Source: Egicoccus halophilus
Lineage (GTDB): Bacteria; Actinomycetota; Nitriliruptoria; Nitriliruptorales; Nitriliruptoraceae
Direction: 5' to 3'
DNA: 64,000 nt
Assembly (NCBI RefSeq): GCF_004300825.1
Contig: NZ_CP036250.1
Location: 992,001 to 1,056,000 of the forward strand
Positions 1 through 64,000 of the stretch are shown here, piece after piece (the stretch's first letter is position 1; each line of letters opens with the position of its first letter). Below the pieces are notes generated by a model. It did not search any database and was not told where the DNA came from. It saw only the letters and a program-made list of their open reading frames with translations. A program made the position numbers and the translations under genes.

Positions 1-496
1 GGCCCACGCTGGCGTCGTGCACCGCCTGCTCGGTCCTGCGGAGCCGACCGGCGCGGTCCCCGGCCACCAGGCCGACGGTCAGCCGGCGGTGCAGCTCCCG
101 CAGGGCCGTGGCGGGGGCCCGGGCCAGGTCCTCGACGAGGTCGTCGGCGGCCAGCGCCGCCAGGACCCCGCGCAGCTCCCGCAGTTGCAGGTCCTCGTCC
201 GGCGGGTCGTCGAAGGTCCGCATGGTGTCGAACCAGCTGCCGCGCGTGCCCTCACCGCCGGCGTCGCCCCGGACAGCGGCGTCCGGGTCGAGGGCGGCCA
301 GCCGGGCCGGGTCGGGCCAGGTCGCGACCGGTGAGCCGTCCAGCCGCAGGCTCGCCAGCGTCGCCTCGCGGCGGCGCGCCTCGACGCGCTCGTCGCCCGT
401 CTCGCGTTCCGGGAGCAGGCGCGCGAGCTCGTCGGCGCGTCGCACCAGTCCGGCCAGGTGCGCGCCGACGGTGTGGCGGACGTCGGCCTCGCTCAC
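1..496 (-). CDS. Fic-like N-terminal protein, 5'-partial window edge
   Basis: The gene is read leftward and runs off the window, so about 165 N-terminal residues are visible. Its GTG start shares four bases (GTGA) with the stop of the HAD phosphatase gene, so the two are translationally coupled. The segment ATLASLRLDGSPV at about residues 45-57 resembles the region before the Fic core in Fic/DOC-family proteins, where an S-R-I-E-G-like stretch is common. The HPFx(D/E)GN Fic signature would lie beyond the edge, so the assignment is tentative and the activity unknown. The rest is Ala/Arg/Glu-rich and helical. Confidence 0.45.
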   Translation of the reverse strand, partial: MSEADVRHTVGAHLAGLVRRADELARLLPERETGDERVEARRREATLASLRLDGSPVATWPDPARLAALDPDAAVRGDAGGEGTRGSWFDTMRTFDDPPDEDLQLRELRGVLAALAADDLVEDLARAPATALRELHRRLTVGLVAGDRAGRLRRTEQAVHDASVG

Positions 497-1299
497 CGCC
501 ACAACCGCAGACGCCGGGCGGTGGCGGCCTCGGAGACGATCCGGCCGTGACGGCGACCGAGCAGGTAGGTGGCCGTCGCCGCCGCGGCGGAGCCGCCCGC
601 GGCGGTGGTCAGCTTCACGACCTGCTTGGTCCGGCGTGAGAAGATCACGATCGGCCAACCGCGCTGGTGGGCCACCGACTCCAGCGGCCGGTCCGGGTTG
701 ACCGCGACCGGGTGCCCGACCATCTCCATCATGGGCAGGTCGGAGGCGGAGTCGCTGTACGAGTAGGACAGCCGCAGGTCGTAGCCCCGTTCGGTCGCGA
801 GCTTCTCGATCGCCTCGGCCTTGCCCTCGCCGTACAGGAACGGCCCGTCCAGGCGTCCGGTGTAGCGACCGTCCTGCACCTCGGAGACGGTGCCGAGCCC
901 ACCCTCCATGCCCAGGGCACGTGCCAACGGGTCGACGAGCTCGACGGGGGAGGCTGACAGGATGTAGCAGTCGCGGCCGGCCTCGTGGTGCATGTCGATC
1001 AGCCCACGCGACTCCGGGCGTACCTGTTCGAGGATGCGGGGGATGATGTGCTCGTTGAGCGCGAGCAGCTCCGACTGCTCGGCGCCCTCGACGGCGTGCA
1101 GGATGCGGTCGCGGACGGCCTCGGAGCGTTCGTCGGTGGCGCCGAACAGCTTGTAGGTCACCGCGTTGGCGGCGTCACTGACCAGGTCGCCGGTCGGGAT
1201 GAGCTTGTTGCGCCAGGCCGCGATCCCGAAGTAGAAGGCCGACGACCCCCCGATGAGGGTGCGGTCGAGGTCGAAGAAGGCGGCGCCGGACTCGGCCAC
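493..1299 (-). CDS. HAD-IB family phosphatase (SerB-like)
   Basis: This is a cytosolic haloacid dehalogenase-type phosphohydrolase of subfamily IB, 268 residues. All four HAD motifs are visible: motif I FFDLDRTLIGG near the N-terminus (nucleophile Asp and acid/base Asp), motif II YILSASP, the lysine in GEGKAEAIEKL, and motif III/IV YSYSDSASDLPMM. The family includes phosphoserine phosphatases and lipid phosphate phosphatases; the substrate cannot be read from sequence. I chose the GTG at 1299 because it places motif I nine residues in, as usual. Upstream in-frame starts would add about 60 low-complexity residues. The hydrophobic tail (TTAAGGSAAAATATYLLGR) could be a membrane-associating helix. 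The stop overlaps the next gene's start. Confidence 0.85.
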   Translation of the reverse strand: MAESGAAFFDLDRTLIGGSSAFYFGIAAWRNKLIPTGDLVSDAANAVTYKLFGATDERSEAVRDRILHAVEGAEQSELLALNEHIIPRILEQVRPESRGLIDMHHEAGRDCYILSASPVELVDPLARALGMEGGLGTVSEVQDGRYTGRLDGPFLYGEGKAEAIEKLATERGYDLRLSYSYSDSASDLPMMEMVGHPVAVNPDRPLESVAHQRGWPIVIFSRRTKQVVKLTTAAGGSAAAATATYLLGRRHGRIVSEAATARRLRLWR

Positions 1300-1471
1300 G
1301 GTGGCTCCTGCTGCAGCGAACGACGGACCCGGGGGAGGGTAGTCGGCGCAAAAGGAGCGTCCCCAGCCCGGTACCGACCCGGCGCTCCCTTCCCCGTGGA
1401 GCGTCGTGCCGGCCCGGTACTGGGGACCTCGCGAGCACCGTATGGGCGGGTCGGCGGGCCTGTCGACCCAC

Positions 1472-1633
1472 TCGTCCACAACGCCTGGGGAAGAACCCCG
1501 TTCGGGTGTGGATCACCTGTGGACGAGGTGGGGATCGCGCGGGGCGGTGCCGGGTGGGTCCGGGTGACGGCGCCGGTGGGAGGGGTCCCAGCGGCCGCTT
1601 GCCGTCCACATTCCGTCCACACGCTGTGGACGA
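1472..1633. promoter_or_regulatory. Cluster of six DnaA-box-like TCCACA motifs
   Basis: The 460-bp gap between the phosphatase and metallopeptidase genes (1300-1759) holds no gene. Six 9-mers ending in TCCACA lie on both strands: TCGTCCACA at 1472-1480 (+), TGATCCACA at 1507-1515 (-), TCGTCCACA at 1518-1526 (-), CCGTCCACA at 1602-1610 (+) and 1613-1621 (+), and TCGTCCACA at 1625-1633 (-). Five share CGTCCACA and differ from the actinobacterial DnaA box TTGTCCACA only at the first two bases. Neighbours are 11, 11 and 12 bp apart. Function is unproven; see the finding. Confidence 0.45.
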
Positions 1634-1759
1634 GCGCGGTCCGGGCGCTGCGCCCGGGCTCGTGCGAGCCTCGCACGGGCCACGCCGGAGGACGACCGTG
1701 CCCGGGAGGTTGTGCTACTCGGTGCCCGGCCCGGCGAGGCCGGCGACGAAGGAGTACGC

Positions 1760-2482
1760 GTGGCCGTGGAGTACCGACCCGCCGAGCCGGGCCGCCCGCA
1801 GCTGCAGATCCACCGCAGCCCGCGGCGGCGCCGTAGCGCGTCGGCCGCGCTGGACGGTGGCGCCGTCGTGGTGCGTCTGCCGGCCGGGCTGGGCACCGCC
1901 GAGGAGGAGCGGCTCATCGAGCAGCTCGTGGGCAGGATCACCCGGCGGCACCGCCGTGACCAGCTCGGCGGCGACGTGGCGCTCGAGGCGCGGGCGCGCC
2001 GGCTCGCGGCGCGCTACCTCGACGGGGTGGCGTTCCGCTCCGTGCAGTGGTCCTCACGCATGGGACGACGCCACGGGTCGTGTACGCCCGAGACCCGTGA
2101 CATCCGGATCAGCGACCGGCTGGCGAGCGCCCCGGACTGGGTGCTCGACGCGGTGCTGGTGCACGAGCTCGCCCACCTGCGCGAACGTGGCCACGGTCCG
2201 GCGTTCCGCGCGCTGGTGCGGCGCTACCCGGCGACCGAGCGGGCGCGCGGCTGGCTCGAGGGCTACGACGCCGGACGCCTGGCCGCGGCGACGCCGGGCG
2301 ACGACGGACGCCTGCCCGCGGTGATCCCGGACGGCGACGGGCGCGCCGCAGCGATGCCGGACGACGACGGGCGCCTGCCCGCGGTGATCGGTGACCGCGA
2401 CGGGCCCGCCGCGGCGGACCCGTCGTCGTCGCCTCAGGACGGGGACGAGTTCCCGTCGGCGTCGTCGTCGTCGTCCTGCTGA
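1760..2482 (+). CDS. YgjP/SprT-type zinc metallopeptidase with repeat tail
   Basis: Predicted cytosolic zinc metallopeptidase, 240 residues, of the YgjP/DUF45-like group. The zinc-binding HELAHLRERGHGPAF motif (HExxH with a downstream His) sits near residue 138, preceded by the conserved SSRMGRRHGSCTPE segment. The GTG at 1760 is preferred because AAGGAG lies five bases upstream. After the catalytic domain the last ~65 residues are four to five imperfect 11-residue units (GRLPAVIPDGD-like) and a Ser run. That tail is coded in a tail-to-tail overlap of about 50 bp with the next gene, which is unusual for two conserved genes. Substrates are unknown. Confidence 0.75.
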   Translation: MAVEYRPAEPGRPQLQIHRSPRRRRSASAALDGGAVVVRLPAGLGTAEEERLIEQLVGRITRRHRRDQLGGDVALEARARRLAARYLDGVAFRSVQWSSRMGRRHGSCTPETRDIRISDRLASAPDWVLDAVLVHELAHLRERGHGPAFRALVRRYPATERARGWLEGYDAGRLAAATPGDDGRLPAVIPDGDGRAAAMPDDDGRLPAVIGDRDGPAAADPSSSPQDGDEFPSASSSSSC

Positions 2483-3936
2483 CGCAGGCGTTCCTCGGCG
2501 CTGCCCTCCACCGGCGCCTCGCCGAAGTCACCGCTGAGCAGCTCGCTGAGGTCGTCGGGGACGTCGTGGTCCTCGGCGGTCCGCTCGAGCCACGCCGAGG
2601 GGTCGGCGAGCTCGGTCGCGTCGGGCAGGTTCTCCGGGTGCGCGAGCGCCCGGTGCAGGCCCTGCGGCCCGAGCGCGGCCTCCACCGCCCGCACGAACGA
2701 CTCGCCGACCGTCTCGTCGGCCGGCTTGAGGTCCAGGCCGAGCAGCGCCGCGAGCAGCTCCTCGCCGTCACCGCGGGTGGCGCGGCGGCGGCGCAGCACC
2801 TCCTCGACGCGGCCCTGTCCCGGCAGCCGGTCGCCGGCGACGCGTGCCGCCTCGTGGCGGGCCCACGCCCCGACCAGGCAGACGACCGCCTGCAGGCGCT
2901 CGAGCACCCGCAGCTGGTCGGCGGTCGGCTCCACGCGCACCTGTGCCGCCCGCTCCATCGCGGCCTGCAGGGAGTCGGGGTCGTCCGGGTCGACCCCCAT
3001 CATCAGGTCCTCGGAGACCTGCCGCATCCGCTCGGCGTCGATGGTGGTGCCGCTGGCGAAGCGGGCCACGAGCGACTGCACGTGGGCCTCCAGCCACGGC
3101 ACCGCGTGGAACAGCCGGCGGTGCGCGGCCTCGGTGAGGGCGAGCACGACCGCGACCTCCATCGGGTCGAGGTCCCAGCCGTCGAACTCCCGGTGGACGT
3201 TGACCGCGAGGACGTACGCCTCGGCCCGGGGCGCCGTGGGGATGCCGAGGTCGTACTGGCCCAGCAGCTGCTGCGCGAGGCGGCCGACGACCTGGCCGGC
3301 CTGCAGCCCCATCAGCGCGGCGCCGGCGGGACGCAGCATCGCGCCCAGGTCCATGCCGCCGAGGTTGCCGAGGAAGTCACCGATGCCGGGGGGCAGTCCT
3401 TCGAGCCCGGGCAGGCCCGCGGGGCCTTCCGGTCCGAGCTCGCCCAGCTGCTCCTGCGCCAGGGCGACCATCGCGTCGCTCGACGCGCGGGCGACGGGCT
3501 CGACCAGCGGGCGCAGCGCCACCAGCGCGGCGTTCACCCACGTCTGCCGGGAGGCGACCAGCAGGCGGCCCGCGTCGGGCGATGCCGGCAGCGGGCTGTC
3601 GTCGAGCCAGTGCTCGGCCAGCTCGAACGCCTGGCGGGCCCGGGACTCCTCCTCGGGGGTCGGGCCGCGGTCACCGTCGGCCGCCAGCTGGAGCGCGACG
3701 CGGCTGGCGAGGTTCCAGTCGACCGGTCCCGTGGCGCCCATGCCGCCGGCGAACAGCTGTGAGAGCTGGGCGCCCATCGCCGCCAGTCCCTCGCTGCCGC
3801 CGAGCTTCTCGAGCATGGCGTTGAACTCCGGCGGCAGCTCGCCGCCGAACGGACTGCCGGCACCGAACAGGTCGCTCAGGTCGAAGCCCTCCTCTTCGGG
3901 CTCGTCGTCACCAGGGCGGAGGGGGTCGTCACTCAC
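2434..3936 (-). CDS. DUF2342 zincin-like metalloprotease
   Basis: A 500-residue protein of the actinobacterial DUF2342 / zinc-dependent metallopeptidase family. The hallmark helix LALTEAAHRRLFHAVPWL (ExxH-type motif) lies near the middle, followed by EAHVQSLVARFA. The N-terminus is acidic with FDLSDLFGAGSPFGG and a Gly/Leu/Met-rich segment (LGAMLRPAGAALMGLQAGQV), which is typical. The GTG at 3936 is chosen because GAGG lies six bases upstream; an ATG four codons earlier has no ribosome binding site. The C-terminus is very acidic (an Asp run) and overlaps the convergent metallopeptidase gene. The biological role of the family is not established. Confidence 0.82.
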   Translation of the reverse strand: MSDDPLRPGDDEPEEEGFDLSDLFGAGSPFGGELPPEFNAMLEKLGGSEGLAAMGAQLSQLFAGGMGATGPVDWNLASRVALQLAADGDRGPTPEEESRARQAFELAEHWLDDSPLPASPDAGRLLVASRQTWVNAALVALRPLVEPVARASSDAMVALAQEQLGELGPEGPAGLPGLEGLPPGIGDFLGNLGGMDLGAMLRPAGAALMGLQAGQVVGRLAQQLLGQYDLGIPTAPRAEAYVLAVNVHREFDGWDLDPMEVAVVLALTEAAHRRLFHAVPWLEAHVQSLVARFASGTTIDAERMRQVSEDLMMGVDPDDPDSLQAAMERAAQVRVEPTADQLRVLERLQAVVCLVGAWARHEAARVAGDRLPGQGRVEEVLRRRRATRGDGEELLAALLGLDLKPADETVGESFVRAVEAALGPQGLHRALAHPENLPDATELADPSAWLERTAEDHDVPDDLSELLSGDFGEAPVEGSAEERLRQQDDDDDADGNSSPS

Positions 3937-4083
3937 AACAGGCCTCATCAGTTCGGAATCGGGAGCCGGATCCCGGCATCGGCGCCGGATGCGGCGTCTG
4001 GGGCCGGCGGCGGGACGGCCGGGGCCGTCTCGCCCGGGCGGGGCCCTCGCTACGGTACGCGGCGAGCGGCCGAGGAGGGCGAC

Positions 4084-5151
4084 GTGACCACCGTCGCGAT
4101 CACGGGGGTCGGGGGCTACATCGGGCGACACCTGGTCGCCGCCCTCGAGCGTCGCGACGACGTCGAGCGCGTGCACGGGCTCGACCTGGACGCCCCGCGG
4201 GGGCTGAAGGCGTCGAAGCTGGCGTTCCGGCGCGCCGACGTGCGCGACGCGGACCTGACCGACACGTTCCGCCACGCCGACGTGGTCGTCCACCTCGCCT
4301 TCGCGCTCGACCCGTCGCACGACGAGCGCGCGATGCGTGCGGTCAACGTCGACGGCAGCCGACGCGTGTTCGAGGCGGCCGCCCGCGCGGGCGTGCGGCG
4401 GCTGGTGTACGTGTCCTCGGTGGCGGCCTACGGCGCCCATGCGGACAACGACCTGCCGCTGACCGAGGACAGTCCGCTGCGGGGCACCCCCGACTTCCCC
4501 TACGCCGAGCACAAGGCGCAGGTCGAGGCCTGGCTGTGGCCCTGGGCGCAGGCACACCCGGAGCTGTCGCTGAGCGTGCTGCGGCCGGCGATCGTGCTCG
4601 GGCCCGGGGTGGACAACTTCCTCACCCGCCTGTTCGAGTCGCCGCGGGTGACCCTGGTGCGCGGACACAAGCCGCCGCTGCAGTTCGTGCACGTCGAGGA
4701 CCTCGTGGCCGCGTTGCTGCACGTGATCGACCGCGACCTCGACGGTGCCTACAACGTCGCCGCCGAGGGCTGGCTGTCGATGGACGAGGTCACCGCCATC
4801 GTCGGCCGGCGGACGGTCGCGGTGCCCGAGGAGGTCGCGATCTCGCTGGCCGAGCGGCTGTGGCGGCTCGGCATCGGCGAGCAGCCACCGGGGATGGTCG
4901 CCCACCTCGTGCATCCGTGGGTGGCGTCGCCGGCGAAGCTGGTCGGGACCGGCTGGCGACCGCGCCACAGCAACCGTGACGCCCTCGACGAGATGGTGCG
5001 CGAACACGGCCCGTTCGTGGCCGTGGGGGGACTGCGCACCCAGCGTCGGACCGTGCGTTCGGCGTCGTTGGCCGCCGCCGGCATGGTCGGGGTGCTCGCC
5101 ACCCGCGAGGTCCGTCGCCGTCAGCAGCACCGCCGACGACTCGAACGCTGA
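4084..5151 (+). CDS. NAD(P)-dependent SDR epimerase/dehydratase
   Basis: An extended short-chain dehydrogenase/reductase, 355 residues. It has the nucleotide-binding motif TGVGGYIGRHL at the N-terminus, the conserved Asp of the ADVRDAD loop, VYVSSVAAYG, and the catalytic YAEHK (YxxxK) pair. Such proteins epimerise or dehydrate nucleotide sugars or act on related alcohols; the substrate is not evident. A strong GAGGAGG ribosome binding site precedes the GTG start. The C-terminal ~60 residues include a small hydrophobic stretch and a basic tail (REVRRRQQHRRRLER). It stands alone, divergent from the DUF2342 gene. Confidence 0.85.
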   Translation: MTTVAITGVGGYIGRHLVAALERRDDVERVHGLDLDAPRGLKASKLAFRRADVRDADLTDTFRHADVVVHLAFALDPSHDERAMRAVNVDGSRRVFEAAARAGVRRLVYVSSVAAYGAHADNDLPLTEDSPLRGTPDFPYAEHKAQVEAWLWPWAQAHPELSLSVLRPAIVLGPGVDNFLTRLFESPRVTLVRGHKPPLQFVHVEDLVAALLHVIDRDLDGAYNVAAEGWLSMDEVTAIVGRRTVAVPEEVAISLAERLWRLGIGEQPPGMVAHLVHPWVASPAKLVGTGWRPRHSNRDALDEMVREHGPFVAVGGLRTQRRTVRSASLAAAGMVGVLATREVRRRQQHRRRLER

Positions 5152-5204
5152 GCCGACCGGCACCCGACGTCGGTACCCTCCTTTCGTTCGGGGGCGGACT
5201 CGGA

Positions 5205-6335
5205 GTGGCTGTGCGTCGCTGGTCGGTGGTGGTCTCCCTGGTGGTCGCGCTCGCCGCGCTGACGACCGGTGGTGCCCTCGCGCGCGGCCTGGTGCCGTGC
5301 GAGCTGCTGCAGAGCCAGCCCGCCTGCTACGTCGCGATGCGTCCCGGTCCGGCCGAGGACGTCCTGCGCCTGCTCGAGGTCTCCGGTGCGCGCTCGTACC
5401 CGTCGACGGGCGAGCTGCTGCTGACGACCGTCGCGGTCGACGAGGACCTCGGCCTCGCCGAGTGGTTGCGCTCGCGCGCGTCGGGGGTGGTGGAGACCGT
5501 CCCGCGCGACCAGGTCTTCCCGCCAGGCAGCGACCGCGACGAGGTGGCCGAATACAACGCGGCGCTGATGGCCGACAGCCAGCTCACCGCGACGTTGGCG
5601 GCGCTCGACGAGCTGGGCTTCGAGGTCGTCGGGGAGGGGGCGCTGGTCACGGCCGTGGTCGAGGACGCCGTCACCGACGAGCTCGAGGTCGGCGACGTGA
5701 TCGTGGCCGTCGACGGCCATGCCGTCACGGACAACCGCGGCGTGGTCACCGCGGTGCAGGCCCGCGCGCCCGGCGACCGGCTGGCGCTCGAGGTCCGGCG
5801 TGGCGACGCGTCCCGCGACGTCGAGGTGGTGCTCGGTGCCGCGTCGGACGACGCGCTGCGGCCCTACGTCGGCGTGCTGCTGTCGACCGAGCTCGACCTG
5901 CCGGTCGAGGTGGTCATCGACGCCGGGGTCATCGGTGGGCCCTCCGCCGGGTTGATGTTCGCGCTCTCGATCGTCGAGGCGCTCGGGCCCGAGGACCTCA
6001 CCGACGGCACGGTCGTGGCCGGGACGGGCACGCTGTCGCGCGACGGCGAGGTCGGCGCGATCGGCGGCATCCAGCAGAAGGTGCTGGGCGCGACCGCGCG
6101 GGCCGACGGCGGCCACGGCGCCGACGTCTTCCTGGTGCCGCGCGGCAATCTCGACCAGGCCGTGGACACCCCGGTGACCAGCGACGTGCTGCTGGTCCCG
6201 GTGGGCACGCTCGACGAGGCCCTGGCGGCCCTCGACGCCCTGGCCCGCGACGAGGTGCCCGCCGACGCCGTCGCGCTCCCGGGCGCGAACGACGAGGCCG
6301 GCGCGGCGTCGCGGGACACCGCGGCCGCCCGGTGA
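5205..6335 (+). CDS. ylbL: YlbL-like PDZ and Lon (S16) domain protease
   Basis: A secreted or membrane-anchored protease of the YlbL family, 376 residues. Order of parts: one N-terminal membrane segment (about residues 5-25, VVVSLVVALAALTTGG), a PDZ domain around 120-200 (GDVIVAVDGHAVTDN), and a Lon-type proteolytic domain. The catalytic Ser-Lys dyad is visible as GPSAGLMFALS and, ~50 residues on, IGGIQQKVLGA. Length and order match the family, which in Bacillus works in envelope quality control and in clearing a cell-division inhibitor. The UPF0182 gene follows, a frequent actinobacterial neighbourhood. Confidence 0.9.
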   Translation: MAVRRWSVVVSLVVALAALTTGGALARGLVPCELLQSQPACYVAMRPGPAEDVLRLLEVSGARSYPSTGELLLTTVAVDEDLGLAEWLRSRASGVVETVPRDQVFPPGSDRDEVAEYNAALMADSQLTATLAALDELGFEVVGEGALVTAVVEDAVTDELEVGDVIVAVDGHAVTDNRGVVTAVQARAPGDRLALEVRRGDASRDVEVVLGAASDDALRPYVGVLLSTELDLPVEVVIDAGVIGGPSAGLMFALSIVEALGPEDLTDGTVVAGTGTLSRDGEVGAIGGIQQKVLGATARADGGHGADVFLVPRGNLDQAVDTPVTSDVLLVPVGTLDEALAALDALARDEVPADAVALPGANDEAGAASRDTAAAR

Positions 6336-6530
6336 CCGGGCCGGGCCGGACGGGCGCCGCGTTCCGGCCGCCCGGCCCACGCGCGACCGGCTGAAGAGAC
6401 CTTGGCGAACTGGCCCCTGTACGGGGGTCCGGATAGCCTCAGTCTCCCGCGGACGGGCGTATCCGCGCTGGTGCCGCACTCCCGATCCGCGGCCCGGTCG
6501 CAGACCACGCCCGCCGACGCGGAGGTCGCG

Positions 6531-9500
6531 GTGCGCCCTCCCGGCGTCGCGTCTGCGCGGGACCCGCCCGACCGCCCGGGCGGGATTCGAAGGCTTATCG
6601 AAAGGCCGGTCGTGGGCGATCTCGTACGGCGGCGTCTGGGCACCGTGGTGGTGCTCGGCGTCCTGCTCGTCGTCTTCAGTGCCAACCGCATCGCCGTGCT
6701 CCTGACGGACCTCTGGTGGTTCGACGAACGCGGCTACCGCGACGTCTTCACCACCCTGCTCGCCACACGCGTCGGCTTGGGTGTCGCCTTCGGCCTCCTG
6801 CTGGCCGCGCTCATCGCCGGCAACCTGTTGGTCGCCCGGCGTCTGCGGCCGTTCTACATCCCCTCGACGCCGCAGCAGGCCCAGATCCAGCGCTACCGCG
6901 AGATGGCCGACCCGTACCTGCCCTGGCTCATCGCCGGCGTGGCCGCGGTGTTCGGCTTCACCTCCGGCGCGGCCGTGAGCGCCCAGTGGGAGTCGTTCCT
7001 GCTGTGGCTCAACGGTGGTGAGGTCGGGACCACCGACGCGCAGTTCGGCGTCGACCTCGGCTTCTACCTGTTCGACCTGCCGTTCCTGTCGTTCCTGCAG
7101 ACGTGGCTGTTCACGTCGCTGATCCTGACGCTGATGCTGACCGCCGGGGCGCACTACCTGCTCGGTGGCATCCGCCCCGAGGCCGAGGGCGAGAAGGTCC
7201 TGCCGTCGGTCAAGGCGCACCTGGCGGTGCTGGTCGCCGCGGCGCTGGCCGTGTTCGCCTGGGGCTACTGGCTGGACCGCTACCAGCTGCTGTACTCCGA
7301 TCGCGGCACGGTCACCGGTGCGTCCTACACCGACGTCAACGCCGAGCTGCCCGCGCTGTACCTGCTGCTCGGCGTCAGCGCGATCGCGATCGTGCTGGTG
7401 CTGCTGGCGATCCGCCAGCGCGGCTTCCTGCTGCCGGGCGCGGCGCTGGCCCTGCTCATCGTCGCCTCGATCATCCTCCAGGGCGCCTACCCGGCCGCCA
7501 TCCAGCGGCTGCGGGTCGACCCGCAGGAGCTGGCGCGCGAGCAGGACTTCATCGAACGCAACCTCGAGGCCACCCGTCTCGCGTTCGGGCTCGACGAGGT
7601 CGGCCTGCAACCGTTCGACATCGCCAACGACCTCGACGAGGGCGACGTCATCGACAACGAGATCACGCTGCGCAACGTCCGGCTGTGGGAACCGGAGGTC
7701 CTCGAGACCACCTTCCAGCAGCTGCAGTCGCTGCGCCCGTACTACCAGTTCAACGACGTCGCGATCGACCGCTACGAGATCGACGGCGAGCTGCGCCAGG
7801 TCATGATCGCCACCCGTGACCTGTCGGAGCTGCCCGCCGAGACCGACTCGTGGCAGAACCGGCACCTGACCTACACCCACGGGTTCGGCGTGGTCGCCTC
7901 GCAGGTCAACACCGCCAACGAGCAGGGCCAGCCGGTGTTCCTGGCCGCGAACATCCCGCCGGCCGGTGAGGACGAGGTCGTCCCCGGCGACGAGCCGGGC
8001 GTGTACTTCGGCAACTTCGCCAACCCGCCGTTCAACCTCGTGCGCACCGACGCCGAGGAGCTCGACTTCGAGTCGCCCGACGGCACCGAGCAGGTCACGA
8101 CCGTCTACGACGGCGCCGGCGGCGTCGACATCGGTTCGCTCTCCCGGCGCTTGGCCTTCGCCCTGCGCTTCGGGGACTACAACCTGCTGCTGACCAACTT
8201 CATCACCGACGAGTCGCGGATCATCTTCAACCGCCACGTCAGCGAACGTGTCCGCCAGGTCGCGCCGTTCCTCGAGCTCGACAGCGCGCCGTACCCGGTG
8301 GTCAGCAACGGGCGGGTGCAGTGGATCATCGACGCGTACACGACCTCCAACGCCTACCCTTACAGCGAGCGGGGCACGCTGAACCTCGGTCAGCGGCAGG
8401 TGCCGGTCAACTACGTGCGCAACTCGGTCAAGGCGGTCGTCGACGCCTACGACGGTGACGTGACCCTGTACCGGGTGGAGGAGGACGACCCCATCCTCGA
8501 CGCCTGGGTGGACATCTTCCCCGGCATCGTCGAGCCGATGGGCGAGGCCCCCGACGAGATCGTCGCGCACTTCCGGTATCCGCAGGACCTGTTCCGCCTG
8601 CAGGCGGACCTGTACCGCACCTACCACATCCCCAACGCGGCGCCGTTCTACAACCGCGCCGACGAGTGGTCGATCCCGCGTGACCCGGCCTTCGCGGCCA
8701 ACCAGGGTCAGGGGGCGACGACCGACCTGACCGGGGCCTCCAACCAGCGGGCGCTACAGCCGTACTACCTGCTGATGCGTCTGCCCGGCGAGGAGACCGA
8801 GGAGTTCGTGCTGATCCAGCCGTACCTGGCGCTGGGTCGCGAGAACATGGTCGCGTGGCTGGCCGGGCGGTCCGACGGCGAGAACCTCAACGAGCTGTTC
8901 GCGGTGCGGTTCCCGACCGACTCGCAGGTGCTGGGGCCGTTGCAGGCGCAGGCCCGCATCGAGCAGGACGACGACATCTCGGCCTACATCACCCTGCGTG
9001 ACCGCGAGGGCGTGCAGGTCCGTCGCGGCAACCTGCAGGTGCTGCCGATCGCGGACTCGCTGCTGTACGTGCAGCCGCTGTTCCTGCTCAACCCGCAGGC
9101 CGAGATCCCGGAGCTGGCGCGTGTCGCGCTGGTGATGGGCAACCGGACCGCGTTCGACACCACGTTCGCCGGGGCGTTGGCGCAGCTGCTGGGGATCGCG
9201 GTGCCCGAGTCGATCATCGACGAGGAAGCCCGCGATCCGGGCATCGACCCGGCGGGGCCGGAGGACGATCCGGGCCTGGTCGACGACGGTGCCGAGGCCG
9301 ACGAGGACACCGAACCGCCGACCGGTGAGGTCACGGTGTCGCAGAACCTGCTGCGGCAGGCGCTGGAGGCGTTCGCCGACGCGGAACTCGCGCTGCGCGA
9401 CGGCAACCTCGCCGAGTACCAGCAGTCGGTCGAGGAGGCCCGTCAGCTGCTCGAGGAGGCGGCCGAGGCCCAGGGCCTGACGGTCGACGAACTCGTCGAG

Positions 9501-9629
9501 CAGGGCGCCGACGGTGCCGAGGATGGTGCCGACGAGGACGAGCAGACCGACGCCGAACTGCTCGAGGAGCTCGAGCAGGGCGGTGACGGTGGTGACCCGA
9601 TCGGCGACGTCACCGACGACGACGCCTGA
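6531..9629 (+). CDS. UPF0182 large membrane protein
   Basis: A 1,032-residue member of UPF0182 (COG1615), conserved in actinobacteria and of unknown function. The first third holds about seven transmembrane helices (for example VVVLGVLLVVFSANRIAVLL and YLPWLIAGVAAVFGF). The middle is a long extracytoplasmic domain with family stretches such as LTYTHGFGVVASQVN and YPYSERGTLN. The C-terminal ~120 residues are highly acidic and probably a disordered or coiled tail. I chose the GTG at 6531 because GGAGG lies five to six bases upstream; an earlier TTG-type start at 6402 would add a low-complexity leader. A perfect stem-loop follows the stop. Confidence 0.88.
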   Translation: MRPPGVASARDPPDRPGGIRRLIERPVVGDLVRRRLGTVVVLGVLLVVFSANRIAVLLTDLWWFDERGYRDVFTTLLATRVGLGVAFGLLLAALIAGNLLVARRLRPFYIPSTPQQAQIQRYREMADPYLPWLIAGVAAVFGFTSGAAVSAQWESFLLWLNGGEVGTTDAQFGVDLGFYLFDLPFLSFLQTWLFTSLILTLMLTAGAHYLLGGIRPEAEGEKVLPSVKAHLAVLVAAALAVFAWGYWLDRYQLLYSDRGTVTGASYTDVNAELPALYLLLGVSAIAIVLVLLAIRQRGFLLPGAALALLIVASIILQGAYPAAIQRLRVDPQELAREQDFIERNLEATRLAFGLDEVGLQPFDIANDLDEGDVIDNEITLRNVRLWEPEVLETTFQQLQSLRPYYQFNDVAIDRYEIDGELRQVMIATRDLSELPAETDSWQNRHLTYTHGFGVVASQVNTANEQGQPVFLAANIPPAGEDEVVPGDEPGVYFGNFANPPFNLVRTDAEELDFESPDGTEQVTTVYDGAGGVDIGSLSRRLAFALRFGDYNLLLTNFITDESRIIFNRHVSERVRQVAPFLELDSAPYPVVSNGRVQWIIDAYTTSNAYPYSERGTLNLGQRQVPVNYVRNSVKAVVDAYDGDVTLYRVEEDDPILDAWVDIFPGIVEPMGEAPDEIVAHFRYPQDLFRLQADLYRTYHIPNAAPFYNRADEWSIPRDPAFAANQGQGATTDLTGASNQRALQPYYLLMRLPGEETEEFVLIQPYLALGRENMVAWLAGRSDGENLNELFAVRFPTDSQVLGPLQAQARIEQDDDISAYITLRDREGVQVRRGNLQVLPIADSLLYVQPLFLLNPQAEIPELARVALVMGNRTAFDTTFAGALAQLLGIAVPESIIDEEARDPGIDPAGPEDDPGLVDDGAEADEDTEPPTGEVTVSQNLLRQALEAFADAELALRDGNLAEYQQSVEEARQLLEEAAEAQGLTVDELVEQGADGAEDGADEDEQTDAELLEELEQGGDGGDPIGDVTDDDA

Positions 9630-9650
9630 TCCGCGGCTTCTTGCTGCGAG

Positions 9651-9685
9651 GACGCGGCCCGGGCCACCACGGCCCGGGCCGCGTC
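9651..9685 (+). terminator. Perfect 15-bp inverted repeat after UPF0182
   Basis: GACGCGGCCCGGGCC at 9651-9665 is followed by the loop ACCAC and its exact complement at 9671-9685. A stem this stable, 21 bases after the stop, is a likely transcription terminator. It has no T-run, as is common in high-GC actinobacteria. Confidence 0.75.
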
Positions 9686-10067
9686 GCGTCTCTGGGGGTG
9701 GACGTTCCGGCCGCTCTCGAGGTGACGGGCGTCGACCGCCACGATGGCGGTTTCCCGCGCCCGTGAAGGAAACCGTCGCCACGTCTCACGCGGCGGGGTG
9801 TCCAGCGTGCGTTTTCCCGCGCCGGTGCAGGAAGACGTCCGGCTGCCGCCGCCGCGGCCGGACGTCGGGCGCTCGCGTCACGGTCGGCCATCTGCGTCAC
9901 GGTCGGTGCAACGCCGCACGGGTTGCTTCACCAGACCGACCACGCGCCCGACCGGCCGGCCTCGAGCCCAGGTCAGGGACCCGGCGAAGTGCCGGAAACG
10001 GGCGAGAGGGCCGTTCTGTGCCCGATTGGCGTTCCGACGGGGGGACCGGGTACGTTACGCACATCGG
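9686..10067. other. Gene-free stretch before the initiator tRNA
   Basis: No convincing coding region is visible. Two short direct repeats occur: a ~30-bp imperfect pair built on TTTCCCGCGCC (about 9748 and 9811) and an exact 13-mer GCGTCACGGTCGG at 9875-9887 and 9894-9906. The tRNA promoter probably lies in the last 50 bases (a TACGTT -10-like element near 10051). Confidence 0.4.
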
Positions 10068-10145
10068 CGCGGGGTGGAGCAGTTCGGTCAGCTCGCCGGG
10101 CTCATAACCCGGAGGTCGCAGGTTCAAATCCTGCCCCCGCTACCA
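10068..10145 (+). tRNA. Initiator tRNA-Met (fMet, CAT anticodon)
   Basis: A complete cloverleaf can be drawn with CCA encoded: acceptor CGCGGGG, anticodon loop CTCATAA, T-arm GCAGG-TTCAAAT-CCTGC. Initiator hallmarks are the unpaired C1/T72 and the three G-C pairs in the anticodon stem (CCGGG/CCCGG). The D-loop is ten bases. The 3' end is the attachment site of the following island. Confidence 0.95.
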
Positions 10146-10232
10146 CGAAAAGGCCCTTCGGGGCCTTTTCGCATTTCATGGGGGCCGTATGGGTGCCATG
10201 GTTTGTGAGGTGACGCCCACGCTCCGTTACCG
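10134..10232. repeat. Left copy of island direct repeat (attL-like)
   Basis: The first 42 bases (10134-10175: tRNA 3' end, CCA and terminator) are identical to 19456-19497. The next ~57 bases match the right copy with about six differences, including the doubled ATGGGTGCC motif. This is the pattern left by site-specific integration at a tRNA 3' end. The surrounding tRNA gene remains intact on this side. Confidence 0.75.
10146..10171 (+). terminator. tRNA terminator with TTCG tetraloop
   Basis: An 11-bp stem CGAAAAGGCCC with a TTCG loop and its exact complement starts one base after the encoded CCA. An identical copy lies at 19468-19493 as part of the island's right-hand repeat. Confidence 0.85.
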
Positions 10233-10335
10233 GGTCTTTGTGCTGTCTGAGGGGACTTCGTCCGCGTTGGACGGGCAGCTCGCGTAGCGTCGACTGTCCG
10301 AATCGTTCGGGCGTCTGCACGACAGGAGTTGGGGC

Positions 10336-12756
10336 GTGACCGACCAGAGGAACTTGGCAAGCAGCCGCGTTGACGGTGGCGGGCCGGTCTACGGCTACAT
10401 GTCGCGGCTGATCTCCGACGTACTGATCGGCACGGGCAGCCTGCTCACCCCCGGGGAGCAGATCTGGACTCCCGATGTCGTCGACGACTTTTACGCCCAC
10501 TTCGTCGGGGCACGCGATCCCGAGACTGGAACGTTCCTCGAGAAGATGAACATCCAGCTCAGCGATGCATCTGCCGCGGCCCGGCAACTCGCGGCCGAGC
10601 TGCTCGTCCTGTACTATCTCCCGTGCCATCCGTCGGGAGTGTCCGCTGCCTCCAAAGCGGATCGCGTCCTGACGGCGCTGCACTGGTCCTCGCCGGACGC
10701 GGCGCTGCCTGAGGACGTCCGAGCGGTCTTTGAGGGTGGTCTCTGGCATCCCGGTACGTGGTACCTGACCCGTGCGGACCTCCAGGTCTCGTACCTGGCC
10801 GAGTTCACCCGCGAGTTCAAGCGGCTCCAGGGCGAGCAGCAGCAACGGTTGCTGGACGACCCGTGGGAGCTGAAGGACTTCGTTTTCGGCCTCAAGCCGC
10901 ACCACGCCCCGTCGACGCACCACGGCCTGATCCATCTGTTCCACCCGGACGTGTTCGAGCCGATCATTGCGGCTCAGGCGAAGCAGAAGATCGCCGTTCG
11001 GTTCGCCGAGCTGGTGACCGAGCCCACACACGATCTGGACCGGCAGCTCAAGCAGATTCGCGTCGGGCTGACGCCGATCCACAGTGCGGGATTCCACTTC
11101 TACGATGACGATGTCAAGCAGAAGTGGCAGCCCGACACGAGCAAGTGGGGCACCGCCATCGGGTGGGCCAAGCGGTGGTACGCGCAACCTGATTTCGACA
11201 CGCAAGAGCGCGACTACAAGCTCGACGTCAACCGTCAGATCGATGCGCTCGATGCCTCCGACCCCGAGGCGTTCACGAACGGCGTGGCTGCGGCGCTGCG
11301 GAACAACCTTGTGAACTATCGCGTCAGCAGCGACCTCGCCGAACTGATGCGGGCGGATCCGGTGACGGCGACACGCGAGATCACCTCCGTGCGCTCGCGG
11401 CGCGACGACGCGGCGGCTTACGAGACTGCGGTGAAGTGGCTGGAGCAGGCGCAGACGACCGGCAGCGGGTCCTTCGCCAACCTCCTGTCCGTCCTGATCC
11501 TCAACGAGTCGCACCCCCCGTTCCGGCCCACACCCATCACCAAGTTCGCGGCGCTGGTCGGCGTGTCCGCACCCGACAGCCAGGCAGGTGCAACCGCGCG
11601 CTATCTGGCCGCGTTGGACCTGTTTGACACGTTCATCTTCGAGGCGGAGGCCCGAGGTCTCGAGCTCCGCGATCGCCTCGACGCCCAGTCGCTGATCTGG
11701 ACTCTGGCATCCACGGAACCCCCCGCCGACTGGCCCGAGAGTGACCGCGTTGCGTTCCTGAGGTGGCGAGGGGGGGCCGTCGAAGAGGGAGAGAGTGACG
11801 AGGAGACGGACCTGAGCAACGGCGTCGGCGTCGCATCGCTGGACGACCGGCTCCGTGAACTCTCGGAGCGGTATCACCTCGGGTCCAAGTTCCTTCCCCA
11901 GGTGTTCCGCCTGCTCGAGAAGCGACGCCAGGTCATCTTCCAAGGGCCACCCGGCACCGGTAAGACGTTCATTGCCCGGAAGCTGGCCGAGTCGATCGCA
12001 GGCACCGAAGGTGACGTCCGGCTGGTCCAGTTCCACGCCTCGTATGCCTACGAAGACTTCGTGCAGGGCTACCGGCCGACCGAGGAGGGCACGTTCGTCC
12101 TGCGCGATGGGCCCCTTGTCGAACTGGCCCGCAAGGCCCGCCAGTCCGAGAACGCTACCTTCGTCCTGATCATCGACGAGCTGAACCGGGCGAACGTCGC
12201 CAAGGTCCTGGGCGAACTGTACTTCCTGCTCGAGTACCGGGGTGAGAGCGCCCGCATGCAGTACACGGGCACGCCGTTCACGCTGCCCGAGAACCTCTAC
12301 GTGATCGGCACGATGAACACGGCCGACCGGTCGATCGCGCTGCTCGACTCGGCGCTGCGACGTCGGTTCTGGTTCGTGGAATTCGCCCCGGATGTCACAC
12401 CCGTGAAGGGTCTGCTCGCGCGCTACCTCGCCGACGAGCACCCGGCACTGACCTGGCTCGCCGATGTCGTCGACCGCGCCAACCAGCTGCTCGACGATCG
12501 CGACGGTGCGATCGGTCCGTCCCACTTCCTGCAGCCGGACCTGACCGAGGAACTTGCACGGCTCACCTGGACGCACGCAGTGCTCCCGCACGTCCAAGAA
12601 CGACTGTTCGACCAGTCCGAACGGATCCGCGACTTCGACTTCGAAGCGCTCCGTGCGTCCGTCACCGCCAGCACACCCGACCCCGAGCCGCCGCCAGTCA
12701 CCGCCGGCAACGGCGAGGCAGCTGACCTGGTCGACGGGGCGCCCGTCGATGGCTGA
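10336..12756 (+). CDS. mcrB: McrB-like AAA+ GTPase subunit of type IV restriction
   Basis: The motor subunit of a McrBC-type, modification-dependent restriction system, 806 residues. The C-terminal AAA+ module holds Walker A GPPGTGKTF (about residue 538), Walker B LIIDELNRANVAKV, and the NTADRSIALLDSALRRRF segment with sensor and arginine-finger residues, all characteristic of the McrB clade. The N-terminal ~500 residues should carry DNA recognition but do not resemble the Escherichia coli McrB DNA-binding domain, so the recognised modification is unknown. The GTG start follows AGGAG. The stop overlaps the mcrC start by 8 bp. It is the first gene after the left repeat. Confidence 0.88.
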   Translation: MTDQRNLASSRVDGGGPVYGYMSRLISDVLIGTGSLLTPGEQIWTPDVVDDFYAHFVGARDPETGTFLEKMNIQLSDASAAARQLAAELLVLYYLPCHPSGVSAASKADRVLTALHWSSPDAALPEDVRAVFEGGLWHPGTWYLTRADLQVSYLAEFTREFKRLQGEQQQRLLDDPWELKDFVFGLKPHHAPSTHHGLIHLFHPDVFEPIIAAQAKQKIAVRFAELVTEPTHDLDRQLKQIRVGLTPIHSAGFHFYDDDVKQKWQPDTSKWGTAIGWAKRWYAQPDFDTQERDYKLDVNRQIDALDASDPEAFTNGVAAALRNNLVNYRVSSDLAELMRADPVTATREITSVRSRRDDAAAYETAVKWLEQAQTTGSGSFANLLSVLILNESHPPFRPTPITKFAALVGVSAPDSQAGATARYLAALDLFDTFIFEAEARGLELRDRLDAQSLIWTLASTEPPADWPESDRVAFLRWRGGAVEEGESDEETDLSNGVGVASLDDRLRELSERYHLGSKFLPQVFRLLEKRRQVIFQGPPGTGKTFIARKLAESIAGTEGDVRLVQFHASYAYEDFVQGYRPTEEGTFVLRDGPLVELARKARQSENATFVLIIDELNRANVAKVLGELYFLLEYRGESARMQYTGTPFTLPENLYVIGTMNTADRSIALLDSALRRRFWFVEFAPDVTPVKGLLARYLADEHPALTWLADVVDRANQLLDDRDGAIGPSHFLQPDLTEELARLTWTHAVLPHVQERLFDQSERIRDFDFEALRASVTASTPDPEPPPVTAGNGEAADLVDGAPVDG

Positions 12757-14002
12757 GCACGTCCCCCTCCGCGAGTACCAACCGACGGGTCCGACCCGGC
12801 TCTCGGCGGCCGAACGCGACGCGCTGCTGGCAGCCAGCGTGACGGTCACGCCGGTCAGCGGCACAACGGACCTGTACGAGGTGCGTCCCGGCTCGACGGT
12901 CGGTGTCGTCCGGGTACGCGACCGTCAGTTCGACATCGCACCCAAGATCGGGATCCAGCGGCTGTTAAACCTGCTCACCTACTCGATCCGTGACGAGTTC
13001 TGGGGCGACGAGCTCGCCGAGTACGGCCGGGACGCGGACCTACTCGAGGTCGTCGCCGCCGCCTACGCGCTGCGGCTGGAACGCACCCTCGAGCGTGGCG
13101 TCGTCCGGGGCTACCGGCATCGCGCGGAACGCGGCGTCGCGATCCGCGGCCGGATCGACATGGCCGCCCAGGTCCGCCGTGAGTTCGGGCGCATGCTGCC
13201 CATCAACATCGCGTACGACGATCACACGATCGACATCGACCCCAACCGGATCCTGCTTGCGGCCGTGCTCCGGCTGCGGTCGCTCCGGCTTCGCACCGAT
13301 CGGACACGCCGACGCCTGCTCATGGCGCTGGACCGCCTCGACGGTGTGACCGCGGTCCGCTACGACCCGCGACGGCTCCCTCGAGTCTCGTCGACTCGCC
13401 TCGACCATCACTACCGGCCGGCTCTGGCCATGGCGGCGTTGATCCTTAGCAACAGCTCCGTCGAAGCGGGTACACCGGTGGGTTCCGCGGACGCGATCCT
13501 CTTCAACATGAACGAGGTCTTCGAGGACTTCATCGTCGGCGCCCTGCGAGAGCAGCTCGCTCTCGACTCGAGGACGTTCCCGCAGGGCGACACCCGACTG
13601 ACCCTCGACGAGGGCGCGCGCGTGGGCCTCGAACCTGACCTCTCATGGATCCAGGCGGGACGTCCGATCTTCGTCGGTGATGTCAAGTACAAGCGGCTGA
13701 CGGCTGCCGGGTATAAGCACCCGGATCTGTACCAGGTGCATGCGTACGCACGGGCAGCCGGCCTTCCGTCGACCCTGCTGGTCTACGCCGCCGGCGAGGC
13801 CGAGTCCGCGATCTACCGTGTCGTTCGTGGTGGACCGGAGATCGAGGTCGTGGTCATCGATCTCAACCGCGATCTCGAGGGACTCGCACGCGAGATGGCC
13901 CGAATCGCCAGCCGAGTGCGGCAGCACGCAGAGCGTGGCCGCGCAGCCCTGAACCTCGTCTCGACGTCGCCCCCTACAACTACCACCCCTGTCGCTAGCT
14001 AG
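12749..14002 (+). CDS. mcrC: McrC-like nuclease subunit of type IV restriction
   Basis: A 417-residue McrC homologue, the endonuclease partner of McrB. The PD-(D/E)xK core is visible as GLEPDLSWI followed by IFVGDVKYK near residue 310. The N-terminal domain (VGVVRVRDRQFDIAPKIG) is the McrB-binding and stimulating part. The start ATG lies inside the last codons of mcrB, so the pair is translated together. Codon use is GC-rich like the chromosome. The 3' end abuts a helicase fragment destroyed by insertion sequences. Confidence 0.87.
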   Translation: MAEHVPLREYQPTGPTRLSAAERDALLAASVTVTPVSGTTDLYEVRPGSTVGVVRVRDRQFDIAPKIGIQRLLNLLTYSIRDEFWGDELAEYGRDADLLEVVAAAYALRLERTLERGVVRGYRHRAERGVAIRGRIDMAAQVRREFGRMLPINIAYDDHTIDIDPNRILLAAVLRLRSLRLRTDRTRRRLLMALDRLDGVTAVRYDPRRLPRVSSTRLDHHYRPALAMAALILSNSSVEAGTPVGSADAILFNMNEVFEDFIVGALREQLALDSRTFPQGDTRLTLDEGARVGLEPDLSWIQAGRPIFVGDVKYKRLTAAGYKHPDLYQVHAYARAAGLPSTLLVYAAGEAESAIYRVVRGGPEIEVVVIDLNRDLEGLAREMARIASRVRQHAERGRAALNLVSTSPPTTTTPVAS

Positions 14003-14026
14003 ACCGCGACCAGGGGCAGACGACGG

Positions 14027-14116
14027 GTGGACGCCTTCACCGTTTGCCGACCCCTCGTCGAGGAGTACTCGCGGTTCACCCAGCCGTCCGTCGACATCCG
14101 CGACGAGGGCCCCTGA
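14027..14116 (+). pseudogene. N-terminal stub of a DEAD/DEAH-type helicase
   Basis: Thirty codons start at a GTG 24 bases after mcrC and read VDAFTVCRPLVEEYSRFTQ and then PSVDIRDEGP. The pattern of a charged helix, Y-x-x-F-T and VDIRD is familiar from the N-termini of large defence-associated DEAD/DEAH helicases. The frame ends in a TGA formed by the left end of the IS3-family element, so the rest of the gene is gone. Identification is by resemblance only. Confidence 0.45.
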
Positions 14117-14575
14117 GGTGAGCCCTTCGTAGTGGTCCAGGTGTTGTGCGACTCTGATGCCCGTGTTCGGGCTGGAGGATCACGACACGATGAGTTCCAA
14201 GCGCCGGCGGCACACGCCGGAACAGATCATCCGCAAGCTCGCCGAGGGACACAAGCTGCTCGCGGCCGGCAAGCCGCTCGAGCAGGTCTGCCGGCACCTG
14301 GAGGTCGCGGAGTCGACCTGGCATCGGTGGCTGTCGCAGTACAGCGGGATGAAGGCCAACGAGGCCAAGCGGCTCAAGGAACTCGAGCGCGAGAACGCCC
14401 GGCTGAAGAAGCTGCTGGCCGAGGCGGAGCTGGACAAGGCGATGCTGCGTGAGATCTCGGAGGGAAACTTCTGACCCCGGACCGCAAGCGCAGCGCCGTT
14501 GCGATGCTGCGTGAGCGGTTCGGGGTGTCAGAACGGCGTGCCTGCAAGGTGGTCGGCCAGCACCGCTCCACCCAG
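14114..14575 (+). mobile_element. Truncated IS3-family element
   Basis: The left end appears to be TGAGGTGAGCCC at 14114. The element carries an intact orfA and the first ~35 codons of orfB (TPDRKRSAVAMLRERFGV), then stops exactly where the IS21-family end begins at 14576. The right end is missing, so it is a dead remnant. Confidence 0.75.
14190..14474 (+). CDS. IS3-family transposase OrfA
   Basis: A 94-residue OrfA with an N-terminal helix-turn-helix (RRHTPEQIIRKLAEGHKLL ... VCRHLEVAESTWHRW) and a C-terminal leucine-zipper helix (ELERENARLKKLLAEAELD), as in the IS407/IS51 branch. The ATG at 14190 follows GGAGGA; an upstream ATG at 14157 has weaker support. In intact elements OrfA and OrfB fuse by frameshifting; here OrfB is cut, so only DNA binding could remain. 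Confidence 0.85.
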   Translation: MSSKRRRHTPEQIIRKLAEGHKLLAAGKPLEQVCRHLEVAESTWHRWLSQYSGMKANEAKRLKELERENARLKKLLAEAELDKAMLREISEGNF

Positions 14576-14675
14576 TGTCAACGGACATCGGGATCTCCCC
14601 GGTGGCGGACGTGAGACCTCCCCGGTGGTGGACAGCAGTTCTCCCCAGCCGCGGACATGAGATCTCCCCACGGGG

Positions 14676-15449
14676 TCAGGCCAGGGGCGTCACCCCCTTG
14701 CCGTCGCGGGCTTGGGCGAACCGGTAGGAGTCGCCGTCGGTGACCACGACGTGGGCGTGGTGCATGAACCGGTCGACGGCGGCGGTGGCGATGGTGGTGG
14801 GCAGCAGCTGGTCGAACCCGCCGGGGTGGATGTTGCTCGAGATGGCGACCGAGCGACGTTCGTAGGCGGCGTCGATGACGCGGAACAGCGCTTCGGCGGC
14901 CTCGGCGGGGACGGGGAGCAGCCCGATGTCGTCGATGACGACCAGGTCGGCCTTCAACACCCGATTGACGGCTTTAGCGACCGAGTCGTCCGCACGATGT
15001 CGGGTCACGAGCCTGCCGAGGGACTCGATGGTGAACCACGCGACCACCAGCCCGTCATCGATCGCGGCCTGACCGAGGGCTTCGAGCAGATGCGACTTGC
15101 CGGTCCCGGACGGTCCGACCACGGCCAGGTTCTCGGCCCGGCGGACCCATTCGAGGGTGCGCAACGCCTGCTGGGTCGAGGGCGGGATCGTCGAGGCGTC
15201 AGCTCGCCACGTGTCGAAGGTCTTGCCGGTCGGAAACCCGGCGCGGCGCCGGCGGTTGCGGATCGTGGCGGCGTCCCGGCCCTGGGCTTCTTCAGCGAGC
15301 AGGACCCGGACGAGCTCGGCAGGTTCCCAACGTTGCGCTTTGGCGGTGGGCAGCACGTCGACGGCGGCCTTGCGCAGGTAGGGCAGCCGCAGCCGTCGGG
15401 CGAGCGCTTCGACCTCGGCGTCGAGGGCTTGGGACTTCGAGACGGTCAT
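14676..15449 (-). CDS. istB: IS21-family ATPase IstB
   Basis: A 257-residue transposition helper ATPase of the DnaA/DnaC-like AAA+ group. Walker A is GPSGTGKSHLLEAL and Walker B is LVVIDDIGLLP. The start ATG overlaps the istA stop (ATGA), the usual istAB arrangement. It looks intact, so it might still act in trans on another IS21 copy. Confidence 0.9.
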   Translation of the reverse strand: MTVSKSQALDAEVEALARRLRLPYLRKAAVDVLPTAKAQRWEPAELVRVLLAEEAQGRDAATIRNRRRRAGFPTGKTFDTWRADASTIPPSTQQALRTLEWVRRAENLAVVGPSGTGKSHLLEALGQAAIDDGLVVAWFTIESLGRLVTRHRADDSVAKAVNRVLKADLVVIDDIGLLPVPAEAAEALFRVIDAAYERRSVAISSNIHPGGFDQLLPTTIATAAVDRFMHHAHVVVTDGDSYRFAQARDGKGVTPLA

Positions 15450-16992
15450 CGGCCGACCTCCGCCCAACGCGACGTGCCGGTCTGCAGCGAGTGCCCCTCG
15501 ACGAGCGGGACCACGACCCCGTCACCGTTGCTGCGACGCCGATGCCGCAGAATCGAGGCGAGATCGCCTTCGGCGAACCGGCCGGCCTTGGCGGCTGTGG
15601 CCAGCGCGGCGTCGACCTCGGCCTGGTCGTAGACCGCGGCGAATTCGACCGCCTGGTTCATCTTCATCCGAACCCGCGCGGTCCTGGCCGCAGCGGCGGC
15701 GGTCAACCAGGCCGCCGCTCCCGGGCCGAGCGCGAGGAACGCGGCCTCGCCCGGCGTGCGAGGTGCCGGGCGGTGCTCGAGGATCTTCGACGCCGACCGG
15801 GGCGGGTAGTGCGATAGATCCAGCCGCGGCGTGCCGGGGGTGGAGACCAGGTGGCGGGCGACCTCGGTCACGCCGTCACGGCCCTGGTGGGCGATGACGA
15901 CCTCGTCGCCGTCGACGCGGACGAACACGGTCTGGTCGATCAGCTGGTGTGGGACCGAGTAGCGCACCCCACCCAGCGAGATCACCGAACTGCGCGACAC
16001 ACCCGGGTTTCGCCCAACGCGGCCACGTAGGGGTCACGGGGCACCGGGTGGAGCCGTGCCTGTTCCTCGGCGAGCATGTCGACCGGGGGCCGGCCGGTCT
16101 CACGATGCGGGCGGGCGTTGATGTGCTCACACCACATGGCGGCCTCAGCCCGCAGCTCGGCGAAGCTGTGGTAGGCGTCGCGCAGGTTCGCCGTGGTCGG
16201 GACCAGATCCGCCTTCGCGATCCGCACAGTCGCTTCCGAGCCGCCCTTGGACTCCGGATCGGCCGGCACGCAGGTGGTGATCTGGGTGCCGTAGTGGCGG
16301 CCCGCGGCGGCCATGTCGGGATGGCGGACCGGGATCCCGGCGACATGCTCGGCCGTGACGGTCTTCTCGTTGTCGGTCAACGTGTAGGTCGCGATGCCCT
16401 CCACCCGACGGAACGTCTCGTCCAGGCACGACAGCACGGTCGGCAGGGTGCGGTCCCACACCGGGATCACCACCCGGAAACGGCTCCACGCCAGCCAGGC
16501 ACAAAACAGCAGCGTCGCCCGCCCGGCGATCCTCGGTCCGGTGCCCCAGTCGAACTGCAACCAGCCGCCCGGTTCAGTGATCCAGGGCCGATACACCCGA
16601 CGTCGTCCCGCCGCGTAGTGGTACTTGGCCTCGGCAACCGCCCGGCGCGTCGTGCGGTCGGTGCCGTCAAACCCCATCGCGGTCAGCCGCTCGTGCACGA
16701 CATCGGCCCGGATGTCGCCCTCGGAACGTTCGACGAGCTCTTCGATCTTGGCCCGGTAGCCGTCGATCATCGACGGCCGCGGCACGCTGGCCGACGGGTC
16801 GGCAGCCGCGGCACGGCGCTCGACGTAATGCTTGACGGTGTGGTGGTCGCAGCCAGCCAACCTGGACGCGCCGCGGTAGGTGCCCACGAGGTCGTAGGCC
16901 TCCAAAATCTCCATGATCTCTCCGGCAGACTTGATCCCGATCCCTCCTGGTCGGCGACGCTTCAGCACCGCCGTCGTACCGGGAGGGATCAC
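15446..16992 (-). pseudogene. istA: IS21-family transposase IstA, frameshifted
   Basis: The first part (16992 to about 15982, 336 codons) has an HTH and the DDE core: FDWGTG, ...TDNEK, and the Glu of GGSEATV. It ends prematurely just after ALGETRVCRA. The C-terminal part continues in another frame from about 16000 to 15446 (SSVISLGGVRYSVPHQL, the usual IstA C-terminal domain). One base gained or lost near 15990 would restore a ~510-residue IstA. I see no slippery heptamer, so decay or a sequencing error is likelier than programmed frameshifting. Confidence 0.82.
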
Positions 16993-17468
16993 TCGTTCAC
17001 GACAACCGTGACGAGCACGATGGACAACACCGGGGAGATCTGATGTCCGCGGGGAGCTTTCGTGTCCGCCACCGGGGAGGTCCGCTGTCCGCCTACGGGG
17101 AGAATCTCATGTCCGCCGACACCGTGTCCTGCCGCTGAGAGGCGCCAAGAACGTCCGGGCGATCGTCGATTCCGAGTTCCTCGGTCGCCTCGGGATGCCG
17201 CTGTTCGCCCTGCTCGACAACGTTCGGGTAGAGACGCTTCGCGGGGGTGAGCCGGAGCGCCCTACAGACGAGGAGAAGCTGATCCTCTCGCTGCTCAAGC
17301 AGGCTCCTCGCGATGATCTCGAGTTCCTCCCGTACTCCGAACCCGACATCATCGCCGCATTGCCCCTGGTGACCGTCGTTCGCCGCTTCGACGCGGTGAC
17401 CGCCGATCGCCTGGACTCCGATGACGGCTACTGGACCGCAGAGATCGCCCGGTGGCGCCGTGAGGTGG

Positions 17469-18846
17469 GGTGAGTCCCACGTAGTGGTGTAGGAACAGGC
17501 CCGCCGAGTCCTCACGGATGTAGGCGGGCCACCGTGCGAATCTCCAAGCTCCTACACGAAGAGGTTCGACACGATGGCCCACTACGAGTCTGCCCTATCC
17601 GATCTGGCTGAGCTGCTGACCGGCACCGACGCGACGCTGGCGAGTTCGCTGGCCGACATCCTGGCCGCCGCCATGCAGGAGTTGATCGAGGCCGAACTGA
17701 CCGGCCGGATCGGCGCCGAGCACGGCGAGCGGGCCCCGACCCGCCTGGCGCAACGCAACGGGCATCGCCCGAAGCGGCTGTCCACCCCGGCGGGTGATCT
17801 CGAGGTCGCGATCCCCAAGCTGCGCAAGGGCAGCTTCTTCCCCGAGCTGCTCGAGCCGCGCCGGCGGATCGACAAGGCCCTGTGGGCGGTGATCATGACC
17901 GCCTACATCACCGGTACCTCGACCAGGAAGGTCGACGATCTGGTCAAGGCGCTCGGTTGCGACAGCGGGATCTCCAAGTCGTCGGTGAGCAGGATCTGCA
18001 AGGGCATCGACGCTGATGTCACCGCGCTACGCACCCGCCGGTTGGACCATCAGCCGTTCGTGTACGTCTGGCTCGACGCGACCTACGTCCATGTGCGCGA
18101 GGGCGGGCAGGTCGTGTCCAAGGCGGTCGTGATCGCGACCGGGCTGCGTGCTGACGGCCACCGTGAGGTCCTCGGGGTCGATGTCGGCGACTCGGAGAAC
18201 GAGACGTTCTGGACCGAGTTTCTCCGCGACCTGCGTGAGCGGGGCCTGGCCGGCGTGAAGCTGGTCATCTCCGACGCCCACGCCGGCCTCAAGGCCGCGA
18301 TCCGCAAGGTCCTGCAGGGCTCTGGCTGGCAGCGCTGCAGGGTGCACGCGATGCGCAACCTGCTCGCGGTCGCCAAGAGCCAGCAGCGGTCGGTGATCTC
18401 CGCACTGATCCGCACCATCTTCGCCCAGCCCGACCGCGACACCGCCATCGCCCAGCTGCGTCAGGTCGTCGACCAGCTCGAGAAGCTCGCCCCCACCGTG
18501 GCCGAGCGGCTCGAGGCCATGGAGACCGACCTGCTCGCCTACACCGGCTACCCGCCGGCGCACTGGTCCAAGATCTGGTCCAACAACCCGATCGAACGGC
18601 TCAACCGCGAGCTCAAGCGCCGCACCGACGTCGTGCAGATCTTCCCCAACACCGAGTCCGTCATCCGCCTCGTCGGCGCGCTGCTCGTCGAGATGAACGA
18701 CGAGATGATCGCCGCCGACCGCCGCTACATCGCCGCCGGCTCCGTGGCCGCGCTCCTCGAGGACGAGGACCGTCTACCGTCCCTGCCAGCAGCACCCCGG
18801 CACTGACAACCAACGCACGGTCCTACACCACGCCACGGGACTCCAT
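17469..18846 (+). mobile_element. IS256-family insertion sequence with target duplication
   Basis: Imperfect terminal inverted repeats share GAGTCCC and GTGGTGTAGGA. Outside them CGTGAGGTGG occurs on both sides (17459-17468 and 18847-18856). Part of this is the 8-9-bp duplication normal for the family; the tenth base may be chance. The intact transposase and perfect duplication suggest a fairly recent insertion. Confidence 0.88.
17574..18806 (+). CDS. IS256-family (mutator-type) transposase
   Basis: A full-length 410-residue DDE transposase. The catalytic Asp residues are in VYVWLDATYVHVRE and KLVISDAHAGLKAAI, and the catalytic Glu lies in the last third near NPIERLNRELKRRTDVV. The family signature CRVHAMRNLL is present. 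Length and start (ATG after a GAAGAGG-like site) are normal, so it is probably active. Confidence 0.95.
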   Translation: MAHYESALSDLAELLTGTDATLASSLADILAAAMQELIEAELTGRIGAEHGERAPTRLAQRNGHRPKRLSTPAGDLEVAIPKLRKGSFFPELLEPRRRIDKALWAVIMTAYITGTSTRKVDDLVKALGCDSGISKSSVSRICKGIDADVTALRTRRLDHQPFVYVWLDATYVHVREGGQVVSKAVVIATGLRADGHREVLGVDVGDSENETFWTEFLRDLRERGLAGVKLVISDAHAGLKAAIRKVLQGSGWQRCRVHAMRNLLAVAKSQQRSVISALIRTIFAQPDRDTAIAQLRQVVDQLEKLAPTVAERLEAMETDLLAYTGYPPAHWSKIWSNNPIERLNRELKRRTDVVQIFPNTESVIRLVGALLVEMNDEMIAADRRYIAAGSVAALLEDEDRLPSLPAAPRH

Positions 18847-19047
18847 CGTGAGGTGGACCTGACTGGCATGCGGGTTTCATTCAAGCGCTGGATCGCGGAG
18901 GAACGACTCGGGCTGTCACGCGGGACCGACCTCGTCCCCGAACTGCTCGGCCGCGTCGTCGATGAGGACGAAGCGTCGCCGGCGCTGCGCGAAGCGATGA
19001 GAACACTCGAGGCCAACCTCGCAACACGGCAGCAGTACGGACTTTGA

Positions 19048-19454
19048 ACCGTCCCAGCAGCGCTGGAGCCGCCGGCCCCACTCCAGACGGACGGACAGCG
19101 GGTGCTCCGTCACCTACAGCGGTCTATGCCACTGCCCGCTGCAGGAAGGCAAGCGCCTCGAGGTTGCTCGACTCCCCGGAGCGCGGCCAGACGAACCTGT
19201 CGACCATGTCATCCCCCTTGGCTGCCGCCGCTCAGACTGTCACCCGGCGGTGCGCTGTCCCGCAAGCGCCGTACGCTGCGTCTCCGACTGGAGAAGACCT
19301 GTGGTGGCACCGTTCCTCACCGAGTTCCTCGTCCCATTTCTGGCCTCGCGGGGTCACTTCGACGGCCCGAACAGGGGTGCAGGTACCCCTGCACCAGGCC
19401 TCTACCTGCGGAGATGCCGAGCTCGTAAGGTCGGGGGGCGAAGCGCCACGCAGT
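19048..19454. other. Gene-free stretch before right island repeat
   Basis: Frames are open by GC bias, but none has a ribosome binding site or a recognisable protein. A stem GGGGTGCAGGTACCCCTGC at about 19374-19392 is the only structure noted. I see no integrase or excisionase remnant. Confidence 0.35.
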
Positions 19455-19554
19455 CCCCCCGCTACCACGAAAAGGCCCTTCGGGGCCTTTTCGCATTCAT
19501 GGGTGCCGTATGGGTGCCATGGTTTTGGGAGGCGACGAACACGCTCCGTTACCG
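19455..19554. repeat. Right copy of island direct repeat (attR-like)
   Basis: It repeats CCCCCGCTACCA, the TTCG terminator (19468-19493) and the flank with doubled ATGGGTGCC. The 42-base core 19456-19497 is identical to the left copy; the rest is about 90% identical. No tRNA body precedes it, so this is the displaced 3' end expected at the far side of an integrated element. Confidence 0.75.
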
Positions 19555-19948
19555 CCGGTCTGGGGGCGGCGTGTGGTGTCCCGGGACGTAGTTGAGGCAT
19601 TGGCTCCGGTACCCGGGTTACAGGTCACGGACGCGGTTCCGGTTCCTGTGCGACGGTGGCTGTGCGACACCTGGGGACGGTTTGGCTCGGCTTGCTTGAC
19701 GTCATCGACGTCGAGAGTCCGTTCTGCAGGACACCGAAAAGCCCTTCGCCGCCTCCTCTGATCTCAGGCGTGTAAGGGTTCAGCTGCGCGACGAGCATCG
19801 CTCCGTCGCGCAGCGCCCCGCACGATCGCTGGCGGCCGACCCAGCGGTGAGCCCGACTTGGTCTCCTCGTTGGGGTACAACCACTTCCGCCGCCAGTAAG
19901 TCGGTCCATGCTTGCATCTTCAGGCGTGCGATCTTCACCGGCTAGGGC
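19555..19948. other. Gene-free stretch at the start of the second island part
   Basis: No supported gene. Short open frames on both strands lack start signals or family resemblance. From about 19880 onward the sequence becomes noticeably less GC-rich than the chromosome, marking entry into foreign DNA. Confidence 0.35.
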
Positions 19949-20710
19949 TCATGCCGGCGACTCGAGTAAGTCCGCTCGGCGGTTGTTCCAGTCGACCCAC
20001 GTCACATCACTCTCTGGCGCGAAGTCCGCAGGCGCCGGCGACGGACAAACAATGAACCGGCAGTGCGCTCCGCTAGGGCCCTCGACTTGACGCGCGAGAC
20101 GCTGGTGCTGCCGAAGCTTGTCACTGCGTATGGTGACTGCAGAGAGGACGGTGGCGATGCAGCTGATGCCATCGAGCGAGACCCAGCGAACATGAGGCAC
20201 AGGGCTCTCCGCAATCTGGACTTCCGAACAGCCGCTGCTCTCTAGCCACGCGGCGAGCGATCCTGCACTCAACTCAACGCCGTCAGAGTCGTCGTGCCGG
20301 TGGGCGCGCACGTTCGCATCTGCCGAGCCGACGTGAAATGGGTCCCTGAGGACAGGCGGATGAGCGCGCGAGTCGCGATCCGATGATACTTCCGTTAGCC
20401 GTTCGATCTGATACGCGAGACGTTGTGACAGGTCCGCTGTGAGCGACCGAATCTCGGCGAGAGCTGTTTGTGTCTGCTGATTTAGGTCAGCATTGGCCGC
20501 CTGCTGCTGGGAAGCAGCGAAGAACTGAGCTAGCGCGATCATCAGCTGCGAGAGCAGGCTAACGACCGCGAGGACGAGCGCCACAACCGCGAGAACGTCA
20601 GCGTCCCTGGTCCGCAGGACAACCACGAGCGCAAGGGCGAGCCCTGCCGAAGCCGTGAGCCCTGCCACGGCTACGCCAAACCACGTGACCGGTGCGTTGC
20701 CGTTTCCCAC
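19949..20710 (-). CDS. Two-helix membrane protein with coiled coil, unknown
   Basis: A 253-residue protein not recognised as any family. The GTG at 20710 is preceded by AGGGGG. Two transmembrane segments sit at the N-terminus (WFGVAVAGLTASAGLALALV and VLAVVALVLAVVSLLSQLMI). A predicted coiled coil follows (TQTALAEIRSLTADLSQRLA), then a ~120-residue soluble C-terminal region. The likely topology is membrane-anchored with a cytosolic tail. It is divergent from the GIY-YIG/DGQHR pair with only 77 bases between starts, so the three may share regulation. Base composition is lower in GC than the chromosome. A membrane effector or anchor for the pair is a guess. Confidence 0.55.
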   Translation of the reverse strand: MGNGNAPVTWFGVAVAGLTASAGLALALVVVLRTRDADVLAVVALVLAVVSLLSQLMIALAQFFAASQQQAANADLNQQTQTALAEIRSLTADLSQRLAYQIERLTEVSSDRDSRAHPPVLRDPFHVGSADANVRAHRHDDSDGVELSAGSLAAWLESSGCSEVQIAESPVPHVRWVSLDGISCIATVLSAVTIRSDKLRQHQRLARQVEGPSGAHCRFIVCPSPAPADFAPESDVTWVDWNNRRADLLESPA

Positions 20711-20787
20711 GGCGCCCCCTGCGTGCAATCGAAATCGGACGGCTAGGCTACTCAGCGGCAACCGGCCCTAGAAGGAACCCTGCACTG

Positions 20788-21471
20788 GTGCCCATCCCGG
20801 ACGGAATTTTCCTCGGCAACGGCGCCCGTACCGACGATGCGCCGGAGTCGCCGGGCGTCTACGCGTGGTTCGTCCACACTCGGCCAGGGCGAGAAGACTG
20901 GGACAAGGCTCCAAGTGTGGGAGGCGAGAATGTTGGACAGCAGCGATTCATCGCCTTTCTGAGGGCGCTCATGCGTCCGCACTCTGACGAGACACTCACC
21001 GTGTCGATGCAGGGCAGCTTTGGGCAACAGTGGACGGGAGAGGTGCGGACGGGAATCGACGAATCGGACATGCCTGAAGATGGCGACCGATACCTGTCCG
21101 TCGTCAGCCAGGATGCCCAACAACGGCGACGTTTGCTCGAAGCTGCGCACATGTTGACACCAATCTTTTCGCCACCGATCTATATCGGCGCGACGGACCG
21201 CCCCTTGCGAACACGTCTGACCGAACACATGGTCGAACTCGATCGGCTCACCTCCGGAAGTGCCGACGGGGGCGACGGCGCCTCGACAACCACAGAAGGA
21301 AAGTTCGCAATACGGGCGGCGCTAGCAGATCTCGCCCCAGAGTCGCTGACGTATGCCTGCATGCCGATGCTGCCGGTTGCCGGTGAAAGCCCAGAACAGT
21401 TTCGCAGATTGGTGTTCTCGCTGGAGCACTACTTGAACCGCAGCTGGCGACCGTCGATGGGACGAAAGTGA
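20788..21471 (+). CDS. GIY-YIG-like nuclease with a large insertion
   Basis: A 227-residue protein. GVYAW at 23-27 and IYIGAT at 131-136 match the two GIY-YIG strands. R142 in LRTRLTEH fits the conserved Arg, E213 in LEHYL the metal-binding Glu, and N217 the following polar residue. In standard GIY-YIG domains GIY and YIG are about ten residues apart; here ~105 residues separate them, so either the domain has a large insertion or only the second half is a true match. The GTG start has GAAGGA about 11 bases upstream. The stop overlaps the DGQHR gene (TGATG), giving tight coupling. Proposed role: DNA cleavage guided by its DGQHR partner. Confidence 0.6.
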   Translation: MPIPDGIFLGNGARTDDAPESPGVYAWFVHTRPGREDWDKAPSVGGENVGQQRFIAFLRALMRPHSDETLTVSMQGSFGQQWTGEVRTGIDESDMPEDGDRYLSVVSQDAQQRRRLLEAAHMLTPIFSPPIYIGATDRPLRTRLTEHMVELDRLTSGSADGGDGASTTTEGKFAIRAALADLAPESLTYACMPMLPVAGESPEQFRRLVFSLEHYLNRSWRPSMGRK

Positions 21472-23642
21472 TGTCAGATAGCGTATTTGGACTCTCGGTG
21501 GAACGCTATCAGTATACCGAAGAGGTATCCGGAAGATTTGGCAGCTTCTCGAGCGCTAGTGGACGGGTAAGCTACTTACTGACAAGTGCAAAAATTGGTC
21601 AGGCCGGGGCAAGTCAGTCCACGTCGCTAACCGAACATCTTAGGCCTGTCCGGGAAGTATTGCCCGTCAGCCGCATGAACTTCAATCAGTTGTTGCAGCG
21701 AGATATCGATGATCATCGCGTTGCTACACAGATGATTCCCTATCTCTTTCGGAACCCGTTGCAGAACACTCCGTCGTTCTTCCCACCGATCCTCGCGGTC
21801 ATCCTACCCATAACAAGAACAGCGCACTCGGGCTACTTTCCTGATGTCGTCGGAGATCCGGCGACATCCGTTGAGGTCGAAGGCGGCCAATGGCGTCGTG
21901 AGGAATACGGAGAGTTTTTCCGCGTAGATCGCCTGCTTGACGGCGACGGCCAGGAACACTTCTCCCGCTATGCGAGACTCAGTTGGCATCGGCGCAATGC
22001 GTCACTGGTCGTTCTAGATGGTCAGCACCGTGCGATGGCGCTACTTGCGATTCATCGGACCGTCAACGATCTTTGGGCCACTGATTCTCAAGCTGACTTG
22101 TACAGGCATTTCTATGAGGAGCCTGTGAGACGTCTCATGGCCACCGGTCTTCCAGAGGATCTCGAGATACCGGTCGCCTTGTGCTGGTTTCCGGAAGTAC
22201 GGGGAGCCGATTCAGATCCGGTCGCCGTGGCGCGCCGCGTATTTGTGGACGTGAATCAGACCGCTCGTCCACCGAGCGAAGCGCGATTGATCCTTTTGTC
22301 GGACGACAACTTGATTCACATCTTCGTACGCGCGACTCTTAATGAGCTACGCGGTGAAGCCGATGAATCGGAGTCATATTCGGTGCCGTTGTACGCAATA
22401 GACTACGATAATCCTGAAACCCAAACACGCACGGCCCGATGGACCGTGCTGACCACTGTTGGAATTCTGAACGAGCTTCTCGATCGAGTGATTCATGGGC
22501 CACCGAAAGTCATCGAACGCCTTGACGTGAGTTATGGGCGGGGCCGCGGGAGGGACGCGCCCCGCGAGGCTCGCTTCCGGGCACAGCTTGGTGTCTCAGA
22601 GTGGCCTATCGAAGTAATTGAAGGCGAGCGAATCTTCCGCAGATCCAGTGTCACGGCCACGCACTTCCCATCGAGTCGGCGTAGCGATCTCGAATCGGCC
22701 TACCTCGCAGGCTGGGGCACGTCGACGCTGCGGCTCTTCTCCGAGGTGATGCCCTACAGGGCGCACGTGGACGCCCTTCGCCAGATGCGCGGCGCCTGGG
22801 GGCCTGCCGGTACCGAGGTTGAAGGGCTGGCGAAGGAAGCTGTTTTCGAGGGTGTGGGCATGTACTGGGTGCTCAAGGACTCGCACGACTATTACACCAC
22901 TCGCTTCGGAAGCAGGGATGTTCCAGACTCTGCCCAGGAACTCGTTGCGGCATGGAACCTTCTTCGTCAGAAGGAGAAAGAGTTCGGTCGCCTGCGCGCG
23001 ACTTCCCTAGGTCGTTCGGAGCTCTCTGACGAAGCGGTGCTCTCCTGCAACCGCATGTACGACGTTTACCGGACCGCGGCGTGCCAGCTCGGCATGCTCC
23101 TCGCGGTGGCAACCATCGCAGATCGGGCTGGTGCTTACGGTGATTCGATAGTCGCGGTTGCGAACGATTTCATTGCCGGTGTAAACGGCTACTTTTCGGC
23201 CGATGCGTCGTCCTTTCCGGACGCCCCGTGGACTGTGATGAGCTCTCGCGTTGATGACGCGGTGAACCGCATCACCGACATGAACACCCCTCGAGGTGTC
23301 GAGTTTAGATACTTCTGGTTGGAGGTTCTTGCCGCAGGAATGCGGTCATCGTCGGATTCGCGTTTGAGCGAGATCGATATCCCCGCGCTTGTTGGTGAAG
23401 CTCGCGTGGGCTACTTCTCGTATCGCGTAAAGGAACGCGACGCTGAGTTGCGGAGGCTGGATCCTCTCCTCACTCGTGACGACGCAAGCCAGAGGGCTCG
23501 TGACGAGGTTCGTGCGGAGCTGCGGGCGGGTCTAGAAGCGTGGTTTGGCGTATCCAGTGAGCAGTTCGCCGCATGGTGGTCTGCCACGGAGGAACTTCCT
23601 CGCGACGACGAAGCCCAAGAGTCAGAGGACGAGGATGCCTAA
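21471..23642 (+). CDS. DGQHR-domain protein (DndB/SspE-like N-terminus)
   Basis: A 723-residue protein with the sequence LVVLDGQHRAMALLAIH (DGQHR at 183-187). This motif marks DndB, the phosphorothioation regulator, and the sensor half of SspE; in the latter it is linked to nucleotide hydrolysis and phosphorothioate sensing. The following VFVDVNQTARPPSEARLILL is also typical of DGQHR proteins. The C-terminal ~350 residues are helical, and I see no HNH/DUF1524 nuclease signature, unlike SspE. GC content is well below that of the neighbours and a TTA leucine codon is present (around residue 36), so it was acquired separately. It is co-translated with the GIY-YIG gene and sits just upstream of the sulfur-modification operon. 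Confidence 0.75.
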   Translation: MSDSVFGLSVERYQYTEEVSGRFGSFSSASGRVSYLLTSAKIGQAGASQSTSLTEHLRPVREVLPVSRMNFNQLLQRDIDDHRVATQMIPYLFRNPLQNTPSFFPPILAVILPITRTAHSGYFPDVVGDPATSVEVEGGQWRREEYGEFFRVDRLLDGDGQEHFSRYARLSWHRRNASLVVLDGQHRAMALLAIHRTVNDLWATDSQADLYRHFYEEPVRRLMATGLPEDLEIPVALCWFPEVRGADSDPVAVARRVFVDVNQTARPPSEARLILLSDDNLIHIFVRATLNELRGEADESESYSVPLYAIDYDNPETQTRTARWTVLTTVGILNELLDRVIHGPPKVIERLDVSYGRGRGRDAPREARFRAQLGVSEWPIEVIEGERIFRRSSVTATHFPSSRRSDLESAYLAGWGTSTLRLFSEVMPYRAHVDALRQMRGAWGPAGTEVEGLAKEAVFEGVGMYWVLKDSHDYYTTRFGSRDVPDSAQELVAAWNLLRQKEKEFGRLRATSLGRSELSDEAVLSCNRMYDVYRTAACQLGMLLAVATIADRAGAYGDSIVAVANDFIAGVNGYFSADASSFPDAPWTVMSSRVDDAVNRITDMNTPRGVEFRYFWLEVLAAGMRSSSDSRLSEIDIPALVGEARVGYFSYRVKERDAELRRLDPLLTRDDASQRARDEVRAELRAGLEAWFGVSSEQFAAWWSATEELPRDDEAQESEDEDA

Positions 23643-23917
23643 CTGCGCGGGCGAGGCGCGAGCGTGACGTGAGCTCAGTGTGCCGGTCGAGTCCGAAGGG
23701 CCGTACTCGACAGCTGCGTTGGTCCTGAAGGCCCCCGAGGAACGTGCCTAGGCACCTTGCGTGCGGCCGGGCTCGTACGGTCCGGAGCGGAGCCGTGTGC
23801 CTTGGCGCGTCGGAGAGGAGCCGTCCAGAGGCGACGACGCGGCTTGCGGATGTCGCCGGGTAGCCGGTTAGGGACAGATTCGGTGCACGGTGTCAGGCAC
23901 CTAGTACGGTCCGGTGC
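23643..23917 (+). promoter_or_regulatory. Leader of the ssp operon with 11-bp direct repeat
   Basis: There is no gene in these 275 bases. GTACGGTCCGG occurs at 23775-23785 and again at 23904-23914, the second copy ending three bases before the sspA start codon. Spaced copies of a palindrome-like 11-mer upstream of an operon fit a regulator site, but the regulator is unknown. Confidence 0.35.
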
Positions 23918-25066
23918 GTGGGTATCTACCTCGACAACAATGCAACCACGCCGGTAGATCCGGCCGTGGTTGATGCCATCTTGCCTCATTTCACATCCGG
24001 GTTCGGCAACGCCGCTTCAACGCACCCACGTGGTCGCAGGGCTGCAGCGACGGTTGAGACCGCTCGCGACGACGTCGCCGATGCCCTGGGCGTCGACTCG
24101 CGGCGGGTCGTCTGGACCTCCGGCTCGACCGAGGCGCTCAACACCGCCTTGAAGGGCCTAGGGCGGACTCGCGGAGCTCGGGACCAGCTGATCGTCGGCG
24201 CCACTGAACACAAGGCCGTCCTTGACGTCGCGGAGTGGCTCGCAGCAACGGATGGCGTCGACGTCTTGACCGTCGCGCCGCGCCCGGACGGGGTTGTGGA
24301 CCTCGATGCCCTATGCGCGGCAGTGACGGACCGAACGTTCGCCGTCGCCGTCATGGCAGCCAACAACGAGACGGGCGTCATCAACCCAGTCGGCGAGGTG
24401 GCCGAGATCGCTCGGCGGGTCGGCGCTGCGTACGTTTGCGACGCGACGCAGGTGCCCGGCAAGTGTTCGCTCGACCTTGGTGTCGCAGACATCCTCGCCG
24501 TCTCGGCGCACAAGGTCTACGGTCCCCAAGGGATCGGAGCGCTCGTGGCTCCGCGGCCTGGCAGTCAGTTCAAGCTGGAGCCGCTGCTGCATGGCGGGGG
24601 GCACGAGCGAGGGCTTCGTTCGGGGACCCTCAACCTCCCGGGTATCGTCGGCTTCGCGGCCGCACTCGAGCTCGCTCAACGGCGCATCGACTCCGACCTA
24701 CCTCGGATGGCGCAGCTCCGCGATCGACTCGAGGTGGGTCTCGCCAGCCGACTCGGCGGTGTCACAGTCCACGGCAAGGATGCACCGCGCCTACCGAACA
24801 CATCCAACGTCAGGATCGAGGGCGTGGACGCCGACGCGATGGTTGTCAACACACCGGCTGTCGCCTTCTCCTCGGGCTCGGCCTGCACTGCGGCAGTTCC
24901 AACCCCGTCGCACGTCCTCACCGCGATGGGCCTGCCGACCGAAGCAGCGGAGGAGAGCATCCGCCTGTCCGTGGGTCGGTACACAACCGAAGAAGAGGTC
25001 GATCGGGCGATCGAGCTACTCGCTACTTCCGCCGAACGCCTCCGCGAACTGAATGGAGCTGCCTAG
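23918..25066 (+). CDS. sspA: Cysteine desulfurase of DNA phosphorothioation (SspA/DndA)
   Basis: A PLP-dependent NifS/IscS-type enzyme of 382 residues that takes sulfur from cysteine as an enzyme persulfide. Visible features: the N-terminal YLDNNATTPVDP, the PLP lysine K199 in SAHKVYGP, and active-site C323 in FSSGSACTAAVP, a short loop like that of group II/DndA enzymes. The GTG start is the first codon giving the family N-terminus. The stop shares one base with the next start, so it leads a four-gene operon with DUF4007, ATPase and PP-loop genes. That context separates it from Fe-S housekeeping desulfurases. Confidence 0.9.
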   Translation: MGIYLDNNATTPVDPAVVDAILPHFTSGFGNAASTHPRGRRAAATVETARDDVADALGVDSRRVVWTSGSTEALNTALKGLGRTRGARDQLIVGATEHKAVLDVAEWLAATDGVDVLTVAPRPDGVVDLDALCAAVTDRTFAVAVMAANNETGVINPVGEVAEIARRVGAAYVCDATQVPGKCSLDLGVADILAVSAHKVYGPQGIGALVAPRPGSQFKLEPLLHGGGHERGLRSGTLNLPGIVGFAAALELAQRRIDSDLPRMAQLRDRLEVGLASRLGGVTVHGKDAPRLPNTSNVRIEGVDADAMVVNTPAVAFSSGSACTAAVPTPSHVLTAMGLPTEAAEESIRLSVGRYTTEEEVDRAIELLATSAERLRELNGAA

Positions 25067-26124
25067 TGAGCGTCGCCATCAAGCAGTCACTTCACGCGAC
25101 CTTCGGACGGCACGAGACCTTCACGCCCCGTTACAGCTGGCTCAAGCGGGGCTATGACGCCGTCGCGGATCCGGACTACCTAACAGACCTCCGTGCGCGC
25201 GACGGGGAGTACATCTTCAACGACGATGACGCTCACCACCGCCTCGGCGTCGGGAAGAACCAGGCCCGCTCGATCAGGTTCTGGCTACAAGCCTTCCGGC
25301 TCATCGAGGAACAGAAGGTTCCCGGCCGCCGCGCACCGGCTGGCGAGCCCACGATCCTTGGCCAGTCCCTCCTGGACACTGTGTCCGGGCTCGACCCCTG
25401 GTTGGAGGACACTGGTACCTGGTGGTTGCTCCACTGGATGGCACTTTCTCCGGGCGGCTACTTGCCCGTATGGTGGACTGCCTTCCACACGTTCCCCGCG
25501 GTTGAGTTCACGATCGAACAGCTTCTCGAGCACGTGCAAGCTCAGGTCGAGACGACCTCGACGTGGAATCAGCCGAAGCCGGCACATCGCGGCACGGTGA
25601 AGAAGGACGTGCTGGCCCTGCTGCGCGCGTATGCCGGTACGTCTGGTTCGCGTAGGCGGGACGCGCTTGATGACGATCTCGACGCTCCGCTCGTTCCGCT
25701 CACTCTCATTCGAGAGACGGACGAGATCGGCCGCTTCCGCTTCGGTGTCGGCCCGAAGCCGGGGCTTCCAGCGGCCGTCGCAGCGTTCGCGTGTCTCGAC
25801 TTCCTGTCGCGCACGGGAAACACCGCCCGACAAGTGCTGGTGGCCACGCTTGCCAGCGAGCAGGGGGGGCCGGGGCGGGCGCTGAAGCTGACGGAGCGCG
25901 ATCTTGCTGACCTGCTTGCTCAGGCGGCGGAAGAGGCGCCCGGCCTAATCGGGATGGTGAATACCGGCGGCTCCGAGGCCCTGGCGGTTATAGGAGACGA
26001 GTCGTTTGGACTAGTCGCGGCACGCGTGCTTCATGCTCACTACCGACGGCTCGGCGCCTCATCACCGGAGCCGGAAACGCCGTACCTGCCGAGTGCGCAG
26101 TTCCATCTCGGAGACTGGACATGA
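25066..26124 (+). CDS. sspB: DUF4007 protein, SspB-type nickase
   Basis: A 352-residue DUF4007 family protein. The N-terminus SLHATFGRHETFTPRYSWL is the family hallmark (the FxRHETF-like start), followed by LGVGKNQARSIRFW. In SspABCD systems the DUF4007 member, SspB, is described as a nicking component needed for phosphorothioate insertion; I rely on memory for that. The central and C-terminal parts are helical with no obvious nuclease motif. It overlaps its neighbours at both ends (TAGTG and ATGA), so stoichiometric translation is expected. It presumably acts on DNA in complex with SspC and SspD. Confidence 0.82.
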   Translation: MSVAIKQSLHATFGRHETFTPRYSWLKRGYDAVADPDYLTDLRARDGEYIFNDDDAHHRLGVGKNQARSIRFWLQAFRLIEEQKVPGRRAPAGEPTILGQSLLDTVSGLDPWLEDTGTWWLLHWMALSPGGYLPVWWTAFHTFPAVEFTIEQLLEHVQAQVETTSTWNQPKPAHRGTVKKDVLALLRAYAGTSGSRRRDALDDDLDAPLVPLTLIRETDEIGRFRFGVGPKPGLPAAVAAFACLDFLSRTGNTARQVLVATLASEQGGPGRALKLTERDLADLLAQAAEEAPGLIGMVNTGGSEALAVIGDESFGLVAARVLHAHYRRLGASSPEPETPYLPSAQFHLGDWT

Positions 26125-29100
26125 CCATGACTCGGCTGGACGATCACGTACAAGTTCGCGGTCGCTTCGCTCGATCGGTCCGCCTCGATCGTGACGGCGA
26201 ACAGGAGAGCCAGATCGAGGGCTACCTCCCGACCGCTCGTAGCCTCGAGGTAATACGGCGCGTCGTGGCCGGAATGGCCCGAGACGGCGGGTCCCGCGCT
26301 TTCTCGATCACGGGCCCCTACGGCTCGGGTAAGTCGTCCCTCGCCGTCTTCCTCGATGCCCTGCTCGGGCGAACCAACTCTGGCTCGCACAACAACGCAC
26401 TCCGCCTCCTGCAGGAACATGATCCGGCCACCGCTGAACAGCTTGACGTGGCACGCCGCACCATGGGTGCCGGAACGGGCGGGTTCGTGCGAGCAGTAAT
26501 TACGGCACCGCAACGAGAGCCCATCACGACGACAGTCCTACGGGCCTTGGATCGAGGTGCTCGCCGTGCTCGGATAGCCAAAGAAGTCCGTGAGAAAATC
26601 GCCACGGCTCTCGAGCGCGCGATGTCGCCGAGGTTCGCCTCGCCTTCCTACCACGAGGTTCATGAACTCATCACGGAGCTGGCGAAGCGCAAGCCGATCC
26701 TCCTGATTGTGGACGAATTCGGCAAGAATCTCGAGGCGTACGCGGAGTCCGGTACCGAAGGAGACCTATACCTGCTGCAGGAACTCGCTGAGTGGTCGTC
26801 CGGGGAGCGGCGTCTGCCGCTGGTCCTCGTGACCATCCAACACTTGGCGTTCGAGGCGTACGCAGTCGACACATCGGCGGCGCAGCGTCGCGAGTGGGCG
26901 AAGGTCCAAGGCCGTTTCGAGGACATCTCATACGTCGACTCGGCAGCTGCCACCCGCGGCCTGATCGCCGCGGCGCTCGAACACTCGGCCGATCGCGGCT
27001 ACTTGGACCTGAGGGGTGAGGCGGTCGACGAGGTTCTCGCCGAGGCCGAAGATGCGGGCCTTGCCACCGTGGCCAGTCGCGAGCTCGTCGAGTCGTGTTT
27101 CCCGCTCCATCCGTCGACCCTGCTCGTCCTTCCCGCGTTGTGCGCCCGCTACGGACAGAACGAGCGGACGCTGTTCTCATTCCTTGCCTCGGATGAGCCC
27201 CAGTCGCTGACTTCCTTCACTCGGAGTACTCGGCTCGACGGAGAGGCGCGTCCGTGGGTGAGGCTTGACCGTGTCTACGACTACTTCGTCGAGTCGGCAT
27301 CGACATTCGTAGGCGCTTCGCGAGACGCCAACCGATGGGTCGAGATCGAGACAGCGATTCGGGACTCACACGGGCTCTCGTCCGCCCAGCTCCGGGTCCT
27401 GAAGGTCGTTGGCGTCCTGAACCTGGTGGCCTCGGCCGGTGCCCTGCGTGCGTCGGCGGATCTCATTGAGTTCGCGCTCAGAGGAACTGAGCCGGCACTG
27501 GCCGATTCGAAAGCGGTGAGGGCGAGGCTCGGTGAGCTTGAGCAGCTAGGCATCCTCACCTATCGAGATTTCGCCTCCGAGTATCGAATTTGGCAAGGCT
27601 CGGACTTCGACATCCCAACTGCCCTGACGAGTGCGCGACGCGAGCTCCGGCGAGGGTCGGTGGCGCAAGTCCTTCGGGACACCGTGCCTCTGCGCCCCCT
27701 TGTCGCTGCTCGGCACTCGATCAAGTCCAACGTCATGCGAGCGTTCGCCCGAACCTTTGCCGATGAGATGACCGCACGGGTTGAGGTGCCTCGGCCGTCG
27801 GACGTCCGCGACGGCGTTCTCGTCTACGCGTTGAGCAGTTCTGGGACTCGGCCGTTGCCGGAGGATGAGGCCTATCCCGTCGTGGTCGTGGAGCCGACGA
27901 CTGAACACCTCGACGCGATGCTCGCAGCCACCATCGAGGTCGCGGCACTTCGGGTCGTGCTCGAGGACCCCAACCTTCAGGCGGACGATCGCGCGGCGAG
28001 GCGGGAGCTCGCGGAGCGACTTGCCTTGGCGAGGCAGGTGCTCGAACACCGGATCGGCATCGCATATGGCACTGATGCTCGGTGGGTCTGGGTCAATCCT
28101 CCGTCGGGCGACGAACGGGACTTGAAACCACTGCGCGGGTCCGACGCCTTGTCGGATGTCGTCGACGAGGTCTACAGCGAGAGTCCGGTCGTCCGTTATG
28201 AGGCTATCAACCGTGCTGAGCTGACCTCGCAGGGTGCGAAAGCACGGCGGATTCTCTTGGAAGCAGCGTTGACGCCGACCCGCGCCGTCGAACCCCGCCT
28301 TGGTCTCGAGGGAGATGGACCCGAGGTAGGCATGTTCCGTGCGGTCCTCCAGGACTCTGGACTTCACCGCTCGGGCCATGGTTTCGCGGCTCCTCAGCCG
28401 ACAGAGGACTGGATTCCGGTGTGGCGACACCTCAACCAGACCCTGCGCCAGGCCATCGGCAACGCCATCTCGATCCGACACGTACTTGATGAGCTCATGC
28501 GCCCCCCGTATGGGTTGCGCTTTGGCGTGGCGACGGTCGTGCTGACTGCCGGCCTCATCCACAACGCGCACGACATCGCGGTCTATGAGCACGGCACCTT
28601 CAAGCCGCGGCTGGATGCCGCGATGTCTGAGCGGATGGTGCGGAACCCAGACAACTTCGCCGTCAAACACCTCGCATCGAGCGGGGAGCAATCGAAGCGG
28701 TCTCAGACAGTTGAACTCTTGACAGAGGCGCTGGCAAGACCGGATGTCCCGACGCCGGATAGATCGACCGTGCTTTCCGTCGTCTTGCTACTCCTCCGCC
28801 CGTTCCACATCAGTGGGACTACGTACACGCGCAAGTCCAAGCGATTCTCCGCAGTGTGGGATGCCACAGTGGATCAGGACCGTGTCTCCATGACTCGCGC
28901 GGTCCGAGATGCTTTGGTATCGGTCCAGGAACCGGATGTGCTGCTCTTCGAAGCTCTTCCCCACGCTGTGGGTTTTGGGTCCCTTCCCGCGTCGGGGCGG
29001 GGTCCAGACGCGATGGGTGATTCGGAGATTCCGGAGTTCGTCCGCCGAGTCGCGCGCGCGGTCGAGGCGATCGAGGATGCGTACCCGGCGCTGTGTCGCC

Positions 29101-29675
29101 GGATCGTGGCGGTTGTTCTCGGAGCCGCTCACGCCAAAACTCTCGAAGTAATTTCGGGAGATGCCGCCCTGCTCGATGACGTCGAACTCGTGAGTCCCCC
29201 GGTCCGGACGTTCACTGGCCTAGCGCGGATGGCGTCGAGCCTCGACGAGGCCACTTTCGCCCAACAGGTAGCCACCGCAGTCACGGGTACGCCGCCCTCA
29301 GAGTGGATCGATGCAGACATTCCAGGCTTTCTCGCCCGTATCAGGGAGGTGGCATCCTCTTTCCGGCGCGTCGCCGCTCTCGCCCACGCACGGCGGACCC
29401 GTGCGCAGACGGGAGACGGCTTCGACGCCTTCGCTCTTGACCTGACGCGCGAAAGTGGCGAGCAGGTGTCCGAAGTCGTGGCCGTGCGCGCGACGGAGCT
29501 CGATGCCTTGGCAGTCCATGTCACAGACCTCGTGGAGAATGCCAGGACGACAACCGGCGATGAGGCGTCAGCGACGCGAGCGTTGATCGCGATTCTCGCT
29601 GCACGCCTGTTCGATCAAGATGGTGCCCAGCAACCAGAAGTTTTCGACGAGAAGACGGAGCGACGGCATGCCTGA
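26121..29675 (+). CDS. sspC: Large P-loop ATPase, SspC-type
   Basis: An 1,184-residue ATPase. Walker A GPYGSGKSS is at residues 65-73 and Walker B PILLIVDEFGKNLE at about 193-206. The remaining ~900 residues are mostly helical, without other recognisable motifs. Size and position between DUF4007 and the PP-loop gene match SspC, the ATPase of single-strand phosphorothioation systems. BrxC-type ATPases of BREX have similar size and architecture, but no PglZ or methylase gene is present, so Ssp is the better fit. The start overlaps the sspB stop (ATGA) and its end overlaps sspD by 8 bp. Confidence 0.8.
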   Translation: MTMTRLDDHVQVRGRFARSVRLDRDGEQESQIEGYLPTARSLEVIRRVVAGMARDGGSRAFSITGPYGSGKSSLAVFLDALLGRTNSGSHNNALRLLQEHDPATAEQLDVARRTMGAGTGGFVRAVITAPQREPITTTVLRALDRGARRARIAKEVREKIATALERAMSPRFASPSYHEVHELITELAKRKPILLIVDEFGKNLEAYAESGTEGDLYLLQELAEWSSGERRLPLVLVTIQHLAFEAYAVDTSAAQRREWAKVQGRFEDISYVDSAAATRGLIAAALEHSADRGYLDLRGEAVDEVLAEAEDAGLATVASRELVESCFPLHPSTLLVLPALCARYGQNERTLFSFLASDEPQSLTSFTRSTRLDGEARPWVRLDRVYDYFVESASTFVGASRDANRWVEIETAIRDSHGLSSAQLRVLKVVGVLNLVASAGALRASADLIEFALRGTEPALADSKAVRARLGELEQLGILTYRDFASEYRIWQGSDFDIPTALTSARRELRRGSVAQVLRDTVPLRPLVAARHSIKSNVMRAFARTFADEMTARVEVPRPSDVRDGVLVYALSSSGTRPLPEDEAYPVVVVEPTTEHLDAMLAATIEVAALRVVLEDPNLQADDRAARRELAERLALARQVLEHRIGIAYGTDARWVWVNPPSGDERDLKPLRGSDALSDVVDEVYSESPVVRYEAINRAELTSQGAKARRILLEAALTPTRAVEPRLGLEGDGPEVGMFRAVLQDSGLHRSGHGFAAPQPTEDWIPVWRHLNQTLRQAIGNAISIRHVLDELMRPPYGLRFGVATVVLTAGLIHNAHDIAVYEHGTFKPRLDAAMSERMVRNPDNFAVKHLASSGEQSKRSQTVELLTEALARPDVPTPDRSTVLSVVLLLLRPFHISGTTYTRKSKRFSAVWDATVDQDRVSMTRAVRDALVSVQEPDVLLFEALPHAVGFGSLPASGRGPDAMGDSEIPEFVRRVARAVEAIEDAYPALCRRIVAVVLGAAHAKTLEVISGDAALLDDVELVSPPVRTFTGLARMASSLDEATFAQQVATAVTGTPPSEWIDADIPGFLARIREVASSFRRVAALAHARRTRAQTGDGFDAFALDLTRESGEQVSEVVAVRATELDALAVHVTDLVENARTTTGDEASATRALIAILAARLFDQDGAQQPEVFDEKTERRHA

Positions 29676-30522
29676 CAGTGTCCGACACATCTGCGGTATC
29701 TCTGGCGGAAAGGACTCCTCAGCGCTGGCCCTCTACCTTCGCCGGACCCGCCCAGAACTAGATATCGACTACTTTTTCTGTGACACGGGCGCCGAGCTCC
29801 CGGAGACGTACGAGTATCTGACGAAGCTCGAGGCCGCCCTCGGCCAGCCCATCACCCGGCTGAACGCGGACCGTGGCTTCGACCACTGGTTCGAAGTCTT
29901 CCGAGGCGCCCTGCCCTCACCCCAGATGCGTTGGTGCACGAAGAATATGAAGATCAAGCCGATCGAAGAGTGGATCGGCGACGATCCGGCAATCTCCTAC
30001 GTCGCCATCCGGGCGGACGAGTCAAACCGAAAGGGCTACGTCTCCACGAAGCCGAACATCAGTGCGGTCTTTCCATTCGTCAATGACGGCATCGACCACG
30101 ATGGAGTGATGCGGATACTCGACGACTCCGGGATCGGCCTGCCCTCCTACTACGAGTGGCGAACGAGGTCCGGTTGCTACTTCTGCTTCTATCAGCGCAA
30201 GTCCGAGTGGGTCGGCCTCGCCGATCGACACCCCGACCTGTTCGAGCGCGCCAAGCAGATCGAGCGGAAGGTCCTGACCGAGGCCGGCCTCACCGGTGAT
30301 GCGTCATACGACGACTATGCTATGGCCGGCCGCCAGTACACCTGGTCACAGGGCGAGACGCTCGATGAGCTCCTCTCGAGGCGGGATGAGATCATTGACC
30401 GTCACCGCCAGGCGATGGAACGAGCGAAGGAACGGAAGCGAGATCTTCCGCTCGTCGATGCGCTCAGTGAGGCGCTAGACGCAGACGACGACACAATGGC
30501 CTGCACAGTCTGCGCGCTTTGA
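29668..30522 (+). CDS. sspD: PP-loop sulfurtransferase, SspD/DndC-type
   Basis: A 284-residue member of the PAPS-reductase/ATP-pyrophosphatase superfamily. The PP-loop SGGKDSS is at residues 12-18. FFCDTGAELPETY and RWCTKNMKIKPIEEW follow, and then GCYFCFYQRKSEW and a terminal CTVC. The Cys set could hold an Fe-S cluster as in DndC. The proposed role is to adenylate or otherwise activate DNA and pass sulfur from SspA. The ATG at 29668 lies eight bases inside sspC with CGGAG upstream; earlier starts would add an unrelated leader. It ends the modification operon. Confidence 0.88.
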   Translation: MPDSVRHICGISGGKDSSALALYLRRTRPELDIDYFFCDTGAELPETYEYLTKLEAALGQPITRLNADRGFDHWFEVFRGALPSPQMRWCTKNMKIKPIEEWIGDDPAISYVAIRADESNRKGYVSTKPNISAVFPFVNDGIDHDGVMRILDDSGIGLPSYYEWRTRSGCYFCFYQRKSEWVGLADRHPDLFERAKQIERKVLTEAGLTGDASYDDYAMAGRQYTWSQGETLDELLSRRDEIIDRHRQAMERAKERKRDLPLVDALSEALDADDDTMACTVCAL

Positions 30523-30772
30523 CATCCACGAATAGGAGTGTTGGAGCGACACTACGGGGTCGCGGGTTTCGTTCGATCACGCCACTTGATGCGCTATTGG
30601 GGCGACGGTAGTCACGAACACCACCGAAAACGTTACCGAGCGCGCTTAGGGCACGCGATACTTTCCATGGTCGACGCGCTTCGACCGCGGCACTGCAAGG
30701 GAAGACGGTGCGGAGGCGTGTACTATTTCCACCAGGATTATCGGACTTGAATGCGCATCTAAGGAGATGGGG
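30523..30772 (+). promoter_or_regulatory. Gap between modification and restriction operons
   Basis: 250 bases without a gene. TACTAT near 30721 is a fair -10 element, so the restriction-like operon probably has its own promoter. The downstream ribosome binding site AAGGAG is at 30761-30766; it touches an ATG at 30767 but is correctly spaced from the ATG at 30773. Confidence 0.35.
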
Positions 30773-32959
30773 ATGGGGCTGCCTGACCTCGATCTCGGGA
30801 GCAGGACCTATCGATTGCCGCGCGATCCGCTCGTCAGCGACGTCCTCAACCCTTGCTTCGCCGAGGCGTACAGAGTCCGCGGGCAGTTCGCCTACTTCAC
30901 GTCGCATGTGCTGGGTCAAGTGTCGGCTGGGTTGACGGCGTTCCTCGCTCGCGAGGATGAGCCTCCACCCATAGAATTCGTCGTATCGCCTTGGCTGTCC
31001 GACCAAGACGCCGCCGCGGTGCTCGAGGCAGCCGCCGACCCGCGCAGGGTGCTCGAGGACGTACTCCGAATGGGGCTGCTCCGCGCACCACGGAGCCTCA
31101 CCGTCGACGCGGTCGAGGAGCACACCCTTCGGTGCTTCGCTTGGCTACTAGCCTCCAACCGCCTACGTCTCGATATCGCAGTGGTGCCTGGTGGACGGTT
31201 CCACGAGAAGACATGGGAGTTCTCCGACCGCGAACGCGCCGAGGGACATAACGGCCATGTGGTCTACGTCGCGGGGTCAGCGAACGCGACCCGACAGGCT
31301 CTGCGGGTCAACAGCGAATCGATGTCCGTGTTTCCGTCGTGGGTGGCCGGCACGGAGGGGCACGTCGGGCCACTGAGGGAGAGCTTCTCGGACGTGTTTG
31401 AGGGGCGCTCGGTTCCGCTCTACCCGATGAGCGACGCACTGCTGAATGAGTGGATCGAAACCTGGAAATCCGATTTCGAGCCGACCGAAGAAGACCTCGA
31501 ACGTGCAGCCAGGAAGGTAGGTGACCTCTGGCTCATCGCCGACCCGGTGGCCAAGATTGAGGTGCCGCATGTGTCAGCGAGCGACGGAGAGCCGTTCATA
31601 CCCGAATGGCTGAACTGGACGAGGCCTCCCTACGAGCACCAACGTGAGGCAGTCTTGGCTTGGGAAGCTGCGGGGCGTCGTGGCGTCATGGAGATGGCGA
31701 CAGGCGCTGGCAAGACGTGGACCGCGTTGGTGTCAGCCGTCAGGGCCCACTACGAAACCGAGGGACCGACGCTCCTGACGATCGCAGTCCCTTTCACGCC
31801 CCTGCTTCACCAGTGGGCCGAGGACTGTTCTCGTTTCGGCATCGATGCCGCTCTCCCGACCGCGAGCTCAGGGAGTCGTCTCGGGAAGTTCTCCCAGTTG
31901 AACGAGCTCATAAGCGAGCTGACCCTCGGGGCACGGAGCTTTGGCTGCGTCATCGTGACGCACCATCTTCTCGGAGATCCGGAATTCGATGCGTTGGTTC
32001 AGGACGCCGCGGACCTTGGGGTCGCGACCATGCTCGTCGGTGACGAGGTCCATCGGCTTGGTGCGACACGTTTCATCAGCGACCCTCCTGAGGGCTTCGC
32101 AAAGCGACTCGGACTCTCAGCCACTCCTTCGCGACAGTACGATGTGGAGGGGACCACGCAGATGTACGGCTACTTCGGCGACACCGTCTTCGAGTACGGC
32201 CTCGACCAGGCGATCGGGTCTTGCCTCGTCGAATACGACTACTACGTTGAGGTCGTCCGACTGAACTGGGATGAGGTCGAGGAATTCAACGAGCTGACGC
32301 GGAAGATCGGGGCAGCCTATCGCCCAAACGCCACCTTCAGTGAGAACCCGGCATACGCCGCCGCTGTGCGTCGACGCCGAGCGTTCCTCGACACCGCCGC
32401 CGGGAAACTGCCGGCGCTCGCTCGAGCCCTAGAGCGGTACGGACCCTCCCCGCTCTCGCACACGTTGATCTACTCGAGTGCGCGTGAGAGCAGCCAGCTC
32501 GGTGAGGTGCAGGATCTGCTCGATGGCCGCAATGTCTCGAACGCCCGAATCACCTACCAGGAGACGCCGAACCTCCACTTGGTGCAGGAGATTGTCGAGC
32601 GTTTTAGAGCGGGTGAGATCGCTGTGCTGAACGCGATGAAGGTTCTCGACGAGGGTTTCAACATCCCGGAGATCACGACCGCCTTCCTGTTCTCCTCGAC
32701 GGGTACGGAGCGCGAGTGGACTCAGCGGCGTGGGCGAGTCCTGCGCATGGCACCTGGGAAGGGCCGAGCGACTATCGTCGACTTCGTCGTTCTTCCGCCG
32801 GCTGATGCGGAACCGACACCAGCGGCGCAGCGATACATCGACGGGGAGCTCGTGCGTATCGAAGCCTTCGCGCGTTTCGCAGCGAATCAGCACGCAGACG
32901 ACGGCGCGGCTCGCGTGATCACGCAGCTGCTCCGGGAAAGCACAGGAGGCCAGAGGTGA
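30773..32959 (+). CDS. PLD-nuclease/SF2 helicase fusion
   Basis: A 728-residue two-part enzyme. The N-terminal ~250 residues contain a single phospholipase-D-type HKD-like site (FHEKTWEFSD at ~143-152 and YVAGSANATRQAL at ~165), the signature of PLD nucleases. The C-terminal part is a superfamily 2 helicase/translocase: motif I MATGAGKTWTAL (~308-319), motif II DEVH (424-427), motif III LSATPSR, motif VI QRRGRVLRM. Such fusions occur as restriction enzymes in phosphorothioation neighbourhoods. The ATG at 30773 is chosen from AAGGAG spacing. The stop overlaps the next gene by 4 bp, starting a four-gene operon. Confidence 0.85.
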   Translation: MGLPDLDLGSRTYRLPRDPLVSDVLNPCFAEAYRVRGQFAYFTSHVLGQVSAGLTAFLAREDEPPPIEFVVSPWLSDQDAAAVLEAAADPRRVLEDVLRMGLLRAPRSLTVDAVEEHTLRCFAWLLASNRLRLDIAVVPGGRFHEKTWEFSDRERAEGHNGHVVYVAGSANATRQALRVNSESMSVFPSWVAGTEGHVGPLRESFSDVFEGRSVPLYPMSDALLNEWIETWKSDFEPTEEDLERAARKVGDLWLIADPVAKIEVPHVSASDGEPFIPEWLNWTRPPYEHQREAVLAWEAAGRRGVMEMATGAGKTWTALVSAVRAHYETEGPTLLTIAVPFTPLLHQWAEDCSRFGIDAALPTASSGSRLGKFSQLNELISELTLGARSFGCVIVTHHLLGDPEFDALVQDAADLGVATMLVGDEVHRLGATRFISDPPEGFAKRLGLSATPSRQYDVEGTTQMYGYFGDTVFEYGLDQAIGSCLVEYDYYVEVVRLNWDEVEEFNELTRKIGAAYRPNATFSENPAYAAAVRRRRAFLDTAAGKLPALARALERYGPSPLSHTLIYSSARESSQLGEVQDLLDGRNVSNARITYQETPNLHLVQEIVERFRAGEIAVLNAMKVLDEGFNIPEITTAFLFSSTGTEREWTQRRGRVLRMAPGKGRATIVDFVVLPPADAEPTPAAQRYIDGELVRIEAFARFAANQHADDGAARVITQLLRESTGGQR

Positions 32960-33252
32960 CTACGGCATCGCGCGACCGAGAGCGCGCCGCAGCGATCGGG
33001 AACACGGAAGCTCTCGGCGAAGTTCTACGCCGCGAGACGGCGGCCGTGGCCGAGGCCCGGGTCTGCGCTGGCGGCGAGCCCTGGGCGGAGTTGCTCCACT
33101 CTGATGAGTACGCTCGCATCCTCGGCGCGTTCATAATGAACTTGATAAATAACGAGCGTACAAACGCTACCGAGCGGGGCGTCGCAATTCATGACCTCAA
33201 CGCGAACGCCCTGACTCAGGCGGTTCAGCAAGTGCGGCAGGGGCAGACGTGA
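32956..33252 (+). CDS. Small 98-aa protein of the restriction-like operon
   Basis: It begins with GTG overlapping the helicase stop (GTGA) and its own stop overlaps the DndD-like gene in the same way. The 98 residues are mainly helical, acidic to neutral, with no Cys or motif I recognise (middle: HSDEYARILGAFIMNLINNE). By position it is where DndE stands relative to DndD, but the sequence does not resemble DndE. A bridging or regulatory subunit is the most that can be inferred. Confidence 0.65.
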   Translation: MTTASRDRERAAAIGNTEALGEVLRRETAAVAEARVCAGGEPWAELLHSDEYARILGAFIMNLINNERTNATERGVAIHDLNANALTQAVQQVRQGQT

Positions 33253-35369
33253 TCAGGTTCAAACAGATTCGCCTCTCGAACTTCTTGGTCTTCCGTGACG
33301 CCGTTGTCGACTTCGCGACGGACGGCCGAGTGACCGTGCTGAGGGCAGAGAACGGCAGCGGCAAGACCACCTTCCTGCGGGCGATGGAGTGGGCCATCTA
33401 CGGCGACGAGTCTCTCCCTGGAGCTCGGAGGTACCGGCTCCACCCGCCAGATCACCGCATGCCGGAGGATGGCCCCATCCTGGTCTCCGTCGAACTCGAC
33501 GTGGACGTGGAAAGCGCGGATGGTCTCAAGGAGGCCACGATCCGGCGCTTCTCCGAGGTGAAGCCGTCGGAGGACGGCTGGGAACGGACGCTCTCTGAGG
33601 CGGAGTTCACGTTCGCTGACGGGACGGCTGGCGACGAGGACACCCTTGAGACGCTTCTCCCGTGGCGGCTGCGAGAGTTCTTTTTCACTGACGGAGACAA
33701 GGCTACCGACTACGTCGGTGGACTCGATGAAGAGGAGCTCGTCTCTTCGAGCAAGAAGGCTGCCGCCTCGAGCCTGCGCGGCAACGTAACCGAGGCAGTT
33801 CAATCCTTGCTCGGGCTCGATCTCATCGATGCGGTCCGAGCCAAGGCCGTGCAGCGATCAAAAGACCTTGACAAGGAGCTGGCGAAGTCCACTGGAAGCG
33901 GCGCCCTCGCTGAAGCCAGTCAGAAGCAGAGTGAGGCGCAGGAGCACCACGCCAGAATCAAGGTCGACCTCGCGAAGCACGAGGAGGAACGCCGAGCCCT
34001 CGCCGCAGAGATCAACGACCTCGAGGAGCGGCGAGATGAGCTCTTGCGCTCCGGCGACCCGGATGAACTTCAGCGACAGGTTGCTAGAGCAGAGAAGCGG
34101 CTGAAGAAGAGTCGCGAGAAGCTCGCGCTGGCTGAGCGCGAAGAAGCGCGCACCCTCACATCGGCTCCCTTCACGTACACCGCGGCTGCTCCCGCGCTGA
34201 TGGATTTCGTCGAGCGCGCGGAGCCTCTCGTTGAATCGGGAGTCGTTCCCGCCACTTACCTTTGGTGGGTGCGGAGGCGGCTCGAAGAGGGCATCTGTAT
34301 GTGCGGGTGCGGCCTCGATCCTCAGGGAGGGCCCGCCGACCGCGAGCGCCACGAGAACGTCACGAAGTTGGTCGCGCAATCCGAGGAGGAAACGCGTTCC
34401 GCGAACCACGCTGGAGACCTCTATTACCACCTTCACGGTCAGCTCGAAAGCCTGCAGCACAACAGCTGGCTCGAGCAGCTCGCGACCTCCGCTCAAGCCC
34501 AAAAGGAGGCCCGCGACGAGATCATCGACGCGGAGCGCAACATCGATGATCTCGAACCTCGACTTGCCATGGTGAAAGACTCACCAGTCGAAGGCCTGCG
34601 TAGGCAGCTGTTGACCTTGCGTGAGCGTGACAAGGAGCTCGACAAGGCGATCGCCGGCCTCGCGCGTGAGCTCAAGGCGGCCTACGACGACGTCGTGACG
34701 GCGGATCGACAGCTTGACGCTGCTCGCCGGAGGGCCCACACCGCCGGTGACATCAGCATCAAGTCTTCCCTCTACCAGGACCTCCTTGAGGTCCTTCGCC
34801 GAGCCAAGACGTGGCGTACGGTCGAAGATGTCGAAGCGTTGTCCTCGCGAATGAACGATCTCTTCAGGGGCATGATCGGCAACCATGAAATTCTCGCGGA
34901 AGTTCGCGTCACGAGATCCGATACGGAGACCTTCGAGGTGGCAGGTATCGGGATCGATGGTAGGCGGATGGATGTCGCCCATCAGTTCAACGGGGCCTCA
35001 AAAAGAGCGTTGACTAACGCCTTCGTGCTCGCCCTCGGAGAGACGGCAGGTGTTCGTGCTCCGCACGTCATCGATACACCGCTCGGCATGATGGACCCCT
35101 CAGTTCGTCGCAACGTCTTCGAGGTCATGAGCAAGGAATGCGTCCAGCTCGTACTGTTGTTGACACGATCTGAGATCAGTGGCATCGAGGAGATGCTCGA
35201 TGCATCGAGTTTGACGTTGACCGTGACGAATCAGGGTTCAGGCGACCTAGTGAACCGCCAGTTCGACGACACGCGGTCGGTGGTGTGCGCATGCAGCCAC
35301 CGTGAGTACTGCCTCGTCTGTGAACGTGCTGGCGACGAGTCGAGCTCACTCGTGAGGAGGTCGGCGTGA
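33249..35369 (+). CDS. DndD-like SMC/Rad50-type ATPase
   Basis: A 706-residue ABC-type ATPase. N-terminal FKQIRLSNFLVFRDAVVDF and Walker A ENGSGKTT (34-41) are followed by long coiled-coil arms (about 200-300 and 370-500) and the C-terminal Walker B variant HVIDTPLGMMDPSVR, whose D-T-P-L-G is typical of DndD. The signature loop is FNGASKRALTN rather than LSGGQ. The turn between the arms carries C350, C352 and C354 (CMCGCG), a possible zinc hook. A second Cys group (C680, C682, C688, C691) sits at the C-terminus. Dnd systems use DndD in modification; here it is in a separate operon with a helicase, so a restriction role is equally possible. Confidence 0.82.
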   Translation: MIRFKQIRLSNFLVFRDAVVDFATDGRVTVLRAENGSGKTTFLRAMEWAIYGDESLPGARRYRLHPPDHRMPEDGPILVSVELDVDVESADGLKEATIRRFSEVKPSEDGWERTLSEAEFTFADGTAGDEDTLETLLPWRLREFFFTDGDKATDYVGGLDEEELVSSSKKAAASSLRGNVTEAVQSLLGLDLIDAVRAKAVQRSKDLDKELAKSTGSGALAEASQKQSEAQEHHARIKVDLAKHEEERRALAAEINDLEERRDELLRSGDPDELQRQVARAEKRLKKSREKLALAEREEARTLTSAPFTYTAAAPALMDFVERAEPLVESGVVPATYLWWVRRRLEEGICMCGCGLDPQGGPADRERHENVTKLVAQSEEETRSANHAGDLYYHLHGQLESLQHNSWLEQLATSAQAQKEARDEIIDAERNIDDLEPRLAMVKDSPVEGLRRQLLTLRERDKELDKAIAGLARELKAAYDDVVTADRQLDAARRRAHTAGDISIKSSLYQDLLEVLRRAKTWRTVEDVEALSSRMNDLFRGMIGNHEILAEVRVTRSDTETFEVAGIGIDGRRMDVAHQFNGASKRALTNAFVLALGETAGVRAPHVIDTPLGMMDPSVRRNVFEVMSKECVQLVLLLTRSEISGIEEMLDASSLTLTVTNQGSGDLVNRQFDDTRSVVCACSHREYCLVCERAGDESSSLVRRSA

Positions 35370-35875
35370 GTCGTTACGCCCAAGGCTTCAATCCCTACAC
35401 CGGGCCACTTACGCTGCCGAAGCACGATCGCATGGAGTCGGCCAAGCAGGCGTTCGTCGCTGGCAGCGAGAAAGTGACGGCAGCGAAGCCCTTTCCTCGG
35501 GTCTTCGATCTGTGGTCGACTGCCCTCAAGCTCGCGGTTGCCGAGGAGCTAGACCCGCCCGAAGGCGAGAAGCTGGAGGTACGGCGCTTCCACGACAACA
35601 TCGGTGTTCTCATTAGTGGAGATATTCCGCTGATGGCCTTGATCGCGACGGTCGCAGTGCGCCACGGCTATCGCTACGAGGGCATGCCGTTCGAAGAAGC
35701 CATTCAGATTCTTGATGAACCGTCCGCGCAGATTCAGACCGCCAACCGATACGCGTACGTCGGCGCGACGCGGCTTCTCGAAGTGCTCGAGCGCCAATCG
35801 ACCGCGCCAGGTCCGGCGGTCACGCGGCACTTCCAGAAGCTCGTGCAACCGCGGCTCCTAGCTACAGGGCCTTGA
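35366..35875 (+). CDS. 169-aa protein closing the restriction-like operon
   Basis: The GTG start overlaps the DndD-like stop by four bases. The protein begins YAQGFNPYTGPLTLPKHD and then is mostly helical, with a hydrophobic patch GDIPLMALIATVAVRHGY. No family recognised and no catalytic motif seen. Its strict coupling to the DndD-like gene suggests a subunit of the same complex. Its 3' end overlaps the convergent XRE-protein gene by 14 bp. Confidence 0.62.
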   Translation: MSRYAQGFNPYTGPLTLPKHDRMESAKQAFVAGSEKVTAAKPFPRVFDLWSTALKLAVAEELDPPEGEKLEVRRFHDNIGVLISGDIPLMALIATVAVRHGYRYEGMPFEEAIQILDEPSAQIQTANRYAYVGATRLLEVLERQSTAPGPAVTRHFQKLVQPRLLATGP

Positions 35876-38429
35876 AGATCTCGTCGAGGTCCGGCGGCAG
35901 GCCGGCTTCGCTTGCGTGCGACCGGAGCTCCCGAACAAGCGGGCCGTCGGAGCGTTGCTCGCAGATGGCTATGGCGTCGTCGATGGTTCCTGACTCGTCC
36001 TCGACGCCAAGAGCCCACAGCACGGCGGACAAGGTTGGGTGATCATCGGTCAATCCGCAGAGCAGTGAGGCGAGTTTCATGTGGGACTGCACCCGACCCA
36101 TCAGCTGTTTCGTGACCCGGTGAAAGACAAGCGTGGCGTCGATGTCGACACCGATGAAAACGTAATCGCCCGGCTGACCCCGAGATGCCTTGCGTAGCGC
36201 TCCGACCCGCTGCACGCTGAATCCTGTGCCGTACTTCGTCGGTGCGAGCTCGACGCTCGTGCCGTCAGGAAGGGGCACTGAGGTGAGCGGCTCCGTGCCG
36301 ATGCCGTTCATCTCGAAGAGCTCACGAGGCAACATCACATGCGTGTCGCCGGTGCGCACGGACCACCGCCAGTTCCATCGACCGTCGAGCTTGAAGAGCG
36401 GGGTCGGCAGCACCGGGGCTCCCTTGATGCTCGGCTTCGGCGGCATGTTGCTCTCCCCACTGGTGGCGCCAGCGCTCTCCGTAGACGTCAGCTTGGCTCG
36501 CACCGTCCACTGCTCGCTGGACCGGCGCGCGACACGCAGGTCGAGGTCGAAACTCCTACCCGCGATGACGAGGTGGGTTGCGATGGCACGTACACGGTCG
36601 AAGGGCTCGGGCTCGTTCGAGTAGCGCCGCTCCTCGGGCAGCCACCGGTGAGCGGGAGCGAGACTCAAACGTTCTTCGCCGAGAAGGACGGTCTCCGGCA
36701 GTTCGTTCGTCTCGCTGATCCGAACGCCGGCTCGCGCTGGCTGGCCCGTGTCGGGGTCGGTGAGTACGAAACCGATAGCCCCGCCCATCCTCGTCTCGCG
36801 GTCGAGGAAGAGGTGGTGCCCCTCAACAGTGAGAGCGATAGCGGTGGGCAGCGACGGTCGACTGCTCTCTGGTTGTACCTCCGCATCGTGGGCGGCACCC
36901 GGCGGCTGTTCGGAAACGGTGCTCGGGACGGTGACGTCTGAGCCGATTGCTGCGGTGACCCGAACGGAGCCCTCGTCAGGGCGAAGGGCCTCGAGAGAGC
37001 GCTTCGCCTCGTCGACGAGCGACTGTCGCGGGATGTCGAAGGCGGGCTCCGCGCCCGAAGCTGTGCGGGGAGGGGTCGACAAAGAGGACAAGTTGATCGC
37101 ACGAACCACGCCTCGTCGATGATCGAAGCCGGCGGCGAGAACGTCGTCGCCTCGTGTTGCCGTTGCGTAGGCGTCGAACCGACGCGCGGAGCCGGTACCT
37201 CGCTCGTCTAGGAGGAGCGCGCTGCGATCACTGACCACATCTCGGAGCCCCTCCAGGACACGCCGGGGTTCAGTCGGAGGCCCATCGGCTCTGGCCGGGG
37301 AACCGTGGCCAGTTTGCGGTTCGTCAGCTAGACGAAGCGCTGATAGGGCCACCGCGTAGCGTTGAGCGCCGTGGCGGGTGGCGGCATCGTGCATCAAGCG
37401 GAGGGCAAGGTTCGCGACCAAGGGCATACCGGCGTCGCGACCTACATCGGCCTGCCTTTTGAAGTCGTCGGAAAGCCTCTCGAGTTCTCGATAGAAGCCG
37501 TAGGTGGCGAGGGCCTCGTGCAGGGGAGGATGGCCGGCGACCGCGACCCGCTCAGCCTGAAGTGGAGTGAACCCTTTCGCAAGAGCAGACATCCGCAGCT
37601 CACGGCGCCTGACCGAGTGGGCGTCCGAACCGTCGAACCAGTCGACACCGCGGACTTGATCCTCGCCACGGGACAGGTCGGCTTCCGTTTGAAAAACAGG
37701 GTCGGCGTCCTCGACCGGTGAAGCCGGAACCGCTGTAGCGGAAGCCTCACCAATGCGAAAGCGTCGGGCCTTGCAGGCCGCAGCCGAGATGCTGGTCAGA
37801 TCCTCTGCGTAGCCAAGTGCGGTCTGCTGAACCGTACTGTCAAGCACCGGAGCAGCCTCGATGACCGCCTGCATAGAGACGCCGTACAACGACGCCATGG
37901 CCTCGGCCAGCTCATGAGTGAGAGGTTTGGTGCCCCGCTCGAGCATCGACACGGTCGCCTGTGCTGCGAGGCCGAGGCGCTTGGCAACCGCCTCTTGGGA
38001 GAACCCCGCGTCAACGCGTAGCTGGCCTAGCGGTGTGGAAGCTGATAGACGCTTCCCTGCGCTGGCGTGGGAAAGGGCTAGATGCACCGGCTCAGGGGAA
38101 CGCGACGGTGTCTGCTCGACCGCGTCCGCGGACTCCGACGTTGAGGTGCTCGTCTGCAGTGAGTCGAGAGATGCCGGCGCCCGAGTCGGCGTCGGGGGCA
38201 GGGCCGGCTTCGCCACTACCGGGGGAGGCGGCATCCAAGAGATGTCCGTCGCGGTGAAGGGTTGCGGCGCGGCCCCGTGCTCGTTGGCCTGCTCCGGAAC
38301 CCGACGGGTCGGCACCTCGAGCTTTGAGGCGGGAGGCGGGATGGGACCTGCGGCAGAACGATTCGACGACCGTCCTGGCTTCGGAGATATGATCCGACGC
38401 CACGTTCGCTTGCCTCGCCCCGCTGACAT
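35862..38429 (-). CDS. 855-aa XRE-domain protein, unknown
   Basis: The N-terminal ~120 residues are Pro/Ser/Ala-rich and probably disordered. An XRE/Cro-type HTH follows at about 133-190 (LGQLRVDAGFSQEAVAKRLG ... TVSMLERGTKPLTHE). The remaining ~650 residues contain an Arg/Glu-rich helical part and a C-terminal domain with RWNWRWSVRTGDTHVMLPRE and GDYVFIGVDIDATLVFHRV, not recognised. The start ATG has a GGGGGAA site. It converges on and slightly overlaps the operon opposite. It is far larger than a plain repressor, so it may be a sensor-regulator or an effector of the defence locus. Confidence 0.65.
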   Translation of the reverse strand: MSAGRGKRTWRRIISPKPGRSSNRSAAGPIPPPASKLEVPTRRVPEQANEHGAAPQPFTATDISWMPPPPVVAKPALPPTPTRAPASLDSLQTSTSTSESADAVEQTPSRSPEPVHLALSHASAGKRLSASTPLGQLRVDAGFSQEAVAKRLGLAAQATVSMLERGTKPLTHELAEAMASLYGVSMQAVIEAAPVLDSTVQQTALGYAEDLTSISAAACKARRFRIGEASATAVPASPVEDADPVFQTEADLSRGEDQVRGVDWFDGSDAHSVRRRELRMSALAKGFTPLQAERVAVAGHPPLHEALATYGFYRELERLSDDFKRQADVGRDAGMPLVANLALRLMHDAATRHGAQRYAVALSALRLADEPQTGHGSPARADGPPTEPRRVLEGLRDVVSDRSALLLDERGTGSARRFDAYATATRGDDVLAAGFDHRRGVVRAINLSSLSTPPRTASGAEPAFDIPRQSLVDEAKRSLEALRPDEGSVRVTAAIGSDVTVPSTVSEQPPGAAHDAEVQPESSRPSLPTAIALTVEGHHLFLDRETRMGGAIGFVLTDPDTGQPARAGVRISETNELPETVLLGEERLSLAPAHRWLPEERRYSNEPEPFDRVRAIATHLVIAGRSFDLDLRVARRSSEQWTVRAKLTSTESAGATSGESNMPPKPSIKGAPVLPTPLFKLDGRWNWRWSVRTGDTHVMLPRELFEMNGIGTEPLTSVPLPDGTSVELAPTKYGTGFSVQRVGALRKASRGQPGDYVFIGVDIDATLVFHRVTKQLMGRVQSHMKLASLLCGLTDDHPTLSAVLWALGVEDESGTIDDAIAICEQRSDGPLVRELRSHASEAGLPPDLDEIFKAL

Positions 38430-38686
38430 GATTCCCCCACGCCGTCCACTTGCGAAATTTCCGCGATCTCCAGAAGCCGTTAGCCTCGTCCCGGGGAGCC
38501 GAACGCATTCGTAAGCACCGTGCCGCCTTCAGCTTCCCAGGGAAGCTGCCGTTGCGCCCCTCCGGGTTCACTGGCAGAGCCCAACCGAATTTACCTGGAG
38601 TCGGTGGCATGCTGCAGACCAGCGAAGATGCCTGAAGAAGCGTCGGCGGGACTGCCCAGACTTTGGTTGACGGCGGTTGTGCGGGG

Positions 38687-38839
38687 TCATGCTGCTTGAG
38701 CGAGGTCAGTGTTGCCGATGAGGGCTTCGAACCCGACCGGGGTGAGACGGCCGAGTGCGCGTTGCCGGCGGCGACGGTGGTAGGTGCGCTCGATCCAGGT
38801 GATGATCGCGAGGCGCACTTCGAACCGACGGGCAGTCAC
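38687..38839 (-). pseudogene. C-terminal remnant of an IS3-family transposase
   Basis: Fifty codons read AIITWIERTYHRRRRQRALG and RLTPVGFEALIG before the stop at 38687, the typical end of IS3/IS150-type OrfB (integrase-core tail). The catalytic part is missing. Nearby bases 38640-38690 probably include the element's right end. The remnant lies between the phosphorothioation island and chromosomal metabolism genes. Confidence 0.8.
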
Positions 38840-38938
38840 GCTAGTCGGCGATCACCGTGAAACCTCCACCCGCCGTCGGGAGCGGGCAGGTAGGCAGACA
38901 CGGAGCCGGCGAGGCGCCGCCGCCGGCGTGTCGGCGGG

Positions 38939-40057
38939 TCAGTCGGTCGCGAGCTGTTGCGCGAGGGCGGCGGCGGCGTCGATGACCTCCGCCTGGTGTG
39001 GTTGCAGTTCCTGGCCGGCGAAGCCGCTGAAGATCGGGTCGAAGGGATCCTCGATGCCGGTCTGGTGTCCGGAGAGGGCCTCGAGCACGGCGAGCCCGCA
39101 GAAGGGGACGTAGGCGGGGCTGTAGCCGCCCTCGTGCGTCATCATCAGCCTGCCGTCGCACAGCCGGTTCGCGGCGTCCATCAGCAGCTCGGTGAGCTGG
39201 CGGTAGCCGTTGGCGGTCATCATCTGCCGCGCCAACGGATCCGCAGCCGACGCGTCGAACCCGGAGGCGACGAGGACGATCTCGGGGCCGAACGCGTCCA
39301 GGGCGGGGACCACCACCCGGGTGAAGACGTCGAGGTAGGCGCCGACGCCGGATCCTGCCGGCAGCGGCACGTTGATGGCGGTGCCCGCCGCCGCCCCGGC
39401 TCCCTGCTCGTCCAGCGCACCGGAGTCGGGCGGGAAGACGTTGTCCTGGTGCACCGAGATGGTCAGGACCTCGGGGTCCTCCCAGAAGGTCGCCTGCGTG
39501 CCGTTGCCGTGGTGCACGTCCCAGTCGACCACGGCGATCCGTGACGCCTGGCCGGTCGCCTGCAGGTGACGGGCCGCGACGGCGAGGTTCGAGAAGATGC
39601 AGAAGCCCATGCCGGTCTCGGGCGTCGCGTGGTGGCCCGGTGGCCGGATGAGCGCGTAGGCGTTGGTGACCTGGCCGGACATCACCGCTTCGGCCGCGAC
39701 GATCGCGCCACCGGCCGCGAGCGCGGCGATCTCGAACCCGCCGTGGCCGAAGGGGCTCAGCCCGTCGCCGGCGTCGCCGCCCTTGGGCAGCGCGCTCTCC
39801 TCGCGGATGCGCTGGACGTGTGCCGCGCGGTGCACCCGCTGCAGCTCCTCGTCGGTCGCCGGCCGTGGCGCCAGCGGCACGAGGTGCTCCAGGAGCCCGC
39901 TCGCGCCGACGAGGGAGTTCATCCGCGTCTTGGTCTCGGCGTTCTCGAAGTGCTGCAGCGGCTGCAGCCCCGCCGCCGGGTTCGAGCCGAACAGGCCCGT
40001 GTTCGTGCCGGTGTCGTGCCAGCCGAACAGCTCGTGCCACAGGTACCCGGTCGCCAT
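38939..40057 (-). CDS. Histone deacetylase-like amidohydrolase (class II)
   Basis: A 372-residue zinc amidohydrolase of the HDAC / acetylpolyamine amidohydrolase / acetoin-utilisation superfamily. Seen: RPPGHHATPETGMGFCIFSN (catalytic His pair), DWDVHHGNGTQATFW (zinc ligands Asp and His), the later zinc Asp in ASGFDASAADPL, and EGGYSP near the end. The start ATG follows GGAGGAG. Bacterial members deacetylate polyamines or other small amides. It lies downstream of the monooxygenase gene on the same strand with a 76-bp gap, so it is probably co-transcribed, but its place in that pathway is unclear. Confidence 0.9.
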   Translation of the reverse strand: MATGYLWHELFGWHDTGTNTGLFGSNPAAGLQPLQHFENAETKTRMNSLVGASGLLEHLVPLAPRPATDEELQRVHRAAHVQRIREESALPKGGDAGDGLSPFGHGGFEIAALAAGGAIVAAEAVMSGQVTNAYALIRPPGHHATPETGMGFCIFSNLAVAARHLQATGQASRIAVVDWDVHHGNGTQATFWEDPEVLTISVHQDNVFPPDSGALDEQGAGAAAGTAINVPLPAGSGVGAYLDVFTRVVVPALDAFGPEIVLVASGFDASAADPLARQMMTANGYRQLTELLMDAANRLCDGRLMMTHEGGYSPAYVPFCGLAVLEALSGHQTGIEDPFDPIFSGFAGQELQPHQAEVIDAAAALAQQLATD

Positions 40058-40133
40058 GCCCGCTCCTCCCGAACCGTGTGCATGCACGCAAGCACAGCGC
40101 CGATGGCGCCGCCAGTGCGCCGGGCTTCTTCGG

Positions 40134-41774
40134 TCACGTCGACGGCGCGGCGAGGATCGACGACAGGACGGTGCGCAGCTTCTCGGCCGGTGCCGGGTCG
40201 CCGTTGCTGCTGCGCCAGGCGACGTGGCCGTCGGGTCGCACCAGCACGGCGCCCGTCGCCTCGATCCCGTACGTCGACAGGAAGTCGTCGTCGACGTCGA
40301 CCAGCTCGGCGTCGGCGCCGACACAGGCGGCGATCAGCGGCAGGTCGGTGCGGTCCGCGTGGGCCTTCGCCGCATCGCGCCACGGACCCCCCTGCGGCCC
40401 TGCCAGCAGCACGAAGCGGGCGTGCAGCAGGTCGATGGTGGAGAAGCGGACGCCGTCGTGTTCCAACCACAGGTGCGGCGCCCGGTGCCCCGGACGGCCG
40501 GTCGGGACGTAGCGGGTCTGCCCGACCGGTGGCGGTTCCGTGCCGTCGGGCACCACCGCCTCGGAGACGTACGACGCGCCGAGGTCCGCGCCGTCCTGGC
40601 GCACGTGGGCGTTCTCGTCCTTGATCGCCGCCGCGAGCCCTTCCTCGTCACCGGTCAACGCCGAACCCACGATGCGGCGCAGCGTCTCGCCGTTGCCGAC
40701 ACACCAGTCGGCGTTCTGGCGTGCGACCGGGATCCGTTCGGTCCCGTAGGTGTCGAGCAGCGACTCGCCGGCCCGTCCCCGCAGCACGAGCGCGAGCTTC
40801 CACGCCAGGTTGTGGGCGTCCTGGATGCCGGTGTTCATGCCGAGCCCGCCGGTGTGCGGCAGCAGGTGTGCCGCGTCCCCCGCCAGCAGCACCCGCCCGT
40901 CGCGGTAGCGCGGCGCCACCTGCGAGCTCACCCGCCACACGGCCGTGTTGATCACCTCCAGGTCCAACCCGGGAGTGCCGGACGCCGCCTCGACCAGCGC
41001 GGCCGCCTCCTCGTCGCTCGGCGTCTGCGGCCGGACCTCGGTCGGCGGGAGCACCACGAACGCCATCCAGCGGTCGACCCGGTCCACGAGCGAGAACGCG
41101 ACGATCCGCCCGGGGGCGATGCAGAAGATGCCGACCCCCGGTCGGCGCAGGTAGGCCTCCCACAGGCGGGGATCCGCGCTGCGCCAGTAGACCCCCATCC
41201 AGTAGCTGAGCAGCGGGATGCCCTCGAGCTCGATGCCCAGGCTCGAACGCACCGTGCTGGCGGGGCCGTCGGCCCCGACCAGGTAGTCGGCGCGGATCTC
41301 GTGCTCCTCGCCGTCGTCGAGGTCACGCACCCGTGCGGTGACCCCGTTCGCGTCGTGCGAGAAGTCGAGCAGCTCGGTCCGGAACCGTACGTCGGCGCAC
41401 TCGCGGGCACGCAGACGCAGTTCGTCCTCGATGACGTACTGCGGGACCAGCATCCGGGGCGTCGGCGTCGGCGCGTCGCTGCCGTCGTTGGTCTCGGTGC
41501 GGCCGTACTCGCGACCGACCAGCGTCTCCTCGCGGAAGGCGAACGCCGAGTCCTCGCGGGGGAGTGCCGCCCGCTGCATCGCGGGCTGCAACCCCCACTG
41601 GCGCAGCAGCTCGGTGGTGCGCAGGTTCAGCCCGCGCGCTCGCGGATGGTCGCTGGTCTCGCGGCGTCGGTCGATGGCGATGCACGAGATGCCCGACCGG
41701 CCGAGCAGCAGCGCGGACGACAGCCCGACCGCTCCTGCGCCGACCACCAACACCTGCGTGTGTTCCGTCCGCAT
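40134..41774 (-). CDS. FAD-dependent aromatic monooxygenase (PheA/TfdB type)
   Basis: A class A flavoprotein hydroxylase, 546 residues. FAD-binding GXGXXG is VLVVGAGAVGLSSALLLG at the N-terminus, the DG motif is YLVGADGPASTVRSSLG, and the GD motif is RVLLAGDAAHLLPHTGGLG. The C-terminal thioredoxin-like domain (about 400-546) is typical of phenol/resorcinol-type hydroxylases. It would hydroxylate an aromatic or polyketide-like substrate using NAD(P)H and oxygen. A TetR-type operator candidate lies just upstream of its start, tying it to the nearby regulator. Confidence 0.88.
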   Translation of the reverse strand: MRTEHTQVLVVGAGAVGLSSALLLGRSGISCIAIDRRRETSDHPRARGLNLRTTELLRQWGLQPAMQRAALPREDSAFAFREETLVGREYGRTETNDGSDAPTPTPRMLVPQYVIEDELRLRARECADVRFRTELLDFSHDANGVTARVRDLDDGEEHEIRADYLVGADGPASTVRSSLGIELEGIPLLSYWMGVYWRSADPRLWEAYLRRPGVGIFCIAPGRIVAFSLVDRVDRWMAFVVLPPTEVRPQTPSDEEAAALVEAASGTPGLDLEVINTAVWRVSSQVAPRYRDGRVLLAGDAAHLLPHTGGLGMNTGIQDAHNLAWKLALVLRGRAGESLLDTYGTERIPVARQNADWCVGNGETLRRIVGSALTGDEEGLAAAIKDENAHVRQDGADLGASYVSEAVVPDGTEPPPVGQTRYVPTGRPGHRAPHLWLEHDGVRFSTIDLLHARFVLLAGPQGGPWRDAAKAHADRTDLPLIAACVGADAELVDVDDDFLSTYGIEATGAVLVRPDGHVAWRSSNGDPAPAEKLRTVLSSILAAPST

Positions 41775-41785
41775 CCCGCACTCCC

Positions 41786-41834
41786 TTGGTCAGTGAACAA
41801 GCTCCCGAACGGAGTATCCTTGGTCACCGACCAA
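41786..41834. promoter_or_regulatory. Two TTGGTC-type operator candidates
   Basis: TTGGTCACCGACCAA (41820-41834) is a perfect 6-3-6 inverted repeat. TTGGTCAGTGAACAA (41786-41800) is a looser copy 34 bp away. Both lie in the promoter region of the monooxygenase gene. A related site is found before the TetR gene at 42384. Confidence 0.6.
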
Positions 41835-41870
41835 TTGCAAGGGGTGTGGTGTCCCGCGGCGGAGGGCGGA

Positions 41871-41942
41871 CGACGGCGAGGTGTCAGCGCGCGACGGCGA
41901 GGTGTCAGCGCTCGACGGCGAGGTGTCAGCGCGCGACGGCGA
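41871..41942. repeat. Tandem 21-bp repeat over the ridA stop codon
   Basis: The unit CGACGGCGAGGTGTCAGCGCG occurs three times (41871, 41892 with one change, 41913) plus nine bases of a fourth. Because the unit is 21 bp and contains TCA, each copy repeats an in-frame TGA stop for the leftward ridA gene. Confidence 0.85.
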
Positions 41943-42327
41943 CCACGAGGTCGACCTCGATCACGAACTCGGGGGCGAACAGGGCCGCGACACCGAGGTA
42001 GGTGCTCGCCGGTGGCGTCGCGTCGCCCGACCCGCGCAGGGCGCCGAGGATGGCGGGCAGCCGTTCGGGTCGGTGGTCCACCACGTAGATCGTCTCCTTG
42101 ACGATGTCGGCGTCGGTGGCGCCGATCGACGCCAGGCAGGCCTCGACGTTGCGGCGCACCTGCGCCGCCTGGGCGACGTGGTCACCCGGTGCGACCGGGT
42201 CGCCGTGCTCGTCCCACGCGACCTGGCCCGACAGGTGGACCAGCGTGCGCTCGTCCACGGCCACCACCTGGGTGATCAGCTGCGGCTGCGCGTGCACGCC
42301 GGCGGGGTTCAGGTGTCGGATGCTCAT
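41926..42327 (-). CDS. RidA (YjgF/UK114) family protein
   Basis: A 133-residue RidA-fold protein, probably a homotrimeric enamine/imine deaminase or a pathway-specific member. Conserved elements: LVHLSGQVAWDEHG, the QAAQVRRNVEACLASIGA helix, the Arg-less IVKETIYVVDHRPE strand, and FVIEVDLVVAV at the end. The catalytic Arg of housekeeping RidA (usually R105 before the last strands) is not evident, so a specialised Rid role in the degradative cluster is likelier. The start ATG follows AGGAGGA. It lies head-to-head with the TetR gene. Confidence 0.85.
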   Translation of the reverse strand: MSIRHLNPAGVHAQPQLITQVVAVDERTLVHLSGQVAWDEHGDPVAPGDHVAQAAQVRRNVEACLASIGATDADIVKETIYVVDHRPERLPAILGALRGSGDATPPASTYLGVAALFAPEFVIEVDLVVAVAR

Positions 42328-42383
42328 GCGTCTTCCTCCTCTGGTGGGTACGGCCCGTGACGACCGGTCGGCGGGAACTAGGG

Positions 42384-42398
42384 TTGGTCGGTGACCGG
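42384..42398. promoter_or_regulatory. TetR-gene operator candidate
   Basis: TTGGTCGGTGACCGG contains GGTC-GGT-GACC, the same inverted repeat as the perfect site at 41820-41834. It lies 16 bases before the TetR start, where it would allow autorepression and control of divergent ridA. Confidence 0.5.
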
Positions 42399-42413
42399 AT
42401 CGCGAGGGCAGCC

Positions 42414-43052
42414 GTGCCGCAGACCACACGCGAGAGCGAGATCGTCGCCGCCGCCCTCGAGCTGCTGGACGCGCAGGGGGTCGAGGGGGTCACGCTCCGG
42501 GCGGTCGCGCGACGGCTCGGCGTGCACCTCAACACGGTGTCCTGGCACGTCAAGACCAAGCACCGGCTGCTGCAGCTGACGGCCGACGGTGCGCTCGCCG
42601 AGGTGTCCCTCGACGACCTGCCGTCGGACTGGGACGGGCGTCTGCGGGTCCTGCTGGGTCGCTACCGGGCCGCCCTGCTCGCGCACCGGGACGGGGCGCG
42701 GCTGATGGCCGGGACGTACGCGGCCGAACCGCACACGTTGCGGCTGGCCGAGGCGGTCGTCGGCACGCTGCTCGAGGCGGGCCTCGGCGAGCGGGAGGCG
42801 GCCTGGTCCTGCTGGACGCTCATCTACTTCACCCTCGGTCTGACCCAGGAGGAGCAGGACGCGCCGGCGGCGGGCGGCGCCGAACTCGACGACGCCCTGT
42901 CCCCGGCGGACCATCCCGCCCTGCACCGGGTGCTGCCGCACCTGGCCGTCGGGTCGTTCGCGGAGCGCTACGAGTTCGGCCTGGACCTGGTGATCGCCTC
43001 GCTCCGCCGGCGCGTGCCGTCCGCCGACCGGGCCGGACCCCACGCCGGGTGA
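42414..43052 (+). CDS. TetR-family regulator with TetR_C domain
   Basis: A 212-residue TetR/AcrR-type repressor. The N-terminal HTH reads ESEIVAAALELLDAQGVEGV with recognition helix LGVHLNTVSWHVKTKHRLL. The C-terminal ligand domain resembles that of tetracycline-type repressors (AAWSCWTLIYFTLGLTQEEQ). The GTG at 42414 is preceded by GAGGG; an upstream GTG at 42357 is less likely. Inverted repeats of the same sequence near its own start and near the monooxygenase start suggest it controls this catabolic cluster in response to an aromatic ligand. Confidence 0.87.
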   Translation: MPQTTRESEIVAAALELLDAQGVEGVTLRAVARRLGVHLNTVSWHVKTKHRLLQLTADGALAEVSLDDLPSDWDGRLRVLLGRYRAALLAHRDGARLMAGTYAAEPHTLRLAEAVVGTLLEAGLGEREAAWSCWTLIYFTLGLTQEEQDAPAAGGAELDDALSPADHPALHRVLPHLAVGSFAERYEFGLDLVIASLRRRVPSADRAGPHAG

Positions 43053-43135
43053 AACCGCACCGTCCGGACCAGCGCTGACCGGGCGGGCGCGGTGCAGCGG
43101 TGCGACGCCCCGGCCGCCGCCGTCGCAAGGCCGGT

Positions 43136-43858
43136 TCACGCCGGAGCGGCGGCGGGCTCCTGCACCGCGGTCGACAGCGCCTGCGCGACCAGGTCCGGAT
43201 GGGTCACCAACGCCATGTGCCCGGCGTCGATGGTCGTCACCTCGAAACCGTCCGCGGCGACGGCCGCGGCCGTGTCCGCGAAGAACGGCGCCGCCGTGCA
43301 GTGCAGGTAGGAGCGGCGGATGCCCGACGCCGCGTCCGGCGCGGACACGGCGGACGGTTCCTCGTGGGTCCGCAGCGGCAGCGGCGTCGACCGGCGCGCG
43401 AGCAGCTCGAGCGCGTCCGGGTCCTCGACGCCCAGGGCCGCGAAGTCGAGCGGGGCGACCAGCCACGGGCGCTCCGGTAGCGCGGCTGCGGCGAACGCGT
43501 CGCGCAACCACGGCTGCAGGTCGAACGCCGACTGCCCGGCCTCGGGAACGAAGGCGTCCAGGTAGACCACCTGGCGGATGCGCTCCGGGCGTGCGGCGGC
43601 GGCACCGGTCACCACCATGCCGCCGTAGCTGTGCCCGACGAGCACGACGTCGGCGGCGTCGGTCCGGTCGAGCAGGTCCACGAGGTCCTCGACGTGGTCG
43701 GTGAGGCCGGTCCCGGGAGTGGCGAGATGGTGACGTTCCCCGAGACCGGGCAGCGTCGGCGTCTCGACCCGGTGGCCGGCCGCCTCCAGCCGCTGCCGGA
43801 CGGGTTGCCAGATCCACCCGCCGCCCCACGAACCTGCAACCAGCACGAAGTGCGTCAT
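43136..43858 (-). CDS. Alpha/beta hydrolase (esterase-like)
   Basis: A 240-residue alpha/beta-hydrolase. Nucleophile elbow VLVGHSYGGMVVTG (Ser), an N-terminal oxyanion region VLVAGSWGGGWIW, and the catalytic His in DAGHMALVTHPD. It resembles the salicylate-esterase/hydroxynitrile-lyase-like group (AB_hydrolase_6). In this neighbourhood it could open a ring-cleavage product or release an aromatic acid. The ATG start is clear. It converges with the TetR gene. Confidence 0.87.
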   Translation of the reverse strand: MTHFVLVAGSWGGGWIWQPVRQRLEAAGHRVETPTLPGLGERHHLATPGTGLTDHVEDLVDLLDRTDAADVVLVGHSYGGMVVTGAAAARPERIRQVVYLDAFVPEAGQSAFDLQPWLRDAFAAAALPERPWLVAPLDFAALGVEDPDALELLARRSTPLPLRTHEEPSAVSAPDAASGIRRSYLHCTAAPFFADTAAAVAADGFEVTTIDAGHMALVTHPDLVAQALSTAVQEPAAAPA

Positions 43859-43893
43859 GTTCGGTCTCCCAGCCGCAGGCATGCGGCGCCAGC

Positions 43894-44691
43894 TCAGTCG
43901 AGGACGTCCGGTTCCTGCGCCACGATGGCTTCCGCGAACGACCGGAAGTTGTGGCGCGCCATGTTGGCGTTGCCGAACTGGCGGGCCGCCGTGCGCGCCT
44001 CGCCGTCGGTCATCACGCGGGGGCGGCCGGCCGCCTCGGCCAGCAGCTGCAGCTGGCACGAGCGGTCCATGGCGATGAACCACCACGCGGCCTCCTCGAC
44101 GGAGCCTCCCACCGTCAACAGGCCGTGGTGGCGCAGGATCGCGGCCCGGGCGGTGCCGAGCCGCTCGGCGATCCGTCGCCCCTCCTGCACCTCGAGCACG
44201 AGACCCTCGTACTCGTCGAACAGGATGTGGTCGTCGTAGAACGCGCAGGCCTCCTGCACGATCGGATCGAGCGTGCGGTCGAGGGCCGCCCAGGCACGTC
44301 CGTGCAGCGAGTGGGCGTGGGCGATCGCGACGACGTCGGGCCGGGCGGCGTGGATCGCCGAGTGGATCGCGAACGCGGCCTTGTTGGTCCGCCGCCCGCC
44401 GTGCACCACGTGACCGTGTTCGTCGATGAGCAGCAGGTCGCTGACCCGGATCCGCGAGAAGTGCACGGCGAACGGGTTCACCCAGAACCGCTCGGGGAAC
44501 TCCGGGTCCCGGGCGGTGAGGTGTCCCGCCACCCCCTCGTCGAACCCGTGGCGGGCGAACATGCGGAACGCGATCGCCAGCTGTCGCTTGCGGTGTTCGC
44601 GTTCCTCCTCGACCGAGCTCCGCCGCTCGGGCAGCTCCCCGAGGTCGAGCTCGTCGGTCACCGGCTCGTGCACGGCACCCGTCCCGATCAT
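43894..44691 (-). CDS. Class II aldolase/adducin family protein
   Basis: A 265-residue cytosolic class II aldolase-like enzyme. Metal-binding residues are visible in VVAIAHAHSLHGRAWA (HxH) and AAILRHHGLLTVGGSVEEA; substrate-binding GVAGHLTARDPE is near the N-terminus. Members cleave or decarboxylate hydroxy-acids and sugar phosphates; the exact substrate is open. The ATG at 44691 follows GGAAGGTGGG. It may be co-transcribed with the hydrolase gene 35 bp downstream and is divergent from the XRE-cupin regulator, with paired operators between them. Confidence 0.87.
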   Translation of the reverse strand: MIGTGAVHEPVTDELDLGELPERRSSVEEEREHRKRQLAIAFRMFARHGFDEGVAGHLTARDPEFPERFWVNPFAVHFSRIRVSDLLLIDEHGHVVHGGRRTNKAAFAIHSAIHAARPDVVAIAHAHSLHGRAWAALDRTLDPIVQEACAFYDDHILFDEYEGLVLEVQEGRRIAERLGTARAAILRHHGLLTVGGSVEEAAWWFIAMDRSCQLQLLAEAAGRPRVMTDGEARTAARQFGNANMARHNFRSFAEAIVAQEPDVLD

Positions 44692-44748
44692 GGACCCACC
44701 TTCCCTGCTCCCGGTGTCCACCCTGACGCACCGTCCGCCGGCTGTCAA

Positions 44749-44782
44749 GCCTCAGAGGCGAACGAACTTGCCTTTTAGGCAA
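44749..44782. promoter_or_regulatory. Two GCCT-N3-AGGC operators, 21 bp apart
   Basis: GCCTCAGAGGC (44749-44759) and GCCTTTTAGGC (44770-44780, extended to TTGCCTTTTAGGCAA) are perfect inverted repeats with the same arms. Their centres are 21 bp apart, two helical turns, on the same DNA face. They lie between the divergent aldolase and XRE-cupin genes. Confidence 0.65.
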
Positions 44783-44867
44783 AGCGTCCGGGGCCGGGAG
44801 CGGCGTCGCCGAGGCGCACCGCCTACGTTGCCCCGTCGGGGAAGGGCGTCGGCAGACAGGGACCCGG

Positions 44868-45467
44868 GTGGACGTCGACGAAGCGGACGACGCGTCGCGC
44901 TGGATCGGGCGCCGGCTGCGTGAGATCCGCGAGCAGCAGCGGCTGACGCTCGGCGAGGTCGCCGAACGCACCGGCGGCTCGCCCTCGCACCTGTCGCGGA
45001 TCGAGAAGGGCCAGCGGCAGCCGTCGATCGGGACGCTGATGCAGCTCGCCCGTACGTACGGCATGTCGCTGAGCCAGCTCGTCGACGACGAACCCGGCGA
45101 CGCGCCCCACGTCGTGCGTGCGGCCGAGGCCCCGGTGCACGACAGCCCCGACGGGCGCTACGTCGCCATGAGCGCGCTCGGTTCGGCGCTGCAGGTGGTG
45201 CGGGTCGAGCTGCGTCCACGGCGTCGTCCGGCGCTCGTCCAGCACGCCGGGGAGGAGTGGATCCACGTGCTCGACGGCGAGGCGACGGTCGAGCTCGACG
45301 GGGAGCTCGTGCAGCTCGCGGCCGGCGACGCGATCCACTTCGACGCGGCCGTCCCGCACGGGCTGCACCACGCGGGCCGGTCGACGGCGACGGTGCTCGT
45401 CGTGTCGAGCGCACCGGCGACCCCCGGCCACGCGCCGAGCGGACACGTGCCCCGCCCCGCCGACTGA
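44868..45467 (+). CDS. XRE-family regulator with cupin sensor domain
   Basis: A 199-residue transcription factor. The N-terminal HTH (IREQQRLTLGEVAERTGGSP, SHLSRIEKGQRQPSIGTL) is followed by a C-terminal cupin_2 barrel (HAGEEWIHVLDGEATVELDG ... AVPHGLHHAG). This class senses small molecules and commonly controls neighbouring catabolic genes and itself. The GTG start is supported by a GGGACC-like site. Paired inverted repeats lie in the promoter region shared with the aldolase operon. Confidence 0.9.
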   Translation: MDVDEADDASRWIGRRLREIREQQRLTLGEVAERTGGSPSHLSRIEKGQRQPSIGTLMQLARTYGMSLSQLVDDEPGDAPHVVRAAEAPVHDSPDGRYVAMSALGSALQVVRVELRPRRRPALVQHAGEEWIHVLDGEATVELDGELVQLAAGDAIHFDAAVPHGLHHAGRSTATVLVVSSAPATPGHAPSGHVPRPAD

Positions 45468-45549
45468 CGCGTGCGACGTCCGTCACGAACCGGCCAGGTC
45501 CGCGAACGCGACCTGGTGCAGCTGATCGACCAGAAGGGCTGGTGAGCCG

Positions 45550-46947
45550 ATGGCCGACACCTCCGTCGCCGAAGGACGGCGACATCCGCGCCGCGAGACG
45601 CCGACGACGCTCCGGCTGCACGTCCAGCTCGCGGACGCCTCCCCGCCGGTGTGGCGACGGATCGAGGTGGCGTCCGACCTCGGCCTCGACGACCTGCACG
45701 ACGTGCTGCAGGTCGCGTTCGGCTGGGAGGACCGCCACCTGCACCGGTTCACGACCGGCCCGCAGGGCGAGCCGGAGGCGGTGTTCGCGTGCACGGCCGA
45801 CCTCGCCGTGGCGGACGGCGACGAGTTGGCCAGGCCGACGTGGGACGTCCGGGTCGACGAGCTGCTCGCCGCGCCGGGGGAGCGGCTGCACTACCAGTAC
45901 GACTACGGCGACAACTGGTGGCTGGACGTCGAGGTCGAGGACGTCGACGACGGCCGGATCCCACCGGGCCGGGCGACGTTGCTCGACGGTGCCGGCGCCG
46001 GGCCGCCCGAGGACTGCGGCGGGATCGGCGGCTACCGCACGGTCGTGACCGCCGCCGACCCGAGCTCCCCCGGACACCGGCGGGCCCTCGCGGAGGTCGC
46101 CGGCTGGTGGGGACGCGAGATCACCCCCGGCGAGCTCGGCCTCGTGCCGTTCGACCCGGCCGCCGTCAGCGACCGGCTCCAGGCGCTCGACCTCGACGGC
46201 CGCCCGCCGGTCCCGTGCCGCGTCGGGGCGAAGCTCGCCGCGCTGCTGCTGCGGGCCCGCGACACCGCCACGGAACGGCAGCTGCGGACGCTGGCGTCCA
46301 CGGCGGACGGGGGCGACGACGTCGACGAGGCGCGGGCGGCCCGCATGCTGCGGCCGTTGCGGGTGCTGCTCGACACGGTCGGCGACGGGGTGAAGCTGAC
46401 CGCGGCCGGCTACCTGCCGCCGGCGGTCGTGCAGCGCATCTTCGACGAGCTCGACCTGGGCGACGAGTGGATCGGCAAGGGCAACCGCGAGGACCTGACC
46501 TACCCGGTGCTCCAGCTGCGCGAGACCGGCCAGCGGCTCCAGCTGCTGCGCAAGTTCAAGGGTCGGCTGGTGCCCACGCCGCGGGCGCGGGCCCTCGCCG
46601 ACGACCCGGTCGGGCTGTGGCAGCACGTCGCCGGCGCACTCCCCGTCGGTGGCCGGGATGCGGCCGACGCCGGGTGGCAGGCGGGCGTGCTGCTGCTCGC
46701 GCTGATGGCCGCAGGGGCCACCGACGACGCCGAGGTGCGGGTGGCGGCGCTGCTCACCGCGCTGGGTTGGGCCGTCGGGGAGGGCCAGCCGGTCGACCCG
46801 CGCACCGCCGGCCACCTGGTCGTCGACGACGTCCGCCTGCTGCGCCGGCTCGGCGCGTTCGAGCGCGACCGCCGCGCCTGGCCGGGCACGGTCACGCCCG
46901 ACGGGATCGCCCTCGCGCGCGCCGCCCTCACCGGGCCGTGCCGATGA
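45550..46947 (+). CDS. pRiA4b ORF-3-like protein (IS1096 TnpR-like)
   Basis: A 465-residue protein whose N-terminal ~190 residues form the plasmid pRiA4b ORF-3 domain: LRLHVQLADASPPVWRRIEV, LDDLHDVLQVAFGWEDRHLH, and YQYDYGDNWWLDVEVED ending in PPEDCGG. The C-terminal ~270 residues are helical and specific to the longer variants. The family was named from plasmid and transposon genes but is often chromosomal; its function is unknown. The start ATG is 10 bp after a GTG/TGA cluster, with only a weak ribosome binding site. Confidence 0.85.
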   Translation: MADTSVAEGRRHPRRETPTTLRLHVQLADASPPVWRRIEVASDLGLDDLHDVLQVAFGWEDRHLHRFTTGPQGEPEAVFACTADLAVADGDELARPTWDVRVDELLAAPGERLHYQYDYGDNWWLDVEVEDVDDGRIPPGRATLLDGAGAGPPEDCGGIGGYRTVVTAADPSSPGHRRALAEVAGWWGREITPGELGLVPFDPAAVSDRLQALDLDGRPPVPCRVGAKLAALLLRARDTATERQLRTLASTADGGDDVDEARAARMLRPLRVLLDTVGDGVKLTAAGYLPPAVVQRIFDELDLGDEWIGKGNREDLTYPVLQLRETGQRLQLLRKFKGRLVPTPRARALADDPVGLWQHVAGALPVGGRDAADAGWQAGVLLLALMAAGATDDAEVRVAALLTALGWAVGEGQPVDPRTAGHLVVDDVRLLRRLGAFERDRRAWPGTVTPDGIALARAALTGPCR

Positions 46948-47018
46948 CGCACCCGCAGGCCGTCCTCACCGACCGGACGAGGAATCGCACGAAGGAGACG
47001 GGCCGTCGGTGGTGGCGA

Positions 47019-47390
47019 TCAGCTGTCCCGCGCTGACCGATCAGGGCTCCGCGTTGCCTGTCCGCGAACGGCGGCCGCAGGGAACCGGGTCTCGTTTCTG
47101 ATCATCTTCGCCTGGGCGGCCGCGACGAGGTCGACGCCCAGGACGTCGGCGAGGCGGACGAGGTAGATCAGCACGTCCGCGAGCTCGTCCTCGACGTCGG
47201 CGGAACGCCCACCTTCCATCACCGCCGCTGACTCCTCGGCGGTGAGCCATTGGAAGATCTCGGTGAGTTCGCCGACCTCGCCGGACAACGCCATGACCAG
47301 GTTCTTCGGGGTCTGGAACTGCTCCCAGTCCCGCTCGCGAGCGAAGGCGCGCAGCGTCTGCCGCAGGTCGGCCATCGAGTCGGTGCTCAT
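47019..47390 (-). CDS. MazG-like nucleotide pyrophosphohydrolase
   Basis: A 123-residue protein of the MazG/RS21-C6 all-alpha NTP pyrophosphatase group. The metal-binding EVGELTEIFQWL (ExxE) and later DVEDELADVLIYLVRLAD (ExxD) helices are both present. It would hydrolyse (d)NTPs to monophosphates. Its start codon overlaps the stop of the DUF2075 gene (ATGA), so the two are a coupled pair, which argues for a joint role in defence or DNA repair rather than general nucleotide cleaning. Confidence 0.88.
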   Translation of the reverse strand: MSTDSMADLRQTLRAFARERDWEQFQTPKNLVMALSGEVGELTEIFQWLTAEESAAVMEGGRSADVEDELADVLIYLVRLADVLGVDLVAAAQAKMIRNETRFPAAAVRGQATRSPDRSARDS

Positions 47391-49315
47391 GGGGCGTCGG
47401 CCCGGTACCCGGCGGCCCGCTCGGCTGCCAGCGCGATGGCTGCGATGTCGATGCGGCTCTCGAAGAAGTCTCGGGTCTTCTCGTCGGTGAAGTACACGTA
47501 GCAGCCTTTCAACCCGCGGCTGAGCAGGACGCGGTACGTGTTCTTCACCAGCGCCGTGAACTCCTCGGCGTCGAGTCCGCGCTTGAGCCCGCTGTCCTTC
47601 GAGAACTCTGAGCGCCCGACCCACCCTTCCCGGGGTCGGTAGACGAGGTCGTCACCGAAGATGACACCGACGTAGTCGAACTCGAAGCCTTGGGCGGTGT
47701 AGATGCATCCGACCTGCTCCAGACCGCCGGGCTCGCTGGCCCACAGGTGCGACTTGGGGATCCCAGCCGCAAGCCGCCCAGCGTCTGGACGGGCGTTCCA
47801 GGGGCGCGACCAGCCGTCGATCTGGACGTCGGCGGGAAGCTCGCCTTCCCCCGTCGGCTTCGACCAGGACCAGCAGTAGCCTGCGACGAGCCGGGCGCTG
47901 TGTCCCTGCTCCGCACGGCTCCGGACGAGCGCGTCGAGTTCCTGCGGACTGTCGACGATGTCGAACTCGAAGTTCGGATCGCCACTCCAGAGCGCGTTGG
48001 CGGTGCGGCGAATGCCGAGCGTGTTCTCGAGCCACCGGACGTAGCCGTCCGAGCCTCCGCAGCGGAACTGGATCTCGAGTTGGTGCTCGCGGACCTCGGC
48101 GCCACGCCGTTCGGCGAGCGTCTCGATCCAGCCGCTGTCACCGATCTCGTTGCGGCGCACGGCCTGCAAATCGTCGATGAAGAACACCGAGACGCGGGCG
48201 ACGCTGAGGATCTCGTCGATCTGTGGACGGTCAGGGTCGTCAGCCTTCTTCTTCGTCCACCGGTTCCAGGAGTACTCGCGGATCCGGTGGGCCTCGTCGC
48301 AGATCAGGACGTCGAGTTCGTTCTCCTCGGCGTTGAGGTAGGAGTTGAAGTAGTTGAATTGCTTGGCCGCGCGGGTGCCGACGAGCTTGCGGACTGTCTG
48401 CGTGAACGCGGACGAACCGGTCGCGTGGTGGGTGGCGTAGCCGGCGGCGGAGAGCTCTGCGACAAGGTTCAGCGCCAGAACGGACTTCCCGGTGCCAGGA
48501 CCGCCCCGGACGATGAAGACGGTCTTCTGGTCGAGGCTGACCGCCTGGTCGACTGCGGAGAGGATCGACTTCAGCACGACCTGCTGTTCGTCGAGCAGCA
48601 CGTAGCTCGGCTCCTGTTTGATCATCTCCGCGGTGTGCTCCAACAGCTTGCGGTGGGGCCGGTACCGACCCTCTCTCACCGTTCGCAGTACGCCGAGGCC
48701 GTTGCCACCGCCGAGCCGGTCATCGAGGAAGGTGATGAGCTCGTCGAGGCGGTCACCGGCGAAGAGCGGATAGATTCCGAGCAGGTGCGCGTAGCGGCGG
48801 TCGTACAACTCCGACCGGTCGTCGTAGGGCAGATCATGAAGGAACGAGCACGCCCCGAGTGTGACGGCGGCGTCGTGGAACGCTGTGTGCGTATCCGCCA
48901 GATACTCGCGGTACTGCCCGGCCTGCGCTGACGGGTGCAGCTGGTCGCGCAGCCGTCCTCCATACATGACGCCGACGCAGTCGGGCACGTCCGAGAGTTC
49001 GGCATGGTCCCACTGTTTGAGTTCCACCAGCACCGCGCCGGGCCGTCCTTGGTGGTCGTGGCCGGTGATGAGCGCATCGATGCGACGGGAACTCATCGGC
49101 AGCTGAAATTCGAGGAAGATCCCGTGGTCGAGGAACCCGCCGTACCTCACCGCGTTCGCCAGCGCTTTCAGCGAGTTTCGCCACGAACGGAGCTCGGATG
49201 GCGATGGCTCGAAGCCGAGCTGATCGAAGAACGCCTGCCGCAGCGTCTCGGCGATCGTGTTCTGTGTCGCTTGCTCGACGAAGTCACTCGTCGTACCCCA
49301 GTACAACTCGGCCAT
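47387..49315 (-). CDS. Nuclease-DUF2075 (Schlafen-like) helicase
   Basis: A 642-residue protein. The N-terminal ~200 residues contain a PD-(D/E)xK-type core: D80 in RRIDALITG and E98-x-K100 in AVLVELKQW. The DUF2075 helicase/ATPase follows, with Walker A VRGGPGTGKSVLAL (~270-282), Walker B LDVLICDEAHRIRE, and late motifs FIDDLQAVRR and IYTAQGFEFDYVGVI. The ATG at 49315 follows AGGGG. It is divergent from the Wadjet operon and overlaps the MazG gene. DUF2075 proteins are found in phage-defence neighbourhoods; this specific pair is not one I can name. Confidence 0.85.
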   Translation of the reverse strand: MAELYWGTTSDFVEQATQNTIAETLRQAFFDQLGFEPSPSELRSWRNSLKALANAVRYGGFLDHGIFLEFQLPMSSRRIDALITGHDHQGRPGAVLVELKQWDHAELSDVPDCVGVMYGGRLRDQLHPSAQAGQYREYLADTHTAFHDAAVTLGACSFLHDLPYDDRSELYDRRYAHLLGIYPLFAGDRLDELITFLDDRLGGGNGLGVLRTVREGRYRPHRKLLEHTAEMIKQEPSYVLLDEQQVVLKSILSAVDQAVSLDQKTVFIVRGGPGTGKSVLALNLVAELSAAGYATHHATGSSAFTQTVRKLVGTRAAKQFNYFNSYLNAEENELDVLICDEAHRIREYSWNRWTKKKADDPDRPQIDEILSVARVSVFFIDDLQAVRRNEIGDSGWIETLAERRGAEVREHQLEIQFRCGGSDGYVRWLENTLGIRRTANALWSGDPNFEFDIVDSPQELDALVRSRAEQGHSARLVAGYCWSWSKPTGEGELPADVQIDGWSRPWNARPDAGRLAAGIPKSHLWASEPGGLEQVGCIYTAQGFEFDYVGVIFGDDLVYRPREGWVGRSEFSKDSGLKRGLDAEEFTALVKNTYRVLLSRGLKGCYVYFTDEKTRDFFESRIDIAAIALAAERAAGYRADAP

Positions 49316-49472
49316 CCATGTCCCCTCTCTTGCGGGACAGGCTAGCTGCGGCCCCCGCACTGCCGACAAGACCGCGGACGGCGTCTCCGGGGGCAACACG
49401 ACGTGGTCGGAGTCCCCCTCACCACTAGCCTTGGGTGACGAGCTCCAGCGCCCGACGGGAGAACCGCACCCG

Positions 49473-51026
49473 GTGCCAACCGACTACGGCACGTTCGCCC
49501 ACCTCGCTGCGGACAAGCGTCACCACTACCGCGAGGTGCTCGACGTCTTCGCCGACGCGAAGGCGCGGTTCGTGCTGCATCTGCGGCCGTCCGACGTCGT
49601 GGCGGCGCTCCCCGGGCGTGCCGATGTCGGCGAGGTCGATGCGGCGCTCCGCCAGCTGGTGAGCTGGGGCAATCTGTCGGCCGATCCGGACACCGCCGAG
49701 GTCGCCACGGTGGAGGAGTTCTACCGCGCCCGCTTCCTGTACCGGCTCACGCCCGAAGGCGAGGCGACCGAGCGCGCCCTGGAGGTGTTCGAGCAGGGGC
49801 TCCGCCGGTCCGGTGAGCTGCAGACCGCCGCCCTCGGCGACATCCGCGACCTGCTGCAGCAACTGCGTGAGCACCTCGCGGTCGACGAGCCGTCGGGCGC
49901 CCACGGGTCGTCGCTGCCCGACGACCTCGACGTGGGCAAGGTGCATCTGACCCTGCGTTCGCTGTGGGGCCGCTTCGAGGAGTTGACCGACCGCGCACAG
50001 ACGTTCGTGGCCAGCCTGCAGCGCACCGTCGACCTGCACGCCATCGATGTCGACGCGCTGCTGGCCTACAAGGACGCCCTGCTCGGCTACCTGGAACGGT
50101 TCATCGGCGAGCTCGTCGTCGCCCAGGCACACATCGCCGCGCTGCTGCGCGACCTCGAGGGGCCCGCCGTCGAGCGGTTGCTCCAGATCGCGGCCGACCG
50201 GGAGCTGGCCGACGCCCTCGCCCCCAGCGAGGACGACCGGGCCGCCGCACGGGCGAGCTGGCAGGCCCGCTGGGCCGGGCTGGTCGGATGGTTCCTGCCC
50301 GACGGCGAGCGTCCCGCCCAGGCCGAGCTGCTGCGCGCCCGGGCACGCGCGGCGATCCCCGCGCTGTTGCAGGCCATCGCCGAGGTCAACGAGCGGCGCC
50401 TGTCCCGTTCGGACCGGGCCGGCGACCTGCGCGCCCTCGCCCGCTGGTTCGCCGCCTGCGACGCCGACGCCGACGCCCACCGGCTGTGGCGTGCCGCGTT
50501 CTCGCTCGCACCCGCCCGCCACCTGGCCGTCGACCAGGACACACTGGCGGAACGGGACCAGTCGCCCGTCCCGGCCGCCACCAGCTGGCTCGATGGCCCA
50601 CCGGTGCGCATCAGTCCCCGGCTGCGCCGGACCGGTCGCACCACGCGACGCGGGCGGGTCAACGGCATCATCGACCGCAGCCGCGAGAAGCAGCTGCTCG
50701 CGCGTCTCGCCGCCGAGGAAGCCGCCCAGCTCGCCGCCGCCCGCGCCCAGCTGTGCACCGACGGGCCCGTGCGACTGGGCGAGCTCGGCCCGTTGGATCC
50801 GGTCGCCTTCGAGCTGTTCCTCGACCTGCTCGCCGCCGCCCTCGCCGAGGCCGTCGACCGGCGGGCGCCCGTGGTCGCCACCAGCGCCGACGGTGCCCTC
50901 GAGCTCGAACTCGTCCCCACCGGCGACGGCGGTCGGGCCCACGTCCACACGACGGCCGGTGTGCTGTCCGGTCCGGACCACTGGGTCCACATCCGCGAGG
51001 CGGCGCGCGTCCGGGCGGCCTCGTGA
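49473..51026 (+). CDS. jetA: Wadjet type II JetA (DUF2397/TIGR02677)
   Basis: The kleisin-like subunit of an SMC-type anti-plasmid system, 517 residues. The N-terminus FAHLAADKRHHYREVLDVF and the RARFLYRLTPEGEATERAL segment are typical of TIGR02677 proteins. JetA should link the JetC heads and recruit JetB. The GTG at 49473 has GGGAG about 10 bases upstream. It overlaps jetB by GTGA. Function is known from the family: Wadjet recognises and cleaves small circular DNA. Confidence 0.88.
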   Translation: MPTDYGTFAHLAADKRHHYREVLDVFADAKARFVLHLRPSDVVAALPGRADVGEVDAALRQLVSWGNLSADPDTAEVATVEEFYRARFLYRLTPEGEATERALEVFEQGLRRSGELQTAALGDIRDLLQQLREHLAVDEPSGAHGSSLPDDLDVGKVHLTLRSLWGRFEELTDRAQTFVASLQRTVDLHAIDVDALLAYKDALLGYLERFIGELVVAQAHIAALLRDLEGPAVERLLQIAADRELADALAPSEDDRAAARASWQARWAGLVGWFLPDGERPAQAELLRARARAAIPALLQAIAEVNERRLSRSDRAGDLRALARWFAACDADADAHRLWRAAFSLAPARHLAVDQDTLAERDQSPVPAATSWLDGPPVRISPRLRRTGRTTRRGRVNGIIDRSREKQLLARLAAEEAAQLAAARAQLCTDGPVRLGELGPLDPVAFELFLDLLAAALAEAVDRRAPVVATSADGALELELVPTGDGGRAHVHTTAGVLSGPDHWVHIREAARVRAAS

Positions 51027-52267
51027 GCACCGTCGACGCCCCCGTGTCCGAGCTGCGCGAGCAACTCGAGGCGGCCGAGCGCCACGAGTTCCGACTGGCG
51101 CTGCGGACCCTGCTGATGCGGCCGCTGCTGCCCGCGACCGACGACGCCTTCCCCGCCGTGCGGCGGCAGGCCACGGCCCTGCGCGACTGGCTGGCCTCCG
51201 AAACCGGCTGGATCCTGCACGTCGACCGCTCCCATGCCCGTCTGCGCAAGACCCCCGCCCGGCTGACCGACGGCACCCGCGGGGCGCGCGCCCGTCCGGG
51301 TGACCCGCCCTTCTCCCGGCGGCGCTACGTGCTGCTCTGCCTCGCCCTTGCCGCGCTGGAGGGGGAGGAACGCCAGACCGCCCTGGGGCGGCTCGCCGAA
51401 CGCATCGTCGGCAGCGTCGCGGCCGACGAGCAGCTGGCTGCCGCCGGGGTGCGTTTCACCCTCGAGACCCGTGACGAACGACGCGACCTCGTGGCCGTCG
51501 CCCGCCTGCTGCTCGCCCTCAAGGTGCTGCGTCGTGTCGACGGGGACGAGGCCGCCTACGTGACCGGCGCCGGCGACGCGTTGTACGCCGTCGACCGCGC
51601 CGCGCTGGCCGCGATGCTGGCCACCCGTCGGCCCCCGACCACCGTCGACGCCGTCCACCTCGACGACCGGTTGGCCGCCATCACCGAGGAGCCGGTCCCC
51701 GACACCACCGACGCACGCAACCGCGCCATCCGTCACCGGCTGACACGTCGACTGCTCGACGACGCCGTGCTCGCCTACGACGAGCTCGACGACGCCGAGC
51801 TGGCCTACCTCACGTCCCAACGCGCCCGCATCCTCGGCGCCATCACCGAGGCGACCGGGCTCGTGCCTGAGATCCGGGCCGAGGGCATCGCCCTGCTCGA
51901 CGACCGTGGCGACGCGACCGACCTGCGCATCCCCGAAGAGGGCACCGACGGCCACCTCACCCTGCTGCTCGCCGAGCACCTGGCACGCGCCCTTCGTGCA
52001 CGACCGGGCACACCGGTGCCGTTCCACGAGCTCGAGGCCCACACCGCCGAGCTCGCCGTACGGCACGCCGCCCACTGGCGCAAGGACGCCACCGACCCGG
52101 CCAACGGCCCGACACTCACCGCCGACGCGGTCGGCCGGCTGGCCGCGCTCGACCTCGTCGTCGTGACCGACGCCGGCGTCCTGCCGCGCCCGCCGATCGC
52201 CCGCTACGCCGTCGACGAGCCCCTGCTCCCGCCCAGCCTGCAGCTGTTCGACCAGGACGCCCCGTGA
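51023..52267 (+). CDS. jetB: Wadjet type II JetB (DUF2398/TIGR02678)
   Basis: The KITE-like winged-helix subunit, 414 residues. It starts with a GTG inside the jetA stop. The TIGR02678 pattern is visible in EFRLALRTLLMRPLL, FSRRRYVLLCLALAALE, and the C-terminal ARYAVDEPLLP. It would dimerise on the JetA kleisin near the SMC neck. It ends with a 4-bp overlap into jetC. Confidence 0.87.
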   Translation: MSTVDAPVSELREQLEAAERHEFRLALRTLLMRPLLPATDDAFPAVRRQATALRDWLASETGWILHVDRSHARLRKTPARLTDGTRGARARPGDPPFSRRRYVLLCLALAALEGEERQTALGRLAERIVGSVAADEQLAAAGVRFTLETRDERRDLVAVARLLLALKVLRRVDGDEAAYVTGAGDALYAVDRAALAAMLATRRPPTTVDAVHLDDRLAAITEEPVPDTTDARNRAIRHRLTRRLLDDAVLAYDELDDAELAYLTSQRARILGAITEATGLVPEIRAEGIALLDDRGDATDLRIPEEGTDGHLTLLLAEHLARALRARPGTPVPFHELEAHTAELAVRHAAHWRKDATDPANGPTLTADAVGRLAALDLVVVTDAGVLPRPPIARYAVDEPLLPPSLQLFDQDAP

Positions 52268-55200
52268 CCGACGCCCCTCCGACCCTCGACGCTTCGCCCG
52301 ACACGCCCCCGGGCGCCGCGGTGGGCTCCGGTCTGCCCAGGCCGGGACGGACCCGTTGGCAGCCGCTACGCGTCGGGCTGGTCAACCTGTACCGCTTCGA
52401 TGACGAGACCTTCGCGTTCGAGGACGGGCGCCTGCTGCTGCGCGGCAACAACGGCACCGGCAAGTCGCGCGTGCTGGCGTTGACGGTGCCGTTCCTCTTC
52501 GACGGGCAGATGGAACCACACCGCGTCGAACCCGACGGCGACACCGCCAAGCGCATGGAATGGAACCTGCTGCTGGGCAAGCACGACGACCGGCTCGGCT
52601 ACGCCTGGCTGGAACTCGGCCGTCGCACGACGTCCGACGACGCCGCAGACGACGACGCCGCGGACGGCGAGGCCGCGGGGGAGCGGTTCCTCACCATCGG
52701 CTGCGGCATGCGCGCGAGCGCCGGAAGGGGCGCTCCGCGTCGTTGGTTCTTCGTCACCGACCAGCGCATCGGCGACGAGCTGTCCCTGATCGCCGACGCG
52801 GGACACGCGCTCACCCGCGAGCGGCTGATCGAGGCGATCGGCGACCACGGCCAGGTGCTCGACACGGCCACCGACTACCGCCGGGTGCTCGACCGCACCC
52901 TGTTCGGGCTCGGCGAGCACCGGTACGAGGCACTGGTCGACCTGCTCGTGCAGTTGCGGCGCCCCCAGCTGTCCCGACAGCTCGACGAGTCCCTGCTGTC
53001 CGAGGCGCTGTCCGAAGCGCTGCCTCCCCTGCCGTCCGCCGTGATCGCGGACGTCGCCGAGGCGTTCCGGGCGCTCGACGACGACCGCGACCAACTCGCG
53101 GGCTACCAGGCCGCCCAGGCCGCCACCGACACGTTCCTGACGGCCTACCGCAGCTACGGGCAGGTCGCCGCCCGTCGTCGGGCCACCGCCGTGACCCGCG
53201 CCAACTCCCGCTACGAACGGCTGCGCGCGGACCTCCGGAACGCCGAACGCCGCCGGGACGACGCCGACGCCGAGGTGGCACGGCTCGAAGCGCAGCGCGA
53301 ACAGCTGTCCGACGCCGAGCGGTCCGCCGCTGTCGAGGTGCGCACCCTCGAGGCCTCGCCGGAGATGGAGGCCGCCCGCGAACTCGATGCCGCCCGGGCC
53401 CGCGCCGACGAGTTGGCCGCGGCCGCGGACGCGCGTACCGACGACCTCGCCCGCGCCGAGGAGGACGCCGCGCACCGCGCCGAGGTGCGCGACCGGGCCG
53501 AGGAGCACGCAGCCACGTCGCGCACGGAGGTGACCGAAGCCACCGGGACGGCGGGTGAGGCCGCGACGGCGACCGGCCTGGCCGACGTGCACGAGCGGAC
53601 GCTCGCCCCGCTGACGCTGCCCGACGTGCGTGACGAGCGGGCGGTCGAGGACGCCCGTCGCCGGCTGGACGAGTCGACCGCGCGGATGCAGCGTGCGGCC
53701 GACCACCTCGTCACCCTCGGCCGACAGGTCGAGCAGTTCGAGCGCGAGCTCGGCACCGCCCGCAGCCGTCTCGACGAACGCACCAGCGAGCTCGACCGGG
53801 CACACGACGCCGCAGCGGCGGCCGAGACGGCGCTCGACGAGGCGCGGACCTCCACGGTCGGCGCGCTGCGGGCGTGGGTCGGCGAGCTGGGCGTGCTCGC
53901 CGACCTCGACGTCGAGTCGGTCATCGAGGCGATCTCCAGCTGGAACGGTGACGGCGCCGGACCCGTCACCTCCGCTGCCGACCGGGCGCTCGCCGTCGTA
54001 CGCGAGCACGCGACGCGACGGCTCACCGCCCTCGACGCCGACGAGCGGACGCTCGAGGCCGCGCGCTCTGCGGCGTCCGCCGAACGTGATGAGGTGGCGG
54101 CCGGGGTCGCGATCCCACCTCCCGCCCCGCACACCCGTGATCCCGCGTCACGTGTGGGTCGGCCGGGCGCGCCGCTGTGGCGGCTGGTCGACCTGGCGGC
54201 CGGCGTCGAACCGGGCGACGCCGCCGGCTACGAGGCCGGCCTGGAGGCCGCCGGGCTGCTCGATGCCTGGGTCGCGCCCGACGGCGCGCTCGTCGACGCC
54301 GACGACACCGTCCTGGTCCCCACCGACGCCCCACCGCGACCCGACGGCGGGCTGACGTCCGTGCTGATCCCGGACGCCGCACCCGGCGACACCGCCGCCG
54401 CCGCGGTACCGCCCGAGCACGTCACGGCGCTGCTCGCGCGCATCGCCGCCACGGAGGACGGTGAGGTCTGGGTCGCCGCCGACGGACGCTGGCGTCTGGG
54501 CCCGCTGCACGGCCGCTGGCGCAAGGACGAGATCGCCCACCTGGGCCATGCCGCCCGGGAACGCGCCCGCCAGCGCCGGCTCGCCGAGTTGGACGCGCAG
54601 CTGGCCGCCCTCGACGAGCAACAGCACGACCTCGCCCGGCAGCATCACGAGGTCACCCGGCGCGTCGCCACCGCGGAGGCTGAGCGCGCCTCCGCGCCCG
54701 ACGAGGACGCCGTACGTCAGGCCCGGTTCGCGCTCGACCACGCCGGCGCGCAGGTGCGCCACCATCGCGAACGGGTCGCCGCCGTCGAGGCGGAGGTCGC
54801 CGAGCGGCATGCGCGCCTCGAGGCCGCCGCGACCGCACGCGACGACGTCGCCGCCGACCTCGGCCTGCCCGACCGCGCGACGGATCCCCAGGCGTTGCTC
54901 GCCGACCTCGCCGTCTATCGCGCCGCGCTCACCGAGCTGTGGGCCGCGCTCAAGGTCCACGCCGCCGATCTCCGCACGCTCGACAGCGCCACCCTCGAAC
55001 GCGACCGCGCCGCAGGCGAGCGGAACCGACGGCACGAGCAGGTGCGTGCGGCGCGCCGTGCGGCCGCCGACGCCGCCACCCGGCGCGACACGCTCCAGGC
55101 AGCCGTCGGTCGCTCCGCCGCGGAGATCATCGCCCGCGTCGAGCAGGCCCGCGCGCGCCAGCAGCGCCTGTCCGACCAACGCGAGCAGGTGGCCAGCCAG

Positions 55201-56439
55201 CGCGAGGAGCAGGTCGTCGCCCGCACCAGCGCCGCCACCGAAGCCGAGCAGCTCACCGGCACGCTCGCCGAGCAGGAGGCCGACCGCGCTGGCGAGGTCG
55301 AGCACCTCCGCCGACTGGTCCGTGCCGGCTTCCTCGCCGTCGCCGGGGTCGACTATGACGCCGACGTGGCCGACGGGGACGCCTCATGGGCCCCCGACCC
55401 GGCGGTGCGGACCGCGCGACGGGTCAACGACGAACTGGGGGCCGTCGCCGCGGACGACCCGGACTGGGAACGCGTCCAGCGCGGGCTGCACGGCCACTAC
55501 ACCACCCTCGAGCAGGCCCTGTTGCCCCACGCGCTGCAGCCCACCGGCACCTTCGACGACGACCTGTTCGTCGTCACCACCGCGTTCCAGGGGCGTGCCA
55601 CCACGATGCCCGAACTCGGCGCCCAGCTCGCCGACGAGGTCATCCACCGCCAGAGCCTGCTCGACGCCCGCGAGCGCGAGGTGCTCGAGAACCACCTCGT
55701 CGGCGAGGTCGCCACGCAACTGCACGAGCTCATCCGCGCCGGCGAGGCGATGGTCGCCGCGATGAACGCCGAGCTCGCGGCCCGACCGACGAGCACGGGC
55801 ATGCGACTGCGGTTCAGCTGGAAGCCCCGGGTGGACGGGCCCGAGGCCCTCGCCGACGCCAGGCGGCGCCTGCTGGCCGCCGACCACGTCTGGTCCGTCC
55901 AGGACCGCGAGGCGCTCGGCGCGTTCCTGCAGGCCCGCATCCGGGAGGTCCGCGACGCCGACGACACCGCGACCTGGCAGGAACACCTCACCCAGGCGTT
56001 GGACTACCGCCGTTGGCACCTGTTCGCCGTCGAGCGCGAGCAGGAGGGCACGTGGGTCCGGCTGACCCGTCGCACCCACGGCACCGGCTCGGGCGGGGAG
56101 AAGGCCCTCGCGCTGACCGTGCCGCAGTTCGCCGCCGCCGCGGCCCACTACCGCAGCGCCGACGAGCACGCGCCCCGGCTCATCGCCCTCGACGAGGCGT
56201 TCGTCGGCATCGACGGTGACATGCGGGCCAAGTGCCTGGACCTGTTGGTCCGCTTCGACCTCGACGTCGTCATGACCAGCGAACGCGAGTGGGCCTGCTA
56301 CCCGACGGTGCCGGCGATCGCGATCCACCAGCTGTCCACCCGGCCGGGCATCGACGCCATCGGCGTGCACCGCTGGCGGTGGAACGGCCGCGACCGCCTC
56401 GAGGTCGTCGACGGTGACCGCCAGGAAACGGCACCGTGA
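52264..56439 (+). CDS. jetC: Wadjet type II JetC SMC ATPase (TIGR02680)
   Basis: A 1,391-residue SMC-like ATPase. Walker A GNNGTGKS at 61-68; two long coiled-coil arms rich in Arg/Glu/Ala heptads; a hinge-like globular part about 610-750; and at the C-terminus the ABC signature GTGSGGEKALAL and Walker B RLIALDEAFVGID. Length and order match TIGR02680. It is the loop-extruding motor of the complex. The coding sequence is very GC-rich like the chromosome, so the operon is well adapted. It overlaps both neighbours by 4 bp. Confidence 0.92.
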   Translation: MTDAPPTLDASPDTPPGAAVGSGLPRPGRTRWQPLRVGLVNLYRFDDETFAFEDGRLLLRGNNGTGKSRVLALTVPFLFDGQMEPHRVEPDGDTAKRMEWNLLLGKHDDRLGYAWLELGRRTTSDDAADDDAADGEAAGERFLTIGCGMRASAGRGAPRRWFFVTDQRIGDELSLIADAGHALTRERLIEAIGDHGQVLDTATDYRRVLDRTLFGLGEHRYEALVDLLVQLRRPQLSRQLDESLLSEALSEALPPLPSAVIADVAEAFRALDDDRDQLAGYQAAQAATDTFLTAYRSYGQVAARRRATAVTRANSRYERLRADLRNAERRRDDADAEVARLEAQREQLSDAERSAAVEVRTLEASPEMEAARELDAARARADELAAAADARTDDLARAEEDAAHRAEVRDRAEEHAATSRTEVTEATGTAGEAATATGLADVHERTLAPLTLPDVRDERAVEDARRRLDESTARMQRAADHLVTLGRQVEQFERELGTARSRLDERTSELDRAHDAAAAAETALDEARTSTVGALRAWVGELGVLADLDVESVIEAISSWNGDGAGPVTSAADRALAVVREHATRRLTALDADERTLEAARSAASAERDEVAAGVAIPPPAPHTRDPASRVGRPGAPLWRLVDLAAGVEPGDAAGYEAGLEAAGLLDAWVAPDGALVDADDTVLVPTDAPPRPDGGLTSVLIPDAAPGDTAAAAVPPEHVTALLARIAATEDGEVWVAADGRWRLGPLHGRWRKDEIAHLGHAARERARQRRLAELDAQLAALDEQQHDLARQHHEVTRRVATAEAERASAPDEDAVRQARFALDHAGAQVRHHRERVAAVEAEVAERHARLEAAATARDDVAADLGLPDRATDPQALLADLAVYRAALTELWAALKVHAADLRTLDSATLERDRAAGERNRRHEQVRAARRAAADAATRRDTLQAAVGRSAAEIIARVEQARARQQRLSDQREQVASQREEQVVARTSAATEAEQLTGTLAEQEADRAGEVEHLRRLVRAGFLAVAGVDYDADVADGDASWAPDPAVRTARRVNDELGAVAADDPDWERVQRGLHGHYTTLEQALLPHALQPTGTFDDDLFVVTTAFQGRATTMPELGAQLADEVIHRQSLLDAREREVLENHLVGEVATQLHELIRAGEAMVAAMNAELAARPTSTGMRLRFSWKPRVDGPEALADARRRLLAADHVWSVQDREALGAFLQARIREVRDADDTATWQEHLTQALDYRRWHLFAVEREQEGTWVRLTRRTHGTGSGGEKALALTVPQFAAAAAHYRSADEHAPRLIALDEAFVGIDGDMRAKCLDLLVRFDLDVVMTSEREWACYPTVPAIAIHQLSTRPGIDAIGVHRWRWNGRDRLEVVDGDRQETAP

Positions 56440-57698
56440 CCGTCGACCGGGGCCGAGCGGTCGCGCTGTTCGGCGAGGAGCTCACCTGGATCGTCGACCG
56501 GCTGCAGGCGCGGCTCGAACGGGGACAGCCGCTCCACGGACGCCTCCGCCTCGCCCACCCGACCGACGCGCAACGCGAGGCGGTCGAACGGCTCACGGGT
56601 CGTCGTCCCACCACGGCCGGCTCCGTCAGCGTCGAGGTGGCGGACCTCGAACGCATCCTCGCGCACGCCGGCATCGCGCCCGACCTGCGATCGTTGGTGG
56701 AGACGCTCCGCGGCCCGGTGCTCGACCGGCCCGCGGCGGCGGCCGCCGAGCAGCGCCGATGGCGTCTCGTCCACGACCGGTTGCGCACCGACGCCGAGGA
56801 CGTCGACCCGACGCTGGTGGCCTGGGCGGACGAGCTGGCGACCACCGGGCTGCTGCGCCGGTTGGCCGGCGACGCCGAGGTCGCCGCGCAACTCGGCGAT
56901 CAGGCGCTGGAGGTCCTCCGTCGACTGCCCGCCGACGCGGTGCCGCTGCCGCAGCTGGCCGCGACCAGCCTGGGCGACAGTCACGCGCTGGACGACGGCA
57001 CCTCGCTGTCCACGCTCGTGCTCCGCGGCATCGAGTCGGTCACCGGCCTGCCGCGACGCGATCGCCGTGCCGCCGAGCGGCGAGCGCTGTGGGCCAGGGT
57101 CGGCGTCCTGCTCGACGAGCTGTCCGCACCGGTGCTCGTCGCCGGCCTGCGGCCGAGCGGTGATGGGTTGCTGGCGACGACCCTGCGCGAGCACGCCGAC
57201 GCCGGCGAACCGTGCCGTATCACCCTGCGGCTGTTGGTTCGTCATCCGGCGGACTGGACGTCGCTGCGGCGCCAGCGCGTCCTGGTGTGCGAGAACCCGA
57301 CCGTGGCTGCGGCGGTCACCGACCGGTGTGGTCCGGCGACGCCACCGCTGGTGTGCACCGACGGGCAGCCGTCGGGGTCCGTGCAGACCCTGCTCGGCCA
57401 GCTCGTGGACGCTGGTGTGGTGCTGGACTTCCACGCCGATTTCGACGGTGGTGGGGTTCGCATCGGCAACCTGTTGATCGACCGGTTCGGCGCCACCCCG
57501 TGGCGTATGGGACGGACGGCGTACGAGGAGGCGGCGACGAGCGCCAGCCGGCCGCTCGGGGCAGTTCCACCCGAAGCAAGCTGGGACCCCGAACTGTCCG
57601 CCGCCATCATCGCCCGCGGTCGCGCCGTCCATGAGGAGCAGCTGCTGGACGAGCTCGTCACCGAGCTGATGCGCGACCGGTGGATCACCCCAGGCTGA
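56436..57698 (+). CDS. jetD: Wadjet type II JetD TOPRIM nuclease (TIGR02679)
   Basis: A 420-residue nuclease subunit. The TOPRIM metal site is visible as VLVCENPTVAAAV (Glu) and LDFHADFDGGGVRIGN (DxD). The N-terminal half is the TIGR02679 domain that docks on the SMC core. JetD cuts both strands when plasmid extrusion stalls, as shown for family members. It begins with GTG in the jetC stop. All four Jet genes are intact, so the system is probably functional. Confidence 0.9.
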   Translation: MTVDRGRAVALFGEELTWIVDRLQARLERGQPLHGRLRLAHPTDAQREAVERLTGRRPTTAGSVSVEVADLERILAHAGIAPDLRSLVETLRGPVLDRPAAAAAEQRRWRLVHDRLRTDAEDVDPTLVAWADELATTGLLRRLAGDAEVAAQLGDQALEVLRRLPADAVPLPQLAATSLGDSHALDDGTSLSTLVLRGIESVTGLPRRDRRAAERRALWARVGVLLDELSAPVLVAGLRPSGDGLLATTLREHADAGEPCRITLRLLVRHPADWTSLRRQRVLVCENPTVAAAVTDRCGPATPPLVCTDGQPSGSVQTLLGQLVDAGVVLDFHADFDGGGVRIGNLLIDRFGATPWRMGRTAYEEAATSASRPLGAVPPEASWDPELSAAIIARGRAVHEEQLLDELVTELMRDRWITPG

Positions 57699-57739
57699 CC
57701 CACGCGACGTGGGCGGTAGTCGTTGGAATTGGGGCGCAG

Positions 57740-58057
57740 ATGAGTGCACTCGAGCGAGTGATCGAAGAACGCGGACGGCGCGCACCGGGGTTCGCCGCTG
57801 CGGTCGAGGCCGAGCTGGCCGAGATCCGGGCGTTCGATGATGTCGTGAACGTCATCGTGGACCGGCTCAGCGAGCTGGGCTGGACCCGCGAGGAGTTGGC
57901 CCTTCGGGACGACCGGAACGCTGCGTCTCTGCGGCGGCTGTTCACCGCGCCCTCGGCGAACCCGACCTTGGCGACGATGATGTCGATCGCCGAGGCGCTC
58001 CGGTCTGCGGCTCGAAATTCGCGAGCAGAACTCGGTGGAGCAGATGCTCGCCGCTAG
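57740..58057 (+). CDS. HTH protein, antitoxin-like
   Basis: A 105-residue protein with an XRE-like helix-turn-helix: RLSELGWTREELALRDDRNA, then LRRLFTAPSANPTLATMMSI, the pattern of HigA-type antitoxins that pair with Gp49/HigB toxins. The ATG start has GGGGCG upstream, weak as a ribosome binding site. The last ~20 residues (SAARNSRAELGGADARR) look unrelated to the family and may reflect a small frameshift. A broken Gp49-like toxin lies on the opposite strand immediately downstream. Confidence 0.7.
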   Translation: MSALERVIEERGRRAPGFAAAVEAELAEIRAFDDVVNVIVDRLSELGWTREELALRDDRNAASLRRLFTAPSANPTLATMMSIAEALRSAARNSRAELGGADARR

Positions 58058-58265
58058 GTGAAGTCGAGGTGGCGGGTCGCCTCGTACGCGTCCGTTGTTG
58101 ACGGACTCGTCGATAGACGGACCCGTGCATCGCCGTTCGGTTTGGCTTGGAGTCGCCGTCGAGCATCACCAGCGCGGGTCCTCCGGGATGGTTGCGGCCG
58201 AGCGGGCAGAACAGGCGGTGAAGCTGGTGACCCTGCCGGCAGCGCACCTCGTAGATGCCGGCCAT
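58054..58265 (-). pseudogene. Broken Gp49/HigB-like toxin
   Basis: Leftward reading from 58265 gives AGIYEVRCRQGHQLHRLFCP and then ALVMLDGDSKPNRTA, the central strands of Gp49-like RelE-fold toxins. After about SVYRRVRQ the family-like C-terminus (DAYEATRHLDFT, stop at 58054) continues only in another frame. The usual ~40 N-terminal residues are missing. It is therefore truncated and frameshifted. It also converges on the HTH gene instead of preceding it, hinting at local inversion. Confidence 0.55.
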
Positions 58266-58425
58266 TGTCCCCGTGCATCGCTTCCCCCTTGCCGCCACCC
58301 GCAGACGCTGGCGTCGGCGCGTCCCAACGACGCCTCCTTGGTGGCTGCGCTTCGTGTGAACCTACGCGGGGGCGGTGACACGAGCCCGTTAGGCTCACAG
58401 GTGACCGTGACGTGGAGTTCCGAAC

Positions 58426-59763
58426 CTGCTGACCCGTCGACTGCTGACCGCCGCGCCGCTGTTGGTCGCCGCCGCCTGCGCTCCGGGAGCCGGTCCTCCG
58501 ACGGCCATCGGGGACGCGGACGAGGAGACGGTCCTCGACCTCGCCGAACCGCCCGACGCGAGCAGCGGGCCGGGCGACGTCGGCGCAGCGGAGTTCACCC
58601 TCGACGAGGCACCGGCACCGGAAGCCGACCTGCCGCCGTCGGCGAGCGTGGAGACCGACCAGCTCGACCTCCCGGAGCAGCCGGCACGCTCGTTCACGAT
58701 CGTCGGCGGCGGGGACATCCTGCCCCACATGGCCGTCATCGACCGGGCCGCGCAGTACGGCGCCGAGTCCGGCGAGGCGTACTATTTCCGGCCGATGTTC
58801 GCCGAGATCGCCCCGCACCTGCAGGCGGCCGACCTGGCGGTGTGCCACCTCGAGGTGCCGCTGTCGCCGGACAACGCCGAGCTCTACGGCGGCGGCGACG
58901 TCCGTACGGCGACGAACCAGCCGCTGTTCCTCTCGCCGTACCAGCTGGCCGACGCGATCGCGGACGCCGGCTTCGACACCTGCTCGACCGCCCACAACCA
59001 CTCCCTCGACGGCGGGGTGGAGGGCTTGGTGGGGACGCTGGACGCGCTCGACCGGGTCGGGGTCGCGCATGCCGGAACGGCCCGGACCCGGGCCGAGTCG
59101 GCCGCGACGACGCTGCTGGAGGTCGCCGGGGTCACCGTCGCGCACCTGTCCTCCACCTACGGGATCAACGACGTGCCGATGCCCGAGGACGGCGCGTGGA
59201 TGGTCGACGTCACCGACCACGACGCCATCCTCGCCGAGGCCGACCGGGCGCGCGACGCCGGCGCGGAGTTCGTCGTGCTGAGCCTGCACCAGGGCCGCGA
59301 GTACCACGTCGAACCGTCCGAGGCGCAGCGCGACAACGCCGAGGTGCTGCTGGCCGACGGGGGCGTGGACCTGATCATCGGCCACCACGCCCACGTCGTG
59401 CAGCCCATCGAGCGCGTCCACGACCGGGTGACGGCTCACGGCGTGGGCAACCTGCTCTCCAACATGCACGCCGAGTTCACCGGTCCGAACTCCCAGGACG
59501 GGATCCTCGCCCACTTCGAGGTGACCGAGACCGAACCGGGGAGCTTCGAGGTCACCGACGTCGGCTACGTGCCGCTGTGGGTGGACCGGTCCCGGCACCT
59601 GGTCGTCGACGTCGGCACGGCGCTGGCCGAGGACCGCCACCCGCAGCTGCGCGCCGAGCTCACCGCGTCGTGGGAGCGGACGCTCGACGCCGTCGACCGG
59701 GACGGTGCCTCCGCGTGGGGCGTGGCGCCGCTCACCGGGCCCGCCGACGACGGGCGCCGGTGA
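58426..59763 (+). CDS. CapA/PgsA-like metallophosphatase lipoprotein
   Basis: A 445-residue PGA_cap (CapA) family protein. Motifs of the calcineurin-like fold: IVGGGDILPHM, CHLEVPLS, STAHNHSLDGG, LSLHQGREY and IIGHHAHVVQP. The preceding residues LTRRLLTAAPLLVAAACAPG form a perfect lipoprotein signal with lipobox VAAAC. No ATG, GTG or TTG lies between the upstream stop (58408) and the signal sequence; CTG at 58426, eight bases after GGAG, is the best start. A TTG at 58462 would destroy the signal peptide. The role of such proteins is in poly-gamma-glutamate or envelope metabolism. Confidence 0.85.
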   Translation: MLTRRLLTAAPLLVAAACAPGAGPPTAIGDADEETVLDLAEPPDASSGPGDVGAAEFTLDEAPAPEADLPPSASVETDQLDLPEQPARSFTIVGGGDILPHMAVIDRAAQYGAESGEAYYFRPMFAEIAPHLQAADLAVCHLEVPLSPDNAELYGGGDVRTATNQPLFLSPYQLADAIADAGFDTCSTAHNHSLDGGVEGLVGTLDALDRVGVAHAGTARTRAESAATTLLEVAGVTVAHLSSTYGINDVPMPEDGAWMVDVTDHDAILAEADRARDAGAEFVVLSLHQGREYHVEPSEAQRDNAEVLLADGGVDLIIGHHAHVVQPIERVHDRVTAHGVGNLLSNMHAEFTGPNSQDGILAHFEVTETEPGSFEVTDVGYVPLWVDRSRHLVVDVGTALAEDRHPQLRAELTASWERTLDAVDRDGASAWGVAPLTGPADDGRR

Positions 59764-59776
59764 GTCGCCTGTCCGG

Positions 59777-60190
59777 TCAGTCCTTCTCGAGGTACTCCTT
59801 GAGGTGCCGCAGGTCGTCCTCGACCTTCTTCTCGAGGAAGTCGACGGCGTCGGCGAACTGCAACGCGGCGCTGTCGAGGTCGTAGGACGCCTCGAGGCGG
59901 ACGTCGGTGGCCCCCTCGCCGGCGTCGGTCAGCCGGAACTCGCCGGCCTCCTGCACGTCGTCCTCGTCGGTGCGCCAGGCGATGCGCTCCCCGGGTTCCT
60001 CGGCGGTGATCCGGGCCTCGTACTCCCGCGTCACCGGGCCCAGCGACATCCTCCAGTGCAGCCGGTCGCCGTCGCGCCGCACCTCGTCGGCACTGTCCAT
60101 GAACGCGGGGTAGGTCTCGAAGCGCTGGAGCCGGTCGTAGACCTCGTCGCGGGGACGGTCGATCGTGAGCGCTGCGGTGTAGGTGTCCAT
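59777..60190 (-). CDS. SRPBCC (START-like) protein
   Basis: A 137-residue single-domain SRPBCC/polyketide-cyclase-like protein. Seen: the N-terminal IDRPRDEVYDRLQRFETYPA and the C-terminal helix DAVDFLEKKVEDDLRHLKEY. It binds a hydrophobic ligand in the fold's cavity; ligand unknown. Start ATG follows GAGGAGGAACGC, an excellent site. It converges with the CapA-like gene. Confidence 0.85.
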   Translation of the reverse strand: MDTYTAALTIDRPRDEVYDRLQRFETYPAFMDSADEVRRDGDRLHWRMSLGPVTREYEARITAEEPGERIAWRTDEDDVQEAGEFRLTDAGEGATDVRLEASYDLDSAALQFADAVDFLEKKVEDDLRHLKEYLEKD

Positions 60191-60541
60191 GCGTTCCTCC
60201 TCGGTCGGTCCGGAGCGGATCCCGCGGCAGTGCGTCCGAGTGTCGGCACGCCTTCCGGCGTCGTGTGGTGGGAGGCCGTCGCCGCTGCCTCGGCGTTCCC
60301 GCACCTGCCGGGGCGACAACGTGCCGGGCGCTGGTCGGCGGCGAGGTGGCCGTCCGACCACACCGTCGGGCAGGGACTCGGCCGACCGGCACGGTGCCGC
60401 CACCGGACCCGCCGGCCCGGACGTCAGCGGCCGTACCAGGGCTCGTCGGGCTCGTCGCGACGCTCGGTGCAATCGCCGTCGAAGTCGTAGCGCCACCGTG
60501 CCCCCGTGCCGGAGTGCATCCACACGTACGAGCACCCGGCA
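60191..60541. other. Mostly empty gap with one possible 33-aa peptide
   Basis: 351 bases without a convincing gene. A leftward open frame at 60424-60525 (GTG start) reads VWMHSGTGARWRYDFDGD and ends DEPWYGR. Trp/Tyr/Asp-rich composition is unlike random GC-rich translation, so a small peptide is possible, but there is no ribosome binding site I trust. Confidence 0.25.
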
Positions 60542-60793
60542 TCACGTCAGGGTGCGGAACACCTCGTAGACCAGGAAGGCGGGCCAGAACAGCCCCTGGA
60601 GGATCGCCAACGGGTGCTCCCAGAACGTGTCGGCCTGCTGCCAGAACCAGACCAGGGCGCCGAAGATGCCGAGGCCGTAGATCGCCCGCCACCAGCGGCC
60701 GCGCCGGCGTCGCGGTTGCTCATCGTCGTGCCTTTCCCGCCGGGGACGGCGGCCGGGCGCGTCGCCGCGCCCGGCCACCGTCGCGGACGTCAC
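60542..60793 (-). CDS. Small membrane protein downstream of DUF4389 gene
   Basis: An 83-residue protein with an Arg-rich N-terminus and one or two hydrophobic helices (WWRAIYGLGIFGALVWFWQQ and LFWPAFLVYEVFRTL). The GTG start overlaps the stop of the DUF4389 gene. It probably sits in the membrane with that protein. No family name recalled with confidence. Confidence 0.65.
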   Translation of the reverse strand: MTSATVAGRGDAPGRRPRRERHDDEQPRRRRGRWWRAIYGLGIFGALVWFWQQADTFWEHPLAILQGLFWPAFLVYEVFRTLT

Positions 60794-62247
60794 ACGGGCT
60801 GACCCGTGGGGACCGGTGCGTGGGTGGGACCGCCGGTCGGTGCCTGCGGCGCGGTGGGCGGCGTGGGCTCGCCACCGCCGAGGTCGAGCCGGAACGGCGG
60901 GTACTCGTCGGTCATCAACGCCGCGTAGGCGATCACGCGGAACGCCCAGCGGTTGATGCCGACCACGAGGTCGAACAGGCCCGTCGGGTACCGGGCGGTG
61001 AACAGCAGCGCGACCGCGGCCACCAGGACCAGGATTCCGAGCACGCCACCGCCCAGCGCGAGGCGCCAGCCGGTCCCGTCGCCGGCCTCGGCGACGACCC
61101 AGCTGCCACCGCCACCGGTCAGCACGGCCAGGACGAGGTAGTGGGGAAGGGCGAGCAGCCACCACTTGACGAGCACGAGGCCGCGGGAGAGCCGCTCGGG
61201 GTGGACGATGGTGAGGTCGGCCGGGTAGTCGGCCGGTTCGAGCGTGAACGGCGGGTAGCGGTCCGTGCCCAGCGCGGCATAGCCGTAGAAGGACACCCGC
61301 CAGCTCCACCGCAGGATGCCGACGTTGACGTCGAACAGGCTGGGTGGGTAGCGGCCGGTGAACAGGATCGCGACGCCGGCGACGAGCGTGAGCACCACGA
61401 AGGTGATCCACAGCGCGACGAGCACGATCGCGTGCGGGACGAGCAGCAGCCACTTGACCAGCCACAGCCCTCGGCTCGGCCGGTCGAGCCGGCCGACGAC
61501 GGCCACCGGCGAGCACGTCGGCGTCGCCGGGCCCGCCGCGCCCAGCGGCGCCTCGGTCCCGGTCTGCCCGACGCCCGTGCCCTGCCGGGCGCCCGTGCCC
61601 TGCCGGGCGAGCGCGCCGACGATCAGCGCGACACCGGCGGCGAGCAGCATGAGCCCGGCGGCCAGCGCGCCGGCCCCCAGCGGGACCAGCAGCGACGACT
61701 GGACGCCGGCACGGGCCGTGACGGCGAGGCCGGGCGTGGCGTCGGGGTTCATGACCACGACCGCCCAGCGGCCCGGTTCGGCCGTCCAGTCCAGCGTCTG
61801 ACGGCCGCTGCCCTCGACGCTGGCGGCCCAGAAGTCCTGCTCGGCGGGGGGAGCGGGGGTCCGGTCAACGGCACGGGCGGTGAAGGCGGCATCCGGCAGG
61901 TCGAGGCGTTGCACCTCGTCGTGGGCGACACCGTCGAGGTAGCGCGCCACGTCGTCGCGTGGCGCCAGCCCGACGAAGACCGGGCCGGTGTCGGGCGTGA
62001 CGGTGAGCCGCAGCTCGAGCTCCCGGGCAGGCGCCCAGTCCGCGGGGGAGGCGACGAGCTCGAGCTCCTCGGCCGTGATCGCGTACGCGGACGTCTGCAG
62101 GTCGAAGGTGGGGGTGGTGAGGAAGCCGTCCTCGTCGCCGTTCGCGGCGGAGGTGACGAGCACGGTGGTGCCAGCGGTGCCGAGTCCCACGCCGACGACG
62201 ACGAGCAGGATCCCGGCCACCAAGGAGACGATGCGGATGGGCCTCAT
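60790..62247 (-). CDS. DUF4389 membrane protein with two repeats
   Basis: A 485-residue membrane protein. One N-terminal helix (IVSLVAGILLVVVGVGLG), an extracytoplasmic domain (~30-190), a second helix region, then two DUF4389 units, each with RGL..VKW.L..PH, two hydrophobic helices and FTGRYP/FTARYP followed by LFD...GI.RW..RV..Y...TD.YPPF. Four to five transmembrane segments in all. The ATG follows GGAGG. Function unknown; the repeats suggest internal duplication. Confidence 0.82.
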   Translation of the reverse strand: MRPIRIVSLVAGILLVVVGVGLGTAGTTVLVTSAANGDEDGFLTTPTFDLQTSAYAITAEELELVASPADWAPARELELRLTVTPDTGPVFVGLAPRDDVARYLDGVAHDEVQRLDLPDAAFTARAVDRTPAPPAEQDFWAASVEGSGRQTLDWTAEPGRWAVVVMNPDATPGLAVTARAGVQSSLLVPLGAGALAAGLMLLAAGVALIVGALARQGTGARQGTGVGQTGTEAPLGAAGPATPTCSPVAVVGRLDRPSRGLWLVKWLLLVPHAIVLVALWITFVVLTLVAGVAILFTGRYPPSLFDVNVGILRWSWRVSFYGYAALGTDRYPPFTLEPADYPADLTIVHPERLSRGLVLVKWWLLALPHYLVLAVLTGGGGSWVVAEAGDGTGWRLALGGGVLGILVLVAAVALLFTARYPTGLFDLVVGINRWAFRVIAYAALMTDEYPPFRLDLGGGEPTPPTAPQAPTGGPTHAPVPTGQPV

Positions 62248-62418
62248 GGGGAAACCTCCGGACGACGGCCGGCTCCGGACGCGTCGTCCACCTCCCACCT
62301 TCCGCCGGTCCACCGCGGCGCGGCAGGGCAAGGTGACCCTGTCCAGATCGGCGACCGATGGCTCCTGGCCGGCGGTCGCCACCCGTGCGCCGGTCGGACG
62401 CACCGACCGGCCGCGACG

Positions 62419-62790
62419 TCAGCAGTTCTCGAGCGTGTCCGCGAGCACGTCGGCGAGTCGGGTCAGGTCGCCGCCCTTCTCCACCAGCTCGCAGGCGCCG
62501 GCCTCGCGGGCCGCCCGCAGCATCTGCGGCTCGGCGAAGCCGGTGAGGACGACGACGCGGAGGTCCGGCAGCTGCTGCTGGAGCAGCCGGGTCGCCTCGA
62601 TGCCGTCCATCACCGGCATGGACAGGTCCATCACCACCAGGTCGGGCTGCAGCTCGACGGCGCGCTCCACCCCCTCGCGACCGTTCGCCGCTTCCCCGAC
62701 GACGGTGAATCGTCCGTCGCGCTCGAGCGAGATCCGGACGACGAGCCGGATCATCTCGGTGTCGTCGACGAGCAGCACCCGTGCGGTCAT
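62419..62790 (-). CDS. Stand-alone response-regulator receiver
   Basis: A 123-residue CheY-like receiver without output domain. The acidic pocket DD is in VLLVDDTEMIRL, the phospho-acceptor Asp in DLVVMDLSMPVMDG, the conserved Thr in VVLTGFAE, and the conserved Lys in LVEKGGDL. The ATG overlaps the stop of the upstream sensor-like gene, so the two form a pair. Confidence 0.9.
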   Translation of the reverse strand: MTARVLLVDDTEMIRLVVRISLERDGRFTVVGEAANGREGVERAVELQPDLVVMDLSMPVMDGIEATRLLQQQLPDLRVVVLTGFAEPQMLRAAREAGACELVEKGGDLTRLADVLADTLENC

Positions 62791-63584
62791 GGAGGCGACA
62801 GCCGGTCGAGTGCGGCGTCCTCGCGTACCAGGGTGCTCCGGTCGGCCGGGCGTCCCTCGAGCAGGTCGGACACGACCCGCTTCGCGGCGGTCAGTGCGGC
62901 CGCGGCCGCGTCGCCGGCCAGGTCGTGCCGGCCGACCTGCTGGGCGTACACCGTCGCGGTCAGGCCCTGCACGACCGTGTCGTGCAGGGCCAACGCGTTC
63001 GCACGCGCCTCACCGGCGTGTTCGAGGTCGGCCTGCAGGCGGGCCGTCTCGCGGCTGGCCCGTTCGACGTCGCGCAGTCCGACGGCGTGGACGGCAGCGA
63101 CCGCGGCGATGTAGCTGCCGTGGACCACGGCCCACATCACCGGCTGGTCGGCGACGGCGGGGTCGGCGAACACCGACGTCGGCGAGATGAGCGTCAGCGC
63201 GGCGTGGTGGACGACCACGAACGCAGCGGCGACCCCGAACACCACGAGGTCGCGGTACAGGGCCACCGCGGCGACGACCAGGAAGAAGTGGAAGTGGGCC
63301 TCGGGTTGACCGCCCGTGGTGTGCACGACCAGCGCGGAGGCGGTGAGCAGCCCGAACGTGGTGGCGGACGCGGCCAGGCGCTGGTGGGAGGCACGCAGGC
63401 CGATCACCCACAGCCCCAGGAGCGGGACGGACGTCTCGACCAGGGCATGGCCGAGGCGGTTGCCGCCGACGGCCATCGACAGGGCGAGCAGCGGCGGCAC
63501 GTGCGCGAGCAGCGCCACCGTCAGCCACCGGTGGCGGCGGTGGAAGACCGGGTCGGTCCCGGCCGACGATCGGGTCAACGGCAC
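62787..63584 (-). CDS. Membrane sensor with HisKA_3-like helix, no ATPase domain
   Basis: A 265-residue protein. About six transmembrane helices fill the first ~165 residues (for example FGLLTASALVVHTTGG and FFLVVAAVALYRDLVVFGVA). A linker coiled coil (ASRETARLQADLEHAGEARA) and a NarL-type dimerisation/phospho-acceptor helix follow (ALHDTVVQGLTATVYAQQ with His). It ends ~50 residues later; no N, G1 or G2 box of a HATPase domain is present. The GTG at 63584 follows GGGAGGG. The receiver gene overlaps it. Confidence 0.8.
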   Translation of the reverse strand: MPLTRSSAGTDPVFHRRHRWLTVALLAHVPPLLALSMAVGGNRLGHALVETSVPLLGLWVIGLRASHQRLAASATTFGLLTASALVVHTTGGQPEAHFHFFLVVAAVALYRDLVVFGVAAAFVVVHHAALTLISPTSVFADPAVADQPVMWAVVHGSYIAAVAAVHAVGLRDVERASRETARLQADLEHAGEARANALALHDTVVQGLTATVYAQQVGRHDLAGDAAAAALTAAKRVVSDLLEGRPADRSTLVREDAALDRLSPP

Positions 63585-63922
63585 GTGTCCCTCCCGGGGA
63601 TCGACGCTGCACGGCGGCGATGGACGACCGCCGGGACGAGACGCGACACCATCATCACGGGGTCGATGGTACTCGCACGCGGTGACGCGTCCTCGTCGGG
63701 CGGTCGCGCCGGACGCCGTCCCCAGGAGCGCGGCCCATCGCCCTTGCGTCCGGCAACGCGCTGCACTATCAAGGGCCGTCCGCATGGCCCGAACGGGTAT
63801 GGCCCCTGCCCGGGACCGCGCGACCGCCGCGCTCGAGGGCCAGCCAGCTCGATCCCGCTCGCGTGCACGGCACACGTCCCGGGACGCGCCGCCACCCTCC
63901 CGTGGAAGACGAAAGTGATCGC
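63585..63922. promoter_or_regulatory. Divergent promoter region, no gene
   Basis: 338 bases between the divergent sensor and dehydrogenase genes. No tRNA, repeat or coding frame with support. It should contain both promoters; I cannot place -35/-10 elements with confidence. Confidence 0.35.
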
Positions 63923-64000
63923 ATGAGTGCCAGGAACGCCGCCCCACCGTTGCGTGTCGCGATGATCGGCCACGCCTTCATGGGGGCGGCCCACTCGCAG
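63923..64000 (+). CDS. Gfo/Idh/MocA family oxidoreductase, 3'-truncated by window
   Basis: Only the first 26 residues are inside the window. PLRVAMIGHAFMGAAHSQ is the N-terminal Rossmann strand and glycine-rich turn of Gfo/Idh/MocA sugar and inositol dehydrogenases. GAAAG lies nine bases before the ATG. Confidence 0.75.
   Translation, partial: MSARNAAPPLRVAMIGHAFMGAAHSQ

Follow-up and report, generated by a model that had tools for sequence, protein, structure and literature searches.

Many phosphorothioation (PT) loci have no recognised restriction component, and DndB (TIGR03233/PF14072), a DGQHR-domain protein of about 360 aa, is known as a regulator and not as a gate for a nuclease. Two of the described effectors, SspE with SspABCD and DndI with DndBCDE, each unite a nuclease with a ParB-like NTPase (PMC9646914, PMC11662687). 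SspE is a single DUF262-DUF1524 chain with an HNH nuclease and a DGQQR motif, and its sensing patch is Y30-Q31-R32 (PMC9646914). The type IV enzymes of the GmrSD group also combine a ParB-like (DGQQR) subunit with a nuclease and are sometimes described as two genes (PMC4619093); their nuclease is of the HNH kind, their target is DNA containing glucosylated hmC, and they have no tie to PT genes. Other restriction modules that go with PT writers are SspFGH, DndFGH and PbeABCD, and SspE and SspFGH are mutually compatible (PMC8092258). As for GIY-YIG nucleases, Rakesh et al. 2024 mention URI/GIY-YIG genes bordering Dnd loci and propose them to be stand-alone backups or suicide effectors (PMC10853773).

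The locus considered here lies in a window of 64,000 nucleotides (positions 992001-1056000 of the contig) from the 3.98-Mb, single-contig genome of Egicoccus halophilus. An earlier note on this DNA, made from the letters alone, had proposed that two translationally coupled genes form a split version of SspE, with the sensor and a GIY-YIG nuclease on separate chains. Both open reading frames are where that note placed them (Table 1), and they share one base within TGATG; a purine-rich AGAAGGAA stands upstream of 20788, the P0001 start. The pair does lie upstream of sspABCD, as had been claimed, but not directly so: 275 bp separate the end of P0002 from sspA, and the same locus also holds a pbeABCD-like cassette (30767-35875). 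This cassette combines a PbeA helicase and a CxC ABC ATPase in the order A-B-C-D, with B and D assigned by position only, the proteins of 98 and 169 aa at those positions having no family match in profile scans; it is a candidate separate restriction cassette.

Table 1. Genes of the pair, the Ssp writer and the pbe-like cassette (window positions)
Feature	Position	Strand	Residues, motifs or matches
P0001, predicted GIY-YIG nuclease subunit, 227 aa	20788..21471	+	Y25, Y132, R143, H147, E213; GTG start, stop TGA 21469-21471
P0002, long DndB-like DGQHR protein, 723 aa	21471..23642	+	DGQHR 183-187; ATG start
sspA, cysteine desulfurase	23918..25066	+	PADLOC SspA 1.7e-127
sspB (DUF4007)	25063..26124	+	Pfam DUF4007 7.4e-65, PADLOC SspB 4e-79
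sspC, ATPase	26121..29675	+	PADLOC SspC 1.7e-302
sspD, PAPS-reductase-like sulfurtransferase	29665..30522	+	PADLOC SspD 4.2e-113
pbeA-like helicase, weak PLD/HKD match	30767..32959	+	PADLOC PbeA 2.1e-156, TIGR04095
Small protein in pbeB position, 98 aa	32956..33252	+	position alone
pbeC/DndD-like ABC ATPase, CMCGC motif	33249..35369	+	PADLOC PbeC 8.3e-36, TIGR03185 1.8e-28
Protein in pbeD (DndE-cognate) position, 169 aa	35366..35875	+	position alone

Elsewhere in the window, a gene for an 855-aa protein (35862-38429, minus strand) converges on the pbe-like cassette; the protein has an HTH at its N terminus and a long region without assignment. Left of the pair, 14676-18806 holds an IS21-type istB, a neighbouring ORF and a Mutator-family transposase, which may mark one border of a mobile island. 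All four genes of a type II Wadjet system are present at 49257-57698 (jetA 49257-51026, jetB inside 49964-52267, jetC 52264-56439, jetD 56436-57698), so the window carries several defence systems; adjoining it is a gene for a 670-aa Schlafen group 3 helicase-domain protein (47387-49399, minus strand) with a weak PDC-S41/Nhi/AbiO match.

What kind of protein is P0001? Scanned as a single sequence it gave no match in Pfam, PADLOC or NCBIfam, and phmmer returned chance matches only from the PDB, so a family profile was needed. Across 46 relatives, which are 17-27% identical to P0001, the columns of G23, Y25, W27, P130, Y132, G134, R143, H147, E213, P222 and G225 are invariant; with 57 relatives the Y132, R143, H147 and E213 columns are invariant, as is Y25 in the 56 that cover it. 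The GIY-YIG-like residues picked out in the earlier note, E213 among them, are thus not a chance resemblance, though its R142 should read R143. Pfam GIY-YIG (PF01541) is matched individually by 31 of the 46 relatives, though not by P0001 itself, and the family profile finds UvrC (E 0.006), phage T4 endonuclease II (EndoII) and I-TevI in the PDB. Structure prediction, which had been suggested as the check, yields the expected fold: the AlphaFold2 model (pLDDT 87.1, pTM 0.78) has as its best VIA-align rows UvrC (1yd5; Z 8.4, 86 residues, 28% identity) and R.Eco29kI (3mx4; Z 7.8, 93 residues, rmsd 2.0 A). The non-nuclease rows comprise one plant Grx N-terminal domain at Z 7.2, with the next unrelated structure at Z 3.0, and Foldseek alone places R.Eco29kI at a non-significant E of 0.19. 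A Z near 8 would be ordinary if it stood alone; here the sequence profile and the catalytic residues point the same way as the fold, and the GIY-YIG reading therefore holds. By sequence and model, then, P0001 is a GIY-YIG nuclease in fold, with an intact predicted active site, and would be expected to cleave DNA. Its fold and catalytic residues are those of R.Eco29kI and other GIY-YIG nucleases, from which it differs in having a constant DndB-like neighbour and an unusually long insert of about 100 residues (roughly 30-129) between the GIY and YIG strands (Y25 and Y132 are some 107 residues apart); the insert may be a docking element.

P0002 comprises a ParB/Srx-like part (about 17-300) and a helical C-terminal part (about 330-720), modelled with a pLDDT of 86.8 as an alpha/beta N-terminal part followed by helices. 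The motif set described for DGQHR domains - QR, DGQHR and FxxxN (PMC4619093) - is present as QR 76-77, DGQHR and F258-x3-N262, all three invariant in 52/52 relatives. Pfam finds no HNH domain in P0002, in agreement with the earlier note, whose description of SspE as a DGQHR sensor was mistaken: the SspE motif is DGQQR (DUF262), and DGQHR is the signature of DndB. It is to DndB that P0002 is related. All 52 aligned relatives have a weak Pfam DndB match (seven have a weak match to GmrSD_N), and in profile-profile comparison with hhalign residues 64-341 align with DndB at 98.4% and E 9e-15, while the same kind of comparison detected no similarity to SspE. The residue before QR (position 75) is L in 37, M in 12 and I in 3 of the 52, so the SspE sensing tyrosine is absent, as are the DUF262/DGQQR domain and a same-chain C-terminal DUF1524 HNH domain. 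Among the structure matches listed for the N-terminal part there is only SspE (6jiv, 7drr; residues 27-264), at a modest Z of 5.1 over about 147 residues; Foldseek gave nothing useful. Since P0002 is homologous to DndB and has neither profile similarity to SspE nor its tyrosine, a split SspE is an analogy only. What stands of that idea is the GIY-YIG nuclease, the conserved pairing and the PT linkage.

Nor is P0002 simply DndB, the name under which RefSeq annotates its relatives. It scores 13.5 bits against a PF14072 cut-off of 29.1 and has no match to TIGR03233, and in four loci (L010, L013, L030 and L036) a DndB protein above the TIGR03233 cut-off is encoded alongside a P0002 homologue. Motifs and profile place P0002 in the DGQHR-domain superfamily, and the low scores together with the true DndB in the same loci indicate a long DndB-superfamily protein distinct from DndB; we rejected the reading of P0002 as a new DndB because the canonical protein co-occurs. 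The two share a homologous DGQHR domain with the QR and FxxxN motifs, but members of the P0002 family are about 720-790 aa long, add the helical C-terminal part and have a nuclease partner gene.

To survey the pair we assembled 89 loci: 80 on genome contigs, from a scan with the DGQHR alignment, two on viral contigs, those on plasmids, and the window itself. A GIY homologue (a relative of P0001) lies directly upstream of the DGQHR gene on the same strand, overlapping it or within a few bases, in 56 of them (57 counting L043), and none of the fetched loci showed the two proteins fused. The writer is Ssp for 31 pairs and Dnd for 17, and for nine it was not resolved inside the fetched flank. SspD or DndC lies inside the fetched flanks in 71/89 loci; when the genomes of 14 loci without a nearby writer were searched, 12 had either a full SspD or a DndC scoring over the curated cut-off, the two exceptions being a Myxococcales MAG (L011) and Halochromatium (L052). 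A genome survey of this sort was called for in the earlier note, and the pair is nearly always beside an Ssp or Dnd writer; the two outcomes that its author had named as fatal, no GIY-YIG fold and a wide occurrence of the pair away from PT genes, are not what we found. On plasmids, three divergent GIY queries returned six records, all beside a DGQHR gene and PT genes. A scan of viral contigs with the GIY alignment found no relative, and one with the DGQHR alignment gave the two loci mentioned above; one of these encodes a DGQHR protein with the same sequence as one from a Streptomyces dnd locus.

Two surveys of whole genomes, which depend less on sampling by way of DGQHR, agree with this picture. 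In Streptomycetaceae, DndC is present in 15/200 genomes and a long full-length DGQHR protein in five, all of them DndC-positive; with the centre genome left out, long DGQHR genes are in DndC-positive genomes in 4/4 cases against 14/199 DndC-positive overall (p 1.6e-5, ignoring relatedness). The single clear GIY match there adjoins DGQHR; a weak one, in genome G480, proved to belong to a remote GIY-DGQHR pair (L093) located after sspB-sspC-sspD and a further DndB-like gene. In 292 cyanobacterial genomes each of the three clear GIY genes has sspD on one side and DGQHR on the other, and 6/7 long DGQHR genes adjoin sspD. Among the clear matches of both surveys there was no GIY gene without DGQHR. 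A GIY gene is found in 1/15 Dnd-bearing Streptomycetaceae and about 3/18 SspD-positive cyanobacteria; only a minority of PT loci have the pair, as an accessory.

Several loci have features of their own. The additional DndB-like protein of the Streptomyces Ssp locus L093 (5825-7417) has 530 aa and is encoded between sspD and the pair; similar genes, for proteins of 420-475 aa, occur in L055, L063 and L083. The GIY gene looks interrupted in Trichormus (L008:11231-11914, annotated as two hypothetical proteins), where DGQHR is open, and a cyanobacterial survey genome (G779:C2:98676-99347) has a stop inside GIY with the DGQHR gene and SspD open. In a Mycobacterium dnd locus (L054:7529-11906) the pair is broken up, with a transposase gene between DGQHR fragments. 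Two Asticcacaulis plasmids (L005:24775-26917, L006:22800-24946) encode a DUF262 protein and a protein kinase in convergent orientation to the pair and the ssp genes; the two may form a further effector module.

The pairing does not hold in both directions. DGQHR occurs without a GIY gene in 32/89 loci, and so must have some role without it; one of these, L050, is labelled Ssp only because of a short sulfurtransferase ORF at the locus end. About 18-19 of the 32 have a GHKL ATPase instead, a protein of some 577 aa (HATPase_c_3, MzaB-like) whose gene, in a single actinobacterial dnd clade (loci L015-L023, L026, L028, L036, L040, L046, L049 and L053 among them), stands upstream of the one for the long DGQHR protein, and one such genome, G396, had no GIY gene when searched whole; we accordingly rejected the idea of a GIY partner for all DGQHR proteins. 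In L085 an HNH nuclease occupies the GIY position upstream of DGQHR. SspE is found beside the pair in three loci (L055, L074 and L082), against the notion that the pair always replaces it, and in four Ssp loci (L077, L079, L084 and L086) no SspE or Pbe homologue was seen near the pair, where unannotated ORFs could be effectors.

If the two proteins work together, how closely have their histories been tied? Pairwise distances in the GIY and DGQHR trees correlate at r 0.92 overall and at 0.95 within both Ssp and Dnd loci; between GIY and the sulfurtransferase the correlation is 0.32 within Ssp and 0.76 within Dnd. The members of the pair thus show close co-evolution, while their tie to the writer is much looser, as expected if the pair moves as a unit between writers. 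One half of the DGQHR tree is mostly Ssp and the other mostly Dnd. P0002 is 31-38% identical to Dnd-type rows and 20-26% to Ssp-type rows, and it groups, on a long branch of uncertain placement, with the Dnd half in spite of its Ssp locus, which points to transfer of the pair from one writer to another.

We put at roughly 0.5 the probability that the pair is one functional unit, a GIY-YIG nuclease controlled by the DndB-like protein and serving as an accessory restriction effector of PT systems. The intact predicted active site, the constant pairing, the co-evolution and the PT linkage lead to this reading, together with the Ssp loci without a recognised SspE or Pbe, the HNH replacement in L085 and the precedents of SspE, DndI and GmrSD. 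Counting against it are the DndB-like sequence of P0002, the absent sensing tyrosine, the DGQHR genes without GIY and the coexistence with SspE.

An explanation we consider unlikely is regulation of the DndB type, in which P0002 autoregulates or limits PT modification, while the GIY-YIG protein merely shares its operon or acts by itself, as a suicide effector encoded at the PT-locus edge. The homology to DndB, the RefSeq naming, the DGQHR genes without GIY and the URI nucleases reported from Dnd-locus boundaries (PMC10853773) speak for it. The canonical DndB beside the long DGQHR protein in four loci does not, and a stand-alone effector need not lie directly upstream of DGQHR and co-evolve with it so closely. 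A role in assisting the writer, with P0002 directing the GIY-YIG protein to nick DNA for sulfur insertion or turnover and no part in restriction, seems distinctly improbable: single-strand PT does need SspB nickase activity (PMC8092258) and the pair is often within the writer operon (e.g. sspBCD-GIY-DGQHR), but most PT loci lack it, it accompanies writers of two kinds, its co-evolution with SspD is weak, and SspD is open in the cyanobacterium whose GIY gene has a stop. A true two-gene equivalent of SspE, in which PT binding by P0002 switches on the nuclease, is very doubtful, since the SspE structure rows and the few GmrSD_N matches are set against a Z that is modest by itself, the lack of profile similarity and tyrosine, and the presence of the pair with Dnd double-strand PT as well.

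Under the reading of the pair as a controlled nuclease, the DndB-like part would bind nucleotide and sense, on DNA, either the writer complex or the state of PT. The helical C-terminal part of P0002, perhaps with the nuclease's long insert, would prevent the GIY-YIG subunit from acting on the host's DNA, and P0002 would license it to nick or cut invading DNA. Its polarity might be that PT activates, as for SspE, or that PT protects, as for DndI and SspFGH. For such a system we infer that the two proteins form a complex, use NTP, recognise PT, cleave DNA and act against phage with one or the other polarity. The pair would be an additional layer in the three loci that have SspE or, in the window, in a locus with Pbe, much as SspE and SspFGH are compatible.

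How does such a pair stand beside the described systems? Like SspE and DndI it brings a ParB/Srx-like NTPase motif and a nuclease to PT loci, but with two genes, GIY-YIG, DGQHR and no tyrosine where SspE has one chain, HNH, DGQQR and the Y-Q-R patch; with SspFGH, DndFGH and PbeABCD it shares the association with writers, the component proteins being wholly different. The P0001 family differs from the Dnd-edge URI genes of Rakesh et al. 2024 in its long insert and its constant DndB-like neighbour, and in being found in Ssp loci as well. We found no description of the pair as a unit in the open-access literature searched, GIY-YIG genes near Dnd loci being already known. The pair is probably a two-part, PT-linked anti-phage restriction module. 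That it is a new one for both writer families, made of a DndB-like NTPase reader of PT or writer and a separate GIY-YIG subunit with a docking insert, we propose tentatively, at slightly less than even odds.

If this is true, the module would provide the first case of a DGQHR protein gating a GIY-YIG effector, and that effector would be portable, swapped between Ssp and Dnd systems. As a two-gene system it would make reader and nuclease separable for study. The RefSeq label DndB covers proteins that coexist with true DndB, and the pair would hint that DndB-like proteins do more than control transcription; occurring with both Ssp and Dnd writers, it would give a subset of PT loci a restriction component.
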